Part shown: piece by piece, positions 1 to 64,000 of the stretch
Position numbering within the stretch: the stretch's first letter is position 1
Layout: the number at the start of each line of letters is the position of its first letter
NCBI RefSeq assembly: GCF_001975665.1
Contig: NZ_CP019419.1
Span: forward strand, 1,922,001 to 1,986,000
Length of the DNA stretch: 64,000 nucleotides
Source of the DNA: Polaribacter reichenbachii
GTDB taxonomy: Bacteria; Bacteroidota; Bacteroidia; Flavobacteriales; Flavobacteriaceae
Direction of reading: 5' to 3'
Translations under genes and position numbers: made by a program
Notes under the pieces: model-generated
The model's input: the letters and a program-made list of their open reading frames with translations, nothing else
The model's database searches: none
What the model was told of the DNA's origin: nothing

Positions 1-8
1 AAATACTA

Positions 9-1505
9 ATGAAAAAGGCAACCTATTTTTTTTACACATTACTATCATTTATGATTTTAAGCTGTCAAAATACACAAGATAAATTGAATGTAGAGGTTTA
101 TGAAACATCAGCAAGTGGAAATAGTTTAACAAAATTAGTCGATTTTTCTTCGGATGAAAATCAGGAAGAAATCATTCAAGTTAATTTGTTTCCAGCGCAG
201 AAAAAACAAACAATTACAGGTTTTGGGGGTGCTTTTACAGAGTCTTCTGCTTATTTGTTAAATCGTTTAACCAAAGATAAAAGAGATACGATAATTCAGG
301 CTTATTTTTCTAGTGAAGGGGCAAATTATTCACTGACAAGAACACATATGAATTCTTGTGATTTTTCAATTTCTCAATATTCTTATTCTCCTGTAGAAGA
401 CGATGTAAATCTAGAGCATTTCTCAATCAAAGAAGACAAAGATGATTTAATTCCGATGATTAAAGATGCTATGAAAGCATCAACAGACGGATTTAAAATT
501 TTTGCTTCTCCTTGGACAGCTGCTCCTTGGATGAAAGATAATAACAAATGGGTTGGAGGTAAATTATTTCCAAAATATTATGATACTTGGGCATTATTTT
601 TCTCTAAATATGTAGATGCTTACAAAGCAGAAGGTATAGATATTTGGGGTTTTACCGTAGAAAATGAGCCTTTAGGAAATGGTAATAATTGGGAAAGTAT
701 GCATTATTCACCTGATGAAATGACCAATTTTGTCCAAAATCACTTAGGTCCAAAATTAGAAGCAGATGGTCATCAAGTTAAAATTTTAGGATACGATCAA
801 AACAGAGAACATTTAAAAGAATGGATAGATTCTCAATATAAAAACGAAGCAGCATCTAAATATTTTGATGGTACAGCCATTCATTGGTATGCAAGTACTT
901 ATGAGATTTTTCCAGAAGAATTGCAATATGCACATCAAAAAGCACCAAACAAATATTTAATACAAACAGAAGCTTGTGTAGATTCTCAAGTTCCTGTTTG
1001 GAAAGATGATAGTTGGTATTGGAAAAAAGAAGCTACAGATTGGGGTTGGGATTGGGCTCCTGAAAAAGACAAATATTTACACCCAAAATACGCGCCAGTA
1101 AATAGATATGCAAGAGATATTATTGGCTGTTTAAATAATTATGTAGATGGTTGGGTAGACTGGAATATGGTTTTAGATACCAAAGGTGGGCCAAATTGGT
1201 TTAAGAACTGGTGTGTTGCACCAGTTATTGTAAATCCAGAAACAGATGAGGTGTATTTTACACCTTTATTTTACACACTTTCTCATTTCAGTAAATTTAT
1301 TAGACCAGAAGCAAAAGTTATAGAAGTTGAAAACACGGATAAAGATTTACTTATTACAGCTGCAGAAAACCTTGATGGAACAATAGCTGTAGTTGTTTTT
1401 AATGAAAAAGAAAATCCGAAAACAATTCAGCTTTCTTTAGGTGAAAAGAACATAAAAATAGCCATTCAAGGTCAAGCTATTCAAACGATTGTGGTTAAAA
1501 AATAA
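9..1505 (+). CDS. GH30-family beta-glucanase/glucosidase, lipoprotein
   Basis: 498-residue glycoside hydrolase of family 30 (clan A barrel), most likely acting on beta-1,6-linked glucose such as laminarin side branches. The N-terminus has a lipoprotein signal with lipobox MILSC and Cys19, so the enzyme is probably membrane-anchored at the periplasm or cell surface. GH30 signatures are visible: TGFGGAFTESS near residue 70, SPWTAAPWMKDN near 168, the acid/base glutamate in VENEP (E220) and the nucleophile in QTEAC (E321), followed by a C-terminal beta domain. It precedes a sugar symporter and a GH17 gene on the same strand with gaps of 23 and 14 bases, so the three look like one operon that probably begins upstream of the window. 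The exact linkage specificity is inferred from this context. Confidence 0.9.
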   Translation: MKKATYFFYTLLSFMILSCQNTQDKLNVEVYETSASGNSLTKLVDFSSDENQEEIIQVNLFPAQKKQTITGFGGAFTESSAYLLNRLTKDKRDTIIQAYFSSEGANYSLTRTHMNSCDFSISQYSYSPVEDDVNLEHFSIKEDKDDLIPMIKDAMKASTDGFKIFASPWTAAPWMKDNNKWVGGKLFPKYYDTWALFFSKYVDAYKAEGIDIWGFTVENEPLGNGNNWESMHYSPDEMTNFVQNHLGPKLEADGHQVKILGYDQNREHLKEWIDSQYKNEAASKYFDGTAIHWYASTYEIFPEELQYAHQKAPNKYLIQTEACVDSQVPVWKDDSWYWKKEATDWGWDWAPEKDKYLHPKYAPVNRYARDIIGCLNNYVDGWVDWNMVLDTKGGPNWFKNWCVAPVIVNPETDEVYFTPLFYTLSHFSKFIRPEAKVIEVENTDKDLLITAAENLDGTIAVVVFNEKENPKTIQLSLGEKNIKIAIQGQAIQTIVVKK

Positions 1506-1528
1506 GTCAAATTAAAGTCAATATAAAA

Positions 1529-2959
1529 ATGTCAAATACTATAACAAAAAATAAGAAAGTGGCAATGGGTCAGAAAATTGCTTTTGGTATTGGAATGTTT
1601 GCAAATCAAATGTTTCCTGCTATTTTAGGTATTTTTATGGTTGTTTTAGTGCAAGATTTAGGTTTTCCTGGTTGGATGTGGTCTTTAATTTATTTCTTTC
1701 CAAGAATATTCGATTCTATCACAGATCCAATAATGGGTTTTATTTCTGATAATACAAAATCGAAATGGGGTAGAAGAAGACAATATGTTTTAATTGGCGG
1801 AATTATTATGGGAATTGCTTATGTTTTTATGTGGCAATTGTTTAAAGAAAACTCATTACAATTCAATTTTTGGTATTTTTTCTTATGGTCTATCGTTTTT
1901 TATTTAGGCTTAACATTTTTTAGTGTGCCTTATGTTGCAATGGGTTATGAAATGAGTGATGATTTTCACGAACGTACAAGCATTATGGCAATTGCTCAGT
2001 GGATTGGTCAATGGGCGTGGGTAATTGCACCTTGGTTTTGGGTTATTATGTACGATCCAGATTGGTTTCCATCAGCAGAAGTAGCTGTTAGAGAATTATC
2101 AATTTGGGTGGCAATTCCGTGTGCAATTTGTGCTATTGTACCTGCTTTATTTATCAAAAGTGAATCTACTCTAGATAAAGATTATGAACCCCTAAATACA
2201 GTAAATATTGGAGGTAGTTTAATAAAAATATTCGCAAGTTTTAAAGAGGCTTTTAAAATAAAAGTATTTAGAAAATTATGTGGAGCTACTTTTTTAATTT
2301 ACAATGCTTTTAATACAGTTGCAGCGTTAACTTTTTTTGTAATTGTTTACAAATTATTTAATGGCGATGCAGCAGAAAGTGGTATTTGGGTTTCTTTATT
2401 TGGTTGTTTAGGTGCTTTAGGAACTACGTTTTTGGTAATACCAATTATTACCTATATGTCTAAAATTTGGGGAAAGAAAAAAGCTTTTTTAGTAGCACAA
2501 GGAATATCAATAATAGGTTATATAATGCTATGGTTTTTATTTGTGCCAGGTAAACCTTGGATGTATATAATTGCTTTACCTTTTTTCTCTTTCGGAATTG
2601 GAAGTTTATTTACAATTATGATGTCTATGACAGCAGATATTATTGATATTGATGAGTTAAATACAGGAAAAAGAAGAGAAGGCATATTTGGTGCTATTTA
2701 TTGGTGGATGGTAAAAGTAGGTTTTGCTATAGCTGGTGCTTTAAGCGGAGCTATTATTGCTGTTGTTGGTTTTAATCCAGATCTTGTTACTACAGATCAA
2801 CAAGCTGCAGTAGATGGTTTACACACTTTCTTTTGTTTTTTCCCTGTTTTAGGTACTGTTTTAGCAATGTATATTATGTGGGATTATGATATTGATGAAA
2901 AACGTGCTAACGAAATAAGAGAAAAACTAGAAAAAAGAAAAAGTGCTAAAACAATATAA
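1529..2959 (+). CDS. GPH-family sugar:cation symporter (MFS)
   Basis: 476-residue, roughly 12-helix inner-membrane transporter of the glycoside-pentoside-hexuronide:cation symporter family within the MFS. The family loop between helices 2 and 3 is present: a DP pair near residue 66 and SDNTKSKWGRRR around 73-84. It lies between a GH30 and a GH17 gene, so it probably imports glucose or short gluco-oligosaccharides released from beta-glucan into the cytoplasm. The C-terminus is charged and lysine-rich, as expected for a cytoplasmic tail. Substrate is inferred from neighbours only. Confidence 0.88.
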   Translation: MSNTITKNKKVAMGQKIAFGIGMFANQMFPAILGIFMVVLVQDLGFPGWMWSLIYFFPRIFDSITDPIMGFISDNTKSKWGRRRQYVLIGGIIMGIAYVFMWQLFKENSLQFNFWYFFLWSIVFYLGLTFFSVPYVAMGYEMSDDFHERTSIMAIAQWIGQWAWVIAPWFWVIMYDPDWFPSAEVAVRELSIWVAIPCAICAIVPALFIKSESTLDKDYEPLNTVNIGGSLIKIFASFKEAFKIKVFRKLCGATFLIYNAFNTVAALTFFVIVYKLFNGDAAESGIWVSLFGCLGALGTTFLVIPIITYMSKIWGKKKAFLVAQGISIIGYIMLWFLFVPGKPWMYIIALPFFSFGIGSLFTIMMSMTADIIDIDELNTGKRREGIFGAIYWWMVKVGFAIAGALSGAIIAVVGFNPDLVTTDQQAAVDGLHTFFCFFPVLGTVLAMYIMWDYDIDEKRANEIREKLEKRKSAKTI

Positions 2960-2973
2960 TTCATTTAATAGAA

Positions 2974-3882
2974 ATGTCATATAGAAAAGAATATAAATCT
3001 ACTATAAAATACACTACTACTCCAGATAATTTAGGAGTAGATTTTAGTATTTATTCTCTAGAGGATTTAAAAAATCTTTGGAGAGAAACCTTAGAAAACG
3101 GAATGTATGGAATTTGTTTTAGTATGTATGAAGATGGGCAAGAACCTGGTCATAAGATTACTAAAAAACAGGTTGAAAAAAGAATAAAAATACTAAAACC
3201 TCATACAAAGTGGATACGTTCTTTTTCTTGTATAGAAGGAAATCAATATATACCAGAAATAGCAAAAAAATACGGATTAAAAACTTTAGTAGGTGCTTGG
3301 TTAGGTGATGATTTAAAGAAAAACGAAAAAGAAATTAAAGGCTTAATTAGATTAGCTAAAAAAGGTTTAGTTGATATTGCTGCAGTTGGTAACGAAGTTT
3401 TATATCGTAAAGAATTATCAGAAGAACAATTACTAAATTATATAGAAAGAGTTAAAGAAGCAATTCCTGATGTAAGTATTGGTTATGTAGACGCTTATTA
3501 TGAATTTTCTGAACGACCAAAAATAACAGAAGCTTGCGATGTTGTTTTAGCAAATTGTTACCCTTATTGGGAAGGTTGTAATCTAGAAAATTCTTTAGAA
3601 TATATGCAGCAAATGTACAGTCAAGCAAAATTAGCTGCAAATGGTAAAAAAGTAATTATTACAGAAACAGGTTGGCCAAGTGCAGGCGGTAATTTAAAAG
3701 GCGCAATTGCAAACCCAAATAATGCAATGAAATATTATATCAATGCTCAAGTTTGGTCAGAAGTAGAAGAAATTGAAATGTTTTATTTTTCTTCTTTTGA
3801 TGAATCTTGGAAAATAGGAGATGAAGGAGATGTTGGTGCTTTTTGGGGATTATGGGATAAATATGGTAATTTAAAGTATTAA
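2974..3882 (+). CDS. GH17-family beta-1,3-glucan hydrolase, no signal peptide
   Basis: 302-residue glycoside hydrolase of family 17, the group that hydrolyses beta-1,3-glucan such as laminarin. The acid/base glutamate sits in AVGNEVLYR (E141) and the nucleophile in IITETGWPS (E231), both family hallmarks. The protein starts MSYRKEYKST and lacks a signal peptide, TM segment or lipobox, unlike the secreted GH17 enzymes usual in such loci. It follows the symporter by 14 bases, which fits a cytoplasmic enzyme that finishes degradation of imported oligosaccharides, or a phosphorylase-like or transferase variant. A strong hairpin terminator follows. Confidence 0.87.
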   Translation: MSYRKEYKSTIKYTTTPDNLGVDFSIYSLEDLKNLWRETLENGMYGICFSMYEDGQEPGHKITKKQVEKRIKILKPHTKWIRSFSCIEGNQYIPEIAKKYGLKTLVGAWLGDDLKKNEKEIKGLIRLAKKGLVDIAAVGNEVLYRKELSEEQLLNYIERVKEAIPDVSIGYVDAYYEFSERPKITEACDVVLANCYPYWEGCNLENSLEYMQQMYSQAKLAANGKKVIITETGWPSAGGNLKGAIANPNNAMKYYINAQVWSEVEEIEMFYFSSFDESWKIGDEGDVGAFWGLWDKYGNLKY

Positions 3883-4223
3883 TTCAAATCAATAATTTGA
3901 TGCTGTTTTTATTAAAAAATGGAATTGTTAAAAGCTCTGTAGATCAATTCTATAGAGCTTTTTTATGGTTGTAACTATACTTATAATTTGATCGGTACAA
4001 TAACTTATTTATAACCTATACATTACCTATACAAGTCTTGTTTTAGTATAGATATCTATATAAAGATTAGTGTAGTAATATTCTTAAAATGCTTTGTTTA
4101 GTGAGGATCTCGTAAAGTTTTAATAGATTTTTTATAGATGTATGTTTTTTGTAGGGGTGTTTTTATGGTATTGTTAAAATGTAATATGTAACATTGGTAG
4201 ATATTAATTTTAAACAATAAATA
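3883..4223. other. Intergenic region, terminator plus leader of secreted protein
   Basis: 341 bases without a gene. It holds the terminator at 3931-3964, then AT-rich sequence that must carry the promoter for the gene at 4224. A weak match to the flavobacterial promoter is TTG at 4171 and TAACATTG at 4189-4196, but the 15-base spacing is short. A 14-base palindrome lies at 4047-4060. No ORF of note is seen. Confidence 0.5.
3931..3964 (+). terminator. Rho-independent terminator after GH17
   Basis: A 13-base-pair stem (AAAGCTCTGTAGA with TCTATAGAGCTTT, one G-T pair) with loop TCAAT, followed by a T run. It ends the GH30-symporter-GH17 transcript. Confidence 0.8.
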
Positions 4224-6122
4224 ATGAAAAAAATTACGTTACTAATCGCTTTTCTAATTACATCAATTGGGTTTGCACAACAACAAGAATATCTTTTCGA
4301 TTTTGAGTCTGATGATCCAGATGGTGTGGCTTCTAATTGGCTTACATTTGACAACACTCCTGCTCCAGCAGAAATTGTGGATAATCCAGATTTAGACGGA
4401 GTTAATGCTACAGATTCTAAAGTTTTAAAAGTAGTTATGGGACCAAATAATGCATTTTACGCAGGTGTTAATAATGCATGGGCAGATGTAGCTTTTGGAA
4501 CTTGGAAATTAGATATGGCAGTTACATCTAACTTAACACTTACTATGGATGTTAATAAAAACTATGTAGGTACTATTGGTATAAAAATGGGAACAAATAC
4601 TGGAGGTACTTCTTTTCAAATAACTGACCAAAATGTTGGGAATACTGTTGTTGATGAATGGCAAACTTTAACATTCGATCTTTCAGGAGTCAATCCAAAT
4701 GGAGATTTATCAAACATAAGTCAATTAGTAGTTTTTGTAGATTGGACAGAGAATCTATCAGATAGAGCAGAAGGAAATACAATTTATATTGATAATATAA
4801 AATTCAATGCAGAAAAATTAACAGATCCTGCTGTTTCTGGTGGTTCTGGTTCAACTCCAGCACCAACTGATGCACCAGGAACACCTACTTTAGCAGAAGC
4901 TGATGTAATTTCAATTTTTAGTGATGCATATACAGATTTAGCTGCAACTTGGAATCCTGGGTGGGGACAATCAACAGTTTTAGCAGATGAAACTATTGCC
5001 TCAAATCCAGTAAAAAAATATTCAAGTTTAAATTTTACAGGAATAGAACCAACAGCGGGTACTGTTGATGCTACTTCTATGACACATATAAATTTAGATT
5101 ATTGGACAAGTGATGCCACGGAAATCAAATTTAAATTAGTAGATTATAAAGGAGATGGTGCTTGGGGTGCAGATAACTCTGAATCTGAAGTTACTAAAAC
5201 AGCAACAACTGGTGCTTGGGTTACCTTAAGTATTCCTTTAACAGAATATACAGGAATCAGTTTTAATGATATTGGTCAATTAGTATTAAGTGCAACAGCA
5301 GCTACAAATCCGGTTTATATAGATAATATTTACTTTTCTAATGGAGAAGCGACTTCAGGTGGTGGAAGTGTTGCAACAGCACCAACAGATGCACCAGGAG
5401 TACCAACTTTAGCAGAAGCTAATGTAATTTCAATTTTTAGTGATACTTATACAGATTTGGCAGCAACTTGGAATCCTGGTTGGGGACAAACAACAGTTTT
5501 AGCAGATGAAACTATTGCCTCAAATCCAGTAAAAAAATATTCAAGTTTAAATTTTACAGGAATTGAACCAACAGCTGGTACTATTGATGCAACTGCAATG
5601 ACGCATATAAATTTAGATTATTGGACAAGTGATGCCACAGAAATCAAATTTAAATTAGTAGATTATAAAGGAGATGGAGCTTGGGGAGATGATAATTCTG
5701 AAACAGAAGTTGTAAAAACAGCAACAACTGGTTCTTGGGTAACATTAAGTATTCCTTTAACAGAATTTACAGGTATTAATTTTAATGATATTGGTCAATT
5801 AGTATTAAGTGCTACAGATGCTGTAAACCCAGTTTATATAGATAATATTTACTTTTCTAATACAAGTATTTTAAATACTAATTCGATTGCTTTAGAAGAA
5901 TTAAGCTTTTACCCTAATCCAACTTCTAGAAACTTAGTTATTTCTGCTGTAGGTAACATTAAAAATGCACAAATCTTTAGTATTTTAGGTAAAAAAGTGA
6001 TGAGTTTAAACATCAATAAAACTACTGAAACTATAGATGTTTCTAATTTAACTGCTGGCATTTATTTAATTAAATATGAAGTGGGTGATAAGGTAGGTAC
6101 TGCTAAATTCATAAAACAATAA
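4224..6122 (+). CDS. Secreted multi-module carbohydrate-binding-type protein, type IX sorted
   Basis: 632 residues. A signal peptide ends near residue 18 (SIGFAQ). Residues about 20-195 form one beta-rich module, then a GGSGS/TPAP linker, then two nearly identical modules (about 213-373 and 386-546) each beginning TDAPGxPTLAEA and ending VYIDNIYFSN, which resembles jelly-roll carbohydrate-binding folds. The last 75 residues (FYPNPTSRNL ... GIYLIKYE ... KFIKQ) are a type A C-terminal sorting domain for type IX secretion, so the protein is exported to or through the outer membrane. No catalytic motif was recognised. Its position after GH30/GH17 suggests a beta-glucan-binding surface protein; this role is inferred. 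It has its own terminators on both sides. Confidence 0.8.
   Translation: MKKITLLIAFLITSIGFAQQQEYLFDFESDDPDGVASNWLTFDNTPAPAEIVDNPDLDGVNATDSKVLKVVMGPNNAFYAGVNNAWADVAFGTWKLDMAVTSNLTLTMDVNKNYVGTIGIKMGTNTGGTSFQITDQNVGNTVVDEWQTLTFDLSGVNPNGDLSNISQLVVFVDWTENLSDRAEGNTIYIDNIKFNAEKLTDPAVSGGSGSTPAPTDAPGTPTLAEADVISIFSDAYTDLAATWNPGWGQSTVLADETIASNPVKKYSSLNFTGIEPTAGTVDATSMTHINLDYWTSDATEIKFKLVDYKGDGAWGADNSESEVTKTATTGAWVTLSIPLTEYTGISFNDIGQLVLSATAATNPVYIDNIYFSNGEATSGGGSVATAPTDAPGVPTLAEANVISIFSDTYTDLAATWNPGWGQTTVLADETIASNPVKKYSSLNFTGIEPTAGTIDATAMTHINLDYWTSDATEIKFKLVDYKGDGAWGDDNSETEVVKTATTGSWVTLSIPLTEFTGINFNDIGQLVLSATDAVNPVYIDNIYFSNTSILNTNSIALEELSFYPNPTSRNLVISAVGNIKNAQIFSILGKKVMSLNINKTTETIDVSNLTAGIYLIKYEVGDKVGTAKFIKQ
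4862..5343 (+). repeat. Intragenic module repeat, copy 1
   Basis: First of two direct copies about 482 bases long, offset by 519 bases (173 codons). Bases 4972-5044 are identical to 5491-5563 as read. It encodes the first of the duplicated modules. Confidence 0.85.
5381..5862 (+). repeat. Intragenic module repeat, copy 2
   Basis: Second direct copy of the 482-base unit. Differences from copy 1 are scattered single bases, many silent or conservative (for example D/T and E/T swaps in the SDAYTDL/SDTYTDL region). Confidence 0.85.
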
Positions 6123-6150
6123 ATAATATTAATTTTATTTTAAACAATAA

Positions 6151-6175
6151 AACCGAGCATATTGCTCGGTTTTTA
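6151..6175 (+). terminator. Rho-independent terminator
   Basis: Stem AAACCGAGCA with TGCTCGGTTT, three-base loop TAT, then T run, 29 bases after the stop of the secreted binding protein. Sequence 6176-6398 has no gene. Confidence 0.85.
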
Positions 6176-6364
6176 TGTTTTAACCATTGTTTTGTACCCT
6201 AGCCTTATAACTAAACACCATTAATTAATAATCAACCGCTTGTTTTAGGTTGTTAAGCTCATAGATATTAAGAGAAAATAGATTATGAGATTAAAATATT
6301 TTTTTTATGCTTCTTTAATGTGTTAAAACTATAAGTTTAAAACTATTATTTCTTTTAAATTGAA

Positions 6365-6372
6365 TATATTTG
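6365..6372 (+). promoter_or_regulatory. Possible -7 box for porP-like gene
   Basis: TATATTTG matches the Bacteroidota -7 consensus TANNTTTG, 26 bases before the ATG at 6399. No clear TTG -33 element is seen upstream, so the call is tentative. Confidence 0.35.
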
Positions 6373-6398
6373 GTAGCTTTAAATAAATAAATCTTTTA

Positions 6399-7382
6399 AT
6401 GAAGTTGCTAAATAATGTTTTCCCTTTCTTATTTCTATTTCTATTATCATTAAAAAGTAATTCTCAAGAGACATTACCTATTTACCAAGATTATCTTTCA
6501 GATAATGTTTATTTAGTACATCCTTCTGCTGCAGGTATTGGTAATTCAAGTAAATTAAGATTTACTGCAAGACAACAATGGGCAGGTATACCTAATGCAC
6601 CAGCTTTGCAAACCATGAGTTTTCATTCTAAGTTTAATGAATATTCCAATGCAGGTTATGGTGTTGTTCTGTTTAACGATAAAAACGGATTTCATTCTCA
6701 AAAAGGAATTCAAGGCGCATATTCTTATCATTTACCTATGAGTAATGGTAAAGTATTTAATCAGCTTTCTTTTGGTTTAGCATTTAGTTTTGTTCAAAAT
6801 CAATCAGATCAAACAACATTTACTGGAGATCCAACAATATCTAGAGTAGTAGAAAGTACCAGTTATTATAATGCAGATTTTGGAGTTGCTTATCATTTGG
6901 GTGGTTTTTCATCGTATTTTACAGTTAAGAATTTATTGTTAACAGCTAAAAATAATTTAAACGTTCAAGAACCTTTAGATTTAAGAAATTATATTTTATC
7001 CGCAGGGTACTATTTTGGTGAGGATTTATTTGTGCATTTTGAGCCTTCTATTATGTTGCAATTTAGAGAAGGTACAGGAGAGCGAATTGCGGATTTTAAC
7101 TTAAAAGCATATAAAACATTTTCTAAAACTCAGTTTTGGGCTGCACTTTCTTATAGAAGAAGTTTTGATGCGAATGCAATAGAAAACGCTCAATTTATAT
7201 CGCCAATTGTAGGTATTAATTATCAAAACTTAATGTTTTCTTACACTTACACAAGTCAGATGAATGATACTGTTTTAACAACATCAGGATTTCATCAAAT
7301 TTCTTTAGGTATAAATTTATGGACACAAGAGCCTAGAGCAGCTGCTTGTCCAAATATTAATTCTGCTTTCGGCGGATTTTAA
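6399..7382 (+). CDS. PorP/SprF family type IX secretion system membrane protein
   Basis: 327 residues with a signal peptide (MKLLNNVFPFLFLFLLSLKSNSQ) followed by QETLPIYQDYLSDNVYLVHPS, the typical start of PorP/SprF proteins, and a beta-barrel-like remainder ending in a short Cys-containing tail. These outer-membrane proteins anchor type IX machinery or act as partners of particular adhesins. No sprA or gliding gene is adjacent, so it is probably one of several paralogs. It stands alone on the plus strand and overlaps the stop of the convergent murI by four bases. Confidence 0.8.
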   Translation: MKLLNNVFPFLFLFLLSLKSNSQETLPIYQDYLSDNVYLVHPSAAGIGNSSKLRFTARQQWAGIPNAPALQTMSFHSKFNEYSNAGYGVVLFNDKNGFHSQKGIQGAYSYHLPMSNGKVFNQLSFGLAFSFVQNQSDQTTFTGDPTISRVVESTSYYNADFGVAYHLGGFSSYFTVKNLLLTAKNNLNVQEPLDLRNYILSAGYYFGEDLFVHFEPSIMLQFREGTGERIADFNLKAYKTFSKTQFWAALSYRRSFDANAIENAQFISPIVGINYQNLMFSYTYTSQMNDTVLTTSGFHQISLGINLWTQEPRAAACPNINSAFGGF

Positions 7383-8170
7383 AAATCCTTTTTATCAATT
7401 TTAATATTTTCGTTTTTAGATAATATCATCTCTAAAACTCTTTTGTTTTTGTTGATGTAAAACTGATGATTACCTGTTTTATCATCCGTATTTAAAAGTT
7501 GATGTTTTTCTAAAATTGCTTTTGTTTGTTTAGCAACTGCTTGTCCAGAATCTATAATTTCTATTTTATTACCAATAATATCTCTAATTCTAGGAATCAG
7601 ATAAGGGTAATGTGTACAACCTAAAACTAAACAATCTACATTTTCTTTTAACATAGGGTTTAAGTATGAAGAAAGTAATTTAGTCATTTCAGAAGAGTTG
7701 ATTTTACCTTCTTCTATCAACTCTACTAAACCTTTTCCAATGGTTTCCTTAATAATAATTTCTTTATTGATGTTGCGTGAAGTATTTTCAAATAACTCAC
7801 TATTTAAGGTGCCTTTAGTAGCTAATATGCCAATAGTATTTGTTTTTGTTTTTAAAGAAGCTGGTTTTATTGCTGGTTCTATACCAATAAATGGAATGAT
7901 AAATTTATCTCTTAAAACTTTAATTGCATTTGTTGTAGCTGTATTGCAAGCAACAACAATTAATTTGCAATTGGAATCAATTAAAAACTGTGTATTCTTA
8001 ATTGATAGATCAATAATTTCTTGTTTGGTTTTTTCTCCGTAGGGTGCATTTTTACTATCAGAAAGATAAATAGTATTTTCTTTTGGTAAAAGTGTTGTAA
8101 TCTCTTTCCAGATAGAGGTACCACCTATACCAGAATCGAAAACTCCAATAGGAAAATTATTTGATTTCAT
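7379..8170 (-). CDS. murI: Glutamate racemase
   Basis: 263 residues. Converts L- to D-glutamate for peptidoglycan in the cytoplasm. The two catalytic cysteines are seen in VVACNTATTNA (C75) and LVLGCTHYPY (C185), and the N-terminal FDSGIGG motif is at 11-17. Length is normal for the family. It is the last gene of a minus-strand series after bamA and two ompH genes but is separated from them by a terminator at 8187-8216, so it probably has its own promoter. It overlaps the porP-like gene tail to tail. Confidence 0.95.
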   Translation of the reverse strand: MKSNNFPIGVFDSGIGGTSIWKEITTLLPKENTIYLSDSKNAPYGEKTKQEIIDLSIKNTQFLIDSNCKLIVVACNTATTNAIKVLRDKFIIPFIGIEPAIKPASLKTKTNTIGILATKGTLNSELFENTSRNINKEIIIKETIGKGLVELIEEGKINSSEMTKLLSSYLNPMLKENVDCLVLGCTHYPYLIPRIRDIIGNKIEIIDSGQAVAKQTKAILEKHQLLNTDDKTGNHQFYINKNKRVLEMILSKNENIKIDKKDF

Positions 8171-8186
8171 ATTATTGTAAAAATAA

Positions 8187-8216
8187 AAAAACCTACTTTA
8201 TAAAAAGTAGGTTTTT
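8187..8216 (-). terminator. Terminator of the bamA-ompH operon
   Basis: A perfect 13-base-pair stem (AAAAACCTACTTT with AAAGTAGGTTTTT) and four-base loop between the ompH stop and the murI start. It is symmetrical and T-rich in both directions. Confidence 0.8.
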
Positions 8217-8238
8217 AAATATGTTTTTTAAGTCTTAA

Positions 8239-8745
8239 TTAGAATCCTAATTTAGCTTTTACAGCAGCATAAAGGTCTTCTCCTTTTTTTACTAATAAAC
8301 CTTTACCCATTGTTGCATCTAATACGTATACGATACCTTTGCTAGCTGCAACTTCTTCAATTGCTTTTTGAGCAGTTTCTATAATTGGGTTTAAACCTTC
8401 AGCTCTTTTCTTTTGCATTTCTTGATAAGCTGTTTGTCTTAATTGCTCATATCTTGCATTATCATCTTGAACTTCCTTCGCTCTAATTTCGTTAATTTCT
8501 TTAGTTTGCGTGTTTTGTTCTGCAGTATATTTTTTCATTTTAGCATCTAATTTCTTAGCCATGCTTTCAACTTCATCTTGATAAGTTTTTTGTAATTTTT
8601 CCATATCAACTCCTAATTTTTTAGTTTGTGGCATTTCTGAAACTAATTTTTCAAAGTCAATGTGTCCCATCTTTTGTGCATTTGCAACACCACCTAATCC
8701 TAACGTAAATACAGCAATTAATAGTAACGATTTTAAATTTTTCAT
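8239..8745 (-). CDS. OmpH/Skp-family periplasmic chaperone
   Basis: 168 residues with a signal peptide (MKNLKSLLLIAVFTLGLGGVANAQ), then KMGHIDFEKLVSEMP and a long charged helical stretch, the Skp/OmpH pattern. Such trimeric chaperones hold unfolded outer-membrane proteins in the periplasm and deliver them to BamA. It is the second of two ompH-like genes directly downstream of bamA, 37 bases after the longer paralog, which fits a shared operon. Confidence 0.9.
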   Translation of the reverse strand: MKNLKSLLLIAVFTLGLGGVANAQKMGHIDFEKLVSEMPQTKKLGVDMEKLQKTYQDEVESMAKKLDAKMKKYTAEQNTQTKEINEIRAKEVQDDNARYEQLRQTAYQEMQKKRAEGLNPIIETAQKAIEEVAASKGIVYVLDATMGKGLLVKKGEDLYAAVKAKLGF

Positions 8746-8782
8746 TCTTGTTTTAATTTAATTATTATTCTTGTCTTTTTGT

Positions 8783-9595
8783 TTAATTATTTTCTTCTTC
8801 TTTTGCTTTTTGTTCTTCTTCTTTCTTTTTTCTAGCAGCTTCTTTTTTCTCTCTTAATAATTTTCTTTTAGCTTCTCTTTGTGCTTGTAAAGCTTTTCTT
8901 TTTTCTGCTATCTCTAATTTCTTAGCTTCTTTTTCTGCATTTTTCTTTGCTAAAGCTGCTTCTTTATCGGTTTGTGCTTGTTCCTTTTTTGCGAGAATCT
9001 CTTTTTGTGTACTTGTTAACTCTTTACTTTTAGGAGCCGATTTCTTTTTTCTTTCTTCCTTTTTTTGATCCGATAATCTTGTTCTGTCTATGGTAGATAA
9101 AACAAGGTCGCTAATATCGTATTTTTTATTTGAATATAGCATAACCAAATCAGTAGATTTTTCGAAAACAAAATCATACTTTTTTCTTTTAGCAATACTT
9201 TGAATAGCGTTGTAAACTTGGTCTTGAATTGGTTTAACTAATTGTTTTCTTACCAAAAACATATCGCCTTTAGGCCCAAAATACAAAGACTCTAATCTTC
9301 TTAACTCTTCTTGTTTAATTGTAATTTCTTCTTCTTTTTCTTCAATTAAATCTTTGGTTAAGATTGCTTTTTCATTTGCAAGATCAGTTTTTAATACTTC
9401 TATATGGCGTGCTTGTGTATCTAATTTTTTTCGCCATTTAGAAATTTTAGCATCTAACGTATTTTGCGCTTGTATATATTCTGGAACATTTTCTAGAATG
9501 TATTCCATATCTATATAAGCAATCATTTGATTTCTTTGCGACCAGAAAGTTGTAACACTAAATAAAAGAACGACTAATAAAAATATTTTTTTCAT
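8783..9595 (-). CDS. OmpH/Skp-family chaperone with Lys/Glu-rich tail
   Basis: 270 residues starting at MKKIFLLVVLLFSVTTFWSQ, a clear signal peptide; an upstream in-frame extension to 9697 lacks family similarity and is rejected. The IAYIDMEYILENVPEY segment and the following helices match OmpH/Skp. From about residue 190 the protein is almost only Lys, Glu, Ala and Arg, a long predicted coiled coil that makes it about 100 residues longer than its paralog. It lies 65 bases downstream of bamA. Confidence 0.88.
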   Translation of the reverse strand: MKKIFLLVVLLFSVTTFWSQRNQMIAYIDMEYILENVPEYIQAQNTLDAKISKWRKKLDTQARHIEVLKTDLANEKAILTKDLIEEKEEEITIKQEELRRLESLYFGPKGDMFLVRKQLVKPIQDQVYNAIQSIAKRKKYDFVFEKSTDLVMLYSNKKYDISDLVLSTIDRTRLSDQKKEERKKKSAPKSKELTSTQKEILAKKEQAQTDKEAALAKKNAEKEAKKLEIAEKRKALQAQREAKRKLLREKKEAARKKKEEEQKAKEEENN

Positions 9596-9660
9596 TTGTA
9601 TAATGTATTTAGAAAAAACCGTGCCAAAAAAACTTTCGACATTACAAATGTACAGTTTTC

Positions 9661-12198
9661 CTAGAATTGTCTTCCAATAATAAAATGTGTTTGCCAACCA
9701 GATTTTTCGATCTGTCCTGGTAAAGGATCAAAACCATGAGCAAAGTCGATACCTAATAAACCAAAGGCAGGCATAAATATTCTTACACCTACACCAGCTG
9801 AACGTTTTAATTCAAACGGATTAAATGTCTCAAAATTGTCATAAGAATTACCTGCTTCTAAAAATCCTAATGTATAAATAGATGCAGAAGGTGAATCTGT
9901 AATAGAATACCTTAATTCCATTTGAAATTTATTGTAAATAGTACCACCTTCAGCAGAAGATAATTGGTTGTTTTCATAACCTCTTAATCCAATAGTTTCT
10001 CTACCATCTAACTGAAATTGTGCAATTCCATCTCCACCTACAAAGTATCTTTCAAATGGGTTTTGCCCTAACTCAGAATTATAATATCCTAAATATCCCA
10101 TTTCTGCATTGGTCATTAATACTAACTTATCAGTAAAAGAAGTATACCATTTACCTTTTGCAGTTATTTTATAATACTCTAACCACTTGTATTTTTCTTC
10201 AGGATCTAGGTCAGAGTAATCTTTACCATTAATTAAAGAATATGGTATTGTAGCTTTAACTCCTAAAGAAAATTCAGATCCGTAAGTAGGGAAAATTAAA
10301 CTAGGTCCTGCAGAATTTCTACTAAGAGTTGCGTTATAAGCTAAATTGTTTAATGTACCATTACTTAATATATCAGAACCTACTCTAAATCCGTAGTTGT
10401 TTAATTTAAAGCTTTGGTAACTAATTGTTTGTGATAATTGAAAGTAGTCATCTGGCCATTTTAAACGTTGTCCTAAACCTAAAGATGCACCTACAATACC
10501 TAAACTCTGACTCTTATCTACAACACCAGTTGTAAAATCATACTGATATTGATTAGATGAGTAAATAGAAAAAGACAATGATTGTGGTTTTTTACCTCCT
10601 AACCAAGGCTCTGTAAAAGAGAAACTGTATGTATTGTAAGTTCTACTTGTTTGTAGTCTTAATGCTAAAGATTGACCATCACCCATTGGTAAAGGCTTGT
10701 AAGCTTCTTTGTTAAAAATGTTTTTAATAGAAAAGTTGTTAAAAGATAAACCTAAGGTACCAATAAAAGATCCACCACCATAACCACCTTGTAGTTCTAT
10801 TTGGCTACCACCTTTTTCTACAACTGTAAAATCGATATCTGCAGTTTTATTATTGTAATCTGGAATTACATCTGGAGTAACATTCTGATCAAAGAAACCT
10901 AATTGGCCAATTTCTCTAATAGATCTAATAATGTTAGTTCTACTAAATAAATCGCCTGGTTTAACACGTAATTCTCTAAAAATAACGTGGTCGTTTGTTT
11001 TATCATTACCAGAAACTGTTACTTTTCTAATTCTTGCTTTTTCGTCTTCACGAATTCTAATTTCTACTGTAATAGAATCGTTTTCTACTTTTGTTTCTAC
11101 TGCATTTACTTGCGAGAATAAGAATCCATTATCTTGATAAAGTGTAGATAAATCATCTGATGTTGGAGAATCATCACCTTTTACACGTTCTTTAAGTACA
11201 GCTCCATTATAAACATCACCTTTTTCAATTCTTAAAACTTGGTGTAATTGCTCGTCTGTATATTCTTTGTTACCAACAAATAAAATATCAGCAAATCTAT
11301 ATTGTCTACCTTCTTCAATATCTATGTTTATATTGATGGTGTTATCGTCGTTCCAAGAAATTCCTTCGCTTAAAATACGTGCGTCTCTATAACCAATTCT
11401 ACTATATTTGTCTAAAATGCTTTCTAAATCTGCTTGGTAATCTTCTTCTATATATTTTGATGATTTCCAAAAACGCCCAATCATTTTTTCTTTGGTGTTT
11501 TTCATTGCTTTACGAAGACTCTTGTTAGAAAGTGCTTCGTTACCATTAAAAAAGATATATTTTATTTTAATTTTAGACCCCTTATCAATAAAGACATTCA
11601 TATTAACAGCATTCATATCTGAAGTGTCTTTTTTAATATCTAGGTTAACTTTTGTTTTTAAGAAGCCTTTATCTGTATATTTTTTTGTGAAATAGTTTTT
11701 TGTAGTTACAATTAAGTTATCTGTAACCATAGCCCCAGTTTTTAGCTCAGCTTCTTTTTTAAGTTCTTTGGCTTTAGATTTTTTTATACCACTAATCTGT
11801 ATTTGATTTAATTGTGGTAATTCTTGTACATCAAACTGAAGATAAACAGTATTACCATCTAGTCTTGCTAAATAAACATCTACATTACTAAACTGTTTAC
11901 TTTCGTATAACTTTTTAATAGCACTTGTTAATTTGTCTCCAGGTAATTTTATGGCTTGTCCATTTCTTAAACCTGTAAATACTTTTACAGTTTCTTCGCT
12001 AAACTTTTTTAGACCTGTAACAGAAATGCCACCTAAAATGTATTCTTTACCTTTTTCGAAAGAAAGGTTTTTAGAAATTGTGTCTTTTTTTGTTTGTGCG
12101 TTAGCACTAAAAGTAAAAAATAGTGCAAAAAGCACTACTGCAACAGAACCTAAATTGATTTTAACCTTATTCTGTAATTTGTTCGCTTGTTTTTCCAA
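9661..12198 (-). CDS. bamA: Outer membrane protein assembly factor BamA
   Basis: 845 residues. N-terminal hydrophobic signal (about residues 17-35, ending SANAQ), then repeated POTRA domains (for example GGISVTGLKKFSEETVKVFTG, QIQISGIKKSKAKEL and KVTVSGNDKTNDHVIFREL) and a C-terminal beta barrel ending GRQF with terminal Phe. It inserts beta-barrel proteins into the outer membrane. The only usable start is TTG at 12198, which overlaps the end of uppS by 32 bases; no ATG exists before the signal peptide, so the start is probable rather than certain. Two periplasmic chaperone genes follow, the usual flavobacterial order. Confidence 0.93.
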   Translation of the reverse strand: MEKQANKLQNKVKINLGSVAVVLFALFFTFSANAQTKKDTISKNLSFEKGKEYILGGISVTGLKKFSEETVKVFTGLRNGQAIKLPGDKLTSAIKKLYESKQFSNVDVYLARLDGNTVYLQFDVQELPQLNQIQISGIKKSKAKELKKEAELKTGAMVTDNLIVTTKNYFTKKYTDKGFLKTKVNLDIKKDTSDMNAVNMNVFIDKGSKIKIKYIFFNGNEALSNKSLRKAMKNTKEKMIGRFWKSSKYIEEDYQADLESILDKYSRIGYRDARILSEGISWNDDNTININIDIEEGRQYRFADILFVGNKEYTDEQLHQVLRIEKGDVYNGAVLKERVKGDDSPTSDDLSTLYQDNGFLFSQVNAVETKVENDSITVEIRIREDEKARIRKVTVSGNDKTNDHVIFRELRVKPGDLFSRTNIIRSIREIGQLGFFDQNVTPDVIPDYNNKTADIDFTVVEKGGSQIELQGGYGGGSFIGTLGLSFNNFSIKNIFNKEAYKPLPMGDGQSLALRLQTSRTYNTYSFSFTEPWLGGKKPQSLSFSIYSSNQYQYDFTTGVVDKSQSLGIVGASLGLGQRLKWPDDYFQLSQTISYQSFKLNNYGFRVGSDILSNGTLNNLAYNATLSRNSAGPSLIFPTYGSEFSLGVKATIPYSLINGKDYSDLDPEEKYKWLEYYKITAKGKWYTSFTDKLVLMTNAEMGYLGYYNSELGQNPFERYFVGGDGIAQFQLDGRETIGLRGYENNQLSSAEGGTIYNKFQMELRYSITDSPSASIYTLGFLEAGNSYDNFETFNPFELKRSAGVGVRIFMPAFGLLGIDFAHGFDPLPGQIEKSGWQTHFIIGRQF

Positions 12199-12910
12199 AT
12201 CGTCTTTCTCTATTCTGATAATCTATGATGGCATCATAGAAATGTTCTTGTCTAAAATCTGGCCAAAGTACATCTGTAAAATATAATTCGGCATATGCCA
12301 ACTGCCATAATAAGAAATTACTAATGCGTTGTTCTCCACTAGTTCTTATCATTAAATCAACGTCGGGCAAATTAAATGTATATAAATGGTTATTTATAGT
12401 ATTTTCATCTATTTTTTCTAAATCTAGTTCTTTATTAACAACTTTTTTAGATATGTTTTTGATTGCATTAACAATTTCTTCTCTTGAGCCATAGCTTAAA
12501 GCGAAGGTTAATACAATGTCTTTGTTATCTTTAGTTTCAAAAATAACATCATTTAAAACTTTTTGAGCTTTTTTTGGAAGTGTTTCTATGCAACCAATTG
12601 AGTTTACTTTAACTCCTTGTTCCATAAATTCTGGTAGCTCTTTTTTTAATGAATTTATTAATAAACTCATTAAAGCATCTACTTCTAATTTTGGTCTGTT
12701 CCAGTTTTCGGTAGAAAAAGCATATAAAGTAATTGCTTCTACATTTACTTGAGAAGCTGCTTTTACAGATTCTCTAACAGCAGTTAAGGCATTTCTATGA
12801 CCAAAAATTCTGTTCATTCCTTTACCTTTTGCCCAACGACCATTACCATCCATAATAATGGCAACGTGTTTTGGTGTTTTTTGCAAATCGATGAGTAGTT
12901 TTTTATCCAT
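12167..12910 (-). CDS. uppS: Isoprenyl transferase (undecaprenyl diphosphate synthase)
   Basis: 247 residues. Makes the C55 lipid carrier for cell-wall synthesis by cis-prenyl transfer. The start HVAIIMDGNGRWAKGKG contains the catalytic Asp21 and diphosphate-binding residues; the closing motif RTSGEQRISNFLLWQ binds isopentenyl diphosphate. Its 3' end overlaps bamA by 32 bases and the DUF6089 gene ends four bases upstream of its start, indicating tight coupling of envelope genes. Confidence 0.95.
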   Translation of the reverse strand: MDKKLLIDLQKTPKHVAIIMDGNGRWAKGKGMNRIFGHRNALTAVRESVKAASQVNVEAITLYAFSTENWNRPKLEVDALMSLLINSLKKELPEFMEQGVKVNSIGCIETLPKKAQKVLNDVIFETKDNKDIVLTFALSYGSREEIVNAIKNISKKVVNKELDLEKIDENTINNHLYTFNLPDVDLMIRTSGEQRISNFLLWQLAYAELYFTDVLWPDFRQEHFYDAIIDYQNRERRFGKTSEQITE

Positions 12911-12913
12911 ATA

Positions 12914-13591
12914 TTAAAATCCTGTGGTGTAACAAGCTGGTCTACCAAAAGTATAAATTAGTGAAACACCTGTAAACATATACCAGTCTTTACTTGTGCC
13001 ACCAAAATTTAATCGATCTACAGTTTCTGTATTATAATCTAAATCGTCTGCAAAAGAATATCTAAATTTAGTTTCTAAAGCAAACGCTAAAGAACCTATT
13101 AATTTAGATTTAAAACCAACACCAAAAGGTATAGTAACTCCATTTTTAGAATCGTAAATAAATTCTTCTGGTTGGGTTTCTTCAACAATATATTTATAAT
13201 TAAAAACTGCCAAATCTATGGTAATGTAAGGTGTCCATGTTTTACCTGGTGTAGATACATCATATTCGTAAAAATTATATTCAAAACCTACAGCCAATTC
13301 GTTTATTGTATTAGAGAATGTTAAGCCTCTACTTATTTTGTAATCTGTATCTGCTTCAAAATCACTTGCGGTTATTGGTAAATAACTGTAAGTTGCTCTT
13401 AAAGCAATTCTAGGATTCCAGTTGTATTTAAAAAATGCAGAACCAGCAATATTGTTAGGATAAATGTAATTGGTTCTACCAATGTCTCCAACGTAATTAG
13501 AACCACCAACAAAAATTCCGGCTTCGTAAACCTGCCCTAATAAAATATTAGAAAAGCTAACAAAAAATATGATTAATATACTTTTTTTCAT
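12914..13591 (-). CDS. DUF6089-type outer-membrane beta-barrel protein
   Basis: 225 residues with a signal peptide (ILLGQ cleavage region), then QVYEAGIFVGGSNYVGDIG, alternating hydrophobic strands and a C-terminal aromatic residue region typical of small outer-membrane barrels. It matches the DUF6089 proteins that stand before uppS and bamA in many Flavobacteriia. Precise function is unknown; the location suggests envelope assembly. It lies three bases before the uppS gene. Confidence 0.8.
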   Translation of the reverse strand: MKKSILIIFFVSFSNILLGQVYEAGIFVGGSNYVGDIGRTNYIYPNNIAGSAFFKYNWNPRIALRATYSYLPITASDFEADTDYKISRGLTFSNTINELAVGFEYNFYEYDVSTPGKTWTPYITIDLAVFNYKYIVEETQPEEFIYDSKNGVTIPFGVGFKSKLIGSLAFALETKFRYSFADDLDYNTETVDRLNFGGTSKDWYMFTGVSLIYTFGRPACYTTGF

Positions 13592-13697
13592 CCTAAAAAA
13601 TAGCGAGCAAATATATGGATTTCAATTTGCTTTATAAAGTTAATATTCAGTCTTTTTTGAATAACTGTTATTTTGACTTTTTATTGTAGTGTTTAGG

Positions 13698-14597
13698 TTA
13701 AAGATTGGTTTCGTTTCTAGTATCTTCTCCCCATAATAATTTACTGCGTAAAGTTCGTAAAAATGATTGATTATTAGGTATAATACTTTTAACTGTAAAA
13801 GTAGCTTTTTTAATAAAAACTGCTGTGTTTTTGTGTATGGTTGTAATTCTAGAATCTAAAGAAATTAAAAAATCTTTTTCTCTAGAATCTATGGTTAATT
13901 GTATGCTTGTATCATCTGAAATAACCATTGGTCTTGCATTTAAATTATGTGGTGCAATTGGCGTAATAATTAAATTTTTAGAATCTGGCGAAATTACTGG
14001 TCCGTTGCAACTTAAAGAATATCCTGTAGAGCCTGTTGGTGTGGCTATTATTAAGCCATCTGCCCAATAATTAGTTAAATACTCGTGGTTTAAACTTGTT
14101 TTTACACCAATCATAGAAGTGGTGTTTTTTCTGGCAATGGTAACTTCGTTTAATGCAAAATTAAGTTCAGATAATTCTTCTGTTTTGGGTGTTGTTTTAA
14201 CTTCTAATAAAGTTCTTTCTAAAATTGAATATTCTCCTTTTAAAATAAGGTTAATACTTTCCCTTATCGATTTTTTGTTGATGGTGGCTAAGAAACCTAA
14301 TCTACCCGTATTTATACCTAAAATTGGTATGCCTAAATCTCTAATATAGGTTACAGCTCTTAAAATTGTTCCATCTCCACCCAAGGTAAATAAAGTATCG
14401 AAAGAAGTATTTAAATCGTTAAAATGAGAAAAAGTAGGATATTTTTTGTCTAAAATGTTACCAGCTATTAATAAATCGTAAAATTTCTTTTCAATAAAAC
14501 TTACAATATTATTTTCTTGTAGTACATCCAATAAAATCTGTATCTCTTTCTCAGCAGAAATTGAATAAGACTGGCCGTAAATTGCAACTTTTTTCAT
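13698..14597 (-). CDS. nadK: NAD kinase
   Basis: 299 residues. Phosphorylates NAD to NADP in the cytoplasm. The GGDG signature is at 73-76 in TLGGDGTILRA, and the second conserved block includes NEVTIAR and TPTGSTGYSLSCNGP. Length is normal. It sits between a CBS-domain gene and DUF6089-uppS-bamA on the same strand, a familiar flavobacterial order; a gap of 106 bases to DUF6089 may hold a promoter. Confidence 0.95.
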   Translation of the reverse strand: MKKVAIYGQSYSISAEKEIQILLDVLQENNIVSFIEKKFYDLLIAGNILDKKYPTFSHFNDLNTSFDTLFTLGGDGTILRAVTYIRDLGIPILGINTGRLGFLATINKKSIRESINLILKGEYSILERTLLEVKTTPKTEELSELNFALNEVTIARKNTTSMIGVKTSLNHEYLTNYWADGLIIATPTGSTGYSLSCNGPVISPDSKNLIITPIAPHNLNARPMVISDDTSIQLTIDSREKDFLISLDSRITTIHKNTAVFIKKATFTVKSIIPNNQSFLRTLRSKLLWGEDTRNETNL

Positions 14598-14652
14598 TTT
14601 TAATTTAATAACTTATTAAAATAATCAACTAATTTTTTAATAAAATGATCAG

Positions 14653-15312
14653 TTACATTTCTAAATATTTCTGTAAATATTCCGATCTATTTTTTAAATC
14701 CTCTAAATAAATATCATTTTCATGATTAGACACAATTTTATAATCATAACGCCTAAAAGTTTGTATGATTTCATTTATTTCATCAGAAACTATTTTTAAG
14801 GTTATTTGCACGTGATCGTTTGGTTTGGCAGATACATATAAACCTAAAAGTTTACCACCATTTGCTTCTACAATTTGCGAAATTTCGCCCATAGAATAAT
14901 CTTCTTCTAGCTTTTCTATAATTAAAGTTTCGCTTTCTTCAATCATAAAAGGGCTTGTAGAAAAAACATCTAAAACATCACATAAATCGTAATAACCTAT
15001 GTATTTTTTGTCTTTGCTTAAAACCGGAATTATAGTAGTATTATTATCAGCAAAAATTTTTAATAATTCTAAAACTGTTGCTTTTTCATCAGCAAAAAAA
15101 GAAGTCATTAAGTAAGAATATTCAACCAATTCTTTCTCTTTTTCATCTATGGTTTGTATGTCTTCTTCTGCAAAAGAACCCAATAGGTTATTATCCTCAA
15201 TTACAGGAAAATGTGTAATTGGGTAATTTTTAAATAATTTTTTAGCACTTTTTACAGTCGATTTTAAACGGAGTGCCTTTATTTCTTTTAAGATGTAATC
15301 GTTTATATTCAT
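14653..15312 (-). CDS. CBS domain-containing protein
   Basis: 219 residues with two CBS-type segments at about 10-65 (LKSTVKSAKKLFKNYPITHFPV) and 75-130 (TVLELLKIFADNNTTIIPVL), followed by an ACT-like region that binds no recognised cofactor by motif. CBS pairs bind adenine nucleotides and act as sensors. It is always near nadK and divergent to pdxJ in related genomes as far as I recall, but no specific role is established from the sequence. Confidence 0.8.
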   Translation of the reverse strand: MNINDYILKEIKALRLKSTVKSAKKLFKNYPITHFPVIEDNNLLGSFAEEDIQTIDEKEKELVEYSYLMTSFFADEKATVLELLKIFADNNTTIIPVLSKDKKYIGYYDLCDVLDVFSTSPFMIEESETLIIEKLEEDYSMGEISQIVEANGGKLLGLYVSAKPNDHVQITLKIVSDEINEIIQTFRRYDYKIVSNHENDIYLEDLKNRSEYLQKYLEM

Positions 15313-15347
15313 TCTTTACGAATATAGGATAAAATGATTTAATAAAT

Positions 15348-15355
15348 TATCTTTG
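15348..15355 (+). promoter_or_regulatory. Possible -7 box for pdxJ
   Basis: TATCTTTG fits TANNTTTG and lies 17 bases before the pdxJ ATG at 15373, giving a short leader. A TTG -33 box at normal spacing is not evident. Confidence 0.35.
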
Positions 15356-15372
15356 ATGCCTAATTTTAGACA

Positions 15373-16086
15373 ATGACAAAGTTAAGTGTAAATATTAATA
15401 AAATAGCAACATTACGTAATTCAAGAGGTGGTAATGTGCCGAATTTATTAAAAGTGGCTACAGATATTGAGAATTTTGGTGCAGAAGGAATAACAATTCA
15501 CCCAAGACCAGATGAAAGACATATTCGTTATCAAGATGCTAGAGATTTAAAAAAGACAGTTACCACAGAATATAATATTGAGGGTAACCCAATAAAATCT
15601 TTTATGGATTTGGTGTTAGAAGTTAAGCCAACACAAGTAACTTTAGTGCCAGATGCTGTAGATGCAATTACGTCTAATGCTGGTTGGGATACTATTAATA
15701 ATCAAGCTTTTTTACAAGAAGTTATTGCCGAATTTCAGAATAAAGGAATTAGAACTTCAATTTTTATTGATACAGATTTAAAATTGATAGAAGCTGCTGC
15801 AAAAACCGGTACAGATAGAATTGAATTGTACACAGAACAATTTGCTAGTGAGTACGAAAAAGGAAATAAAGTTGCTGTAAAACCTTATACAGAAGCGGCT
15901 ATTTTAGCGCATAAATTAGGTTTGGGTATTAACGCAGGTCACGATTTAAGTTTAGATAATATCAAATTTTTTAAAGATAATATTCCTAATTTAGATGAGG
16001 TTTCTATAGGGCATGCGTTAATTGCAGAGAGTTTGTATTTAGGCTTAGAAAATGTAGTAAGTATGTATTTGCATCGTTTAAAATAG
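15373..16086 (+). CDS. pdxJ: Pyridoxine 5'-phosphate synthase
   Basis: 237 residues. Condenses 3-amino-2-oxopropyl phosphate with 1-deoxyxylulose 5-phosphate to form the vitamin B6 ring. The TIM-barrel family motifs [37 protein letters not shown] and [14 protein letters not shown] are present and length is normal. It is divergent from the CBS gene and followed 53 bases later by a transporter gene. Confidence 0.95.
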
Positions 16087-16139
16087 CCCTTGTTTAGAAT
16101 TCATAAATCTTACTTGGTAAAAATTTGTAACTTCGCTAA

Positions 16140-16889
16140 ATGACAGCAAAAGACAAGCAACTTGCCCATAAAATTTATTTAATTCTTGCTGCCTTATTTA
16201 TAGCATCATTAGTAACTTCCAATCTAATTTTTCAAAAATTCTTTTATTGGTATCCTTTTGATGTTACAATTTTTGATACAAAATTATTTGAGGTTTCTGT
16301 AGGTTTATTACCCTATCCAATCACTTTTTTAATTACAGATATTTTATCAGAAATTTATGGAAAAAGAAAAGCAAATGATGTAGTTATTGCAGGTATTTTT
16401 GCCTCTTTTTTCTCGTTATTAATAATTTACATTTCTAAAGAAGCACCAGCAACAAGCTGGTCTCCAGTTAATGATGGAATATTTGTAAACGTTTTTGGTG
16501 CTGCTCCTTTAGCGGTTTTAGCATCGATGATGGCGTATTTGTTTGCGCAATTTATAGATATTAGAGTCTATCATTTCTGGAAACAATTCACAAAAGGAAA
16601 ACATCTTTGGTTACGTAATAATTTTTCAACTTTTTCATCACAAATAATAGATACACTTACAGTTTTACTCTTATTATGTTCTTTTGATATTATAGATTGG
16701 AGCAACTTTTTAGGTCTTTTAATTAGTGGTGTAATTTTTAAGATGATGATTGCTTTTCTAGATACACCAATTCTATACCTTGTAGTTTATACATTTAGAT
16801 ATCGATTTAAACTTAAAATTAATGAAGAAATAAATGATGCTGTTTTGTTAGGTGTTAATAATGAGGTTGATAAAATAGGTTTAGAATAA
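16140..16889 (+). CDS. Queuosine precursor transporter, VUT/YhhQ family
   Basis: 249 residues with about six hydrophobic helices. The family features are seen: an early SNLIFQKFF region, GLLPYPITFLITDILSEIYGKRKA, and the WLRNNFSTFSSQIIDTL block. YhhQ proteins import queuosine precursors such as preQ0/preQ1 across the inner membrane. No queuosine synthesis gene is adjacent, so substrate assignment rests on family. Confidence 0.85.
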   Translation: MTAKDKQLAHKIYLILAALFIASLVTSNLIFQKFFYWYPFDVTIFDTKLFEVSVGLLPYPITFLITDILSEIYGKRKANDVVIAGIFASFFSLLIIYISKEAPATSWSPVNDGIFVNVFGAAPLAVLASMMAYLFAQFIDIRVYHFWKQFTKGKHLWLRNNFSTFSSQIIDTLTVLLLLCSFDIIDWSNFLGLLISGVIFKMMIAFLDTPILYLVVYTFRYRFKLKINEEINDAVLLGVNNEVDKIGLE

Positions 16890-16951
16890 ATTTGATAAAA
16901 TTCTGTAATTATTGATAAAAGTGTTCGTCTAAAAAATCAGAAATTATAAAA

Positions 16952-17662
16952 ATGAAGAAAACACTTTTTTTATTGATGACAATTTTTACTTTTTTACAAG
17001 TAAATGGGCAAACATCAATTTTTAATGATTTATTGCAAAAACACGTTTCTGATACTGGAATTGTAGATTACAAATCTTTTAAAACTGATGTATCAAAATT
17101 AGATACTTATCTTGATTATTTAAAGAAAACTTCTCCTGATAATTCTTGGTCAGAAAATAAACAGAAAGCCTTTTGGATTAATGCTTATAATGCATATACC
17201 ATCAAATTAATTTTAGACAATTATCCTTTAAAATCAATAATGGATATTAAACAAAAAGGTAAAACTGCTTGGAAAATTCTTTTTGTAGAAGTAGCTGGGA
17301 AGACTTATACTTTAGATTTTATAGAACACGAAATTTTACGTAAAAAATTATTTGACCCTAAAATTCACGTAGGTGTAAATTGTGCATCTGGTTCTTGCCC
17401 TAAATTAGGTAATAAAGCATTTACAGAAGAAAACATAGAAGCAGAATTAACACAATTAATGAAAGATTTTGTGAATGATGTTTCAAGAAATAAAATATCA
17501 AAAAGGAAAGTTCAAATTTCATCTATTTTCGATTGGTTTAAAGAAGATTTTACTAAAAATGGTACTATAATCGATTATTTAAATCAATTTTCAGAAATAG
17601 AAATAAACCCAAAAGCTAAAATTAGTTATTTAAAATACAATTGGTCTTTAAACGAAAAGTAG
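16952..17662 (+). CDS. DUF547 domain-containing secreted protein
   Basis: 236 residues with a signal peptide (MKKTLFLLMTIFTFLQVNGQ). The DUF547 blocks FWINAYNAYTIKLILDNYP and HVGVNCASGSCPKLGNKAF, the latter with two cysteines, are clear. The fold resembles cysteine-protease-like or transglutaminase-like proteins, but enzymatic function is not established. It precedes the arsenosugar-type cluster by 68 bases and is common elsewhere, so membership of that cluster is not implied. Confidence 0.8.
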   Translation: MKKTLFLLMTIFTFLQVNGQTSIFNDLLQKHVSDTGIVDYKSFKTDVSKLDTYLDYLKKTSPDNSWSENKQKAFWINAYNAYTIKLILDNYPLKSIMDIKQKGKTAWKILFVEVAGKTYTLDFIEHEILRKKLFDPKIHVGVNCASGSCPKLGNKAFTEENIEAELTQLMKDFVNDVSRNKISKRKVQISSIFDWFKEDFTKNGTIIDYLNQFSEIEINPKAKISYLKYNWSLNEK

Positions 17663-17674
17663 TGTTACAGCTTT

Positions 17675-17708
17675 TTGAGTTTAATTTTCAAAACAAGTTG
17701 TATCTTTC
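17675..17708 (+). promoter_or_regulatory. Possible promoter of the arsenosugar-type cluster
   Basis: TTG at 17675-17677 and TATCTTTC at 17701-17708 (last base differs from TANNTTTG) with a 23-base spacer, 22 bases before the first gene of the run. Weak match. Confidence 0.3.
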
Positions 17709-17730
17709 ATCCTTTTAAATAAAACAATTT

Positions 17731-18066
17731 ATGTCGAAACCTTATTATGATGCAGCCGATTTAAGAAAATTCGGAAAAATAACAGAGTGGAGTGAAGAAC
17801 TTGGAAATAAATTCTTTGATTATTATGGTAAAGTTTTTGAAGAAGGAGCGCTTACTGCTCGTGAAAAATCTTTAATTGCTTTGGCTGTAGCACATACAGA
17901 ACAATGCCCATATTGTATAGATGCGTATACAAAAGATGGTTTACAAAGAGGAATTACAAAACCAGAAATGATGGAAGCCATTCATGTTGGTGCTGCAATT
18001 AAAAGTGGTGCAACTTTAGTACACGGAGTACAAATGATGAATAAAGTAAACAAATTAGAAATGTAA
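17731..18066 (+). CDS. Arsenosugar-associated peroxidase-like (CMD/AhpD fold) protein
   Basis: 111 residues of the carboxymuconolactone decarboxylase/AhpD fold. The redox CPYC pair is at C59 and C62, preceded by ALTAREKSLIALAVAHTEQ and followed by a conserved His-containing AIHVGAAIKSGA helix. The small size and its position directly before arsS match the family called arsenosugar biosynthesis-associated peroxidase-like (TIGR04169). Reaction is unproven; a thiol redox function is likely. The 108 bases to arsS hold two hairpins. Confidence 0.82.
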   Translation: MSKPYYDAADLRKFGKITEWSEELGNKFFDYYGKVFEEGALTAREKSLIALAVAHTEQCPYCIDAYTKDGLQRGITKPEMMEAIHVGAAIKSGATLVHGVQMMNKVNKLEM

Positions 18067-18073
18067 GCAGAGA

Positions 18074-18100
18074 ACCATTTTTGCTGTTCGCAAAAAAGGT
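18074..18100 (+). other. Hairpin in arsS leader
   Basis: Imperfect inverted repeat, ACCATTTTTGC with GCAAAAAAGGT (10 of 11 pairs), loop TGTTC, just after the stop of the CMD gene. No T run follows, so it is a structure of unknown role: mRNA processing, attenuation or weak termination. Confidence 0.4.
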
Positions 18101-18150
18101 GTGAATCGCTTATTCTGGTGACAATTAGAATCTATTTATTAAATAAAAAA

Positions 18151-18173
18151 GATACTGAAACAAGTTCAGCATA
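18151..18173 (+). repeat. Degenerate dispersed palindrome before arsS
   Basis: GATACTGAAACAAGTTCAGCAT (18151-18172) contains the CTGAA/TTCAG inverted repeat that I recall from intergenic repeats of flavobacteria. It ends immediately before the arsS start codon. Confidence 0.35.
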
Positions 18174-18174
18174 A

Positions 18175-19227
18175 ATGAAGAAATCGCTCAAAGCAAGAAA
18201 CAACGATATTGCAAATACGTCTCGCCAAATGGAAATTCTTTCTAACGGAATTTTCGCAAATGGAGAATTACCCACTTTTGCTGCTAAAATTAAAGAGACC
18301 AATCAGTTTCCTTTACGTCCTAAAAAACTAGAGATTTTACAAATCAATTTAGGTTATATGTGTAACCAAGTTTGTGCACATTGCCATGTAGATGCTGGTC
18401 CAGATCGTAAAGAAATTATGACTCTAGAAACAATGAATCAATGTTTGGAAGTCATTAAAAATACAGGTGCACATACTTTAGATTTAACTGGTGGTGCTCC
18501 AGAAATGAATCCTAATTTTAGATGGTTTGTAGAAGAAGCTGCAAAAGCCGGAATTAAAGATTTTATTGTTCGTTCTAATTTAACAATTATTAGAGCAAAT
18601 AAAAAATATTATGATTTACCAGAGTTTTTCAAAAAACACAATGTACACGTAGTTTCTTCAATGCCTCATTGGACACGTGGAAAAACCGACAAACAACGTG
18701 GAGATGGAGTTTTTGATAAATCAATTAAAGCTTTACAAGAATTAAATGCAGTTGGTTATGGATTAGAAGGTTCTAGTTTAAAGCTAGATTTGGTTTACAA
18801 TCCTTCAGGTGCATTTTTACCTGGAGATCAAATGGCTTTAGAAAATGATTTCAAAAAAGCATTAAATGCCGATTTTGGAATTGATTTTCATAGTTTATTT
18901 GCCATTACAAATTTGCCAATCAGTCGTTTTTTAGATTATTTAATCGCATCAGAAAACTATGAAGATTATATGTTTTCTTTGATAGAAGCGTATAATCCTA
19001 CTGCAGTAGCAAATGTAATGTGTACAAATACTCTTTCTGTAAGTTGGGATGGTTGGTTGTACGATTGCGATTTTAATCAAATGCTAAATCTTAAGGTAGC
19101 TAGTACAGTAAAACACATTTCTGAGTATAATGAAGAAGTTTTACTAAACAGAAATATAATTATCAATCAACATTGTTATGGTTGTACTGCTGGCGCAGGT
19201 AGTAGCTGTCAAGGAGTTGTTGCGTAA
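18175..19227 (+). CDS. arsS: Radical SAM protein ArsS (arsenosugar biosynthesis)
   Basis: 350 residues. The radical SAM cluster motif is CNQVCAHC (C63, C67, C70), followed by GGAPEMNP (SAM-binding GGE-like). The C-terminal Cys-rich domain includes MCTNTLSVSWDGWLYDCDFNQML and ends HCYGCTAGAGSSCQG (C334, C337, C345). This is the TIGR04167 architecture formerly called radical SAM/Cys-rich or rSAM/selenodomain protein; this copy has Cys rather than selenocysteine. ArsS is known to join the 5'-deoxyadenosyl moiety of SAM to dimethylated arsenic, giving a dimethylarsinoyl-adenosine precursor of arsenosugars. Neighbouring CMD, TIGR04282 transferases and purine nucleoside phosphorylase support the call. 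Confidence 0.88.
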   Translation: MKKSLKARNNDIANTSRQMEILSNGIFANGELPTFAAKIKETNQFPLRPKKLEILQINLGYMCNQVCAHCHVDAGPDRKEIMTLETMNQCLEVIKNTGAHTLDLTGGAPEMNPNFRWFVEEAAKAGIKDFIVRSNLTIIRANKKYYDLPEFFKKHNVHVVSSMPHWTRGKTDKQRGDGVFDKSIKALQELNAVGYGLEGSSLKLDLVYNPSGAFLPGDQMALENDFKKALNADFGIDFHSLFAITNLPISRFLDYLIASENYEDYMFSLIEAYNPTAVANVMCTNTLSVSWDGWLYDCDFNQMLNLKVASTVKHISEYNEEVLLNRNIIINQHCYGCTAGAGSSCQGVVA

Positions 19228-19339
19228 TATAATTCTGCAAGGTGTTCTCAAAGTATAAATGTTTCTTACAGGTGTAATAATTCAACCAACTAATTAGAGT
19301 AAAACGACAAGGTTTTAGCAACTTTGTATCAATAAAAAT

Positions 19340-20020
19340 TTGAACAATAAAACTGCCATATTAATTTTTGCAAATTCAGCTAATAAAGAAGTTGAAAGAA
19401 AATCATTTCTATCTAAAGAAGTGTTTGCGAAATTAAATGCACAGACTTTAAAAACAGTTCAAAAATCGGGTTTAGATTATTTTCATTTTTCAGAAAAAAA
19501 TCAAGTTGGTGCAACTTTTGGAGAACGTTTTACAAATGCAATCGAAACTGTTTTTAATAAAGGTTACAAAAATGTTATTACCATTGGTAATGATACTCCT
19601 CATTTAAAAACAAAGCATTTAGTAGAAACTGCAAATCAATTTTTAAAAAAAGAGTTGGTTTTAGGACCATCAAAAGATGGTGGTTTTTATTTAATGGGTA
19701 TTTCTAAAAAGCAGTTTCAAAAAGAAGCTTTTTTAAAATTACCTTGGCAAACCAATCGTTTGCAAAGTTCTATTGTTCAAATAGCAACAAACCAAAAAAA
19801 TAAAATTTCTTTTTTAGAAGTTTTAAATGATTTAGATGCTAAAGAAGACATTTTAAAAATAGTCAATAGTTTAAAATCGATTAGTTTATCAATATTAAAA
19901 TTATTAATTGCTCTTGTTTGTATTGATAAAAAAAGCATTAGTATGTACAAATTGTACACTTTAGAAAAATCTTTTTCTAAGCTTTTTAATAAAGGCTCTC
20001 CTGTGTTTTTGAATAACTAA
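19340..20020 (+). CDS. DUF2064/TIGR04282-type transferase, divergent copy
   Basis: 226 residues starting with TTG (no ATG precedes the conserved ILIFANS strand). The core GNDTPHL and GPSKDGGFYLMGI matches DUF2064, the nucleotide-sugar-transferase-like family named TIGR04282 arsenosugar biosynthesis glycosyltransferase. The usual N-terminal P-x-G-x-x-KTRLA loop is replaced by ANKEVERKSF, so substrate or nucleotide binding may differ or be lost. It follows arsS by 112 bases and precedes the susC-like gene by 67. A canonical paralog lies at 27400. Confidence 0.7.
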   Translation: MNNKTAILIFANSANKEVERKSFLSKEVFAKLNAQTLKTVQKSGLDYFHFSEKNQVGATFGERFTNAIETVFNKGYKNVITIGNDTPHLKTKHLVETANQFLKKELVLGPSKDGGFYLMGISKKQFQKEAFLKLPWQTNRLQSSIVQIATNQKNKISFLEVLNDLDAKEDILKIVNSLKSISLSILKLLIALVCIDKKSISMYKLYTLEKSFSKLFNKGSPVFLNN

Positions 20021-20087
20021 ACTCGCTACTTTATTCAAAGTCAATTATTCTAAATTCAATCAATTTTTACACAAAATCATTTTTTTA

Positions 20088-23000
20088 ATGAAATCTATTT
20101 TTATGTGGATTTTTATGCTGAGTATCAGTATAACCTTTTCGCAAACTAAAATTTCAGGAACAATTACCGATAAAATTTCTGGAGAAAAAATTCCATTTGT
20201 AAATGTAGTTTCCTCTTTAGGTATAGGAACAACATCAAATGATAATGGGCAATATGAAATTAATATTTCATCCGAAGACAAAAAACTAATCTTTTCTTTT
20301 TTAGGATATAAAACACAAGAGGTTTCTATAGATAACCGGTTGGTTATTAATGTGCAGTTAGAAGAATCTGCCACTAGTTTAAATGAAGTTGTAGTTACTG
20401 CTTTGGGTTTAAATAGAAGAACAAAAGAATTGGGTTACGTAGTTCAAGAAATTAAAGCAAAAGATGTTGCTGATGTAAAAACAGTAAATTTTTTAGACAA
20501 TTTATCAGGAAAATTAGCAGGTGTAACCATTTCTCAAGGGGCTACAGGAGTTGGCTCATCATCAAAAATAACCATTCGTGGCGAAGCTTCTTTTTCAAAC
20601 AATAACCCACTTTTTATTGTAGATGGAACACCAATAAATAATAATTCTGTTTTTAATTTTACTAACGAAGCAGCTGCTGGTTTTCAAGAAATTGACTTTG
20701 GTAATGGAGCAATGGAGGTAAATCCAGATGATATAGAATCTATTACTGTTTTAAAAGGACCAAGTGCTGCTGCATTATATGGAACTCGTGCTTCTAATGG
20801 AGTTATTGTTATTAAAACAAAAGATGGTAGTAAAAAGAAAGGATTAGGCATTAGTATTAATTCTTCAATTACCTTCGATGCTGCTTTTCGTTTGCCAGAT
20901 TTTCAGAATGAATTTGGGCAAGGAAATTCTGGACAGTTTGAATATATAGATGGTTTAGGTGGAGGAATAAATGATAATATTACTTATTCTTGGGGGCCAA
21001 GATTAGAGGCTGGAAATTTAGTTAATCAATTTGATAGCCCAGTAACTTTACCAGATGGAACTGTAGTTAGAGGTGGAGATACTTCATTATATACAGGTTT
21101 ACCAATAACACCAACTTTATTTAAATCTAACTCAGATAATTTAAAAGATTTTTATCAAACAGGGGTTACAATTATTAATAATATTGCGATTAACGATAGT
21201 TTTAATAGAGGAGCTTATAGATTGTCTCTAACAGATTTAAGTAGCGAGTCTATAATTCCTGGTGTAAATTTAGATAGAAAAACTGCAGCTTTAAAACTTA
21301 ATTTTAATCCAACAGAAAAAACGAAAATTACAACTTCATTTTCATATGTAAATTCTAAAAGCGATAATAGACTAGCTAATGGATATGGAAGTGAAAATGC
21401 AAATTATTCTTTAGTGGCTTGGGGACCTAGATCTTTAAATATTGATAGTTTACGCGATTATTGGCAACCTGGTTTAGATGGTGTACAGCAATATTCGTTT
21501 AATTATACTTTTTTTGATAATCCGTTTTTTATTTTACACGAAAATACCAATTCATTTAACAGAGATCGTGTTTTTGGTAATGTTGCCATCAACCATAAAA
21601 TCATAGAAAATTTAAGTATTGCTTTGCGTTCTGGGATGGATTATTCTTCAGAAATTAGAGCCTTTAAACGTAATTTTAGTTCCAATCGTTTTAAAAATGG
21701 AGCCTATGCAGAACACGATGTTTTTTACCGAGAAATTAATACAGATTTTTTAATTAATTATAATAACAATTTTGGTGATATTTCTTTTGATATTTCACTT
21801 GGAGGAAATCGTTTAGATCAAAATGCATCTACCAAACAAACACAAACTACAAATTTGGCTCAGCCTGGTATTTTTAGTTTAAATAATGCAGCTTCACCTA
21901 TAGAAGTTTTTGAGTTCGAATCAAAAAAACGAATCAACTCCATTTACGGAATTGCAAAATTAGGATATAAAGATTATCTGTTTTTAGATATTACAGGACG
22001 TAATGATTGGTCTAGTGCTTTGGCTACACCTTTTTCTGTAGATGGTACATCATTCTTTTATCCTTCAGTATCAACAAGTTTTATTTTGTCTAACTATACA
22101 GATTTACCAGAGAATATTTCATTTGCAAAATTAAGAGCAAGTGTTGCACAAGTGGGTAATGATACAGATCCTTATCAAACTTCAGGCGCTTTTGTTTCGC
22201 AAACAACTTTTAATGGTCAAGCCACTTTTAGCAATCAAGATTTTATACCAAATTCTAATTTAAAACCAGAAATTACAACTTCTTATGAGTTAGGTGCAGA
22301 TTTGCGTTTCTTTAAAGATCGATTAAATATAGATTTTACATATTATCATGCTACAACAAAAGACCAAATTATTTCTTTACCAATACCAATTTCTTCGGGT
22401 TATAATCAGCAAGTAATTAATGGCGGAAAAGTAAATACAAGTGGTGTAGAAATTATTTTAGGAGGCAAACCTATTAGAAATGAAAACTTTAAATGGAATA
22501 CCATTTTTAATTTTGCAACCAACAAATCTATAATTAAAAATTTACCACAAAATGATGGTCGTTTAACCTTGGCATATAGTAGAATTTATGATAGTGCAAA
22601 CCAAACTGTTTGGTTTCAAGTAGAAGAAGGTGGCCAAATAGGCGATATGTATGGAACAGGTTATGAGAAAAACGCTAATGGCGAATTTCTTTTAGATGAT
22701 GATGGAAGATATATTGCCAATAATGAGTTGATAAAAATCGGGAATTACAATCCTGATTTTACTTTAGGATGGAACAATTCTTTTAGCTACAAAAACTGGA
22801 ATGCAAACTTTTTGTTTGATTGGAGACAAGGAGGAGAAATTGTATCTAGAACAAGAGCTTTAGGAAATGTTGGTGGGCAATTGGCAGAAACAGCTTACAG
22901 ACCAGAAGCAGGAATTGTTGCACAAGGCGTTAATATTAATACAGGTTTAGCGAATACAGTAGCAGTAACAGCAGAAAGCTATTACAGACAGTTTTACGAT

Positions 23001-23282
23001 AGAAATCACGAAGAAAATAATGTATATGATGCTTCTTTTTTAAAATTACGTCAATTTTCAATTGGTTATGTTTTAGAGTTAAACGAAGGTTTTTTAGGGT
23101 TAAAAAATCCATCTACAATGAACTTTTCTTTTATAGGTAATAACTTATTTGTAATTACAGAAAACCCACATTTCGATCCAGAGCAAGTTGCAGTACAAGG
23201 TAATGGTTTTGTAAGTGGAGTAGAAGATATGAGTTATGCAACTAGCAGAAGTTTAGGTTTTAAAGTAAGTTTTAATTTCTAG
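20088..23282 (+). CDS. SusC/RagA-family TonB-dependent outer-membrane transporter
   Basis: 1064 residues: signal peptide (SITFSQ), a carboxypeptidase-like beta-sandwich (KISGTITDKISGEKIPFVNV, ends near 95), TonB-box-like segment, plug (SGKLAGVTISQ, IRGEASFSNNNPLFIVDGTPI, VLKGPSAAALYGTRASNGVI) and a 22-strand-type barrel ending SLGFKVSFNF. It imports a substrate across the outer membrane using TonB energy, with the lid protein encoded next. Usual substrates are glycans or peptides, but no polysaccharide enzyme is near, and it sits in the arsenosugar-type run, suggesting a small organic substrate; this is inference. Confidence 0.92.
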   Translation: MKSIFMWIFMLSISITFSQTKISGTITDKISGEKIPFVNVVSSLGIGTTSNDNGQYEINISSEDKKLIFSFLGYKTQEVSIDNRLVINVQLEESATSLNEVVVTALGLNRRTKELGYVVQEIKAKDVADVKTVNFLDNLSGKLAGVTISQGATGVGSSSKITIRGEASFSNNNPLFIVDGTPINNNSVFNFTNEAAAGFQEIDFGNGAMEVNPDDIESITVLKGPSAAALYGTRASNGVIVIKTKDGSKKKGLGISINSSITFDAAFRLPDFQNEFGQGNSGQFEYIDGLGGGINDNITYSWGPRLEAGNLVNQFDSPVTLPDGTVVRGGDTSLYTGLPITPTLFKSNSDNLKDFYQTGVTIINNIAINDSFNRGAYRLSLTDLSSESIIPGVNLDRKTAALKLNFNPTEKTKITTSFSYVNSKSDNRLANGYGSENANYSLVAWGPRSLNIDSLRDYWQPGLDGVQQYSFNYTFFDNPFFILHENTNSFNRDRVFGNVAINHKIIENLSIALRSGMDYSSEIRAFKRNFSSNRFKNGAYAEHDVFYREINTDFLINYNNNFGDISFDISLGGNRLDQNASTKQTQTTNLAQPGIFSLNNAASPIEVFEFESKKRINSIYGIAKLGYKDYLFLDITGRNDWSSALATPFSVDGTSFFYPSVSTSFILSNYTDLPENISFAKLRASVAQVGNDTDPYQTSGAFVSQTTFNGQATFSNQDFIPNSNLKPEITTSYELGADLRFFKDRLNIDFTYYHATTKDQIISLPIPISSGYNQQVINGGKVNTSGVEIILGGKPIRNENFKWNTIFNFATNKSIIKNLPQNDGRLTLAYSRIYDSANQTVWFQVEEGGQIGDMYGTGYEKNANGEFLLDDDGRYIANNELIKIGNYNPDFTLGWNNSFSYKNWNANFLFDWRQGGEIVSRTRALGNVGGQLAETAYRPEAGIVAQGVNINTGLANTVAVTAESYYRQFYDRNHEENNVYDASFLKLRQFSIGYVLELNEGFLGLKNPSTMNFSFIGNNLFVITENPHFDPEQVAVQGNGFVSGVEDMSYATSRSLGFKVSFNF

Positions 23283-23320
23283 TTTTCACTAAGGTGAAAA
23301 ACGCAATAAAAAATAATACA

Positions 23321-24760
23321 ATGAAAAAAATTATATACATATTCGCATTTTTAGGATTTATAACTACAAGTTGCACCAAAGATTTTGAAGAGATAAATAC
23401 CAACCCAAATGCACCTGTTGCTGTGCAACCCAGTTTGTTGTTAAGACAAGTTATTTACGATTTTGGAGAGCAAATGAGTTACGAAGGTTTTGTGGCAGGA
23501 GATTTATTAGCGCAACATAGAACAGCTTTAGATTTTAATTTATTTGATAGACACGATTTAAAAAGTCCGCAATTAGGTGGTAATCCTTGGTCTATTTTTT
23601 ATGTTAATTTACGTGATAACGAAATCATTTTAAATCAAAGTAGAGAAACAGCAGCTTATACAGTTTACGAAGGCCCTGCTTTAATTTTAAAAGCATACAT
23701 GGCTGCTGGTTTAACAGATTTATTTGGAGATGTTCCTTATTTTGAGGCCTTTAATGGTGTTGAAGGTTCTGTTACTCCACAATACGATTTACAAGAAGAT
23801 ATTTATCAAAATGAAAACGGAATTCTAGATAATTTAGATAAAGGTATTGCAGCAATTAACGCTTACACAAGTTCTATAGCTTTAGAGGGTGATATTCTGT
23901 TTAATGGCGATTTACAATCTTGGATTCAGTTTGCCAATTCTTTAAAAATAAAATATTTAATTCGTATTTCTGATAAGGTTGATGTTTCTTCGGATTTGCA
24001 AACTTTATTTAATAATGGAAATTACATCAGTACAAATAGTGAAAATGCAGTATTCGATTTTACAAATTCTGAACCAAACAGTTTTAGGTTGGCACAATTA
24101 AGAGTTGGAGATTTCAATAACTTTGTAATGTCTGAAACTATGGAAGAAATTTTGGTTGATTTAGATGATAATAGAATATCAACATTTTTTAGAACTTTTA
24201 CCAATTCTATAACAAATGAATTTAATGGATTAATTAACGGAATAAATTCTTCTACAACTTCTATAGCTATAGCAGATTATTCGCTTTCAGGTACTATTTT
24301 TAGAAAAGATACATCTACCTTAGATGCTAATTTTATGACAGCTTGGGAAACCAGTTTTTTATTAGCAGAAGCTGCAGAAAAAGGATTAATTTCTTCGGAT
24401 GCAGAAACTTTATATAACTTAGGCGTTGCACAAGCTTTTGAATATTGGCACACAGATTTACCTACAACATATTTAGCAGGAAACGCAAATTATAATGCAA
24501 CAGGTACAACTCCATTACAACAAATTATTACTCAAAAATGGATAGCTGCTGTAATTAATGGTTATGAAGGTTGGATTGAGTATAGAAGAACAGGTTATCC
24601 TGCATTAAAAGATGTTGCTGCAAGTTTAAATAATGGTTTAATTCCTGCAAGAATGCCTTATCCTGCAGAAGCTGCAAGTTTAAATCAAGATAATTATAGT
24701 GTGGCAGAAGCAGCAACAAATGGTAATAGTTTAAATGTAAAAGTTTGGTGGAATGAGTAG
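23321..24760 (+). CDS. SusD/RagB-family substrate-binding lipoprotein
   Basis: 479 residues from ATG at 23321; a GTG start 27 bases earlier would spoil the signal peptide. Lipobox GFITTSC gives a surface-exposed lipoprotein. The N-terminal KDFEEINTNPNAP is typical, and the C-terminal WIEYRRTGYP with RMPYPAEAA is a SusD hallmark. It caps the SusC-like channel encoded 38 bases upstream. Its stop overlaps the start of the symporter gene by eight bases, so outer- and inner-membrane transport are translationally coupled. Confidence 0.92.
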   Translation: MKKIIYIFAFLGFITTSCTKDFEEINTNPNAPVAVQPSLLLRQVIYDFGEQMSYEGFVAGDLLAQHRTALDFNLFDRHDLKSPQLGGNPWSIFYVNLRDNEIILNQSRETAAYTVYEGPALILKAYMAAGLTDLFGDVPYFEAFNGVEGSVTPQYDLQEDIYQNENGILDNLDKGIAAINAYTSSIALEGDILFNGDLQSWIQFANSLKIKYLIRISDKVDVSSDLQTLFNNGNYISTNSENAVFDFTNSEPNSFRLAQLRVGDFNNFVMSETMEEILVDLDDNRISTFFRTFTNSITNEFNGLINGINSSTTSIAIADYSLSGTIFRKDTSTLDANFMTAWETSFLLAEAAEKGLISSDAETLYNLGVAQAFEYWHTDLPTTYLAGNANYNATGTTPLQQIITQKWIAAVINGYEGWIEYRRTGYPALKDVAASLNNGLIPARMPYPAEAASLNQDNYSVAEAATNGNSLNVKVWWNE

Positions 24761-26093
24761 TTTAAGTATAGTTCATTGGCAATGGTTATTGGTTGTTTGT
24801 TCTAGTTTAATATTGTTTTTCTTATCGCCTTTGGCAAAAACAACAGACGAGTTTTTTAAAGCGGTTCATAAAAAGAAAGCGCCCAATACTTTAGTGCTTA
24901 CAGGTAGTTTAATTATTTCTTGGATTTTTGCAAAAAGCATAACCAACGCCGCTAATTTAGGTTTAGCATTTGGTTTAGTTGGTGGTGTTGCATATTCTGG
25001 TTATTACCTTTCTTTTGCAGTAGCTGGTATTATTATTTATCAGCTTAGAACAAAAGGAAATTATAAAAGTATTCACGAATTTTTAAACACAAAATTTGGA
25101 AAAAAAGCAGTAGCCATTTTTTCTATTTTAATTGCTTTTCGATTGTTTAATGAAGTATGGAGTAACACTATGGTTATAGGTAATTATTTTGGAGAACAAG
25201 GTGCTGCATCTTACTATTGGGCAATTGTTGTTTTTACTTTTTTAACTTTAAGTTATGCTTTAAAAGGCGGTTTAAGTAGTTCTATTTTTACAGATGTAAT
25301 TCAAATGGTTTTATTTGCTATTTTGTTGATGGTAATTTTATGTACTATTTTTTCTACGGATAATTTCTCATCAAAAGAAATTATAAACTCTGGAACTTGG
25401 AACTTTGAATTAGGTTTAAATTTATTTTTTGCAGCACTTTTACAATCATTTAGTTATCCTTTTCATGATCCTGTTTTAACTGATAGAGGTTTTATAACAT
25501 CTCCTAAAGTAACACGAAAAAGTTTTTTATGGGCTGCATTGTTAGGCGCTTTTTGCATTATATTTTTTAGTTTTATTGGTATTTATGCTCAAACAAAAGG
25601 TATGCAAGGTCAAGCTGCAGTAGATGTGGGTAAAGCATTTGGTGTTGTTATTCTATTAGTAATTAATTTTATTATGATAACTTCTGCAGCATCTACTTTA
25701 GATTCTACCTTTTCATCATTCTCTAAGTTATTAGTTATTGATTTAAAACTTAAAAAAACAGTTTTTTTTGGAAGAATTACAATGATTACTGTTGCTGTTT
25801 TAGGTACAATACCTGTGTTTTTAAATGCAGAAATTTTATCTGCAACCACTATTTCTGGAACGATGGTTATTGGACTAACTCCTATTTTTATTTTCTGGAA
25901 TAAAGAAGTGCCTAAATCTAGTTTTTATTGGTCTATTTTTTGTGGTTTGTTTTTTGGAATCTTGTTGGTTTTTAATCTTTTTCCAGAAGAGTTAATTTTT
26001 ACAAAAGGTAAATATGCAAGTTTACTTTGGTCTAATCTTTGGGGAATTTTATGTTGTACCCTTTTATATTTTATTCCTAAATGGGTCAAATAA
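24753..26093 (+). CDS. Sodium:solute symporter family (SSS) protein
   Basis: 446 residues, about 12 or 13 transmembrane helices. Sequence features of the SSS fold are visible: an early helix-rich GLVGGVAYSGYYLSFAVAG stretch, the Gly/Ser-rich IITSAASTLDSTFSSFSKL block where Na+ site residues usually lie, and long hydrophobic C-terminal helices. It probably moves the solute brought in by SusC/SusD across the inner membrane. Overlaps susD by 8 bases and the metallophosphoesterase gene by 13, which argues strongly for a shared function. Confidence 0.85.
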   Translation: MSSLSIVHWQWLLVVCSSLILFFLSPLAKTTDEFFKAVHKKKAPNTLVLTGSLIISWIFAKSITNAANLGLAFGLVGGVAYSGYYLSFAVAGIIIYQLRTKGNYKSIHEFLNTKFGKKAVAIFSILIAFRLFNEVWSNTMVIGNYFGEQGAASYYWAIVVFTFLTLSYALKGGLSSSIFTDVIQMVLFAILLMVILCTIFSTDNFSSKEIINSGTWNFELGLNLFFAALLQSFSYPFHDPVLTDRGFITSPKVTRKSFLWAALLGAFCIIFFSFIGIYAQTKGMQGQAAVDVGKAFGVVILLVINFIMITSAASTLDSTFSSFSKLLVIDLKLKKTVFFGRITMITVAVLGTIPVFLNAEILSATTISGTMVIGLTPIFIFWNKEVPKSSFYWSIFCGLFFGILLVFNLFPEELIFTKGKYASLLWSNLWGILCCTLLYFIPKWVK

Positions 26094-26908
26094 TAGAAAA
26101 TATAGGTAATATATCTGGTAAGATGCTACTTTTTGGCGGTGTATATAGTAATTTACAAGCCTTAGAAGCTTTAAAGCAAATAGCAGAAAAAGAAAATATT
26201 CTTCCAGAGAATTGTATTTCTACAGGAGATCTTGTTGGGTATTGTGCACAACCAGAAGAAACGGTAGAATTGTTTAAATTATGGGGTGCAAAAAGTATTG
26301 TTGGTAATGTAGAAATTCAGTTAAGAGAAAATGCAGAAGATTGTGGTTGCGATTTTCGAGAAGGTTCTAGGTGCGATGATTTCTCTCAGCAATGGTATCC
26401 TTATGCACAAAGTAAACTATCAGAAAACTCTTTAGATTTTTTAAAAACATTGCCTAATCACATCAACTTTAATTATGCAAATAAAAGTGTTACTGTAGTT
26501 CATGGATCTTATTTTAACGTTTCCGAATTTATTTTTAAATCTACAGATTGGTACAATAAAAAAACAAATTTTGAAGCTACAAAAAGCGATGTTATTATTG
26601 CAGGTCACTGTGGGTTACCTTTTCATCATCAAGAAGAAAACAAAATTTGGTTAAATCCTGGTGTTATTGGAATGCCTGCAAATGATGGTAGCCCAAATGT
26701 TTGGTATGTAATCTTAAATGATTGGCAAGAAAGCTTTAAATTTACACATCATACATTAGCTTATAATTACAAATTAACAAGTAGGCTAATGCGTAATGGT
26801 TTATTGCCAAAAGAGTACGCAAGAACCATCGTAACAGGTATTTGGGATAATACAGAAATTTTGCCAGCTTTCGAAAGTGGTTTACAAGGTTTTGGAATTC
26901 AACTTTAA
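26081..26908 (+). CDS. Metallophosphoesterase
   Basis: 275 residues of the calcineurin-like fold. Metal-binding blocks are GDLVGY near residue 48, GNVEIQ near 76, VVHGSY near 142 and AGHCGLPF near 173. The first block (GGVYSNLQALEAL) corresponds to the family's GDxHGNxxAL but with GGVYSN in place of GDIHGN, so one metal site may be changed. There is also a Cys-rich DCGCDF segment. Substrate unknown; in this setting a phosphorylated sugar or nucleotide intermediate is plausible. Overlaps the symporter gene by 13 bases. Confidence 0.8.
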   Translation: MGQIIENIGNISGKMLLFGGVYSNLQALEALKQIAEKENILPENCISTGDLVGYCAQPEETVELFKLWGAKSIVGNVEIQLRENAEDCGCDFREGSRCDDFSQQWYPYAQSKLSENSLDFLKTLPNHINFNYANKSVTVVHGSYFNVSEFIFKSTDWYNKKTNFEATKSDVIIAGHCGLPFHHQEENKIWLNPGVIGMPANDGSPNVWYVILNDWQESFKFTHHTLAYNYKLTSRLMRNGLLPKEYARTIVTGIWDNTEILPAFESGLQGFGIQL

Positions 26909-26918
26909 ATTTAGATTA

Positions 26919-27407
26919 ATGAAAAAAATAGCGCTCTTTTTTTTACTTTTTTCATCTGCTTTGTTTGCTCAAAAAAAGCTAGATAAACTGTTGAATAAAT
27001 TTAATAAAAACAATGTGCCCTATATTTCTGTAGATTCTTTAGCTAAAACCAACGCTATTTTGTTAGATGCCAGAGAAGAAAAAGAATATAAAACCAGCCA
27101 TTTAAAAGAGGCAATTTGTGTGGGTTTTGATAATTTTAATGTAGATAAAACAATAAATAAATTACCAGAAGATAAGAATACAAAAATAGTAGTGTATTGC
27201 TCTTTGGGTATTCGATCAGAAATTGTCGCTCATCAATTAATTAAAGCAGGTTATACCAATGTTTACAATTTATATGGTGGTATTTTCGAATGGAAAAATG
27301 CCAATTTTAAAGTGATTGATACATTAGGAAAACCTACAGAAAAAGTACATACATTTAATAAAGATTGGAGTAAATGGTTAAAAAAAGGAAAGAAAGTTTA
27401 TGAGTAA
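26919..27407 (+). CDS. Rhodanese-domain secreted or periplasmic protein
   Basis: 162 residues from MKKIALFFLLFSSALFAQ, a signal peptide; the in-frame extension to 26877 overlaps the previous gene and is rejected. A single rhodanese domain covers the rest, with active-site Cys in VVYCSLGIRSE and the preceding ILLDAREEKEYKTSHLKEA. Such proteins transfer sulfane sulfur or bind oxyanions; a rhodanese loop can also bind arsenate in related Cdc25/Acr2 enzymes, though six-residue CSLGIR is the sulfur-transferase type. It overlaps the next gene by eight bases. Confidence 0.85.
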   Translation: MKKIALFFLLFSSALFAQKKLDKLLNKFNKNNVPYISVDSLAKTNAILLDAREEKEYKTSHLKEAICVGFDNFNVDKTINKLPEDKNTKIVVYCSLGIRSEIVAHQLIKAGYTNVYNLYGGIFEWKNANFKVIDTLGKPTEKVHTFNKDWSKWLKKGKKVYE

Positions 27408-28011
27408 AAACTTACTACTAATCTTTACTAGAAATCCAGAATTAGGCAAAGCAAAAACACGTTTAGCTAAAACTGTTGGAGATGAAACAGCGTTAGAAAT
27501 TTATAAATTCTTACTACAAAAAACCAGAGATATTTCATTAAAAGTAAATGCAGATAAAGCCGTTTATTATTCTGTGAAAGTTAGAGAAAATGATATTTGG
27601 GATGCTAAATATTATCAAAAATACCAACAATTTGGTGAAGATTTAGGTATTAGAATCTTAAACGCATTTAAAAATGGTTTTGATTCTGGCTACCAAAAAG
27701 TAATGATTATTGGCAGTGATTTGTATGATTTATCATCAGAAAATATTCAAAAAGCATTTGCAGAATTAGAGAATAATGATGTGGTTATTGGTCCTGCAGA
27801 AGATGGTGGTTATTACCTTTTAGGGATGAATGCATTGCAAGAAAAAGTGTTCAAAAATAAAAAATGGGGTACAGAAACTGTAAGAAAAGATACATTATTA
27901 GATTTACAAGATAAAAAAGTGAAATTATTAGCATATAAAAACGACATAGATGTATATGAGGATATTATTGATATTCCAGAAATTATGTCAAAGTTTATAA
28001 ATGTTAAATAA
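27400..28011 (+). CDS. TIGR04282-family arsenosugar-type glycosyltransferase (DUF2064)
   Basis: 203 residues with the complete family signature: FTRNPELGKAKTRLA (9-23), IGSDLYDL (104-111) and GPAEDGGYYLLGM (131-143). It resembles CofC/GT-A nucleotidyl or glycosyl transferases with an Asp-containing metal site. The family is named for co-occurrence with arsS and is thought to transfer the dimethylarsinoyl-ribose unit or build its aglycone; this has not been shown here. The start ATG overlaps the end of the rhodanese gene. It is the canonical partner of the divergent copy at 19340. Confidence 0.83.
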   Translation: MSKNLLLIFTRNPELGKAKTRLAKTVGDETALEIYKFLLQKTRDISLKVNADKAVYYSVKVRENDIWDAKYYQKYQQFGEDLGIRILNAFKNGFDSGYQKVMIIGSDLYDLSSENIQKAFAELENNDVVIGPAEDGGYYLLGMNALQEKVFKNKKWGTETVRKDTLLDLQDKKVKLLAYKNDIDVYEDIIDIPEIMSKFINVK

Positions 28012-28017
28012 TCACGA

Positions 28018-28719
28018 ATGAATAAATTATTACTTATTGCTTTTTTAAGCCTTTCTTACCTTCAAATTAATGCGCAATGTGCAGAAACTTTAACAGGTTT
28101 TGGTAACAATCCAGACCAAGATTCTTATAATATTGTTGGTGATGTTACTCTTATTTTAAATACCAACAATACAATTACATTAAATTTAGGAAGTAATTTT
28201 AGAACTGCTCCTGGGCCAGATATTAGAGCTTTTTTGGTAGATTCTAATGGTATTTCTGATGATGTTTTAGCTACAACTTTAATCGCAAATTTAAATCATT
28301 TCGAAATCGGTTTAACACAAGATTCAGGCAGACAGTCTTTTACAGTTGCAATTCCTGATGATAAAAATATAACCGATTTTGATAAGGTCTTTTTCTATTG
28401 TTTAGAGTTCAATCATTTTTGGGATTTAGGAACTTTCACTAGTTTTTCATCAGATAATTGTTCAGTTTTAAATATTGATGAAATAAAACTTGATAGAATA
28501 TCTATTTACCCAAATCCAGCAAAAAATAAGATTCAACTTTCAAATATCAATGCTATTTCTGCCGAAATTCGTATTTTTAATGTTTTAGGGAAACAAGTTT
28601 TTCATCAATCTAAAATCACAAATAATAGCATAGATATTTCTTCTTTTAAGAAAGGTGTTTATTTAGCTAAAATTAATGTTGATGGTAAAACAAAAACACA
28701 AAAATTAGTAATTCAATAA
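28018..28719 (+). CDS. DM13-domain protein with type IX sorting tail
   Basis: 233 residues: signal peptide (YLQINAQ), then a DM13-like domain at about 25-150 with GDVTLIL, NFRTAPGPDIRAFLVDSNG and KVFFYCLEFNHFWDLG, containing the conserved Cys in the YC segment. DM13 is a predicted redox or electron-transfer module. Residues about 160-233 (ISIYPNPAKNK ... KGVYLAKINVDGKTKTQKLVIQ) form a type IX C-terminal sorting domain, so it is exported to the surface. It starts six bases after the transferase gene and so belongs to the same operon. Confidence 0.75.
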   Translation: MNKLLLIAFLSLSYLQINAQCAETLTGFGNNPDQDSYNIVGDVTLILNTNNTITLNLGSNFRTAPGPDIRAFLVDSNGISDDVLATTLIANLNHFEIGLTQDSGRQSFTVAIPDDKNITDFDKVFFYCLEFNHFWDLGTFTSFSSDNCSVLNIDEIKLDRISIYPNPAKNKIQLSNINAISAEIRIFNVLGKQVFHQSKITNNSIDISSFKKGVYLAKINVDGKTKTQKLVIQ

Positions 28720-28808
28720 AAATATCATTATAAATTTAAAAGTAATCTTATTGATAATAAAGATGTTACATTAAATTTCTTCATTTATAATGATAAAATA
28801 GAACATAA

Positions 28809-29624
28809 ATGAAACAACAACAATTACAAAATACAATTGATTTTTTAAAGTCAGCAGGAATTACAAATCCAGAAATAGGAATTGTTTTAGGTACAGGTTT
28901 AGGTAAATTAGTCAATGAAATTGCAATAGAAAAAGAAGTAGCTTATACAGATATTCCGAATTTTCCTGAGGCAACTGTAGAGTTTCATTCTGGTAAATTG
29001 ATTTACGGAGAATTATCAGGAAAAAAAGTATTGGTAATGTCTGGTCGTTTTCATTTATACGAAGGGTATACTCCTTGGGAAGTTACTTACGGAATTAGAA
29101 CAATGCACGGATTAGGAATCGAAAATCTATTAATTTCTAATGCAGCAGGTGCTATTAATTTATCTTACAAAAAAGGCGATTTAATGCTGATAGAAGATCA
29201 TCTTAATTTACAAGGTCAATCTCCATTAGCATTTAAAGGAGCTAATAATTTTGGTAATATTTTTGCTGATATGTTAGCACCATATTCAAAAGAATTAAAT
29301 ATCAAATTGAATTTGGTAGCTACAGAACAAAATATTCAATTACATAATGGAACTTACGCAAGTGTTTTAGGCCCTCAATTAGAAACAAGGGCAGAATATA
29401 GAATGTTGCAAATTTTAGAGACTGATGCTGTTGGTATGAGTACAGTTCCTGAAGTTATTGTTGCAAAACAACTCAATTTACCTTGTTCAGCAATTTCTGT
29501 TTTAACAGATGAATGTGATCCTAAAAATTTACAACCAGTAGATATTGCAGAAATTATTGCTATTGCTGGTGAAGCAGAACCGAAAATGATTGCTTTGTTT
29601 AAGGGAGTTATCGAAAAATTATAA
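28809..29624 (+). CDS. Purine nucleoside phosphorylase
   Basis: 271 residues of the trimeric PNP family. Motifs: GIVLGTGLGKL, FPEATVEFHSGK, GRFHLYEGYTPWEV, LLISNAAGAIN, GPQLETRAEYRML and the purine site DAVGMSTVPEVIVA with later Asn replaced by Asp in LTDECDP. It cleaves purine nucleosides with phosphate to base plus ribose 1-phosphate. In an arsS setting it is a candidate for removing adenine from dimethylarsinoyl-adenosine; ordinary purine salvage is the alternative. 89 bases separate it from the DM13 gene. Confidence 0.93.
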   Translation: MKQQQLQNTIDFLKSAGITNPEIGIVLGTGLGKLVNEIAIEKEVAYTDIPNFPEATVEFHSGKLIYGELSGKKVLVMSGRFHLYEGYTPWEVTYGIRTMHGLGIENLLISNAAGAINLSYKKGDLMLIEDHLNLQGQSPLAFKGANNFGNIFADMLAPYSKELNIKLNLVATEQNIQLHNGTYASVLGPQLETRAEYRMLQILETDAVGMSTVPEVIVAKQLNLPCSAISVLTDECDPKNLQPVDIAEIIAIAGEAEPKMIALFKGVIEKL

Positions 29625-29642
29625 AGTTAAACGAGGCTTTTT

Positions 29643-29668
29643 AGGTTCTTAAAACCTTAAAAGAACCT
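29643..29668 (+). terminator. Hairpin after purine nucleoside phosphorylase
   Basis: AGGTTCTT paired with AAGAACCT around a 10-base loop, 18 bases after the stop. No strong T run follows, so termination is possible but uncertain. Confidence 0.35.
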
Positions 29669-29747
29669 TAACGATATAAAAACTAATAGAAAAGGTTACC
29701 AAAACTTAAAGGGCTACACTGAAAAAGCGTTACTATTTAAAACCTAT

Positions 29748-30695
29748 ATGAACAACCATTTCAAATCCATCATCCTACAAAAAACGGGTGCATCATCTTT
29801 ACAAGAAAAAGAAGTAATTCAATCACTTTGGAGTGGTTATGGTAAAATAATTCGTGTAACATTAGAGGGAAGTCCGCTAAAAAGTGTGGTGGTAAAAAAT
29901 GTACAATTGCCTAAACAATTGAATCATCCTAGAGGTTGGAATTCTGATATTGGTCACCAAAGAAAATTAAAATCCTACCAAGTAGAATCGTATTGGTACA
30001 AAAACTATAGCAACCAAAGTAAGGCACGTTTACCAAAATGCTTGGCTATTACAAAAAAAGAAGGTGAGGTTTTAATAGTTTTAGAAGATTTAGATGAATC
30101 TGGATTTTTATTAAGAAAACAAAACGTAAGTTGGCTAGAAATTGAAGCTTGTTTGCAATGGTTGGCTAATTTTCACGCTAGTTTTTTGGGGAAAGATCCC
30201 ATAGGACTTTGGGAGGTTGGTACTTATTGGCATTTAGCAACGAGGCCGCAAGAACTAAAAGTTCTAGAAGATATTGAATTGAAAAAAGCGGCGGCTGCAA
30301 TTGATAATGCATTAAGTAATTGTCAACACAAAACCTTTGTACACGGAGATGCAAAATTGGCAAACTTCTGTTTTTCTAAAAACGGACAAGTAGCTGGAGT
30401 AGATTTTCAATATGTTGGTGGTGGTTGTGGAATGAAAGATGTAGCCTATTTTGTGGGAAGTTGTTTAAATGAAAACGATTGTGAGCGTTTAGAAAGCAAA
30501 ATTTTAGATACCTATTTTAGCCATTTACATAATGCTATAGGTTATAAAAATGAAGCACTAGAAAAAGAATGGCGAGCATTATATTACGTAGCCTGGGCAG
30601 ATTTTCATCGATTTTTAAAAGGATGGAGTCCTGGTCATTGGAAAATTAATAGCTATAGTGAACGGATTACAAAACAAGTTATTAAAAATTTATAA
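29748..30695 (+). CDS. Phosphotransferase (aminoglycoside/choline/ecdysteroid kinase-like)
   Basis: 315 residues of the protein-kinase-like APH superfamily. The catalytic loop is [13 protein letters not shown] and the metal-binding segment is [27 protein letters not shown] supplies the likely ATP-anchoring Lys, and [10 protein letters not shown] forms the hinge. Closest in style to the CHK/DUF1679 ecdysteroid-kinase-like group, which phosphorylate hydroxyls of small molecules. Substrate unknown. The phosphatase-family gene starts two bases after its stop, so kinase and phosphatase are coupled. Confidence 0.8.
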
Positions 30696-30696
30696 A

Positions 30697-31515
30697 ATGG
30701 ATTTACAAAACCTTACAGATATTGCTATACAAGCAGCTTTAGCCGCAGGCAAAGTCATTCAAAAATATATGAATGATGATGTTACTATTTTAGAGAAAAA
30801 AATAGGAGATTCTTTGGCATCTCAAGTACTTACAGAAGTAGATTTAAAAAGTGAAGCAACTGTTTTATCTTATCTTTTACCCACTTGTAAAACCTATGAT
30901 TTGGGGCTGTTAACAGAAGAGCAAGAAGATGATAAAAGTAGATTTTCTAAAGAATTTTTCTGGTGTATAGATCCTATAGATGGTACGTTAGCATTTATAA
31001 AAAAGCAAGCTGGTTTTTCGGTTTCAATTGCATTGATTTCTAAAGAAGGAGTTCCTCAAATTGGAGTTGTTTTTGATCCTACAACCAATAATTTATATCA
31101 CGCCATAAAAGGACAAGGTGCTTTTAAAAATAGAGAAACTTGGCAATTAAATGAACCCAACAATTATTTAACCTATACTATCGAAAAATCGTTAACAACT
31201 TTACCAGAAAAAGATGAATTTATAGCAATTTTGAATCGAGAAAAAGAAAAATTAAAATTAAGCGAATTGAAAGAGCATTTTGGTTCAGGTTCTGTTTTAA
31301 ATGCAATAGCAGTGGCTGAAAATAGACCTGCCATAATGTTTAAATTTCCCAAAAAAGAAAATGGTGGAGGTTCTTTTTGGGACTATGCTTCAACGGTGTG
31401 TATTTTTAATGAACTCGGTTTGCAAGCTGGAGATTTTTATGGAAACGCATTAAATTTAAATAGCGAAAAAAGTACGTATATGAATGAGAAAGGAATATTC
31501 TTTTGCAATATGTAA
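30697..31515 (+). CDS. Inositol monophosphatase/CysQ-family phosphatase
   Basis: 272 residues from ATG at 30697; a start at 30658 would overlap the kinase. Metal sites: TEEQEDD (first Glu), WCIDPIDGTLAFIK (DPIDGT) and the C-terminal GSFWDYASTVCI, where WD supplies another ligand. The family removes phosphate from inositol phosphate, 3'-phosphoadenosine phosphate or fructose bisphosphate. The nearest subgroup appears CysQ-like, but no sulfate-assimilation gene is near. Paired with the kinase gene immediately upstream. Confidence 0.85.
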   Translation: MDLQNLTDIAIQAALAAGKVIQKYMNDDVTILEKKIGDSLASQVLTEVDLKSEATVLSYLLPTCKTYDLGLLTEEQEDDKSRFSKEFFWCIDPIDGTLAFIKKQAGFSVSIALISKEGVPQIGVVFDPTTNNLYHAIKGQGAFKNRETWQLNEPNNYLTYTIEKSLTTLPEKDEFIAILNREKEKLKLSELKEHFGSGSVLNAIAVAENRPAIMFKFPKKENGGGSFWDYASTVCIFNELGLQAGDFYGNALNLNSEKSTYMNEKGIFFCNM

Positions 31516-31572
31516 ATCCGATAAAAATCGTCACTTTTTCAATTGTGCAACTCTTCATAAATTTGTGTTTGA

Positions 31573-32460
31573 ATGGAAAAATATCTAGAAATCATAAAAA
31601 ACTCATATTCCAGTTACTGGAATTATCTCAAAAATTCGGTTTTTATGGAATTAAATTGGGAGAATTATTTTTATGGTTTAATCATAATTTCTTTAATAGT
31701 TTGGGGTTTAGAAGCTATTTTTCCTTGGCGTAAAAATCAATCTCTATTCAGAAAAGATTTCTGGTTAGATACATTTTATATGTTCTTTAATTTCTTTTTG
31801 TTAAACTTAATTGTGTTAATCGCGTTATCTAATTCAGCATCAGAATTGTTTAACGATGTTTTGGGGATTGTGGGGTTGTCAATTAAAAATTTTCAGCTTT
31901 TAGAAATTAATAAATTACCTTTTTTTACAAGAATCTTCATCTTTTTTATTGTAGTAGATTTTGTACAATGGTGGACACACAGATTGTTACACAGAGTAGA
32001 GTTTTTATGGAACTTTCACAAAGTACATCATTCAGTAAAACAAATGGGCTTTGCTGCACACTTGCGTTATCATTGGATGGAACCTGTGGTTTACAACTCT
32101 TTAAAATACATTCCTTTGGCAATTATTGGCGGATTTTCTGCTAAAGATATAGCTTTTGTGCACTTTTTTAATATTACAATTGGGCATTTAAATCACGCAA
32201 ACATTAATTGGGATTATGGTGGGTTAAAATATATTTTTAACAATCCAAAAATGCACATTTGGCATCATTCTAGAGAATTACCAAAAGAGAGAAAATATGG
32301 GGTAAATTTCGGAATTACTCTAAGTATTTGGGATTACATTTTTAAAACCAATTACATACCACATTCAGGTAGAGATATTGAGTTGGGGTTTGAGGGTGAT
32401 GAAAATTTCCCTAAAGGATTTATTCAGCAAGAAATGTATCCTTTAGGTAGAAAAGATTAA
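31573..32460 (+). CDS. Sterol desaturase/fatty acid hydroxylase family protein
   Basis: 295 residues, membrane-embedded, with the three histidine clusters of di-iron hydroxylases: HRLLH (136-140), HKVHH (149-153) and MHIWHHS near 230. Helices at about 33-50, 65-90 and 118-130. Family members hydroxylate or desaturate lipids and carotenoids. Last gene of the plus-strand run, 57 bases after the phosphatase. Whether it belongs to the same pathway is unclear; it is convergent with the DUF1599 gene. Confidence 0.85.
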   Translation: MEKYLEIIKNSYSSYWNYLKNSVFMELNWENYFYGLIIISLIVWGLEAIFPWRKNQSLFRKDFWLDTFYMFFNFFLLNLIVLIALSNSASELFNDVLGIVGLSIKNFQLLEINKLPFFTRIFIFFIVVDFVQWWTHRLLHRVEFLWNFHKVHHSVKQMGFAAHLRYHWMEPVVYNSLKYIPLAIIGGFSAKDIAFVHFFNITIGHLNHANINWDYGGLKYIFNNPKMHIWHHSRELPKERKYGVNFGITLSIWDYIFKTNYIPHSGRDIELGFEGDENFPKGFIQQEMYPLGRKD

Positions 32461-32491
32461 ATTTTGTTCCTTTTAAACTTTGTAACAAATA

Positions 32492-33025
32492 TTATCCCAA
32501 ATGAATCATTGCAAAAACAGCATAATTAATCATATCTTGATAATTAGCATCAATACCTTCAGAAACTAAAGTTTTACCTTTATTATCTTCAATTTGTTTT
32601 ACACGTAATAACTTTTGTAAAATTAAATCTGTAAGGCTAGAAACACGCATATCTCTCCAAGCTTCACCATAATCGTGATTCTTGTTTAGCATCAACTCTT
32701 TAGTAATTTTAGTATGCTTATCGTATAAAATGGTAGCATCTTCAGTGTTTAAATCTGGGTTATCTACAACACCTTTTTCTAACTGAATTAAAGCCATAAT
32801 AGAATAATTAATAATACCAATAAATTCAGATTTTTCACCTTCATCAACTTTTCTTACCTCATTTTCTTGTAACTGACGAATTCTTTGCGCTTTAATAAAG
32901 ATTTGATCTGTTAAAGAAGGCAAACGTAAAATTCGCCAAGCAGAACCATAATCAGACATTTTTTTGATAAATAAACTTCTGCAATTTTCAATTACAGCAT
33001 CATATTGTTTTGAGGTGTCTTGCAT
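32492..33025 (-). CDS. DUF1599 domain-containing protein
   Basis: 177 residues from MQDTSKQYD; an upstream in-frame start at 33049 seems less likely. Two copies of the DUF1599 unit can be seen: SDYGSAWRILRLPSLTDQIFIKAQRIRQL and HDYGEAWRDMRVSSLTDLILQKLLRVKQI, spaced about 95 residues apart. This is an all-alpha NTP-pyrophosphohydrolase-like fold in appearance, without established function. It is divergent from LOG-folP, its common neighbour in Flavobacteriia. Confidence 0.85.
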   Translation of the reverse strand: MQDTSKQYDAVIENCRSLFIKKMSDYGSAWRILRLPSLTDQIFIKAQRIRQLQENEVRKVDEGEKSEFIGIINYSIMALIQLEKGVVDNPDLNTEDATILYDKHTKITKELMLNKNHDYGEAWRDMRVSSLTDLILQKLLRVKQIEDNKGKTLVSEGIDANYQDMINYAVFAMIHLG

Positions 33026-33109
33026 TTTTGTAAAAAAGTATTTTTTCAAAAGTAGTAAATCTTAAAAGCATTTCATTTATTTTTACTGTGAACTTATCAA
33101 CGAAACAAA

Positions 33110-33691
33110 ATGAATAAAATTGCTGTTTTTTGCGGCTCAAGTTTAGGCTTTAATTCAATATACAGAGATGTAGCTAAAGAACTGGGGAACTATTTTGTAA
33201 ATCATAATATTGGCTTGGTTTATGGTGGTGGTAAATTAGGAATGATGGGTGTTATTGCTGATGAAATTCTAGCAAATAATGGACAAGTTATAGGTGTAAT
33301 ACCTAAATTGTTAGAAAAAGAAGAAGTAATGCATTCTGGTGTAGAAGAAATGATTGTTTGTAAAAAAATGAGCGAACGAAAAGTTATTATGAGCAAATTA
33401 ATAGATGCTTATATTACATTACCTGGAGGTTTTGGTACTTTAGATGAACTTTTTGAAGCTTTAACTCTAAGTCAGTTACAAATTGAACAAAAACCCGTTG
33501 GACTTTTAAATATCAATGGTTTTTTTGATGCTGTTTTGTTGCAATTAGATAAAATGGTTGAAGAAGGTTTTTTAAAACAAATAAATAGACAAATGCTTAT
33601 TGTTGCAGATTCTGTTGATGATTTAATGCAAAAAATGAATGCATACAAAGCACCAAAAGTTACTAACGTTATTAACAAAGTAGTTCAATAA
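33110..33691 (+). CDS. LOG-family protein (TIGR00730)
   Basis: 193 residues with the nucleotide-binding YGGGKLGMMG near residue 39 and the catalytic PGGFGTLDELFE near 103. LOG proteins hydrolyse nucleoside 5'-monophosphates to base plus ribose 5-phosphate (cytokinin-activating type), although many bacterial members have uncertain substrates. It ends one base before the folP start codon, so the two are cotranscribed. Confidence 0.9.
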   Translation: MNKIAVFCGSSLGFNSIYRDVAKELGNYFVNHNIGLVYGGGKLGMMGVIADEILANNGQVIGVIPKLLEKEEVMHSGVEEMIVCKKMSERKVIMSKLIDAYITLPGGFGTLDELFEALTLSQLQIEQKPVGLLNINGFFDAVLLQLDKMVEEGFLKQINRQMLIVADSVDDLMQKMNAYKAPKVTNVINKVVQ

Positions 33692-33692
33692 A

Positions 33693-34514
33693 ATGACTAT
33701 AAATTGTAAAGGCACATTAATAGATCTATCATCACCAAAAGTGATGGGAATTTTAAACATAACTCCAGATTCTTTTTTTGATGGAGGTAAGTATAAAGAC
33801 GAATCAGCAATTTTAAATCAAGTAGATAAAATGTTGTTAGAAGGTGCAACTTTTATTGATGTTGGTGCGTATTCATCAAGACCTGGAGCTGCACATATTT
33901 CTGAGGCAGAAGAGTTGCAAAGAATAATTCCAGTTATTGATTTGTTGATAAAAAACTATCCTGAAATTATTATTTCTGTAGATACATTTAGAAGTAAAGT
34001 TGCTGAAGCTACTGTAAATTCTGGTGCAGCAATAATCAATGATATTTCTGGTGGAAATATGGATACAAATATGTTTAAAACAGTTGCCAATTTACAAGTG
34101 CCTTATATTTTAATGCATATGTTAGGTACACCACAAAATATGCAACAGAACCCAGTATATGATGATGTAGTAAAAGATATTATTTCCTTTTTTGCGAAAC
34201 AAATATTAGATTTACATCAACTAAAAGTAAACGATATTATTATTGATGTTGGTTTCGGGTTTGGAAAAACCATTGCGCATAATTTTAAAATTTTAAGTAA
34301 TTTAGAACTTTTTAAAAGTTTAGATGCACCAATTTTAGCAGGAATTTCAAGAAAATCGATGTTGTATAAAACCCTAGATATTTCTGCACAAGAAGCTTTA
34401 AATGCTACGACATCTGCAAATACAATTGCACTGTTAAATGGGGCAAATATTTTGCGCGTGCACGATGTAAAAGAAGCTGTTGAAGCTGTAAAAATTGTTG
34501 AACAAGTAAATTAA
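33693..34514 (+). CDS. folP: Dihydropteroate synthase
   Basis: 273 residues. Joins p-aminobenzoate to the pterin diphosphate in folate synthesis. The family signature VMGILNITPDSFFDGGKY is near the N-terminus, with GATFIDVGAYSSRPGA, SVDTFRS, INDISGG, ILMHMLGTPQNMQ, DVGFGFGKT and AGISRKSMLY following in order. Length is normal. It follows LOG by one base. Other folate genes are not in the window. Confidence 0.95.
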   Translation: MTINCKGTLIDLSSPKVMGILNITPDSFFDGGKYKDESAILNQVDKMLLEGATFIDVGAYSSRPGAAHISEAEELQRIIPVIDLLIKNYPEIIISVDTFRSKVAEATVNSGAAIINDISGGNMDTNMFKTVANLQVPYILMHMLGTPQNMQQNPVYDDVVKDIISFFAKQILDLHQLKVNDIIIDVGFGFGKTIAHNFKILSNLELFKSLDAPILAGISRKSMLYKTLDISAQEALNATTSANTIALLNGANILRVHDVKEAVEAVKIVEQVN

Positions 34515-34557
34515 ATAGTAAACTATAATTTTAAATTTTTACAAAAATTGTTTTTAT

Positions 34558-35055
34558 ATGAATGAAAGATTAGAAAATTCGCCACTTTTTATTAAGGCTC
34601 AACAAATTGACGAATTGGTTAGCAAGGTTGCTGATTTAATTGAAGAATGTGATGAAGATGCTGATTCAGAAATGCAAATGATGCAGCATTTTAAAGAATA
34701 CTTAACAAATAGTTCAAGGTTAATACCTGCAAAAATAGCTGGTGTTTTTGATGATGAAATTTTTTATGATGTTAAAATGGAAACTGCTACTATTATTCGA
34801 AGAGAAGCTCGTTATATTTTAGCATATACAGCTAGTTTAAAAGAGTTAAGTTTTAAAGATGTTGATTATTTAAAACTTATTAGAGATGAAATTGAAGAAT
34901 TTAGAATACTATTTGCAGAGTGGGTCAAGACATTTAATAAGCAGAATTATAAAATTGATGGATGGGGTTTATTTAATCCTCCTGGCGTAAATAATGATGA
35001 TTATGATATTGAAGACGATTTACCATTCGATAATCCGTTTGATGATGACTTTTAA
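34558..35055 (+). CDS. Conserved hypothetical, helical, acidic C-terminus
   Basis: 165 residues, not recognised. It is strongly helical with acidic residues, including EECDEDADSEMQMMQ near 29, and ends DDYDIEDDLPFDNPFDDDF. No signal peptide or TM segment. The spacing of 43 bases from folP suggests cotranscription or its own close promoter. A small cytoplasmic protein found only in close relatives is likely. It is not diadenylate cyclase, which often follows folP in this group. Confidence 0.6.
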   Translation: MNERLENSPLFIKAQQIDELVSKVADLIEECDEDADSEMQMMQHFKEYLTNSSRLIPAKIAGVFDDEIFYDVKMETATIIRREARYILAYTASLKELSFKDVDYLKLIRDEIEEFRILFAEWVKTFNKQNYKIDGWGLFNPPGVNNDDYDIEDDLPFDNPFDDDF

Positions 35056-35112
35056 AAACAAATCTTCTTTTTAGAGATTTCTCTTTAAGGTTAAAAAGAC
35101 GATAAAATAAAA

Positions 35113-35137
35113 AAAGACTCCCAAAATGAGAGTCTTT
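35113..35137. terminator. Bidirectional terminator
   Basis: Stem AAAGACTC with GAGTCTTT and nine-base loop, A-rich before and T-rich after, between convergent genes ending at 35055 (+) and 35161 (-). Confidence 0.7.
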
Positions 35138-35160
35138 AAGTTTCTAATAAAAAAATATAA

Positions 35161-37020
35161 TTACAATGCTTTTAACCAAGCATCACGTAATTTTTTCTTC
35201 GGATTTGTTTCGGGTAATTCTTCAATTACTAAATTTTCAATTTCAGTTTTTCCTTTTGTAAAATTACCTTCTAGTTTTAAAGTTTCTCCATTTCTAATTA
35301 CTTCAAAAGTAATTTTATCCCCTTCTTTCCATTGCATTGATTGCCCAATAAAAGTTCTAATATTTTGTAAATTAACATCTGAACCATTTACAGATTTTAA
35401 AACATCGCCAGATTCTACACCTAGAGCTGCTAAAGCTGTGTTTTTTCTTTTGGTAAAAAATATTTCTTGTTTATTATTTGCAGACAAGAATATTTGACGA
35501 TTGCTATCTAAAAAATAACCAGCATCAATTGTTTCTGTTTTTTTAACTATACCAACTTTTGCCAATAATGCATCATAATCAATAGCAACATTACCTGTTA
35601 AATGTTTGTCGAAAAAAGTACCAATAGAAGGGTAAGTCATGGCTACAATTTCATCTAAAATTTCATCATCTTTAAAAGGCTTACTTTGTCCGAATTTATT
35701 TGATAAATCTTTCATTAAATTACGAACTCCATATTTACCTTTACTTTCTTCGAGTAATAAAATATCTAAAGACATTCCTATTAAAGCTCCTTTTTGGTAT
35801 ACGTTCCCGTAATTTTTAGCATATTTGTCTTCTAAAATGTTTTTGCTCATTTTAGTAAAAGACATCGTATCATTATAACGCATAGAACTTGCAATTTTAC
35901 CTTTCATTTCATCAATAAATTCTTGTTCAGAAATTAAACCTTGGTTTACTTGAAATAAATTAGCAAAATATTCAGTAATGCCTTCGTACATCCATAAATG
36001 TTTAGACATATTTGGGGTGTTAAAATCAAAAGAATGAATTTCTTCAGAATGCACAGATAAAGGGGTTACAATATGAAAAAACTCATGAGATATTGTGCCA
36101 TTTATCATTCCGTTTGCCAATTGCTCTTTGCTATAAGTTTCAGGAAAAACAACAGTTGTAGATGACAAGTGTTCTAAAGCACCAAAACTTTGCCAATTAT
36201 ATACTTTTGGATCAAATAAATACACTAAAATATTGTATTCATTGGTTGTAGAAAAACCTTCTAAGAAGTTGGTTTGGGCTTCTACCATTTTCTTTAAATC
36301 AGCTTCCATATCTTTAGCATTATGCACGTTGTTTGGCGAGTAGACAGCTAAAGAAACTTCAACACCATTTATAGTAAAGTTTACAGTGTTTAAAGGAGCA
36401 TACATAATTGGATTATCTGATATTTCATCATACCTAGCTGCATAAAACACATCTTTTGTATTGTCTTCTTTGGTTGTATTTTTATTAATTAAAGACGATG
36501 TTTCATATAAATTTTCTGGATGAGAGATTGTTAAAGTATAAGGAGTTTCTTTTTGTCCTTTAAAATAACCGACAAATCCAGGCAGATTTAAAAAGAAGTT
36601 TTTACCTTCTTCAATATTTGTACCAGCCATTACATAAATGCCGTGCTTTTTTTCAGAATCGAAAGTGTCGTCTACCCAATATGTAATTTTATCCATTTTT
36701 TTGGCATCATTTATTTGCCAAGAATTTGGGTCTAATTGAGATACTTTTAATTCTATTCCGTTTTTATCAAACGCTTTTAAATTGCTAGCAAAATTCCCAT
36801 AATCACTTATTGCATAAGTTCCTGGTACAATTGCTGGTATTTGATATACAATTGTTTCAGTTTTAATTTTACCAGGATTTGCCTCTACTTTTACCTTGTC
36901 ATCAACAACTGTATTTAGGTCGATAACAACTTCTATACTGCTTTTTGTATTAACAATTTTAGACGAAGCACAACTTCCTAAAAAGGCAATAGTAATAATG
37001 GCAACAAATATTTTTTTCAT
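35161..37020 (-). CDS. M61-family glycyl aminopeptidase-like lipoprotein with PDZ domain
   Basis: 619 residues from MKKIFVAIITIAFLGSCASS; the longer form to 37083 adds no conserved sequence. Lipobox FLGSC. The M61 N-terminal beta domain is followed by the zinc motif SHEFFHIVTPLSVHSEE (HExxH plus downstream Glu) near residue 330, then a helical region and a C-terminal PDZ domain (ALGVESGDVLKSVNGSDV). M61 peptidases release N-terminal Gly or Ala. Probably anchored in the periplasm or outer membrane. Confidence 0.88.
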   Translation of the reverse strand: MKKIFVAIITIAFLGSCASSKIVNTKSSIEVVIDLNTVVDDKVKVEANPGKIKTETIVYQIPAIVPGTYAISDYGNFASNLKAFDKNGIELKVSQLDPNSWQINDAKKMDKITYWVDDTFDSEKKHGIYVMAGTNIEEGKNFFLNLPGFVGYFKGQKETPYTLTISHPENLYETSSLINKNTTKEDNTKDVFYAARYDEISDNPIMYAPLNTVNFTINGVEVSLAVYSPNNVHNAKDMEADLKKMVEAQTNFLEGFSTTNEYNILVYLFDPKVYNWQSFGALEHLSSTTVVFPETYSKEQLANGMINGTISHEFFHIVTPLSVHSEEIHSFDFNTPNMSKHLWMYEGITEYFANLFQVNQGLISEQEFIDEMKGKIASSMRYNDTMSFTKMSKNILEDKYAKNYGNVYQKGALIGMSLDILLLEESKGKYGVRNLMKDLSNKFGQSKPFKDDEILDEIVAMTYPSIGTFFDKHLTGNVAIDYDALLAKVGIVKKTETIDAGYFLDSNRQIFLSANNKQEIFFTKRKNTALAALGVESGDVLKSVNGSDVNLQNIRTFIGQSMQWKEGDKITFEVIRNGETLKLEGNFTKGKTEIENLVIEELPETNPKKKLRDAWLKAL

Positions 37021-37162
37021 TATTTTATTTTTAAATTTCAACAAAAATATTAGATTTTTAGAGTGTACTATAGGAATTAACAAAACTTTGGCAGAAAAGA
37101 AGTTTTTAATTTTGAATTAAAAAAAGCAAAAGTCAGTTTTAAAACCATTATTTTTGCAAACT

Positions 37163-39127
37163 ATGCAAGAAACAAAAAGATATCAACTAACAGATTGGTT
37201 ACCAACCACAAACAAAGAAGTTAAAATAAGAGGTTGGGAACAATTGGATGTTATTTTATTTAGTGGAGATGCTTATGTAGATCATCCATCATTTGGACCT
37301 GCTGTAATTGGACGAATTTTAGAAAGTTATGGTCTAAAAGTGGCAATTGTACCACAGCCAAGTGTAAATGATAATTTACAGGATTTCGAAAAATTAGGTA
37401 AACCAAGGTTGTTTTTTGCTGCTACTGGAGGTTGTATGGATCCTATGGTTTCGAATTATACAGCTAGTAAAAAAAGACGTGATAAAGATGCTTACACACC
37501 AAATGGTGATAAAGGTTTTAGGCCAGATTATGCAACTTCTGTGTATTCTAAAATATTAAAAGAAAAATTTCCAGATGTACCTGTTTTAATTGGCGGAATA
37601 GAAGCTTCTTTAAGACGTGTAACACATTATGATTATTGGTCTGATAAGCTATTGCCAACTATTTTAGAAACTTCTAAAGCAGATATGTTGGTGTATGGAA
37701 TGGGTGAACAACCTTTGCGTGAAATTGTAGAATTATTGCAAAAAGGTGTACCATTTTCTAGTTTAAAAAACATTAAACAAACTGCTGTTTTAATTGATGA
37801 GAGACAAGAGAAAATTCCTGTAGTTAATGACTGGGAAGATGTAACTATTAATTCTCATGAGGCTTGTTTGGCAGATAAAAAAACATTTGCTTCTAATTTT
37901 AAAACCATAGAACAAGAATCGAATAAATTAAAAGCAAGAAGAATTTTTCAGGAAGTTGAAGGGAAAACTTTGGTGATAAATCCACCTTTTCCAACAATGA
38001 CAGAAAAGGAAATTGATGGTTCTTTTGATTTGCCTTTTACACGTTTACCACATCCAAAATATAACAAAAGAGGGCCAATTCCTGCTTTTGAAATGATAAA
38101 ATTCTCTATCAATATTCACAGAGGATGTTTTGGTGGATGTAGTTTTTGTACCATTTCTGCACATCAAGGAAAATTTATTGCTAGTAGAAGTCAAGAATCT
38201 GTTTTAAAAGAAATAGATAAAGTAGCAAATATGCCAGATTTTAAAGGCTATTTGTCTGATATTGGTGGACCATCTGCAAATATGTATCAGATGAAAGGAA
38301 AAGTACAATCTATTTGCGATAAATGTGTTGCACCAAGTTGTATTTCGCCTGTAATTTGTTCTAATTTAGATACGTCTCACAAGCCATTAACAGAATTATA
38401 TCAAGCAGTAGATAAACATCCGAAGATAAAAAAATCTTTTATTGGTAGTGGAATTCGACACGATATGTTAGTGCCAGAATTCAACAAAAATGCAGATCCA
38501 AAAGAATTGGATGCATACACAGAAGAGGTAATGACCAAACACGTTTCTGGACGTTTAAAAGTAGCTCCAGAACACACTTCTGATCCTGTTTTAAAATTGA
38601 TGCGTAAACCTTCTTTTACTTATTTTCATAAATTTAAAGAACGTTTTGATAGAATAAACGTCAAGAAGAAATTGAACCTACAATTGATTCCGTATTTTAT
38701 TTCTAGTCACCCAGCAAGTGAAGTAGAAGATATGGCTAATTTGGCTGCTGAAACTAAAAATATGGGCTTTCAGTTAGAGCAAGTACAAGGTTTTACACCC
38801 ACTCCAATGACGGTTGCAACTGTAATTTATTATTCCGGCTATCATCCTTATACGTTAAAACCAACAAAAACTCCGAAGACAAAAAAGGAGAAAGAAGATC
38901 AGCATAAATTTTTCTTTTGGTATAAAAAAGAAAACAAAGATTGGATTAAAAACACTTTAAACAAAGTGGGTAGACAAGATTTGCTAAAAGTACTTTTACC
39001 AGAAAACAATTCTTGGCAAAAAAACAAAAAAGCAAAAACTGCTAAAAATACATTTGATGATGCTGTGCCTTTTAACAGAAGAAAGAAAAAAGTAACTAGA
39101 AGTTCTTCTAAAAAGAGAAGGAGGTAG
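37163..39127 (+). CDS. YgiQ family radical SAM protein (UPF0313)
   Basis: 654 residues from ATG at 37163; a TTG nine bases upstream is in frame but unneeded. The N-terminal half holds a cobalamin-binding-like fold (SYGLKVAIVPQPS) and the radical SAM motif CFGGCSFC near residue 325. A second Cys group follows (CDKCVAPSCISPVIC). The C-terminus is very basic (KKVTRSSSKKRRR). YgiQ substrate is not established. Length and layout are normal for UPF0313. Confidence 0.92.
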   Translation: MQETKRYQLTDWLPTTNKEVKIRGWEQLDVILFSGDAYVDHPSFGPAVIGRILESYGLKVAIVPQPSVNDNLQDFEKLGKPRLFFAATGGCMDPMVSNYTASKKRRDKDAYTPNGDKGFRPDYATSVYSKILKEKFPDVPVLIGGIEASLRRVTHYDYWSDKLLPTILETSKADMLVYGMGEQPLREIVELLQKGVPFSSLKNIKQTAVLIDERQEKIPVVNDWEDVTINSHEACLADKKTFASNFKTIEQESNKLKARRIFQEVEGKTLVINPPFPTMTEKEIDGSFDLPFTRLPHPKYNKRGPIPAFEMIKFSINIHRGCFGGCSFCTISAHQGKFIASRSQESVLKEIDKVANMPDFKGYLSDIGGPSANMYQMKGKVQSICDKCVAPSCISPVICSNLDTSHKPLTELYQAVDKHPKIKKSFIGSGIRHDMLVPEFNKNADPKELDAYTEEVMTKHVSGRLKVAPEHTSDPVLKLMRKPSFTYFHKFKERFDRINVKKKLNLQLIPYFISSHPASEVEDMANLAAETKNMGFQLEQVQGFTPTPMTVATVIYYSGYHPYTLKPTKTPKTKKEKEDQHKFFFWYKKENKDWIKNTLNKVGRQDLLKVLLPENNSWQKNKKAKTAKNTFDDAVPFNRRKKKVTRSSSKKRRR

Positions 39128-39129
39128 GT

Positions 39130-39585
39130 TTATTTAATGTTTTTGTTCTCAAATTCAAAAACTATAGAATCTAGTTTTAGAATGTCTTCTTTTTTATATT
39201 TATTTTCTTGGCTTACATCATTCAGAATGCTCATGACATCGTAGAACTGATTATTAGTAGTTATTTTACCTCTTTCAAGAATTTTATCAATCCTATTATA
39301 GAAAGATTTGAAAATATCAATATCATAATTAGTTTTTTCTTTTAAGTAAGTATTGAATTTAAAATCCTTGGTTTCAATTGGCATTTCAGTAAAATCTCTA
39401 AACCATTGCTTTAATTTTGTTAATCGACCTCTTTTAAAATGTAATTCAATTTCTTTTTTCCATAGTAAACAATCCCTATCTGAAATAATATTTTCTATTG
39501 TATAAAACTCTTCATAATAATCTAATGTTGCTAATGTCAACTTTCGAAATTTAATGAGTTCGATTTGTTTTTCTTCTTTTGTCAT
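39130..39585 (-). CDS. Hypothetical protein
   Basis: 151 residues, not recognised. Charged and helical, no signal peptide or membrane segment, two aromatic-rich segments (TLDYYEEFYTIENI and FKSFYNRIDKIL). It is convergent with ygiQ two bases away and heads a small accessory group with a toxin-antitoxin pair, so it may be an island gene. No nuclease, kinase or binding motif seen. Confidence 0.5.
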   Translation of the reverse strand: MTKEEKQIELIKFRKLTLATLDYYEEFYTIENIISDRDCLLWKKEIELHFKRGRLTKLKQWFRDFTEMPIETKDFKFNTYLKEKTNYDIDIFKSFYNRIDKILERGKITTNNQFYDVMSILNDVSQENKYKKEDILKLDSIVFEFENKNIK

Positions 39586-39626
39586 ATGCTTAAATTATAA
39601 ATCAATTTATGATTTCTAACTTCAAG

Positions 39627-39920
39627 TTATTGTATTGGTTTCTGTTTAGTTCCTCTAAAATTAATAATTTCAATTAGTTGATTTTTATAGTCAGTTCGAT
39701 AAATGATATAATTATTTTTATCAACTAAACCCTTGTGTAAGTTTTTATGTTTTGAAGTTGTAGGGCAGATTTTAGGATAAACACTGATTTTAGTTAAAAG
39801 GTTTTTTAAATTATTTTCAAGCTTTAGAATTTCTAAAATTGTCCATTCTTCTTCTAAATATTCTAAAACTTTTTCTAAGCCTTCATCAGCTTTCGGTGTC
39901 CAAAGAATTTTTAGTGCCAT
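39627..39920 (-). CDS. RelE/ParE-type toxin
   Basis: 97 residues with the ParE pattern: WTPKADEGLEKVLEYLEEEW, a middle helix pair, LHKGLVDKNNYIIYRTD and IEIINFRGTKQKP. Such toxins cleave mRNA at ribosomes or poison gyrase. The start overlaps the upstream antitoxin-like gene by 10 bases, a normal toxin-antitoxin arrangement. Function by family. Confidence 0.8.
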   Translation of the reverse strand: MALKILWTPKADEGLEKVLEYLEEEWTILEILKLENNLKNLLTKISVYPKICPTTSKHKNLHKGLVDKNNYIIYRTDYKNQLIEIINFRGTKQKPIQ

Positions 39921-40249
39921 TTTTTAAAACGATTCATTACTTTGTCGTTTTTAATAAGATTACCTTTGTTAGCTTGGTCTAAACCTATTTTAATATCTTT
40001 TTTTTCTTCTTTTGATAATTCTAACCACCAATCTTGCGTTTCTTCTGAAGTATTGTTTTGGTAAGACATTTTCTCTGTTATTGTTTCTGAAACCATAGCC
40101 GTTTTTTTGTTGTCTAGTATGTATTCTTTGCTCTGAGCTAAGTTTTCTATTTGTTCAATAATTTTTATTTCATCTTTATTAAACTTACTTAATAAAAGAA
40201 GAAATTTATCGTAAGCTTCATCTTTGATATTTAATTGAATTCTTTTCAT
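39911..40249 (-). CDS. Antitoxin-like protein of RelE/ParE pair
   Basis: 112 residues from MKRIQLNIKDEAYDKFLLLLSKF; the longer start at 40309 adds a basic N-terminus without conservation. The N-terminus has a ribbon-helix-helix-like strand and helix, the middle is Lys/Gln-rich, and the C-terminus (EETQDWWLELSKEEKKDIKIGLDQANKGN) probably binds toxin. The toxin gene overlaps its 3' end. Confidence 0.7.
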   Translation of the reverse strand: MKRIQLNIKDEAYDKFLLLLSKFNKDEIKIIEQIENLAQSKEYILDNKKTAMVSETITEKMSYQNNTSEETQDWWLELSKEEKKDIKIGLDQANKGNLIKNDKVMNRFKKWH

Positions 40250-40333
40250 AAAACCGAATTTATCAAATATACGAAAAGCATTTAATTTGTTTTTTAGGAA
40301 TAAAAACAAAAAGAAGTTAATATAAATACGTTT

Positions 40334-41074
40334 TTATTCAGGTAAAACTGTTAAATAAATTTTTAGAATACTTTCGTTAACATAATCTGCATCAGCAGTA
40401 AATGCTTTGATAATTAACATTGTATTTTGACCAATAAATTCTTTGTCAATCTTAAAGTTAAAACGATTAGAATCTTGTTTTATCTTTAGTTTACCAGTAA
40501 AGTGAGCCAGTTGGTATTCAATTTTTCTGTCTTTTGGATCATTAGCTTCTATCAATAATTCGTAATCATCACCAACTTTTAAAACAGGTTTTATCTTGTT
40601 ATTTGCATCAGATTTTATCCACGAGTTGCCTAGATTATCAGAAATTTTTTGAATAGAGATAAAATATTCGTCGACTAAATTTTCTTTATTGTTGTAGATG
40701 GTAATTGCATTTTTTAAATCCATTACAATACCAGAAAGTAAATTTTCTTGACTTTGTATCAATTCATTTCCGCTATTGATTATTTTTCTAAAATGACTAA
40801 CTTCTTTAAAAAATACTTGAAACCTTTTTTTATCAAACAAAACAGGTAAAAATTCTTTCCAGTTCTGTTCTATAATTAAAGCTAAATCTTCGAAATTGGC
40901 GTAAAAAATTAACCTTTTTTCAAATAAAAAGCCATCATTGTTCTTTTTTGCGTTGGTTCTTTTTGCAAACCATTTTTCTGTTATTTCTTTAGAAATGTTA
41001 TAGTCACTTTTATCGTCATCACCAAGAACATCAATAATTAATTGTTTTAACGTATTTTCATATTGTTTTATCAT
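40334..41074 (-). CDS. Hypothetical protein, HEPN-like N-terminus and beta-rich C-terminus
   Basis: 246 residues, not recognised with certainty. Residues 1-150 are helical with WKEFLPVLFDKKRFQVFFKEVSHFRKIINSGNELIQSQENL, which recalls HEPN/Swt1-like helices but lacks the RxxxxH pair. The C-terminal 100 residues (VGDDYELLIEANDPKDRKIEYQLAHF ...) look like an Ig-like or cadherin-like beta domain. It neighbours toxin-antitoxin genes. No signal peptide. A defence or stress role is a guess. Confidence 0.45.
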   Translation of the reverse strand: MIKQYENTLKQLIIDVLGDDDKSDYNISKEITEKWFAKRTNAKKNNDGFLFEKRLIFYANFEDLALIIEQNWKEFLPVLFDKKRFQVFFKEVSHFRKIINSGNELIQSQENLLSGIVMDLKNAITIYNNKENLVDEYFISIQKISDNLGNSWIKSDANNKIKPVLKVGDDYELLIEANDPKDRKIEYQLAHFTGKLKIKQDSNRFNFKIDKEFIGQNTMLIIKAFTADADYVNESILKIYLTVLPE

Positions 41075-41180
41075 TGCTTCTGATTAAAGGTAACTTATAT
41101 AGCGAAGTTAATTTTTTAAAAGTTGATAAACAAATTAAAGGTCTTTTACAGACAAATTACTAAAGATATGTGCTTTTTAA

Positions 41181-41807
41181 TTACTGTATTGTTTTTATTT
41201 TTTCGTTTTCTAAACTATAACAAAGTTCTGCTTTTTTTAACCCAAAAACTCTACCTTCTTTAGCTTCATAATTTGCGTACAAACTACCATTTTTTCTATA
41301 GGCTTGCTGTAATCCTTGTTCTTTCCCCATATTTAAATTCATTTTTTTAAATATTTCTCCTGTTACATACCATTTTTTTTGTTCTCCATGAGGTTTTCCA
41401 GAAACGAATTTATAATGTGCAACTAATGTATGCTTAATATCAGAAGACCAAATTTTTTTATCACCATGAATTTTACCATTTTTATATGCTGTTATTCGTT
41501 TGTAATGCCCATCAGCATACCATTGAATGTCTAAATTATGTTTTTTGCCTTTAAGGATGCCGATTTTTTCTTTAGGGAGTTTATTATCATAAAAATCTAC
41601 TAAATAACCTGAGTATAAATTATTGTTTAGTGTCCAAGCAGATTTTGTTGCATCATAAAATAGTTTAGATTTAATGGTATAGATATTTGGAATTGATAAA
41701 TTTTTATTTGATAATTCTTTCTTATCAATCCCATTTTTATTGGTGGTTTTTAAACAACCAAAAAACAAAAAAACAACGATTAAAATCAATAAAATTTTTT
41801 GATTCAT
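41181..41807 (-). CDS. MORN-like-repeat lipoprotein (YwqK-like)
   Basis: 208 residues with lipobox LFFGC (Cys18) and repeats of the W-Y-x-x-G/N-G-x type, such as IQWYADGHYKRITAYKNGKIHGDKKIW, KFVSGKPHGEQKKWYVTGEIFKK and GLQQAYRKNGSLYANYEAKEG. These MORN-variant repeats form a beta meander. Function unknown. It lies downstream of the YHYH gene in the same direction but after a hairpin, 91 bases away. Confidence 0.75.
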   Translation of the reverse strand: MNQKILLILIVVFLFFGCLKTTNKNGIDKKELSNKNLSIPNIYTIKSKLFYDATKSAWTLNNNLYSGYLVDFYDNKLPKEKIGILKGKKHNLDIQWYADGHYKRITAYKNGKIHGDKKIWSSDIKHTLVAHYKFVSGKPHGEQKKWYVTGEIFKKMNLNMGKEQGLQQAYRKNGSLYANYEAKEGRVFGLKKAELCYSLENEKIKTIQ

Positions 41808-41827
41808 TTTTAAATTTTAGAATAATT

Positions 41828-41873
41828 AGAACCAACTATAACTTGATTTGATAAATCAAGCTGTAGAGGTTCT
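41828..41873 (-). terminator. Long hairpin after YHYH gene
   Basis: Stem in three parts: AGAACC/GGTTCT, CTATA/TGTAG and CTTGATTT/AAATCAAG with loop GAT. It lies between two minus-strand lipoprotein genes; T tract on the minus strand is weak. Confidence 0.55.
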
Positions 41874-41898
41874 TTTGTTTTTAAATAGCTTTATTATT

Positions 41899-42687
41899 TT
41901 ATAAAATGGTATTTGGAGAGCCTTGTAAGTAGCCTGCAAAAAGAGTAATAACATTGCCAAAATAATATTCATTTATAATGTGATAGTGGTAAATTTCTAC
42001 CCCATTACTATGAGGGGTTGCTCCATAATGACCTCCTGAAGCATCCAAATCACTAGGATAGGTTCCATCCATTTCTTTTCTACCATATATCAAAAACCCG
42101 TCAGCCATAATACCAACAAGTTGTTCGTCATTGTGAGAAAGAACAGTATTTTCTGTAACATCCATAGCCTCTATATGGTAATGATAACCACTTGGACCAT
42201 TATGAGCTCCTGCATAGTCGAATGTTTCTGCAATTACTTCTTCTATTGGGTTGTTATTTCCTTCTTGATCATTAAAAATAGGCGCACCTGTTACAGCAAT
42301 ACCAATAGCGCCCAAACCTGTGGCTGTGCTTGTTGCTGCTAATTCAGGAGCTGCATCAACAGTTAAAGTATAACTTCGGTTGTCACTTATTCTACCAGGA
42401 GTTAGGGCAATTGCAACCACAGGTTCTATATACAAAGGACTAGTTTCTTCCCAATAAGGAGAAGTGTGATTTGGAACACCATTAGATTCTATTGTAATAT
42501 TATCACCATCAAATGATATGGTGACTGAGTCTGAATTGAATTCTTCGAATGCAGAAATAGGAGTTGAAATTGCCTCAGATGTCTCTTCTTCATCGTCATC
42601 AGGTAAGGTAGTTTCGTCTTTGCTACAAGACATAAAAAATGTAATTACAATTAAATACAAGAGTGTTGTTAAATTGAATTTTTTCAT
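41899..42687 (-). CDS. YHYH domain-containing lipoprotein
   Basis: 262 residues from MKKFNLTTLLYLIVITFFMSCSK; lipobox FFMSC, then an acidic linker (PDDDEEETSE). Two YHYH motifs are present: PSGYHYHIEAMD and EIYHYHIINEYY, which name the domain. It also has GISI-type glycine-rich segments and a GNVITLFAGYLQG tail. YHYH proteins may bind metal through the His-rich loops; enzymatic function is not established. Start chosen because an upstream extension to 42705 breaks the signal peptide. Confidence 0.82.
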   Translation of the reverse strand: MKKFNLTTLLYLIVITFFMSCSKDETTLPDDDEEETSEAISTPISAFEEFNSDSVTISFDGDNITIESNGVPNHTSPYWEETSPLYIEPVVAIALTPGRISDNRSYTLTVDAAPELAATSTATGLGAIGIAVTGAPIFNDQEGNNNPIEEVIAETFDYAGAHNGPSGYHYHIEAMDVTENTVLSHNDEQLVGIMADGFLIYGRKEMDGTYPSDLDASGGHYGATPHSNGVEIYHYHIINEYYFGNVITLFAGYLQGSPNTIL

Positions 42688-42831
42688 AAAGTTTGAGTTA
42701 AACAAATTAAAAAGAAAAGTTGTTTACGATTCTTCTATTTGTTTGACCTTCAATTTCATCAATAGTTTTAATAATTAATTTTTTATTTAGAAATTACTAT
42801 TCATTACTGCTTTTTTAAACTGTATTTAAGC

Positions 42832-43653
42832 TTACTTCTGCAGTACAATCATCATATGAGGACTAAAAGGCAATAAATACTCATCATTTTGAGTCAAATT
42901 TTGCAATGCTTTTAAAGTTTTAGATTTCTTTTTATCGAGCATATTTGCAAAATATTCATTGTCTAACCAAATCATTCCTTCAACAGCAAAAAGATTGATA
43001 AATTCTAAATCTTGCTCTAGAAATTCATTTTTTAATTCTTGAGGTTTATGATAAAAAGCGTCTGCTAGTAAAAATGGAAAATCTTTTGGTGCATTATGTA
43101 TTCCAGTAGTTAATTCTTCTTTGCACATTTCAAAAAATGAATTGGCGTGAATCATTCCATTCATTAAACCAACTACAGTAGAAGCTGTAGAATTTATTGC
43201 AAAACCTAATATAATTCCTCCTTTTTTTAAAACTCGTTTTGCTTCATTTATAGCAGCAATTCTATCTTCTCTTTTTTGTAAATGATATAAAGGCCCGTGT
43301 AAAATTACCAAATCTGCAGTATCATTTTTATAAGGCAAGTTTTGGGCTATTCCTTTGGTTACCGAAAATGGATGTTCCAGTTTTTTTGATCTTTTTTCGG
43401 CTAATTTTATATGCTTTGCTACAGGTTCTATTAAGTGTATTTTATGGTTCTGTTGTGCTAACCATTCTGAGTATTTTCCTGTACCACCACCAACATCAAT
43501 AATGGTTGAATTTGGCTTAGAAATATGCATTTTAATGAGTTCTTTAATACGCTCAAACTCAAAAATTCCCATTCCTTTTTCTAGTCTGGTTTCTTCTGAA
43601 GCTTTGTTGTAAAAGTCTTCTAGCTCTTTATTGATAAGCGGTTTGTTTTTCAT
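42832..43653 (-). CDS. Class I SAM-dependent methyltransferase
   Basis: 273 residues. SAM-binding motif I is IIDVGGGTGKYSEWLA near residue 53, with the acidic residue in HLIEP and a later ADLVILHGPLYHL. C-terminal half is helical. Substrate unknown. It resembles the UbiE/Mrm type but no partner gene is near; arsenite methyltransferase is unlikely since the Cys triad of ArsM is absent. The start uses ATG at 43653 (a TTG lies one codon upstream). Confidence 0.82.
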   Translation of the reverse strand: MKNKPLINKELEDFYNKASEETRLEKGMGIFEFERIKELIKMHISKPNSTIIDVGGGTGKYSEWLAQQNHKIHLIEPVAKHIKLAEKRSKKLEHPFSVTKGIAQNLPYKNDTADLVILHGPLYHLQKREDRIAAINEAKRVLKKGGIILGFAINSTASTVVGLMNGMIHANSFFEMCKEELTTGIHNAPKDFPFLLADAFYHKPQELKNEFLEQDLEFINLFAVEGMIWLDNEYFANMLDKKKSKTLKALQNLTQNDEYLLPFSPHMMIVLQK

Positions 43654-43777
43654 CAAAAAAATAAATGTGTTTTATTAGCTAAAATTAGCAAAAGTGTCAA
43701 AGATAGAAATTACGTAATTACTTTTGTAGATAGTTTTTACTTCCGATTAAATTCTAGAGGTAATTATAAATTTTCTT

Positions 43778-44065
43778 TTAAAGAATATTATCTACATCTT
43801 GTTTTCCAATGATAGTCATTATTTCTACCATATTTTCGTTTATTTTAAAGAAAATACTATCAGAACCACAAACACAACGTCTGTATCCTTTTTTTATAAA
43901 ATCTACTGATTCAAAAGAAAAAGGTCTTTGTGCAATAATTTCGAAATATTCGAAAAAAGAATTAAAGTATTTATCAGCTTGTTTTACTCCGAATTTTTGA
44001 ACTCCAAAATGATGAATTCTAATCAAATCTTCTTTTGCTGTGTTGCTGATTCTAAAATTAGCCAT
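43778..44065 (-). CDS. parE: ParE-type toxin
   Basis: 95 residues with ParE features: ISNTAKEDLIRIHHFGVQKFG, middle YFEIIAQRPFSFESVDFIKKGYRRCVCGSDSIFFKI and the C-terminal VEIMTIIGKQD. ParE proteins inhibit gyrase or ribosomes. It overlaps the antitoxin gene by eight bases downstream of it. Two cysteines in RCVCGSD are a small variation. It is a second, unrelated pair from the one at 39627-40249. Confidence 0.85.
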   Translation of the reverse strand: MANFRISNTAKEDLIRIHHFGVQKFGVKQADKYFNSFFEYFEIIAQRPFSFESVDFIKKGYRRCVCGSDSIFFKINENMVEIMTIIGKQDVDNIL

Positions 44066-44297
44066 TCAGTAAATCCTTAGATTGTTTTAGGATTTGTGCT
44101 TTAGTATCAGAAGTAAACCCACTTTTTTCAGCTTTTTCTAATTTGTTTTTTATCCAATCTATTTGCACTTGTTGATTTCTAGCTTGCCTAATTAAGTCGT
44201 TTACTAACTCACTTTTACTTGAGTATTCTTTATTATGAACTTGGTTTTTTAACCACTCATCATTTGGTTGTGTTAAAGAAATGCTTTGTCTTGCCAT
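44058..44297 (-). CDS. parD: ParD-type antitoxin
   Basis: 79 residues with a ribbon-helix-helix N-terminus (SISLTQPNDEWLKNQVHNKEYSSKSELVNDLIRQ), then a charged toxin-binding tail (SGFTSDTKAQILKQSKDLLNG). Such antitoxins autoregulate their operon; a palindrome lies 16 bases upstream of the ATG. The toxin gene follows with an eight-base overlap. Confidence 0.88.
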   Translation of the reverse strand: MARQSISLTQPNDEWLKNQVHNKEYSSKSELVNDLIRQARNQQVQIDWIKNKLEKAEKSGFTSDTKAQILKQSKDLLNG

Positions 44298-44312
44298 AAA
44301 ATTATAATTTGA

Positions 44313-44324
44313 TGTAAATTTACA
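44313..44324 (-). promoter_or_regulatory. Possible ParD operator palindrome
   Basis: TGTAAATTTACA is a perfect 12-base palindrome, 16 bases before the parD start. RHH antitoxins usually bind such short palindromes to repress their operon. AT-rich palindromes can occur by chance. Confidence 0.35.
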
Positions 44325-44499
44325 CCAAATACGAGTCGGTTACAAATTTATTTAAAATGATTAGAGTTAGAATGTAAATTTAAAGTCTTTCAATTTTTTT
44401 ATTTGTTAATGTTCTATTTAAATGATGAATAGGTATGTTAAATAAAACCAACATAAGCAATTAATTATTATTTTAGTGCAACTAACCTTTTGCAGTATT

Positions 44500-47037
44500 A
44501 TGAAAATTATCAAACACTTTTTTGCATTTCTCTTTACAATTACATTATTACAGAATTTAGAGGCTCAAGATTATTATTTTAAAGATAAAGCACCTTTTAA
44601 TTCCGAAATTCCTACTCCAGAACAATTTTTGGGTTATGGAATAGGAGAGCATCACACAAGGCACGATTTAATTGTAGCATATCTTACAAAATTGGCTGAA
44701 GTTTCAGACAGAGCATCCATAGAAATTTATGGTAAAACCTATGAAAAAAGAAAACTGGTAATGTTTGCAGTTTCATCACCTAAAAACTTACAAAATTTAG
44801 ATGCCATAAAAAGTGAACATTTAAAATTTGTAGATACAGAAACAACTGTTAAAAATTATGATGAGGTACCTGTAATTATTCAATTAGGGTATAATGTGCA
44901 TGGAAACGAACCTTCGAGTTCAGAAGCGGCATTATTAACGGCTTATACTTTGGTGGCATCTAACAGTCCAGAAGTTTTAAACTACTTAGAAAAATCGGTT
45001 ATTTTTATAGATCCAACTATTAATCCTGATGGAAGAGATAGGCACACACAATGGGCGAATCAATATCAAGCAAAAAATTTGGTTTCTGATAATATTGATG
45101 CAGAACATACAGAAGGTTGGCCAAGAGGAAGAACAAATCATTATTGGTTCGATTTAAATAGAGATTGGTTATTGGCTGTGCATCCAGAGAGCAAAGCAAA
45201 ATTAAAATGGTTGCATTCTTGGTACCCAAATGTAGTGACTGATTTTCACGAAATGGGCACAAATAGTCATCACTTTTTCGAGCCAATGAAACCAATTGGT
45301 TCTTGGGATCCTATTATGCCAAAAGAAAATTATGAGGATTTAAACAATTTATTTGCGCCTTATTTTGCAACTGCTTTAGACAAAGTTGGTTCTTTATATT
45401 ATACTAAAGAATCTTTTGATGGTACATATCCTGGTTATGGATCTTCGTATCCAGATTTACAAGGTGGTTTGGCTTTGTTGTTTGAGCAAGCAAGTTCTAG
45501 AGGTCATGTACAAGATACAGATTATGGAAAAATTACGTTTCCTTTTACCATCAGAAATCAATACATATCTACTTTTGCAACGATTACAGCAGCAGTAGAA
45601 AATAAAGGTTTTTTAAGAAAATATCAGCAAGAATTTTTTAAATCTGCAGTTACTAAAAAAGCAAAATCTGGTTTGGCAGGTTATGAATTTACTGTAGAAA
45701 ATGATAAAAACAGAGAAAAAGCTTTTGTAGATCAGTTGCTTACTCATAAGATTAAAGTTTACAAAAAAGGAGATACGTATACAGTGCCTTTAAAACAGCC
45801 TCAACATAGAATGGTACAAACTATGTTCGAAACGTATAGCAAGTTTAGAGATAGTGTTTTTTATGATGCTTCAGCTTGGAGTTTAGCCAATTTTTATAAC
45901 ATAAAATACCAAGGTAAAAAAACGGTTAGTTTAGGAAATGAAATTACATCCACAGAAAATTTAATACAAAATTCTAAAATCAAAAAATCGAGTTATGCTT
46001 ATATCATTGATTGGGATGATTATAACTCACCAGCTGCATTGTATTATATGCAAAGCAAAGGCTTAACTGTTGCTGCTGCTTTTAAACCATTTTCGATTAA
46101 CACATCAGCAGGTGATAAAAGTTTTAATTATGGTAGTTTGTTGATACCTGTTAGTAAACAAAAAAAATCAAGTAACGAAGTTTTTAAAATTATAACTGAA
46201 GCTCAAGAAAAATTTGAAATTCCTGTTTTTGGAACAAATAGCGGATTTAGTTTAAAAGGAATTGATTTAGGAAGCAATAATTTTAGAGCTTTAGAAAAAC
46301 CAAAAGTGGCAATGTTAATTGGTGAAGGAACAAATTCTTATGAAGCTGGAGAAGTTTGGCATTTATTAGATACTAGAATTCAGATGCCAATTACTAAAAT
46401 TAGAATGTCTAATTACGGAAGAGCAAATTTAGATAAATACAATACTTTGGTAATGGTTTCTGGGAGTTATAGTGCATTAGATTCTATCCAAAGAAATAAA
46501 TTAAAAGATTGGGCAGCTAAAGGAAATACTTTAATAACAATTGCAGGTGGTTCTAAATGGTTGATTGATAAAAAAATGGTGAAAGAAAGTTTAACGAAAA
46601 AGCCAAAGTCTAAAGAAAAAGACAAAAAAGAAATCAAAAGAATGCCTTATGTTGATGCTTCTGAAAATTCTGGAAGAGAAAGAGTAGGAGGTGCAATTTT
46701 TGAGGTAGATTTAGATGTAACTCATCCTTTAGGATTTGGATACAGATCTTCTAAATTACCAGTTTATAAAAATAATATGGTGTTTTTAGCGCCAAGTAAA
46801 AGTGCGTATGCTACAGTTGCAAAATATACAGAAAATCCACATATAGATGGATTTGTATCTAAAAATAACCTAGACAATTTTATTAAGCCATCAGCATCAT
46901 TATTGGTAAGTCCTTTGGGTAGAGGTAGAGCAATATTATTTGCAGATAATCCTAATTTTAGAGGTGCTTGGTATGGAACAAATAAATTATTTTTAAATGC
47001 TTTGTTTTTAGGTAGTGAAATTAGAGTTCCTAGATAG
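44500..47037 (+). CDS. M14-family zinc carboxypeptidase-like protein, secreted
   Basis: 845 residues from ATG at 44500; the GTG 24 bases upstream lies before the signal peptide (HFFAFLFTITLLQNLEAQD). M14 peptidase features: YNVHGNEPSSSEA (zinc HxxE), INPDGRDRH, FDLNRDW, DFHEMGTNSHHFFEP and GSSYPDLQGGLALLFEQASSRG. The C-terminal half (from about residue 420) is a long beta-rich region ending near DNPNFRGAWYGTNKLFLNAL, which resembles a glutamine-amidotransferase-like fold as in other Bacteroidota M14 proteins. Probably degrades proteins in the periplasm or outside. Confidence 0.9.
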   Translation: MKIIKHFFAFLFTITLLQNLEAQDYYFKDKAPFNSEIPTPEQFLGYGIGEHHTRHDLIVAYLTKLAEVSDRASIEIYGKTYEKRKLVMFAVSSPKNLQNLDAIKSEHLKFVDTETTVKNYDEVPVIIQLGYNVHGNEPSSSEAALLTAYTLVASNSPEVLNYLEKSVIFIDPTINPDGRDRHTQWANQYQAKNLVSDNIDAEHTEGWPRGRTNHYWFDLNRDWLLAVHPESKAKLKWLHSWYPNVVTDFHEMGTNSHHFFEPMKPIGSWDPIMPKENYEDLNNLFAPYFATALDKVGSLYYTKESFDGTYPGYGSSYPDLQGGLALLFEQASSRGHVQDTDYGKITFPFTIRNQYISTFATITAAVENKGFLRKYQQEFFKSAVTKKAKSGLAGYEFTVENDKNREKAFVDQLLTHKIKVYKKGDTYTVPLKQPQHRMVQTMFETYSKFRDSVFYDASAWSLANFYNIKYQGKKTVSLGNEITSTENLIQNSKIKKSSYAYIIDWDDYNSPAALYYMQSKGLTVAAAFKPFSINTSAGDKSFNYGSLLIPVSKQKKSSNEVFKIITEAQEKFEIPVFGTNSGFSLKGIDLGSNNFRALEKPKVAMLIGEGTNSYEAGEVWHLLDTRIQMPITKIRMSNYGRANLDKYNTLVMVSGSYSALDSIQRNKLKDWAAKGNTLITIAGGSKWLIDKKMVKESLTKKPKSKEKDKKEIKRMPYVDASENSGRERVGGAIFEVDLDVTHPLGFGYRSSKLPVYKNNMVFLAPSKSAYATVAKYTENPHIDGFVSKNNLDNFIKPSASLLVSPLGRGRAILFADNPNFRGAWYGTNKLFLNALFLGSEIRVPR

Positions 47038-47049
47038 AAAGCATTAACA

Positions 47050-47469
47050 ATGAAACTTGAAATTAAAAATCCATACTGGTTATTTTTAAGCTCAATTCCA
47101 TTTATTCTTTTAATAGGATTTATGGATAAACAAATTATGAGTGTTTCTATTCACAATGATTATTATGTTTTCTCAATAAGTGATTTTTCTGTTTTAATTT
47201 CTTATTTATTTGGTATCGTAGGTTTTGGTTATCTTATGATGAAAATATATAATAAGAAATTAATCAAATGGTTGAATTGGATGCATATTATTGTAAGTAT
47301 TTCAGGAGCGTCAATACTTTTTATAGTACCCTATTTATATACTGAAAATGATTTGGTAACACCAAATACCATATTAATTTTAACAGGATTAGTTGTAATT
47401 TTTAGCCAACTATTTTATTTGATAAATATAATTATTTCAATATTTAGAAAAGATAAAAGTTTTAATTAA
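47050..47469 (+). CDS. Small integral membrane protein
   Basis: 139 residues with four predicted membrane helices (about 10-25, 47-64, 78-95 and 110-130). Not recognised. It starts 12 bases after the M14 peptidase stop, so the two are probably cotranscribed. The C-terminus is short and basic. No conserved motif seen. Confidence 0.6.
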   Translation: MKLEIKNPYWLFLSSIPFILLIGFMDKQIMSVSIHNDYYVFSISDFSVLISYLFGIVGFGYLMMKIYNKKLIKWLNWMHIIVSISGASILFIVPYLYTENDLVTPNTILILTGLVVIFSQLFYLINIIISIFRKDKSFN

Positions 47470-47503
47470 CCTATTATAATATTTATCAATATTAATAATT
47501 AGT

Positions 47504-47563
47504 GTCACCTTGAGCGCAGTCGAAAGGTCTATTTTTAGGTTTCTCGACTGTGCTTTAAATGAC
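47504..47563. repeat. GTCA...TGAC dispersed palindromic element, intergenic copy
   Basis: Starts GTCACCTTGAGCGCAGTCGA and ends TCGACTGTGCTTTAAATGAC, an imperfect inverted repeat around a 20-base centre. It lies between convergent genes. The same GAGCGxAGTCGA/TCGACTGxGCTC core occurs at 55777-55884, and a related form at 49093-49150. Confidence 0.75.
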
Positions 47564-47574
47564 TGAAATAGTTG

Positions 47575-48465
47575 TTATGATTTCAAATACTTATTAAAAA
47601 AAGCAATAGTTCTTTTCCAAGATAAATCTGCAGCGTCTTTATCAAATCTTGGAGTTGTATTGTTGTGAAATCCGTGGTTTGCATTTGGATAAAAATGAGC
47701 TGTATGTTCAATTTTATTTTCTTTTAAAACTTTTTCAAAAGCAGGCCAACCCGCATTTACTCTTTTGTCTAATTCACCATATTGTAATAATAATGGCGCT
47801 TTAATTTGTGCAGCCATTTCATCATTGGGTTGTCTACCATAATAAGGAACTGCAGCTCCTAAATCAGGTACTTGAACAGCCATCATATTAGAAATCCAAC
47901 CACCAAAACAAAAACCTACAACACCAACTTTACCTGTACAGTTTTTATGATTTTTCACATAATTATAAGCAGCAATAAAGTCTTCTAACATTTCTAAACG
48001 ATCTCGCTTTTTTTGCATTGTTCTTCCTTCATCATCATTTCCAGGATAACCACCTAAAGGTGTTAATGCATCTGGAGCCAAAGAAATAAAACCTTCTAAA
48101 GCAGTTCTTTTACCAACGTCTTTTATATACGGATTTAAACCTCGGTTTTCGTGAACTACAATAACTCCAGGAAGTTTACCCTTTGTTTCAGATGGCATAG
48201 AAAGTAATCCATCAATTTTTAATCCACCTTTAGGCGAATCATAAGTAATCATTTTAGAATCTATTCTTGGATCATCATCTTGAACTATAATAGAATCGAT
48301 ATAATTTGGAGACACAAAACTCAACAAAGCAGGCAAAGTAATTGCGCCAACTGCATATAAAGATAGTTTTTCTAAAAATTGTTTTCGTGTTAGTTTGTTG
48401 TGTGCATAATCATCATATAAATCAAAGACTTCTTGACTTATATCTTCTTTTTTTAGTTCAATCAT
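47575..48465 (-). CDS. Dienelactone hydrolase family protein
   Basis: 296 residues of the alpha/beta-hydrolase fold. Nucleophile Cys in GVVGFCFGGW, Asp in YGELDKRVNAG and His in YPNANHGFHNN, and the conserved Glu in VVHENRGLN. An N-terminal 60-residue extension with a hydrophobic stretch (LSLYAVGAITLPALLSFVSPN) suggests export or anchoring. It breaks ester bonds of lactones or related compounds. It follows the sigma factor gene by 69 bases in the same direction. Confidence 0.88.
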   Translation of the reverse strand: MIELKKEDISQEVFDLYDDYAHNKLTRKQFLEKLSLYAVGAITLPALLSFVSPNYIDSIIVQDDDPRIDSKMITYDSPKGGLKIDGLLSMPSETKGKLPGVIVVHENRGLNPYIKDVGKRTALEGFISLAPDALTPLGGYPGNDDEGRTMQKKRDRLEMLEDFIAAYNYVKNHKNCTGKVGVVGFCFGGWISNMMAVQVPDLGAAVPYYGRQPNDEMAAQIKAPLLLQYGELDKRVNAGWPAFEKVLKENKIEHTAHFYPNANHGFHNNTTPRFDKDAADLSWKRTIAFFNKYLKS

Positions 48466-48534
48466 GATAGAGAATTGTTTGTTAGAAATTTATCCCTCTA
48501 AGATAATTAAAAACTGATGATTTACTTTGTTAAA

Positions 48535-49074
48535 TTAGTTACAAACTTTGCAATCTTCTTTTTCTTGAATTTCTCCAACTAAGTTGCCTTCTTTATTCAT
48601 TACAAATCCACAGCAATCCATAAATCCTTGAGCAATTAATTTTCTTGCACGTTGAATTTGCGATTTTGTAGTAGATAAACTTTGTTTTAATTGATCAGCT
48701 ACTTCTTGTTGTTTTAATCCTTTAATGTCTGATAAAAATAAAGGATCTCTATACTTTTTAGGTAGGTGTTTTAAAATACCTCTTAAACAATCTTGTTCTG
48801 TATGGGTATTTTCTGATATGGGTGTTTCAGCTTCAAAATTGGCAATTTCAAAGGTTTGATTGGTATTTTTCCAGTAATCTAAAATCGAATTTCTGGCTAC
48901 AGTAAAACACCAAGATTTTAATTTAGTAATATCTTTTAAAGTATGAAGTTTGGTGTGGATTTTAATAAAAGTATCCTGTAAAATATCTTCAGCAATGGTT
49001 TTGTCTTTTACTTTGCTGATGATAAATCGTTTTAAATCTTCTGAATAAGAGGTCCAAACTTGTTTGGTAGTCAT
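48535..49074 (-). CDS. sigZ: ECF sigma factor, SigZ type with Cys-rich tail
   Basis: 179 residues: sigma region 2 (WTSYSEDLKRFIISKVKDKTIAEDILQDTFIKIHTKLHTL), region 4 (HLPKKYRDPLFLSDIKGLKQQEVADQLKQSLSTTKSQIQRARKLI) and a C-terminal tail MDCCGFVMNKEGNLVGEIQEKEDCKVCN with four cysteines. This SigZ-type tail may sense redox or metal. No anti-sigma gene is adjacent. It lies downstream of a Cys-rich small protein gene and a DUF3703 gene. Confidence 0.85.
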   Translation of the reverse strand: MTTKQVWTSYSEDLKRFIISKVKDKTIAEDILQDTFIKIHTKLHTLKDITKLKSWCFTVARNSILDYWKNTNQTFEIANFEAETPISENTHTEQDCLRGILKHLPKKYRDPLFLSDIKGLKQQEVADQLKQSLSTTKSQIQRARKLIAQGFMDCCGFVMNKEGNLVGEIQEKEDCKVCN

Positions 49075-49092
49075 TGTTTTTATATTAAAAAT

Positions 49093-49150
49093 GTTATTTC
49101 GACTTTAAGAGATAACTAATATTTACGGTTCTTTATAAAGTCGAAATAAC
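49093..49150. repeat. Perfect 15-bp inverted repeat before sigZ
   Basis: GTTATTTCGACTTTA at 49093-49107 is the exact reverse complement of 49136-49150, with a 28-base loop. It lies between the Cys-rich peptide gene and sigZ. The TTTCGACT arm resembles the GTCA...TGAC family. It could end the upstream transcript or stabilise mRNA. Confidence 0.7.
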
Positions 49151-49159
49151 AATGTAAAA

Positions 49160-49267
49160 CTAACAGTTACAATTAGTACATGTACAGTTTGTGCAAGTAC
49201 AATTTTTACAATTTCCGGTTGCACATCCTTCACAATTACACGTACATTCGTTTTTATTTTTCATCAT
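49160..49267 (-). CDS. Metallothionein-like Cys-rich peptide
   Basis: A 35-residue ORF on the minus strand, start ATGATG at 49267 and stop TAG at 49160-49162. It reads MMKNKNECTCNCEGC, then ATGNCKNCTCTNCTCTNCNC, with 11 cysteines in CxC and CxxC spacing and no aromatic residue. That is a metal-thiolate-binding pattern; the order of the spacing is not one I know exactly. It sits between a DUF3703 gene and sigZ on the same strand. The uniform Cys spacing and perfect start and stop argue that it is translated, but it is too short for certainty. Confidence 0.65.
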   Translation of the reverse strand: MMKNKNECTCNCEGCATGNCKNCTCTNCTCTNCNC

Positions 49268-49323
49268 ATTTGTTTTTTATGTTCATATAATAGACTAAGA
49301 ATGGTTTAAAAAGATGCATTAAA

Positions 49324-49659
49324 TTAAAAATATTTTTTTAATTCTTTTCTAATGCTCATTGTTTTTAGTGGCGAAACATTAGAACCTCCAGTATTTCCTT
49401 TTGGAACCCAAATTTTTGTAAATAGAAGAGATGCTATAATTCTTGTTATTTGTCCGATTATTTCTTTAGCATTTTTAGTTTTTAATCCATAAACTAACAT
49501 CCAATAATGACTTAAAGTATGTCTTTTTAAATGTTGCTGACCTAAAATATGTGCGTTTTCTAAATGATAAAAAGAAACTTTAAAATGGTGTTGTTTTAAG
49601 GCTATTTTGCCTAATTTTAATTGATGATAAAATGCTTTTTTTAAGTTATTTTGATGCAT
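49324..49659 (-). CDS. DUF3703 family protein
   Basis: 111 residues with the DUF3703 pattern: FYHQLKLGKIALKQHHFKVSFYHLENAHILGQQHLKRHTLSHYWMLVYG, rich in His and Gln. Members often stand near metal-resistance genes. The protein is basic and ends RKELKKYF. It lies 56 bases upstream of the Cys-rich peptide gene, supporting a metal-related unit with sigZ and the hydrolase. Reaction unknown. Confidence 0.8.
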   Translation of the reverse strand: MHQNNLKKAFYHQLKLGKIALKQHHFKVSFYHLENAHILGQQHLKRHTLSHYWMLVYGLKTKNAKEIIGQITRIIASLLFTKIWVPKGNTGGSNVSPLKTMSIRKELKKYF

Positions 49660-49699
49660 ATTTTTTTAAAATAGACATCATTTCATCAAAAAAGATGCA

Positions 49700-50227
49700 T
49701 TACTTAGATCTTGAACCCACAAACTGGTCTGATTTTACTTTAAACAAAACATTAAAAGTAGTTAAACTTCCATAAATTCTGGTGATGTATTGTTGCAAGT
49801 CTACTTTATCTTGATCGTCTAAAGTTTTGCTCGAATTTATCTTTTGTTCCATCACTCGAATTTTGTCTCTTACCATTACAATTTTATGAAAAAAAGTATC
49901 AATTGGTATTTCTTTATCAGCTAAATTAGCATCTGCAGGTCTAAAAATTAAGGTTCCATTTTTCCATCTGTCTGCTATGGTTGCAATTTGGGTTACATCG
50001 CTCCATTTTTGTAATAAATTTTTAAGTGATTTTTCAACTTCGTAAAAACTAATCGTGTCAACTTCGTCTTCTACAGCTTCAATTACTTCAAAATCACTAT
50101 CGATATCAATAGTTTCTAAACCGTCTTTTATAAAAGTTACCCAATAATGTTTGCTAGTTACATTGGTTACTACACCTAAACCATATGTTGAGTGTTCTAT
50201 TCTTGATCCTATTCCTAATAATTTCAT
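49700..50227 (-). CDS. Conserved hypothetical with tudor-like N-terminus
   Basis: 175 residues. The first 55 (GIGSRIEHSTYGLGVVTNVTSKHYWVTFIKDG) resemble a CarD/tudor-like beta barrel found in nucleic-acid-binding proteins; the rest is helical with KIVMVRDKIRVMEQKINSSK. No signal peptide. Function is not established. It is divergent from the GbsR regulator and 40 bases upstream of DUF3703, possibly in the same transcript. Confidence 0.6.
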   Translation of the reverse strand: MKLLGIGSRIEHSTYGLGVVTNVTSKHYWVTFIKDGLETIDIDSDFEVIEAVEDEVDTISFYEVEKSLKNLLQKWSDVTQIATIADRWKNGTLIFRPADANLADKEIPIDTFFHKIVMVRDKIRVMEQKINSSKTLDDQDKVDLQQYITRIYGSLTTFNVLFKVKSDQFVGSRSK

Positions 50228-50298
50228 TGTTTTTTTAATTTTAAACGAAAGATAAATAACTTATCAATGATATTAAATTATTTTATTTTCAATAATTA

Positions 50299-50328
50299 TT
50301 GAAAGTTTAGAAATAAAGCGTATATTTG
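50299..50328 (+). promoter_or_regulatory. Flavobacterial promoter of GbsR-like regulator
   Basis: TTG at 50299-50301 and TATATTTG at 50321-50328, exactly 19 bases apart, matching the Bacteroidota sigma-A pattern. The ATG follows four bases after the box, so the transcript is probably leaderless. Confidence 0.55.
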
Positions 50329-50332
50329 TTGT

Positions 50333-50836
50333 ATGGAATTAGAAGCAGCAAAATTAAAATACATTCATACTTGGGGAAGTTTAGCTACTTCTTGGGGCGT
50401 AAATAAAACAATGGCTCAAGTACACGCTTTATTATTGGTGTCTACCAAACCTTTGTCTGCAGAAGATATTATGGAAACTTTACAGATTTCTAGAGGTAAT
50501 GTAAATATGAATGTTAGAGCTTTAATTGACTGGGGAATTGTGCAAAAAGAATTGGTAATTGGTGAGCGAAAAGAGTTTTTTGTGGCTACTAAAGATATCT
50601 GGGAATTATTCAAACAGATTACCAAAGAGCGCAAAAGAAGAGAGGTAGAACCAGTATTAAAAGTATTGGCAGAATTACAAGAGATAAAAGATGATTCTGA
50701 AGAAGCTATGGAGTTTAAAAAGGTTTTAAACGATTTATCTAAAGTAACCACAACTGTAAATAATATTTTAGATAAAACAATAAAAGCTGATGAACACTGG
50801 CTTTTATCAAACTTTACCAAAATTGTAAAAAAGTAA
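50333..50836 (+). CDS. GbsR/MarR-family transcriptional regulator
   Basis: 167 residues with a winged helix: HTWGSLATSWGVNKTMAQVHALLLVSTKPLSAEDIMETLQISRGNVNMNVRALIDWGIVQKE, then a helical C-terminus. The start is fixed by family-conserved MELEAAKLKYIHTWG. GbsR proteins repress osmolyte or membrane genes in other bacteria. Three small membrane-protein genes follow on the same strand and are possible targets. Confidence 0.88.
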   Translation: MELEAAKLKYIHTWGSLATSWGVNKTMAQVHALLLVSTKPLSAEDIMETLQISRGNVNMNVRALIDWGIVQKELVIGERKEFFVATKDIWELFKQITKERKRREVEPVLKVLAELQEIKDDSEEAMEFKKVLNDLSKVTTTVNNILDKTIKADEHWLLSNFTKIVKK

Positions 50837-50893
50837 AAAAATTTGACCATAAACTTTCAATTATTTCTGAAAGTTTTAAAAATAAATTATATT

Positions 50894-51265
50894 ATGAAAA
50901 CAAATATCTCAATAATGATTTGGATTAATAGGATTTTAATGTTTCCTTTTTTAATCTCTCTTATAATTTCAATTCTAGATTCAAGCTACCTATTCTATTC
51001 ATTATATATTGCTTTTGCATTAGGTTGCTTTCAGGTTTTTTCGTCATTAATTACATTGTTTTACCATAAGAAATTAAAGAATTTTAAGCTTATACTTAAA
51101 TATTTATTATCTGTTGTATTATATTTTTTTGGTGTTTTTTTGTTTTTTGAGTTAGAAAGTCACATTCCAATTAAAAATATAGTTATTATATTTTTTTGGA
51201 TTTCTCCAATTCCTTTATCAATATTTTGGACATATATTTTAGAATCCATAAAAAAAGAATTATGA
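50894..51265 (+). CDS. Small membrane protein, GbsR-linked
   Basis: 123 residues from ATG at 50894, with four hydrophobic helices (about 9-25, 33-49, 62-80 and 90-110). No family recognised. It lies 57 bases after the regulator and overlaps the next gene by an ATGA junction (51262-51265), so it is translated with it. The in-frame start at 50843 would extend into the leader and is rejected. Confidence 0.55.
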   Translation: MKTNISIMIWINRILMFPFLISLIISILDSSYLFYSLYIAFALGCFQVFSSLITLFYHKKLKNFKLILKYLLSVVLYFFGVFLFFELESHIPIKNIVIIFFWISPIPLSIFWTYILESIKKEL

Positions 51266-51630
51266 ACCAATTCACTTACATATTCTATATTTTAATATCT
51301 AGTTGTATTGTAATTTATGTAGGGAATTTCTGCTACAAAAATGGAAAAATATACATTCTAAATTATTTTCCAGATGATATAAATTTTGGAAATGGAATCA
51401 ATAAATTATTAAGAATAGCATACTATTTATTAAACATTGGTTTGGCAATTTGGAGCTTACATTCAATGCGTGAAATTTATAATTCAAAAGAAATGATTAT
51501 AGAGGTTTCAGCAAGGTTAAGTTACATTTTATTAATAATTGGATCTCTTCATTTTCTTAATATTTATGTTGTGTATTTAATTCATAAACATTTAAAAAAT
51601 CAATCAAAAACATCAATAAAGAATAACTAA
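51262..51630 (+). CDS. Small membrane protein, paralog of next gene
   Basis: 122 residues from the ATGA overlap. Contains the segment NKLLRIAYYLLNIGLAIWSL, closely matched by NKLFKIGFYLLNIGFALRII in the next gene, so the two are tandem paralogs. Three or four membrane helices. Function unknown. The longer in-frame start at 51196 overlaps the preceding gene and is rejected. Confidence 0.6.
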   Translation: MNQFTYIFYILISSCIVIYVGNFCYKNGKIYILNYFPDDINFGNGINKLLRIAYYLLNIGLAIWSLHSMREIYNSKEMIIEVSARLSYILLIIGSLHFLNIYVVYLIHKHLKNQSKTSIKNN

Positions 51631-51662
51631 AATTTTATTAATTAATATTAAATTCAACAATT

Positions 51663-52043
51663 ATGAGCACTTCATTAGAATTAATCGCGTACATCATTTA
51701 TTTGCCAATTGCAATAGGTTTAACAACAATGGTATCAGAGCATTTGTTTAAAAATAGTAAGATTTTTATGTTGGATATTTTTGGTCAGAAAATAGAAATT
51801 GCTATGGCTACAAATAAATTATTTAAAATAGGTTTTTATCTATTAAATATCGGGTTTGCATTGAGAATTATAAAAATTTCTGGATTGATAGATTATAAAG
51901 ATTTAGTAGAAACTTTAAGTGGCAAAATTGGAGGTTTTTCTATTTATTTAGGAATTGTTATGATTGCTTTTATATTATTCTTTTTGAAGGGTAGAAAAGC
52001 GAGTAAAGAGAATAATAGAAAGATGGAAAAAGAAATGGTTTAA
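51663..52043 (+). CDS. Small membrane protein, tandem paralog
   Basis: 126 residues with helices at about 8-25, 50-68 and 92-111. The block NKLFKIGFYLLNIGFALRII and the preceding KNSKIFMLDIFGQKIEIAMAT match the previous gene's KNGKIYILNYFPDDINFG... layout. Last gene of the GbsR group, followed by a terminator. No known family name. Confidence 0.6.
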   Translation: MSTSLELIAYIIYLPIAIGLTTMVSEHLFKNSKIFMLDIFGQKIEIAMATNKLFKIGFYLLNIGFALRIIKISGLIDYKDLVETLSGKIGGFSIYLGIVMIAFILFFLKGRKASKENNRKMEKEMV

Positions 52044-52050
52044 CAACAAA

Positions 52051-52079
52051 CCCCCTCAGGTTTTCAAAACCTGAAGGGG
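52051..52079. terminator. Terminator after GbsR operon
   Basis: CCCCCTCAGGTTT and AAACCTGAAGGGG pair in 12 of 13 positions around loop TCA. It separates the membrane-protein group from the convergent nuclease-like gene. Confidence 0.65.
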
Positions 52080-52091
52080 TAATTTATGTTA

Positions 52092-53744
52092 TTATTTTGG
52101 AAGTAATGAGTCTTTCAAAATGTCATCAACATTTCCAAACTTAACACTATAATCTTTAAATTTCTCTGTTTTTAAATATTGATTAAAAGAAATCATAGAG
52201 TTGATTTCTATTTGTCTAATTAAAAAACAGTGATAATCATCAATGATTAAGTCTAATTTTTTAATATTTCTATTGAAGTACAAAAAAGTATCTATATCAA
52301 TTAATGTTAAAGGTTTTATTCTATTTTTAAAGTTAAGATCTTTAGTTTCGTTATCAAAGTATTCATTTAATAATTTATTAAAACCAATAGATGAAAGAGT
52401 TTTATCTGTTACAACTAAAATAGGGTAAAATCTTAAATTTTCATACTTTTTTAAATCATCAAAAAAAGCATATTTTTTTTTAATAGTATTAGTAATATAA
52501 CCAACAAGTTGTTTTATAGCTTTCTTTCTATTTTTATTTTTGTAAAATTTTTCTATTATTTCGTTTTCTATAATATTGAAATTTAAGTTAATTTTATTTG
52601 CATTAGAAAGGAAAGAGTTCTTAAATTCAAATAGCATAACTTTATTTCCATTTCTTATGTAATAATCAGGTATGCTTAAACTTTCAATTTTATTACCTTT
52701 TTCTTTGATTTTCTTTTCAGAAAATTGGATATAAGAATTTCTAAAAGTCGATTTTAACGCACTCTCTAGCAAATATTCCTCAGCAAATTCCTTACTGTAT
52801 TTTTGATGAAAATTAATTTTAATTTCCTTACTGATTTTTATTAAATCGTGATAGACACCTGAGAAAAATTTATCAATTAAAAAAGTGTTGTCTAATATTA
52901 AATATTCTTCTAAATTTAATTTATAAATAGGATTAGATTTTAAGGAAATTAATTCATCCCAAGTATTTTTTTCAGTTCTTTTAGATAGGTATTCTAGTAT
53001 AGTTTCTAAATCCTGGTTTTCAGAAGACCGAATGTAGTTTTCATTAATAGAAAATTTACTTAAATGGAATAATTTGTTAAAGTATTCATAGAGACTTTTT
53101 TCTTCTATTTTATTTAAAAAAATATTAACTAACTCAGAAAATTCATCTGATTTTCTAATCCATTTTTCAAAAATTAGTAATTTCAAGATTTCAGAAAAGA
53201 GTCTACTGAAAACTAAATTATCAGGCTCATATATAGACGTTAGACCTAAATAAAGGTGAAGTCTTATTTTATCAGTTTTAAACCATTTTTTAAAAACTAA
53301 GTTTTGTCTTTCATTAATTTCGTCATTTACTATTAAGTAAAGTTTGAATAAGTTTTCAAAGCTTACAGAATCCTTAATACTTTCTTGTTTTTTGTCAGTT
53401 TTTGTGAGTAATATTTGAATAGTTCTTAATGTTGCAAGTTTATTTATTATTCTAACACTACTAAAATCTATTTTTTTGATTTTAAGATCTTTATTTGAAA
53501 GATGCTTGCTGTACTCATCTAATATTTTATTCTTAAAGTTTTCATCTGATTGTATTAACCATTCTTTCAGTATAAATTTTATTTCAAAACCATCTTTGTC
53601 AGAGAATTTATAATTAAATAAATTTATATGAGAGAGTGTTTTTAAACCATCTTGGAAATTTATTTTTAATAGTAAATCCTTAACCTTAGGCTTGTCATTA
53701 AAAATATTTGAATAAGATAATTTTGTAATTATTTGTGTTGGCAA
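52092..53744 (-). CDS. Orphan protein with PD-(D/E)XK nuclease-like motif
   Basis: 550 residues from a TTG start (no ATG near; an in-frame stop lies two codons upstream). Residues 1-330 are charged and helical. From 358 the sequence IPDYYIRNGNKVMLFEFK shows P359-D360, E373 and K375 spaced as in the PD-(D/E)XK superfamily, followed by KQLVGYI, a QxxxY motif (Q412, Y416) seen in RecB-type nucleases. A conserved C-terminal segment follows (NLRFYPILVVTDKTLSSIG). Not matched to a known family. It could be a defence or repair nuclease or a restriction-like protein. It is flanked by terminators and has low GC. Confidence 0.6.
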   Translation of the reverse strand: MPTQIITKLSYSNIFNDKPKVKDLLLKINFQDGLKTLSHINLFNYKFSDKDGFEIKFILKEWLIQSDENFKNKILDEYSKHLSNKDLKIKKIDFSSVRIINKLATLRTIQILLTKTDKKQESIKDSVSFENLFKLYLIVNDEINERQNLVFKKWFKTDKIRLHLYLGLTSIYEPDNLVFSRLFSEILKLLIFEKWIRKSDEFSELVNIFLNKIEEKSLYEYFNKLFHLSKFSINENYIRSSENQDLETILEYLSKRTEKNTWDELISLKSNPIYKLNLEEYLILDNTFLIDKFFSGVYHDLIKISKEIKINFHQKYSKEFAEEYLLESALKSTFRNSYIQFSEKKIKEKGNKIESLSIPDYYIRNGNKVMLFEFKNSFLSNANKINLNFNIIENEIIEKFYKNKNRKKAIKQLVGYITNTIKKKYAFFDDLKKYENLRFYPILVVTDKTLSSIGFNKLLNEYFDNETKDLNFKNRIKPLTLIDIDTFLYFNRNIKKLDLIIDDYHCFLIRQIEINSMISFNQYLKTEKFKDYSVKFGNVDDILKDSLLPK

Positions 53745-53764
53745 TTTTTATTTAAAGTTATAAA

Positions 53765-53791
53765 AAAATCCACACAATTTGTGCGGATTTT
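53765..53791 (-). terminator. Terminator of IcmF mutase gene
   Basis: AAAATCC pairs with GGATTTT around an inner CACA/TGTG stem, between the mutase stop and the nuclease-like gene start, both on the minus strand. Confidence 0.7.
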
Positions 53792-53820
53792 ATTTATAAT
53801 TTATCAAAAGCCATTGCCTT

Positions 53821-56800
53821 CTACATATTTCGACGATACTGCCCACCAACTTTAAACAAAGCATCAGTAATTTGTCCTAAGGAACAAACTTTAGTAGCTT
53901 CCATTAATTTATCAAATAAATTTTCGTTTTGAATAGCAGCTTCTTGTAAAATACTTAATTGATGCTCAACTTCTGTTTTATGAATCGCATTCAGGTTTTC
54001 TTTGGTTTTAATTTGATGCTGCTTTTCTGTTTCAGTGGCACGAATAACCTCTGCAGGTAAAACAGTAGGCGAACCTTTAGAACTTAAAAAGGTATTTACA
54101 CCAATAATAGGGAAATCTCCATTGTGTTTTAAGGTTTCATAATATAAACTTTCTTCCTGTATTTTAGAACGCTGATACATCGTTTCCATAGCACCTAAAA
54201 CACCACCTCTTTCTGTAATTCTATCAAACTCTTCTAAAACTTCAGCTTCAACTAAATCTGTTAATTCTTCAATAATAAATGCACCTTGAATCGGGTTTTC
54301 GTTTTTAGCTAAACCCAATTCTTTATTAATGATTAACTGAATAGCCATTGCTCTTCTAACTGATTCTTCAGTGGGTGTGGTTATGGCTTCATCATAAGCA
54401 TTGGTGTGTAGAGAATTGCAATTATCGTAAATAGCATACAAGGCTTGCAAGGTTGTTCTAATATCGTTAAAATCAATTTCTTGAGCGTGTAAAGAACGCC
54501 CTGAAGTCTGAATATGATATTTTAACATTTGTGCTCTCGGATTTGCTCCGTATTTATTTTTCATCGCTTTTGCCCAAATTTTACGAGCAACTCTACCAAT
54601 AACAGCATATTCAGGATCAATTCCGTTAGAAAAGAAGAATGATAAGTTTGGCCCAAATTTGTTGATGTCCATTCCACGACTTAAATAATACTCAACATAA
54701 GTAAATCCATTAGATAAAGTCAATGCTAATTGGGTTATAGGATTTGCACCAGCTTCTGCAATATGATATCCAGAAATAGAAACAGAATAGAAATTACGAA
54801 CCTGTTTTTCAATAAAATATTCTTGTACATCACCCATTAAACGCAAAGCGAATTCCGTAGAAAAAATACAAGTATTTTGTGCTTGATCTTCTTTTAAAAT
54901 ATCCGCTTGTACAGTTCCTCTAACTTGTGCTAACGTGTCTTTTTTTATCTGTTGATAAACTTCAGATGGTAAAACCAAATCTCCAGTTAAACCTAAAAGT
55001 AGTAAACCTAAACCATTATTACCTTCTGGTAAATCTCCTTGATATTTTGGTCTTTCTAAACCTTTATCATCATAAATTGCTGCAAATTTTGCTTCAACAT
55101 CAGCCTCAAGATTGTTTTCTTTGATGTATTTTTCACAATTCTGATCAATAGCAGCATTCATAAAGAAACCTAATAACATGGGTGCAGGTCCATTTATGGT
55201 CATAGAAACTGATGTCATATGATGACTTAAATCGAAACCAGAATAGAGTTTTTTGGCATCATCTAAACAACAAATAGAAACCCCAGCATTACCGATTTTA
55301 CCATAAATATCTGGTCTTACATCTGGATCATTACCATAAAGTGTAACAGAATCAAAAGCGGTAGAAAGTCTTTTTGCATCCATTCCTAAACTAACATAAT
55401 GAAAACGTCTGTTGGTTCTTTCTGGGCCACCTTCGCCAGCAAACATTCTTGTTGGGTCTTCGCCTGTTCTTTTAAACGGATACAAACCTGCTGTGTAAGG
55501 GAACTCTCCAGGAACATTTTCTTGTAAATTCCAACGTAATACATCTCCCCAAGCTTGGTATTTTGGTAAAGCTATTTTTGGGATATCAGATTGCGAAAGT
55601 GATTTACTGTGTGTTTTTATGTTAATTTCTTTGTCACGAACTTTAAATGTGTAAACTGGTTTTTTGTATTTCTGAACTTTTTCTTGCCAATTTAAAATGA
55701 TTTCCCAATGATGGGGATTTAAATTCATTTTTACTTTTTCGAATTGTGATATTAGCAGTTTAACAAATTGCTGATCGTCATCCTGAACTCCTGTACTGAG
55801 CGAAGTCGAAGTATGTTTCAGGATCATATCATTATCAAGTCCAGATTTCGTTAAAAGAGACTTCTCGACTGCGCTCGAAGTGACATTTGTTACTGACAAA
55901 ATCGTTTGGTAAATTCCATATAATTTTTGAGCAACAATTACTTGCTCATCTACTTTATTATCATACGCTCTGTTACTTTCGGCTATTTCAGACAAATAAC
56001 GAACTCTTTTTGGCGGAATTACAAATATTTTCTCAGACATGGCTGAGGTAATTTCCATTTTTGATTTTAAATCAGCTCCAGTTTTTTCAACTAATTTATC
56101 CATAATACTTTTGTACAAAGTATTCATTCCAGGATCATTAAATTGCGATGCTATTGTGCCGTAAACAGGTAAATCTTCTTGATTAATATGCCACAAATTA
56201 TTGTTACGCATATATTGCTTTTTTACATCTCTAACAGCATCTAAAGCACCTCTTTTATCAAATTTATTAATGGCTACTAAATCAGCAAAATCTAACATAT
56301 CAATTTTTTCTAACTGAGTTGCAGCTCCAAATTCAGGCGTCATAACATATAATGAAGTATCAGAATGTTCTATGATTTCTGTATCAGATTGTCCTATTCC
56401 AGAAGTTTCTAAAATAATTAAATCAAATTCAGCAGCTTTTAAAACTTCAACAGCTTCGTTTACGTGTTTAGATAATGCCAAATTAGATTGACGAGTTGCC
56501 AAAGAGCGCATATAAACACGAGGATTATTTATGGCATTCATTCTAATTCTATCGCCTAAAAGAGCACCACCTGTTTTACGTTTTGATGGATCTACAGAAA
56601 TAATTCCAATAGTTTTTTCAGGAAAATCGATTAAAAAACGACGAACTAATTCATCAACTAAAGAAGATTTTCCTGCTCCACCAGTACCTGTAATTCCTAG
56701 AACTGGGTTAGAAGCCTCTACCAACCTCTCCAAAGGAGAGGAGTTCCAATCTTTGTTGAATATTTTTTGGAAATCTTCGTGATTGTTCTCTGCAAGTGAT

Positions 56801-57390
56801 ATTAATCTTGCAATTGTATTAACGTCTTTGTTTTTTAAATTTTCTAAAACTTTATCACTTCCTAATTCTAATAACCAATCTCCGTCTTCATTACAAACTT
56901 TCCCAATACTTTTTGAATCAGATTGGAGTTCCTTCCCTTTGGGAAGGCTAGGATGGGCTTCCGCTTTTATTACCAAATCATTTATCATTCCTTGTAAACC
57001 TAATTCTCTTCCATCATCAGGAGAATATATTCTTGTAATTCCATAATCCATCAAATCTTTAATTTCTTCTGGAAGAATTACACCACCTCCACCACCAAAA
57101 ATTTTGATATGACCTGCACCTTTTTCTTGCAATAAATCGTACATATATTTAAAGTACTCATTATGACCTCCTTGATAAGAAGTCATTGCAATGGCATTTA
57201 CATCTTCTTGAATTGCACAATTAACCACTTCTTCTACAGATCTATCATGGCCTAAATGAATAACTTCAACTCCTGTAGATTGTATAATTCTACGCATAAT
57301 ATTTATGGCAGCATCATGACCATCAAAAAGAGAAGCAGCAGTTACAATACGTACTTTATGTTTAGGTTTATAAGGAATTGTTTGTTTCAT
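53821..57390 (-). CDS. icmF: Fused isobutyryl-CoA mutase IcmF (methylmalonyl-CoA mutase family)
   Basis: 1189 residues in IcmF order: B12-binding domain ([19 protein letters not shown] at 16-34, [11 protein letters not shown] near 100), a MeaI/ArgK G-protein with Walker [13 protein letters not shown] near 232-243, and a C-terminal mutase barrel ([59 protein letters not shown]). It interconverts isobutyryl-CoA and n-butyryl-CoA or related acyls, with GTPase repair of cofactor. Three palindromic elements are in frame within it, encoding residues about 144-157, 214-227 and 503-538; all lie in linkers between domains. No frameshift. It has its own terminator. Confidence 0.92.
55777..55884. repeat. 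GTCA...TGAC palindromic element inserted in icmF
   Basis: 108 bases (36 codons), starts GTCATCCTGAA and ends CTCGAAGTGAC. Internal inverted repeats: ATCCTGAA/TTCAGGAT and GAGCGAAGTCGAAG with CTTCTCGACTGCGCTC. It encodes residues about 503-538, a Ser/Thr-rich segment atypical of the enzyme. Confidence 0.8.
56711..56748 (-). repeat. CCTTTGG-centred element in icmF, copy B
   Basis: Palindrome CCTCTCC AAA GGAGAGG at 56725-56741 within a 38-base element. Read on the minus strand it matches copy A at 27 of 38 positions, with paired substitutions that keep the stem. Confidence 0.72.
56924..56961 (+). repeat. CCTTTGG-centred element in icmF, copy A
   Basis: Palindrome CCTTCCC TTT GGGAAGG at 56931-56947 followed by CTAGGATGGGCTTC. 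Related to copy B in opposite orientation. It encodes the [11 protein letters not shown] segment of the mutase near residue 146. Confidence 0.72.
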
Positions 57391-57541
57391 TCGTAATAAA
57401 TGTTTATTTTTTGTGTTGCAATTTAAGGAATTTTCAAAATAAAGTTTAATTTTATGAATATTTAATTAAATTATTGCTTTTTGTTGCTGTGCATCATCAA
57501 TTTGGCACATTTTTTGATAAATTATTGTTAAATTTAATATT

Positions 57542-58090
57542 ATGAAAACTGTAAAATTATTATCATTATTTCTTCTAGTAGGTTTATATTCTTGTAATAC
57601 AGTAAAGGTGGTTACTGATTATGATACGAAAGTAGATTTTAACCAATATAAAACCTTCGCATTTTATAAAACAGGAATTGACAAAGCTGATATTTCTAGT
57701 TTAGATAAAAAAAGAGTTTTACGTGCAATTGAATCTGAATTACTAGCTCAGGGTTTTACAAAATCTGAAAATCCAGACATGTTAGTGAGTATTTTTACAA
57801 AATCTAGAAGAAAAGTAAATATTAACCAAAATAACACTTGGGGTTATGGCTTTGGCTGGGGATGGAATCCTTATATGTGGAATGGTATGAACAATAATAT
57901 TAATGTAAACGAATATACAGAAGGTACGTTGTTTATCGATTTTATAGACAAAGAAAAGAAAGAATTAGTGTGGCAAGGAATTGGTACAGGCGCTTTAAAA
58001 TTAAGTAATGTAGAGAAAAAAGAAGAAAGAATTAAGCTGTTTGTAAAAGAGATAGTTTCAAGATTTCCTCCAGGACAAGAGAAAAAGTAA
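57542..58090 (+). CDS. DUF4136 lipoprotein
   Basis: 182 residues with lipobox VGLYSCN (Cys19), then VTDYDTKVDFNQYKTFAFY, LRAIESELLAQGFTKSENPDMLVSIF and the tryptophan-rich NNTWGYGFGWGWNPYMW. That layout is DUF4136, a probable outer-membrane lipoprotein of unknown function. It is divergent from icmF (151-base gap, no gene) and convergent with GSII. Confidence 0.88.
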   Translation: MKTVKLLSLFLLVGLYSCNTVKVVTDYDTKVDFNQYKTFAFYKTGIDKADISSLDKKRVLRAIESELLAQGFTKSENPDMLVSIFTKSRRKVNINQNNTWGYGFGWGWNPYMWNGMNNNINVNEYTEGTLFIDFIDKEKKELVWQGIGTGALKLSNVEKKEERIKLFVKEIVSRFPPGQEKK

Positions 58091-58111
58091 ATGACTTTAA
58101 ATCTATAAATA

Positions 58112-58143
58112 AAAAACTCCGAAATTTAAATTTCGGAGTTTTT
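58112..58143. terminator. Bidirectional terminator
   Basis: Perfect palindrome CTCCGAAATTTAAATTTCGGAG flanked by A and T runs, between convergent DUF4136 and GSII genes. Confidence 0.85.
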
Positions 58144-58170
58144 ATTTTTGTATCGTTTATTACTTAAAAT

Positions 58171-59196
58171 CTAGCTAATATCTGCAGATTTAACAGTCTT
58201 AATAATTCTTCCTGCAATTTTGTAAGGATCACCATTAGAAGCTGGTCTTCTATCTTCTAACCAACCTTTCCAACCTTTCTCTACAGCAATAATTGGAATT
58301 CTAATTGATGCACCTCTATCAGAAACTCCCCAAGAGAAATCAGTAATAGCAGCAGTTTCGTGTAAACCAGTTAAACGTTGGTCGTTAAACTCACCATAAA
58401 CAGCAATATGCTCGTCTACAACAGGTCTAAAAGCTTCACAAATTTTTCCATAAGTCTCTTCAGAACCACAAGTTCTTAAAACTGAGTTAGAGAAGTTTGC
58501 GTGCATACCAGAACCATTCCAGTCCATATCTTTACCTAATGGTTTTGGATGATAATCTATATAGTATCCATATTTTTCAGTTAATCTGTCTAATAAATAA
58601 CGAGCAATCCAAATTTCATCACCAGCTTTTTTAGCTCCTTTTGCAAACAATTGAAACTCCCATTGTCCAGAAGCAACTTCTTGATTAATACCTTCGAAGT
58701 TTAAACCAGCATCAATACATAAATCTGCATGCTCTTCTACTAAATCTCTACCATGAGTATTTCTACCACCTACAGAACAGTAATACATTCCTTGTGGAGC
58801 AGGATAACCACCAACAGGGAAACCTAAAGGCAATTGAGTCTTTTTATCCATAATGAAATATTCTTGCTCAAAACCAAACCAGAAATCATTATCATCATCA
58901 TCAATAGTAGCTCTACCATTAGAAACGTGAGGTGTACCATCTGCATTTAAAACCTCTGTCATTACTAAGTAACCATTAATTCTTGCAGGATCTGGATAGA
59001 TTGCAACTGGTTTTAATAAACAGTCAGATGAACCTCCTGATGCTTGTTTAGTCGATGAACCATCAAAAGACCACATTCCTAGTTCTTCAACTGTTCCTTT
59101 GAAATCTTCATGCTCTTCTACTTTGGTTTTACTTCTCATGTTCTGAGTTGGAAAATACCCATCTAACCAAATGTATTCTAATTTAATTTTTGCCAT
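58171..59196 (-). CDS. glnA: Glutamine synthetase, type II (beta-Grasp)
   Basis: 341 residues of eukaryote-like GSII: start IKLEYIWLDGYFPTQNMRSKT, then WSFDGSSTKQASGGSSDC, GFEQEYF, EGINQEVASGQWEFQ and DFSWGVSDRGASIRIP. It forms glutamine from glutamate, ammonia and ATP. It is about half the length of GSIII and divergent to it, sharing a 167-base control region. A role in nitrogen assimilation is clear; relative regulation of the two is unknown. Confidence 0.93.
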   Translation of the reverse strand: MAKIKLEYIWLDGYFPTQNMRSKTKVEEHEDFKGTVEELGMWSFDGSSTKQASGGSSDCLLKPVAIYPDPARINGYLVMTEVLNADGTPHVSNGRATIDDDDNDFWFGFEQEYFIMDKKTQLPLGFPVGGYPAPQGMYYCSVGGRNTHGRDLVEEHADLCIDAGLNFEGINQEVASGQWEFQLFAKGAKKAGDEIWIARYLLDRLTEKYGYYIDYHPKPLGKDMDWNGSGMHANFSNSVLRTCGSEETYGKICEAFRPVVDEHIAVYGEFNDQRLTGLHETAAITDFSWGVSDRGASIRIPIIAVEKGWKGWLEDRRPASNGDPYKIAGRIIKTVKSADIS

Positions 59197-59319
59197 AATT
59201 ATTTATTGTGTGTGATGTTAATGATACAAAAATGGCTTTTTTTGTATTGATATCAAAAAAAATGGGGGTTAAAAATTGAAAATGAAGAGAAAATAATTTT
59301 ATCCCTATTTTTTATGGGG

Positions 59320-59327
59320 TATATTTG
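59320..59327 (+). promoter_or_regulatory. Possible -7 box for GSIII gene
   Basis: TATATTTG fits TANNTTTG, 36 bases before the ATG at 59364. No TTG at normal spacing upstream; activator-dependent use is possible. Confidence 0.35.
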
Positions 59328-59363
59328 TTTAAAAAATAAAAATTACCCTTTAAAAATCATATT

Positions 59364-61547
59364 ATGTCAACAATTAGGTTTTCTGCGTTGCAAGAAATAT
59401 TGAACAGAACTGCTAAAAAAGTGCTAGAAAATGAAAAAAGATCCGTTTTGTTTGGCAAAAATGTATTTAATAAACACGCTATGCAACAGTATCTTACAAG
59501 AACTGCATACGAAAGTGTAATGAATGCAATAGAAAAAGGGACAAGAATTGACCGTAAAATAGCAGATCAAGTTGCAGTGAGTATGAAAGATTGGGCAATC
59601 TCTAAAGGTGCTACTCATTATACACATTGGTTTCAGCCTTTAACAGGTGCAACAGCAGAAAAACACGATGCTTTTTTCGAATCTATAAACGGTAGTTTAG
59701 CCATAGAAAAGTTTGATGGTGAGCAATTAGTGCAACAAGAACCAGATGCCTCTAGTTTTCCAAATGGCGGAATTAGAAATACTTTCGAGGCTAGAGGTTA
59801 TACAGCTTGGGACCCAACATCACCTGCATTTATTTACGAAACCACTTTATGTATTCCAACAATTTTTGTGGCATATACTGGTGAAGCATTAGATAATAAA
59901 ACGCCTTTATTAAGAGCTTTACAAGCCATAGATATACACGCAACTGCAGTTTGTAAATATTTTGATAAAAATGCTACAAAAGTAAACGCAACTTTAGGTT
60001 GGGAGCAAGAATATTTTTTAATTGATGATGCACTTGCTTATTCAAGACCAGATATTTTAATGACAGGTAGAACTTTGTTAGGTCATATACCCGCAAAAGG
60101 TCAGCAGTTAGATGATCATTATTTTGGCAGCATACCAGCAAGAGCAATGAGTTTTATGCAAGATTTAGAGCAAGAATGTATGTTGTTGGGTATTCCTGTT
60201 AAAACAAGACATAACGAAGTTGCACCAAATCAGTTTGAATTAGCACCAATTTTTGAAGAAGCAAATTTAGCTGTAGATCATAATTCTTTATTAATGGATG
60301 TGATGCATAAAATCTCTAGACGCCATCATTTTAAAGTGCTTTTTCACGAGAAGCCATTTGTGGGTATAAATGGTTCTGGTAAACATAATAATTGGTCTTT
60401 ATCAACCTCTGATGGTACAAATTTGTTAAGTCCGGGTAAAACACCAATGAAAAATTTACAATTCTTAACCTTTTTTGTAAACACCATAAAAGCGGTTCAA
60501 GAAAATGAAGAATTGTTAAGAGGTTCTATAGCCTCTGCGAGTAACGATCATAGGTTGGGAGCAAACGAAGCGCCACCTGCAATTATGTCTGTTTTTATTG
60601 GTAGTCAGTTATCTAGAGTTTTAGATGAGCTAGAAAATGTAACTATAGGTAAACTTTCACCGCAAGAAAAAACGGATTTAAAACTAAATATTATTGGTAA
60701 AATTCCTTTAATTTTATTAGACAATACAGACAGAAATAGAACATCTCCTTTTGCGTTTACTGGTAATAAATTCGAGTTTAGAGCAGTAGGTTCTTCACTT
60801 AACTGTGCAATACCTATGACTGTTTTAAACACCATTGTTGCCAAACAATTAAAAGAATTTAAATTAGAGGTAGATGCTTTAATAGAAGATAAAAATTTAA
60901 AAAAGGATGAAGCTGTTTTTAATGTATTAAGAGAATACATTAAAGCATCAAAAAACATTCGTTTCGAAGGTGATGGTTATGGAAATGCTTGGGAAAAAGA
61001 AGCAAAAAAACGAAAACTAAGTAATAATAAAACCACACCAGAAGCATTACAAGTAAAAATTTCTAAGAAAACAGTTGCTTTGTTCGAGGAAATGAATGTG
61101 ATGAATAGTATAGAGCTAGAAGCAAGATATGAAATTCGCTTACAAGAATACACAAAACGTTTACAAATAGAAAGTAGAGTTTTAGGAGATATTGCCAGAA
61201 ATCATATTGTGCCAACAGCCATTAATTATCAAAATACTTTATTAGAGAATACTAAGAATTTAAAAGAAATTTTTGGTGAAGAATATAAGAATATTGCCAA
61301 AGAGCAAATCGAATTGATTATGATTATCTCTAATCATATTACAGAAATTAATGCGTTAACCAACAAAATGATAGATGAACGCAGAAAAGCAAATAAGTTA
61401 CAAGGATTAAAATCTGCACAAGCCTATTGTAATAAAGTAAAGCCGTTTTTCGATGATATTAGATATCATTGTGACAAGTTAGAAACAATGGTAGACGATA
61501 ATTTGTGGCCTTTAACAAAATACAGAGAATTATTATTTACAAGATAA
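59364..61547 (+). CDS. glnN: Glutamine synthetase, type III
   Basis: 727 residues, the usual GSIII length. Features: N-terminal VFGKNVFNKHAMQQYLT-like segment (here LFGKNVFNKHAMQ), GWEQEYFLIDDALAYSRPDILMTGRTLLG, GIPVKTRHNEVAPNQFELAPIFEEANLA and VGINGSGKHNNWSLST. It makes glutamine as a dodecamer in the cytoplasm. Divergent from GSII. Unlike GSI it is not adenylylated in known cases. A long intergenic with two structured elements follows. Confidence 0.95.
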   Translation: MSTIRFSALQEILNRTAKKVLENEKRSVLFGKNVFNKHAMQQYLTRTAYESVMNAIEKGTRIDRKIADQVAVSMKDWAISKGATHYTHWFQPLTGATAEKHDAFFESINGSLAIEKFDGEQLVQQEPDASSFPNGGIRNTFEARGYTAWDPTSPAFIYETTLCIPTIFVAYTGEALDNKTPLLRALQAIDIHATAVCKYFDKNATKVNATLGWEQEYFLIDDALAYSRPDILMTGRTLLGHIPAKGQQLDDHYFGSIPARAMSFMQDLEQECMLLGIPVKTRHNEVAPNQFELAPIFEEANLAVDHNSLLMDVMHKISRRHHFKVLFHEKPFVGINGSGKHNNWSLSTSDGTNLLSPGKTPMKNLQFLTFFVNTIKAVQENEELLRGSIASASNDHRLGANEAPPAIMSVFIGSQLSRVLDELENVTIGKLSPQEKTDLKLNIIGKIPLILLDNTDRNRTSPFAFTGNKFEFRAVGSSLNCAIPMTVLNTIVAKQLKEFKLEVDALIEDKNLKKDEAVFNVLREYIKASKNIRFEGDGYGNAWEKEAKKRKLSNNKTTPEALQVKISKKTVALFEEMNVMNSIELEARYEIRLQEYTKRLQIESRVLGDIARNHIVPTAINYQNTLLENTKNLKEIFGEEYKNIAKEQIELIMIISNHITEINALTNKMIDERRKANKLQGLKSAQAYCNKVKPFFDDIRYHCDKLETMVDDNLWPLTKYRELLFTR

Positions 61548-61579
61548 AATACTTTAAAGAGTCAAGTTTATAAGGTTTT

Positions 61580-61675
61580 GGGCGTTTTTACGGGCTTTCA
61601 TTACTCGCTTTTTTCGATTTCGATTTTCATCAAATCTAAAAAGAGCTCAAACAAACCATTCAATCCCTAACGCAA
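61580..61675. repeat. GGGCGT...CCCTAACGC dispersed element
   Basis: Begins GGGCGTTTTTACGGGCTTTC and ends CAATCCCTAACGCAA, with GCGTT/AACGC as closing pairs and an inner CTTTTTT-GATTT / AAATC-TAAAAAG inverted repeat. I recall this GGGCGT... CGGGCTTTC... CAATCCCTAACGC pattern as a recurrent non-coding element of Bacteroidota; function unknown. Confidence 0.6.
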
Positions 61676-61721
61676 ATTGATAACTCAAAAGCCTGTTCTT
61701 TAAATAAACGAATAGAAACAG

Positions 61722-61754
61722 CAAACCTCACAGCACTAAAAACTGTGAGGTTTG
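61722..61754 (+). terminator. Strong hairpin after GSIII
   Basis: CAAACCTCACAG pairs perfectly with CTGTGAGGTTTG over a nine-base loop. Likely the terminator of the GSIII transcript, although the T run is short. Confidence 0.6.
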
Positions 61755-61865
61755 TCAATAATTTATTATGTGTTTTTAATGTTTTTAGATAGTTAAAACT
61801 TTTAAAGACAAACTCATATTATTTTCAATCAAAAACCTAAATTTGCAATTCACAACACAACAAGT

Positions 61866-63044
61866 ATGAGTCAAGAAGTTTCTAAAAGATACGCACAAAG
61901 AGGTGTTTCTGCATCAAAAGAAGATGTACACAATGCAATTAAGAATATAGACAAAGGTTTGTTTCCGAAAGCATTTTGTAAAATAGTACCAGATTATTTA
62001 ACAAATGATGAAGATTATTGTTTAATAATGCACGCAGATGGTGCAGGTACAAAATCTTCTTTAGCTTATATGTATTGGAAAGAAACTGGAGATATTTCTG
62101 TATGGAAAGGCATTGCACAAGATGCTTTAATAATGAATGTTGACGATTTATTATGTGTTGGTGCAACAGATAATATTATGTTATCATCAACCATTGGTCG
62201 TAATAAAAGTAAAATTCCTGGCGAAGTTTTATCAGCAATTATAAACGGAACAGAAGAACTTATAGAAGATTTAAAAGGTTTTGGAGTTACCATACATTCA
62301 ACAGGAGGAGAAACTGCTGATGTTGGTGATTTAGTACGCACAATAATTGTAGATTCTACAGTAACTGCAAGAATGAAACGTGCCGATGTAATTGATAATG
62401 CAAACATAAAAGCTGGTGATGTAATTGTTGGTTTAGAATCTTTTGGACAAGCAACTTACGAAACAGAATATAATGGAGGAATGGGTTCTAACGGATTAAC
62501 ATCTGCAAGACATGATGTTTTTCATAAATATTTAGCAGAAAAATATCCAGAAAGTTTTGATTCTGCTGTACCCAATGATTTGGTGTATTCTGGAAACACA
62601 AAATTAACAGATAAGGTTGCAGATTCTCCTATAGATGCTGGTAAATTAGTATTATCTCCAACAAGAACGTATGCACCAATCATCAAAGAAATTTTAAATA
62701 ATTTTTCTTCGGATAAAGTACATGGAATGATTCATTGTTCTGGAGGCGCACAAACCAAAATTTTACATTTTGTAGATAATTTACACATTGTAAAAGACAA
62801 TATGTTTCCAATTCCGCCATTATTTAAATTGATACAAGAACAATCAAAAACAGATTGGAAAGAAATGTATCAAGTATTTAACTGTGGTCATAGAATGGAA
62901 GTATATGTTTCTCCAGAAATTGCAGAAGACATTATTTCTATTTCAAAATCGTTTCATGTTGATGCTAAAATTGTAGGTAGGGTAGAAGCGTCAGAAACAA
63001 AAAAGTTAACGATTAAAAGTGAGTTTGGTGTTTTTGAGTATTAA
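61866..63044 (+). CDS. purM: AIR synthase (phosphoribosylformylglycinamidine cyclo-ligase) family
   Basis: 392 residues. PurM-like fold: HADGAGTKSSLAYMYWKETGD near residue 58, QDALIMNVDDLLCVGATDN, STGGETADVGDLVRTI, GLESFGQATYETEYNGGMGSNGLTSARHDVF and IHCSGGAQTKILHF. It closes the imidazole ring in purine synthesis using ATP. The sequence is longer and differs from classic PurM, but is the form usual in Bacteroidota. Stands alone and is followed by a terminator. Confidence 0.85.
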   Translation: MSQEVSKRYAQRGVSASKEDVHNAIKNIDKGLFPKAFCKIVPDYLTNDEDYCLIMHADGAGTKSSLAYMYWKETGDISVWKGIAQDALIMNVDDLLCVGATDNIMLSSTIGRNKSKIPGEVLSAIINGTEELIEDLKGFGVTIHSTGGETADVGDLVRTIIVDSTVTARMKRADVIDNANIKAGDVIVGLESFGQATYETEYNGGMGSNGLTSARHDVFHKYLAEKYPESFDSAVPNDLVYSGNTKLTDKVADSPIDAGKLVLSPTRTYAPIIKEILNNFSSDKVHGMIHCSGGAQTKILHFVDNLHIVKDNMFPIPPLFKLIQEQSKTDWKEMYQVFNCGHRMEVYVSPEIAEDIISISKSFHVDAKIVGRVEASETKKLTIKSEFGVFEY

Positions 63045-63067
63045 AAAAATCAAACTTTAAAATATTT

Positions 63068-63105
63068 AAAAACCTCTAAATTATATCAATTTAGAGGTTT
63101 TTTTA
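63068..63105. terminator. Rho-independent terminator
   Basis: CCTCTAAATT pairs with AATTTAGAGG over a five-base loop, flanked by A and T runs, after the purM-like gene and the convergent VOC gene. Confidence 0.85.
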
Positions 63106-63122
63106 TGTGAAATAATTCTTAA

Positions 63123-63638
63123 TTAGTTTTTTTGATAAGCTCCAGAAGAATAAGTTAACTCGTAACTGTGAGTGTAAATTTCAAAAACAATTCCAAAAGG
63201 ATCTTCTACATAACACATTTTAAAAGGCTTATCTTTTGGGTAATATTCTCTAATTGGCATTCTTTGTTTACCACCATAAACCACAATTTTATCAATTAAA
63301 TCTTCAATATTTGGGTCTTGAATACAAAAATGAAACAAACCAGTATTAAAAGGATTAAACTCTGGTGCTTCTTTAATTCCATGAGGAAAACAAAATAACT
63401 CAACTCCAACACCATCAGAAGTTGCTAAATGTGCAATTTCAAACTCTTGCCAATCGTTACCAAAAACATCAATACACATTTGGCCAATTGCAGTTTCAGC
63501 TTCTTTTTTAATAGTAGAGGGTTCCATAATAATATACCAACCCATAACTTCTGAGTAAAACTTTACAGCTTCTTTTATGTTTGGCACTGTTAAACCAATA
63601 TGTGAAAATGATTTCGGGTAATTCTTATTTGTTGTCAT
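63123..63638 (-). CDS. VOC (glyoxalase/bleomycin resistance) family protein
   Basis: 171 residues with two VOC beta-alpha-beta-beta-beta modules: SHIGLTVPNIKEAVKFYSEVMGW and FHFCIQDPNIEDLIDKIVVYGGKQRMPIRE, with candidate metal ligands His in SHIGL and FHFC and Glu in VELFCF and FEIYTH. Substrate is unknown. It is divergent from a HxlR-type regulator, its likely controller. Confidence 0.82.
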   Translation of the reverse strand: MTTNKNYPKSFSHIGLTVPNIKEAVKFYSEVMGWYIIMEPSTIKKEAETAIGQMCIDVFGNDWQEFEIAHLATSDGVGVELFCFPHGIKEAPEFNPFNTGLFHFCIQDPNIEDLIDKIVVYGGKQRMPIREYYPKDKPFKMCYVEDPFGIVFEIYTHSYELTYSSGAYQKN

Positions 63639-63759
63639 AATATATAAATTAGATTACAAAATTAAATTATATTTACCTGTTGGGCAATAACTTACTAAAA
63701 AGTAGTATAGTTACCTAAATGAGTAAAATAATGATTATCAATAAAATAAATAATAAAAA

Positions 63760-64000
63760 TTGAATACAAAAATTAAATGTCCTTTAAATTATACAATGAA
63801 TTTAATAGGTACAAAATGGAAGCCATTAATATTGTTTCATTTATTAAAAGGTGATTTACGTTCTGGAGTTTTACAAAAACATATAGAAGGGATCTCTAAT
63901 AAAATGTTTACGCAAACTGTTAGAGAATTAGAAAAAGATAAACTGGTTTTTAGAAAAGTGTATCCTGTAGTGCCTCCAAAAGTTGAATATGGTTTAACAA
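63760..64000 (+). CDS. HxlR-family transcriptional regulator (partial, runs off window)
   Basis: The first 80 codons are visible: TTG start, then NTKIKCPLNYTMNLIGTKWKPLILFHLLKGDLR and ISNKMFTQTVRELEKDKLVFRKVYPVVPPKVEYGLT. That is the HxlR winged helix. The Cys in KCPLNYT lies before the first ATG (63796), and this Cys is conserved as a redox sensor in related regulators, so the TTG start at 63760 is preferred; an in-frame stop lies just upstream. Divergent to the VOC gene with a 121-base control region. It continues past the window end. Confidence 0.8.
   Translation, partial: MNTKIKCPLNYTMNLIGTKWKPLILFHLLKGDLRSGVLQKHIEGISNKMFTQTVRELEKDKLVFRKVYPVVPPKVEYGLT

Follow-up and report, generated by a model that had tools for sequence, protein, structure and literature searches.

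A SusC/SusD–symporter cassette at the arsM site of the arsS cluster of Polaribacter reichenbachii suggests import of methylated arsenic

The window analysed here, a stretch of 64,000 nucleotides of the one-contig genome of Polaribacter reichenbachii, includes an arsS cluster of the arsenosugar type, whose genes were identified by profile scores and are all on one strand (Table 1). Both this gene content and the ORF overlaps between susD and SSS (8 bp), SSS and MPE (13 bp), and rhodanese and T82b (8 bp), as read from the coordinates, agree with the original prediction. For the SusD-like lipoprotein and the rhodanese-domain protein, internal ATG starts were chosen; the longest ORFs begin with GTG at 23294 and 26877, respectively. 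The CxxxCxxC motif of ArsS is present in all the ArsS sequences compared (144/144). Two TIGR04282-type proteins had been proposed: the second, T82b, clearly belongs to this family, whereas the first, T82a, is below the cut-off and has a short N-terminus.

Table 1. Genes of the arsS cluster and the inserted cassette, with positions in the window
Feature	Position	Strand	Profile match
DUF547 protein, frequent arsS neighbour	16952..17662	+	PF04784, 89 bits
CMD / AhpD-like protein, CPYC motif	17731..18066	+	TIGR04169, 191.5 bits (cut-off 120)
ArsS, radical SAM enzyme, CxxxCxxC present	18175..19227	+	TIGR04167, 432 bits (cut-off 300)
T82a, TIGR04282-like cassette member without the usual N-terminal GxxKTR loop	19340..20020	+	105 bits (cut-off 134)
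SusC, TonB-linked outer-membrane channel	20088..23282	+	TIGR04056, 594 bits (cut-off 368)
SusD-like surface lipoprotein	23321..24760	+	PF12771, 307 bits
SSS-family sodium/solute symporter	24753..26093	+	PF00474, 29.1 bits (cut-off 22.8)
MPE, calcineurin-like fold, several metal ligands lost	26081..26908	+	PF12850
Rhodanese-domain protein (core cluster)	26919..27407	+	NF045521, 203 bits (cut-off 145)
T82b, CofC-like nucleotidyltransferase (core cluster)	27400..28011	+	TIGR04282, 204 bits (cut-off 134)
DM13 surface protein with T9SS sorting tail (optional member)	28018..28719	+	PF10517, 37 bits; PF18962, 60 bits
PNP, purine-nucleoside phosphorylase (core cluster)	28809..29624	+	NF006054, 315 bits (cut-off 218)
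Fatty-acid hydroxylase-family membrane protein, frequent arsS neighbour	31573..32460	+	PF04116, 98 bits

Among 80 named arsS loci (the best 80 of 587 candidates, with flanks of up to 10 kb, so that distal genes are missed), the ORF families of the DUF547, fatty-acid hydroxylase and DM13 proteins occur in 41, 18 and 10 loci, respectively. The DUF547 gene is located just 5′ of the cluster and is often part of the arsS neighbourhood. An EcKL-like kinase and an inositol-phosphatase family protein are also encoded in the cluster and had been counted among its members; among the same best 80 of 587 loci, this pair is near arsS only in locus L003 of P. porphyrae, and it was therefore set aside as probably outside the system.

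The P. porphyrae locus represents the usual flavobacterial arsS cluster, in which arsM is located between arsS and the rhodanese gene (NF038099, 574 bits; cut-off 400). Gene order on both sides of this site, from DUF547 to PNP, is the same in the window, but the site of arsM is occupied by five genes, T82a–susC–susD–SSS–MPE. ArsM and TIGR04283 were originally predicted to be absent from the window, and this absence extends to the whole genome: no ArsM exceeds the cut-off (best NF008823 match, 38.5 bits versus 263), NF038099 has no match at E 1e-10, and the best TIGR04283 match is 63.6 bits versus a cut-off of 182. The lack of TIGR04283 in this genome, which leaves the last step of the pathway without an assigned enzyme, counts against the importer reading. 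In Synechocystis PCC 6803, arsenosugar biosynthesis depends on ArsM and ArsS, according to passages of PMC8552651 and PMC12159101 that cite Xue 2019 and Cheng 2021. ArsS is common to both and is accompanied here by the arsenosugar-associated families TIGR04169 and TIGR04282; the P. reichenbachii genome, however, has neither ArsM nor TIGR04283 over cut-off and carries the SusC/SusD–symporter cassette in the place of ArsM.

SusC and the adjacent SusD-like lipoprotein constitute a SusC/SusD uptake system. Compared with known SusC/SusD loci, which share this channel–lipoprotein pair, the cassette has an additional inner-membrane transporter, lacks a polysaccharide-degrading enzyme and is tied to arsS. 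Assignment of this transporter to the SSS family is based on a PF00474 match above the gathering score and a predicted fold (AF2 model, pLDDT 85) that matches SSS structures. Its substrate is not assignable from structure, because the fold neighbours include transporters of urea, iodide, choline and sugars; identity to SSS symporters such as NIS (iodide), DUR3 (urea), CHT1 (choline) and SiaT (sialic acid) is only 12–16%.

The remaining two cassette proteins have altered motifs. Active calcineurin-like phosphoesterases carry the metal-binding and catalytic motifs DxH, GNH and GHxH. In the alignment of MPE with 3rqz, DxH, GNH and GHTH correspond to GGVYSN, GNV and GHCG, respectively. In all 30 aligned MPE sequences, DxH has lost both its D and its H, and GHxH its second H; the H of GNH is replaced in at least 90% of them. 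D50, N76, H141 and H176 are retained in 68/68. Judged from these motifs, MPE is unlikely to be an active phosphoesterase of this type; unlike the related proteins 2gju, 1nnw, SapH (3qfm) and 3rqz, it has conserved cysteines (positions 45, 55, 88, 90, 98 and 177) instead, and residues 93–97 are poorly predicted in its structural model. Of 67 MPE ORFs, 13 encode a fusion with CMD (12 called by an ORF length of >350 plus the CPYC motif and one, L162, by Pfam; two were Pfam-checked), and both Pfam domains are found in 107 among the 120 relatives listed of a Lewinella MPE–CMD fusion (query counted). The GxxKTR loop of TIGR04282/CofC-like proteins is used for nucleotide binding. T82b retains G16, K19 and R21 in 72/72 sequences, whereas at the same positions T82a has G in 0/48, K in 0/48 and R in 1/48, with a lysine one column further in 47/48. 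T82a therefore appears, by its N-terminus, not to be an active nucleotidyltransferase of this type.

ArsS over the cut-off is present in 273 of 355 Flavobacteriaceae genomes. The symporter is found in 54 of these 273 genomes and in 1 of the 82 without ArsS (p=6e-6), adjoins arsS in 53 of 55 loci, and is accompanied by susC and susD in 51 of the 54. Conservation of SusC/SusD/symporter genes with arsS, on which the original prediction relied, is thus evident. Any ArsM (an NF038099-type protein at E 1e-60, or NF008823 over cut-off) is present in 209 of 219 ArsS-positive genomes without the symporter versus 23 of the 54 that carry it (p=6.6e-18); the P. porphyrae protein was used as the query for this count because an E 1e-35 threshold with NF008823 fell within the score range of arsenosugar-type ArsM proteins. 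Neither ArsM nor symporter is present in 10 of the 273, four of which were viewed as arsS alone. The genome lists behind these counts were transcribed by hand, and two genomes absent from the ArsS listing were assumed to be G337 and G338, since every other handle appears in it. Replacement of ArsM by the cassette in this family is partial, as ArsM is kept in the 23 symporter-bearing genomes (with a stop inside the ArsM match in one, G105) and in two further Flavobacteriaceae from the phylum search (G434 and G629).

Kinship among genomes was taken into account in several ways. Fifteen genera include ArsS-positive species both with and without the symporter: in seven, ArsM is present in the species without the symporter and missing from those with it, in none is the pattern reversed, and in eight there is no difference. 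A quick gene tree built from ArsS of 144 genomes requires a minimum of 16 changes in symporter presence. This tree contains 54 symporter-positive and 90 symporter-negative genomes, the latter being all 10 with neither gene and 80 of the 209 with ArsM, a non-random choice from the score-ordered ArsS listing plus same-genus species; G207, which has no ArsS, was left out. In eight independent pairs on supported branches, ArsM changes in the opposite way to the symporter in a mean of 5.1 and in the same way in 0.0, which is borderline (median p 0.0625); in 16 pairs on all branches, the values are 9.0 and 0.34. Pagel's test of symporter versus ArsM on the midpoint-rooted tree gives LR 28.4 (p=1e-5).

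In a second family, symporter and ArsM do not overlap. In its 110 genomes, which were not selected for ArsS, the symporter occurs in 24, ArsM in 25 and both in 0 (p=0.0016); G733 has an ArsM match in two pieces with stops. Of the 24 symporter loci there, 6 have arsS alongside; 23 of the 24 were viewed as stretches of 3–20 kb (including G522, which is L162) and one (G657) as 2.8 kb, several ending at short contigs; arsS was found in 0 of the 8 ArsM loci viewed (of 25).

Where they could be viewed, the downstream genes are mostly retained when the cassette is present and ArsM is missing. Where the cassette module follows arsS, symporter-positive, ArsM-negative loci (n=20) contain arsS in 20, rhodanese in 20, T82b in 19, PNP in 19 and TIGR04283 in 16, and ArsM-positive loci (n=20) contain rhodanese in 19, T82b in 19, PNP in 19 and TIGR04283 in 16. 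The cassette module is placed either after or before arsS; in ten symporter-positive, ArsM-negative loci of the latter type, these four genes are outside the retrieved stretch (0/10). ArsS keeps CxxxCxxC in 31/31 symporter-positive, ArsM-negative genomes, and ArsS of cassette loci is 77–86% identical to that of the window (54% in G002), close to ArsS of cassette-free loci. As arsS is kept in 20/20 and T82b and PNP in 19/20, the pathway would still start at ArsS.

These features are probably best explained by a pathway of the arsenosugar type that relies on import in place of methylation by the cell's ArsM, which suggests that these bacteria take up methylated arsenic ready-made from their surroundings rather than produce it. 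SusC/SusD would pass a methylated arsenical, most likely dimethylarsinate, across the outer membrane, and the symporter would carry it with sodium across the inner membrane. MPE, together with the thiol protein CMD, might accept the arsenical, reduce it from pentavalent dimethylarsinate to its trivalent state, or pass it on. Next, ArsS would attach a 5′-deoxyadenosyl group, with PNP, T82b and a glycosyltransferase acting downstream. A more specific version, in which the cassette is a dedicated scavenging system that combines a SusC/SusD–symporter dimethylarsinate importer with a cysteine-based, phosphoesterase-fold reductase or carrier working with or fused to CMD, so that arsenosugars are made from phytoplankton waste without methylation by the cell, is offered tentatively.

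Usual SusC/SusD ligands are larger than dimethylarsinate, which counts against import of so small a compound. The cassette might instead import a larger organoarsenical (an arsenosugar, an arsenolipid head group or dimethylarsinoylethanol), to be broken down to dimethylarsenic for re-use by ArsS or, as originally predicted, remodelled directly; T82a and MPE could then be processing enzymes, and the cassette-bearing genera Maribacter, Algibacter and Winogradskyella are known from algae. This alternative appears unlikely, given that no As–C bond-cleaving enzyme was recognised among the scanned cluster proteins, that MPE is without phosphoesterase ligands, and that direct use of the sugar would make the conserved ArsS and PNP dispensable. 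Of the original prediction of organoarsenical uptake, the import route is supported by linkage and by the tendency of the cassette to take the place of ArsM. Less favoured is uptake of algal arsenosugars in finished form, as the retained ArsS, T82b and PNP point to an imported dimethylated precursor equivalent to the ArsM product.

Sequence alone proves no arsenic substrate, and the cassette contributes in T82a an additional, modified protein of the transferase fold; ArsS in cassette lineages could thus act on a non-arsenic acceptor imported by the cassette, with loss of ArsM reflecting the change of substrate. The similarity of ArsS between cassette and cassette-free loci, the downstream genes retained where visible and the 23 ArsS-positive genomes with both ArsM and symporter make this doubtful. 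Import of an unrelated nutrient by a hitch-hiking cassette, with shared ancestry or habitat producing the locus and the ArsM pattern, would fit the non-independence of the genomes, the borderline pair test and the cassettes often not seen near arsS in the second family, but is quite improbable in view of the linkage in 53/55 loci, the two placements, the MPE–CMD fusion, the seven genera to none, the Pagel test and the zero overlap in the second family.

In favour of import, methylated arsenic is released by phytoplankton, and dimethylarsinate is oxidised by SAR11 (PMC6426599). SAR11 is likewise a marine heterotroph using methylated arsenic, but it gains energy by oxidising the methyl groups, and the passages on this use name no SusC/SusD or ArsS route. 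Among the matches listed in the open-access literature, there is no report of a methylated-arsenic uptake system of this kind, for which the cassette is a candidate.

Since ArsS is present in 273 of 355 genomes, arsenosugar-type chemistry seems common in Flavobacteriaceae. A prediction follows for each genome: strains with ArsM would start from arsenite, and strains with the symporter but without ArsM would need external dimethylarsenic. If this switch between making and importing is true, phytoplankton and heterotrophs can be linked by cross-feeding in the synthesis of arsenosugars, with the former supplying the latter.

In the window, arsS and the rhodanese gene flank the cassette T82a-susC-susD-SSS-MPE (SSS, sodium/solute symporter; MPE, calcineurin-like fold protein; T82a, TIGR04282-like protein); in Polaribacter porphyrae (locus L003), the same place is occupied by a 322-residue protein that is the NF038099 arsenosugar ArsM (574 bits, cut-off 400). 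Across the window genome (single contig, 4.125 Mb, 99.99% complete), NF038099 has no match at E 1e-10, and neither NF008823 ArsM nor TIGR04283 has one over cut-off. Among the named matches listed, the closest relatives by ArsS are Polaribacter, with the P. porphyrae ArsS at 94%. The gene calls of the original prediction were borne out by profile searches and ORF coordinates: ArsS, CMD (TIGR04169), rhodanese (NF045521), T82b (TIGR04282) and purine-nucleoside phosphorylase (PNP) exceed their family cut-offs, and T82a, the second TIGR04282-like protein, scores under its cut-off. Window proteins were searched against 80 named arsS loci (the best 80 of 587 candidates), from which ORFs were clustered; in these 80, CMD-arsS-rhodanese-T82b-PNP recurs as the core of the cluster, frequent additions being DUF547, a hydroxylase and, further along, TIGR04283.

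With the symporter as cassette marker (E 1e-140), 55 of 355 Flavobacteriaceae genomes were positive, comprising 54 of 273 genomes with ArsS over cut-off vs 1 of 82 without (p=6e-6). arsS adjoins the symporter in 53 of the 55 loci, the window included; of the exceptions, G074 has a complete cassette with arsS elsewhere and ArsM present, and G207, which lacks ArsS, has a solitary symporter of 59% identity. The 54 symporter-bearing ArsS+ genomes carry MPE (54), susC and susD (51) and T82a (50); susC and susD are missing from G002, G105 and G142, each of which has an ArsM match, that of G105 being interrupted by a stop. Among fetched loci showing both, the cassette follows arsS in 40 of 52 and precedes CMD-arsS in 12. 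At four loci (L116, L120 of G105, L092, L058) an SSS-MPE pair adjoins arsS without susC, susD or T82a, and an ArsM match is present in the genomes to which L116, L120 and L092 belong and for locus L058. The ArsS immediately 5' of the pair in L116 has just 54% identity to the window ArsS, and this is also where that genome's best ArsS match falls.

In T82a, an N-terminal loop is altered: G16, K19 and R21 are present in all 72 T82b proteins, vs none, none and one, respectively, of 48 T82a proteins, 47 of which have a lysine one column on. Aspartates 107, 135, 182, 184 and 188 and the DGG motif are retained in 45–48 of the 48, and NKGSP lies close to the C-terminus in 46 of 47. T82a is probably not a working nucleotidyltransferase.

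The arsenosugar ArsM occurs in 212 of the 355 genomes, every one ArsS+, and canonical NF008823 exceeds cut-off in 36. Within the ArsS+ set, 209 of the 219 symporter-free genomes have at least one of the two ArsM types, compared with 23 of the 54 symporter-bearing ones (p=6.6e-18, the genomes not being independent), leaving 31 symporter+/ArsM- genomes, including the window genome, and 10 with neither. The phylum search added two Flavobacteriaceae genomes (G434, G629) that carry both. Of the genomes with neither (loci L140-L145 and genomes G056, G058, G184, G319), the six whose loci were viewed have a short cluster, CMD-arsS-T82b-PNP, that lacks rhodanese. In G264, an ArsM remnant match spans 61 positions.

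ArsM is the sole pathway gene that differs between two sets of 20 symporter-bearing loci with the module (the cassette) after arsS. Those lacking ArsM retain rhodanese (20), T82b (19), PNP (19), DUF547 (17) and TIGR04283 (16); those with ArsM have 19, 19, 19, 17 and 16, respectively. This comparison is limited to module-after-arsS loci, as the fetched stretches of module-before-arsS loci (10 ArsM-, 2 ArsM+) hold no rhodanese, T82b, PNP or TIGR04283. The CxxxCxxC motif of ArsS is intact in all 31 symporter+/ArsM- genomes.

Fifteen genera include ArsS+ species both with and without the symporter; in seven (g1, g43, g50, g80, g83, g145, g149) ArsM is absent from the symporter species and present in the others, in eight there is no difference, and in none is the pattern reversed. 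An ArsS tree of 144 genomes requires at least 16 symporter changes and at least 25 ArsM changes. Across all branches (16 pairs), ArsM is opposite to the symporter in 9.0 and the same in 0.34. On supported branches (8 independent pairs), the averages are 5.1 opposite, 0.0 same and 2.9 without difference, and the median p of 0.0625 makes this test borderline. The Pagel test on this tree gave LR 28.4 (p=1e-5); by its rates, which are loosely determined, the cassette would be gained in ArsM+ backgrounds, followed by rapid ArsM gain and loss.

In a phylum-wide sample of 296 genomes, three of six symporter matches lie outside Flavobacteriaceae, and in none of these three does NF038099 exceed cut-off (best 116 bits vs 400). 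In G533 and in G522 (MPE-CMD protein recorded under Lewinella aquimaris), susC-susD-SSS-MPE adjoins arsS and CMD (47–61% identity); in G422, arsS is on a different contig. Among 110 genomes of G522's family, 24 have the symporter, 25 have NF038099 at E 1e-30 (24 over cut-off) and none has both (p=0.0016, not conditioned on ArsS). arsS adjoins the symporter in six of the 24 loci (L162, L277, L280, L281, L285, L286), several others ending at short contigs, and was seen in none of eight viewed ArsM loci.

Other transporter genes also occur near arsS. In four of the 80 named loci (the best 80 of 587 candidates), a different TonB-dependent receptor-like protein, beside T82a or ArsM, is possibly another uptake variant. 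A PiT-family (PHO4) gene in seven of the same 80 (L013 and six others) is a possible arsenate/phosphate link.

Features in the window and in arsS loci, with coordinates in each stretch
Stretch	Feature	Coordinates	Remark
Window	TIGR00697 queuosine-precursor transporter	16140-16889	upstream of DUF547; likewise in Polaribacter loci L003-L005
L016	TonB-dependent receptor-like protein	4509-7628	
L014	TonB-dependent receptor-like protein	11859-14972	PF25183
L048	TonB-dependent receptor-like protein		
L074	TonB-dependent receptor-like protein		
L013	PiT-family (PHO4) transporter	16569-17681	
L116	ArsS	8346-9377	

In Synechocystis, the ArsM product is dimethylarsenite, which ArsS adenosylates (as cited in passages of PMC8552651 and PMC12159101). 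According to a passage of PMC6426599, methylated arsenic is excreted by phytoplankton, and a turnover time of about 8 days is possible for its pool in the western Sargasso Sea. If possession of an outer-/inner-membrane uptake cassette goes with loss of ArsM and retention of the other genes, import of methylated arsenic by the cassette is the most economical interpretation. Dimethylarsinate is pentavalent and requires reduction after import; the cysteine-rich MPE, together with CMD, would be suited to this step. The cassette may import methylated arsenic across both the outer and inner membranes, and would thereby stand in for ArsM.
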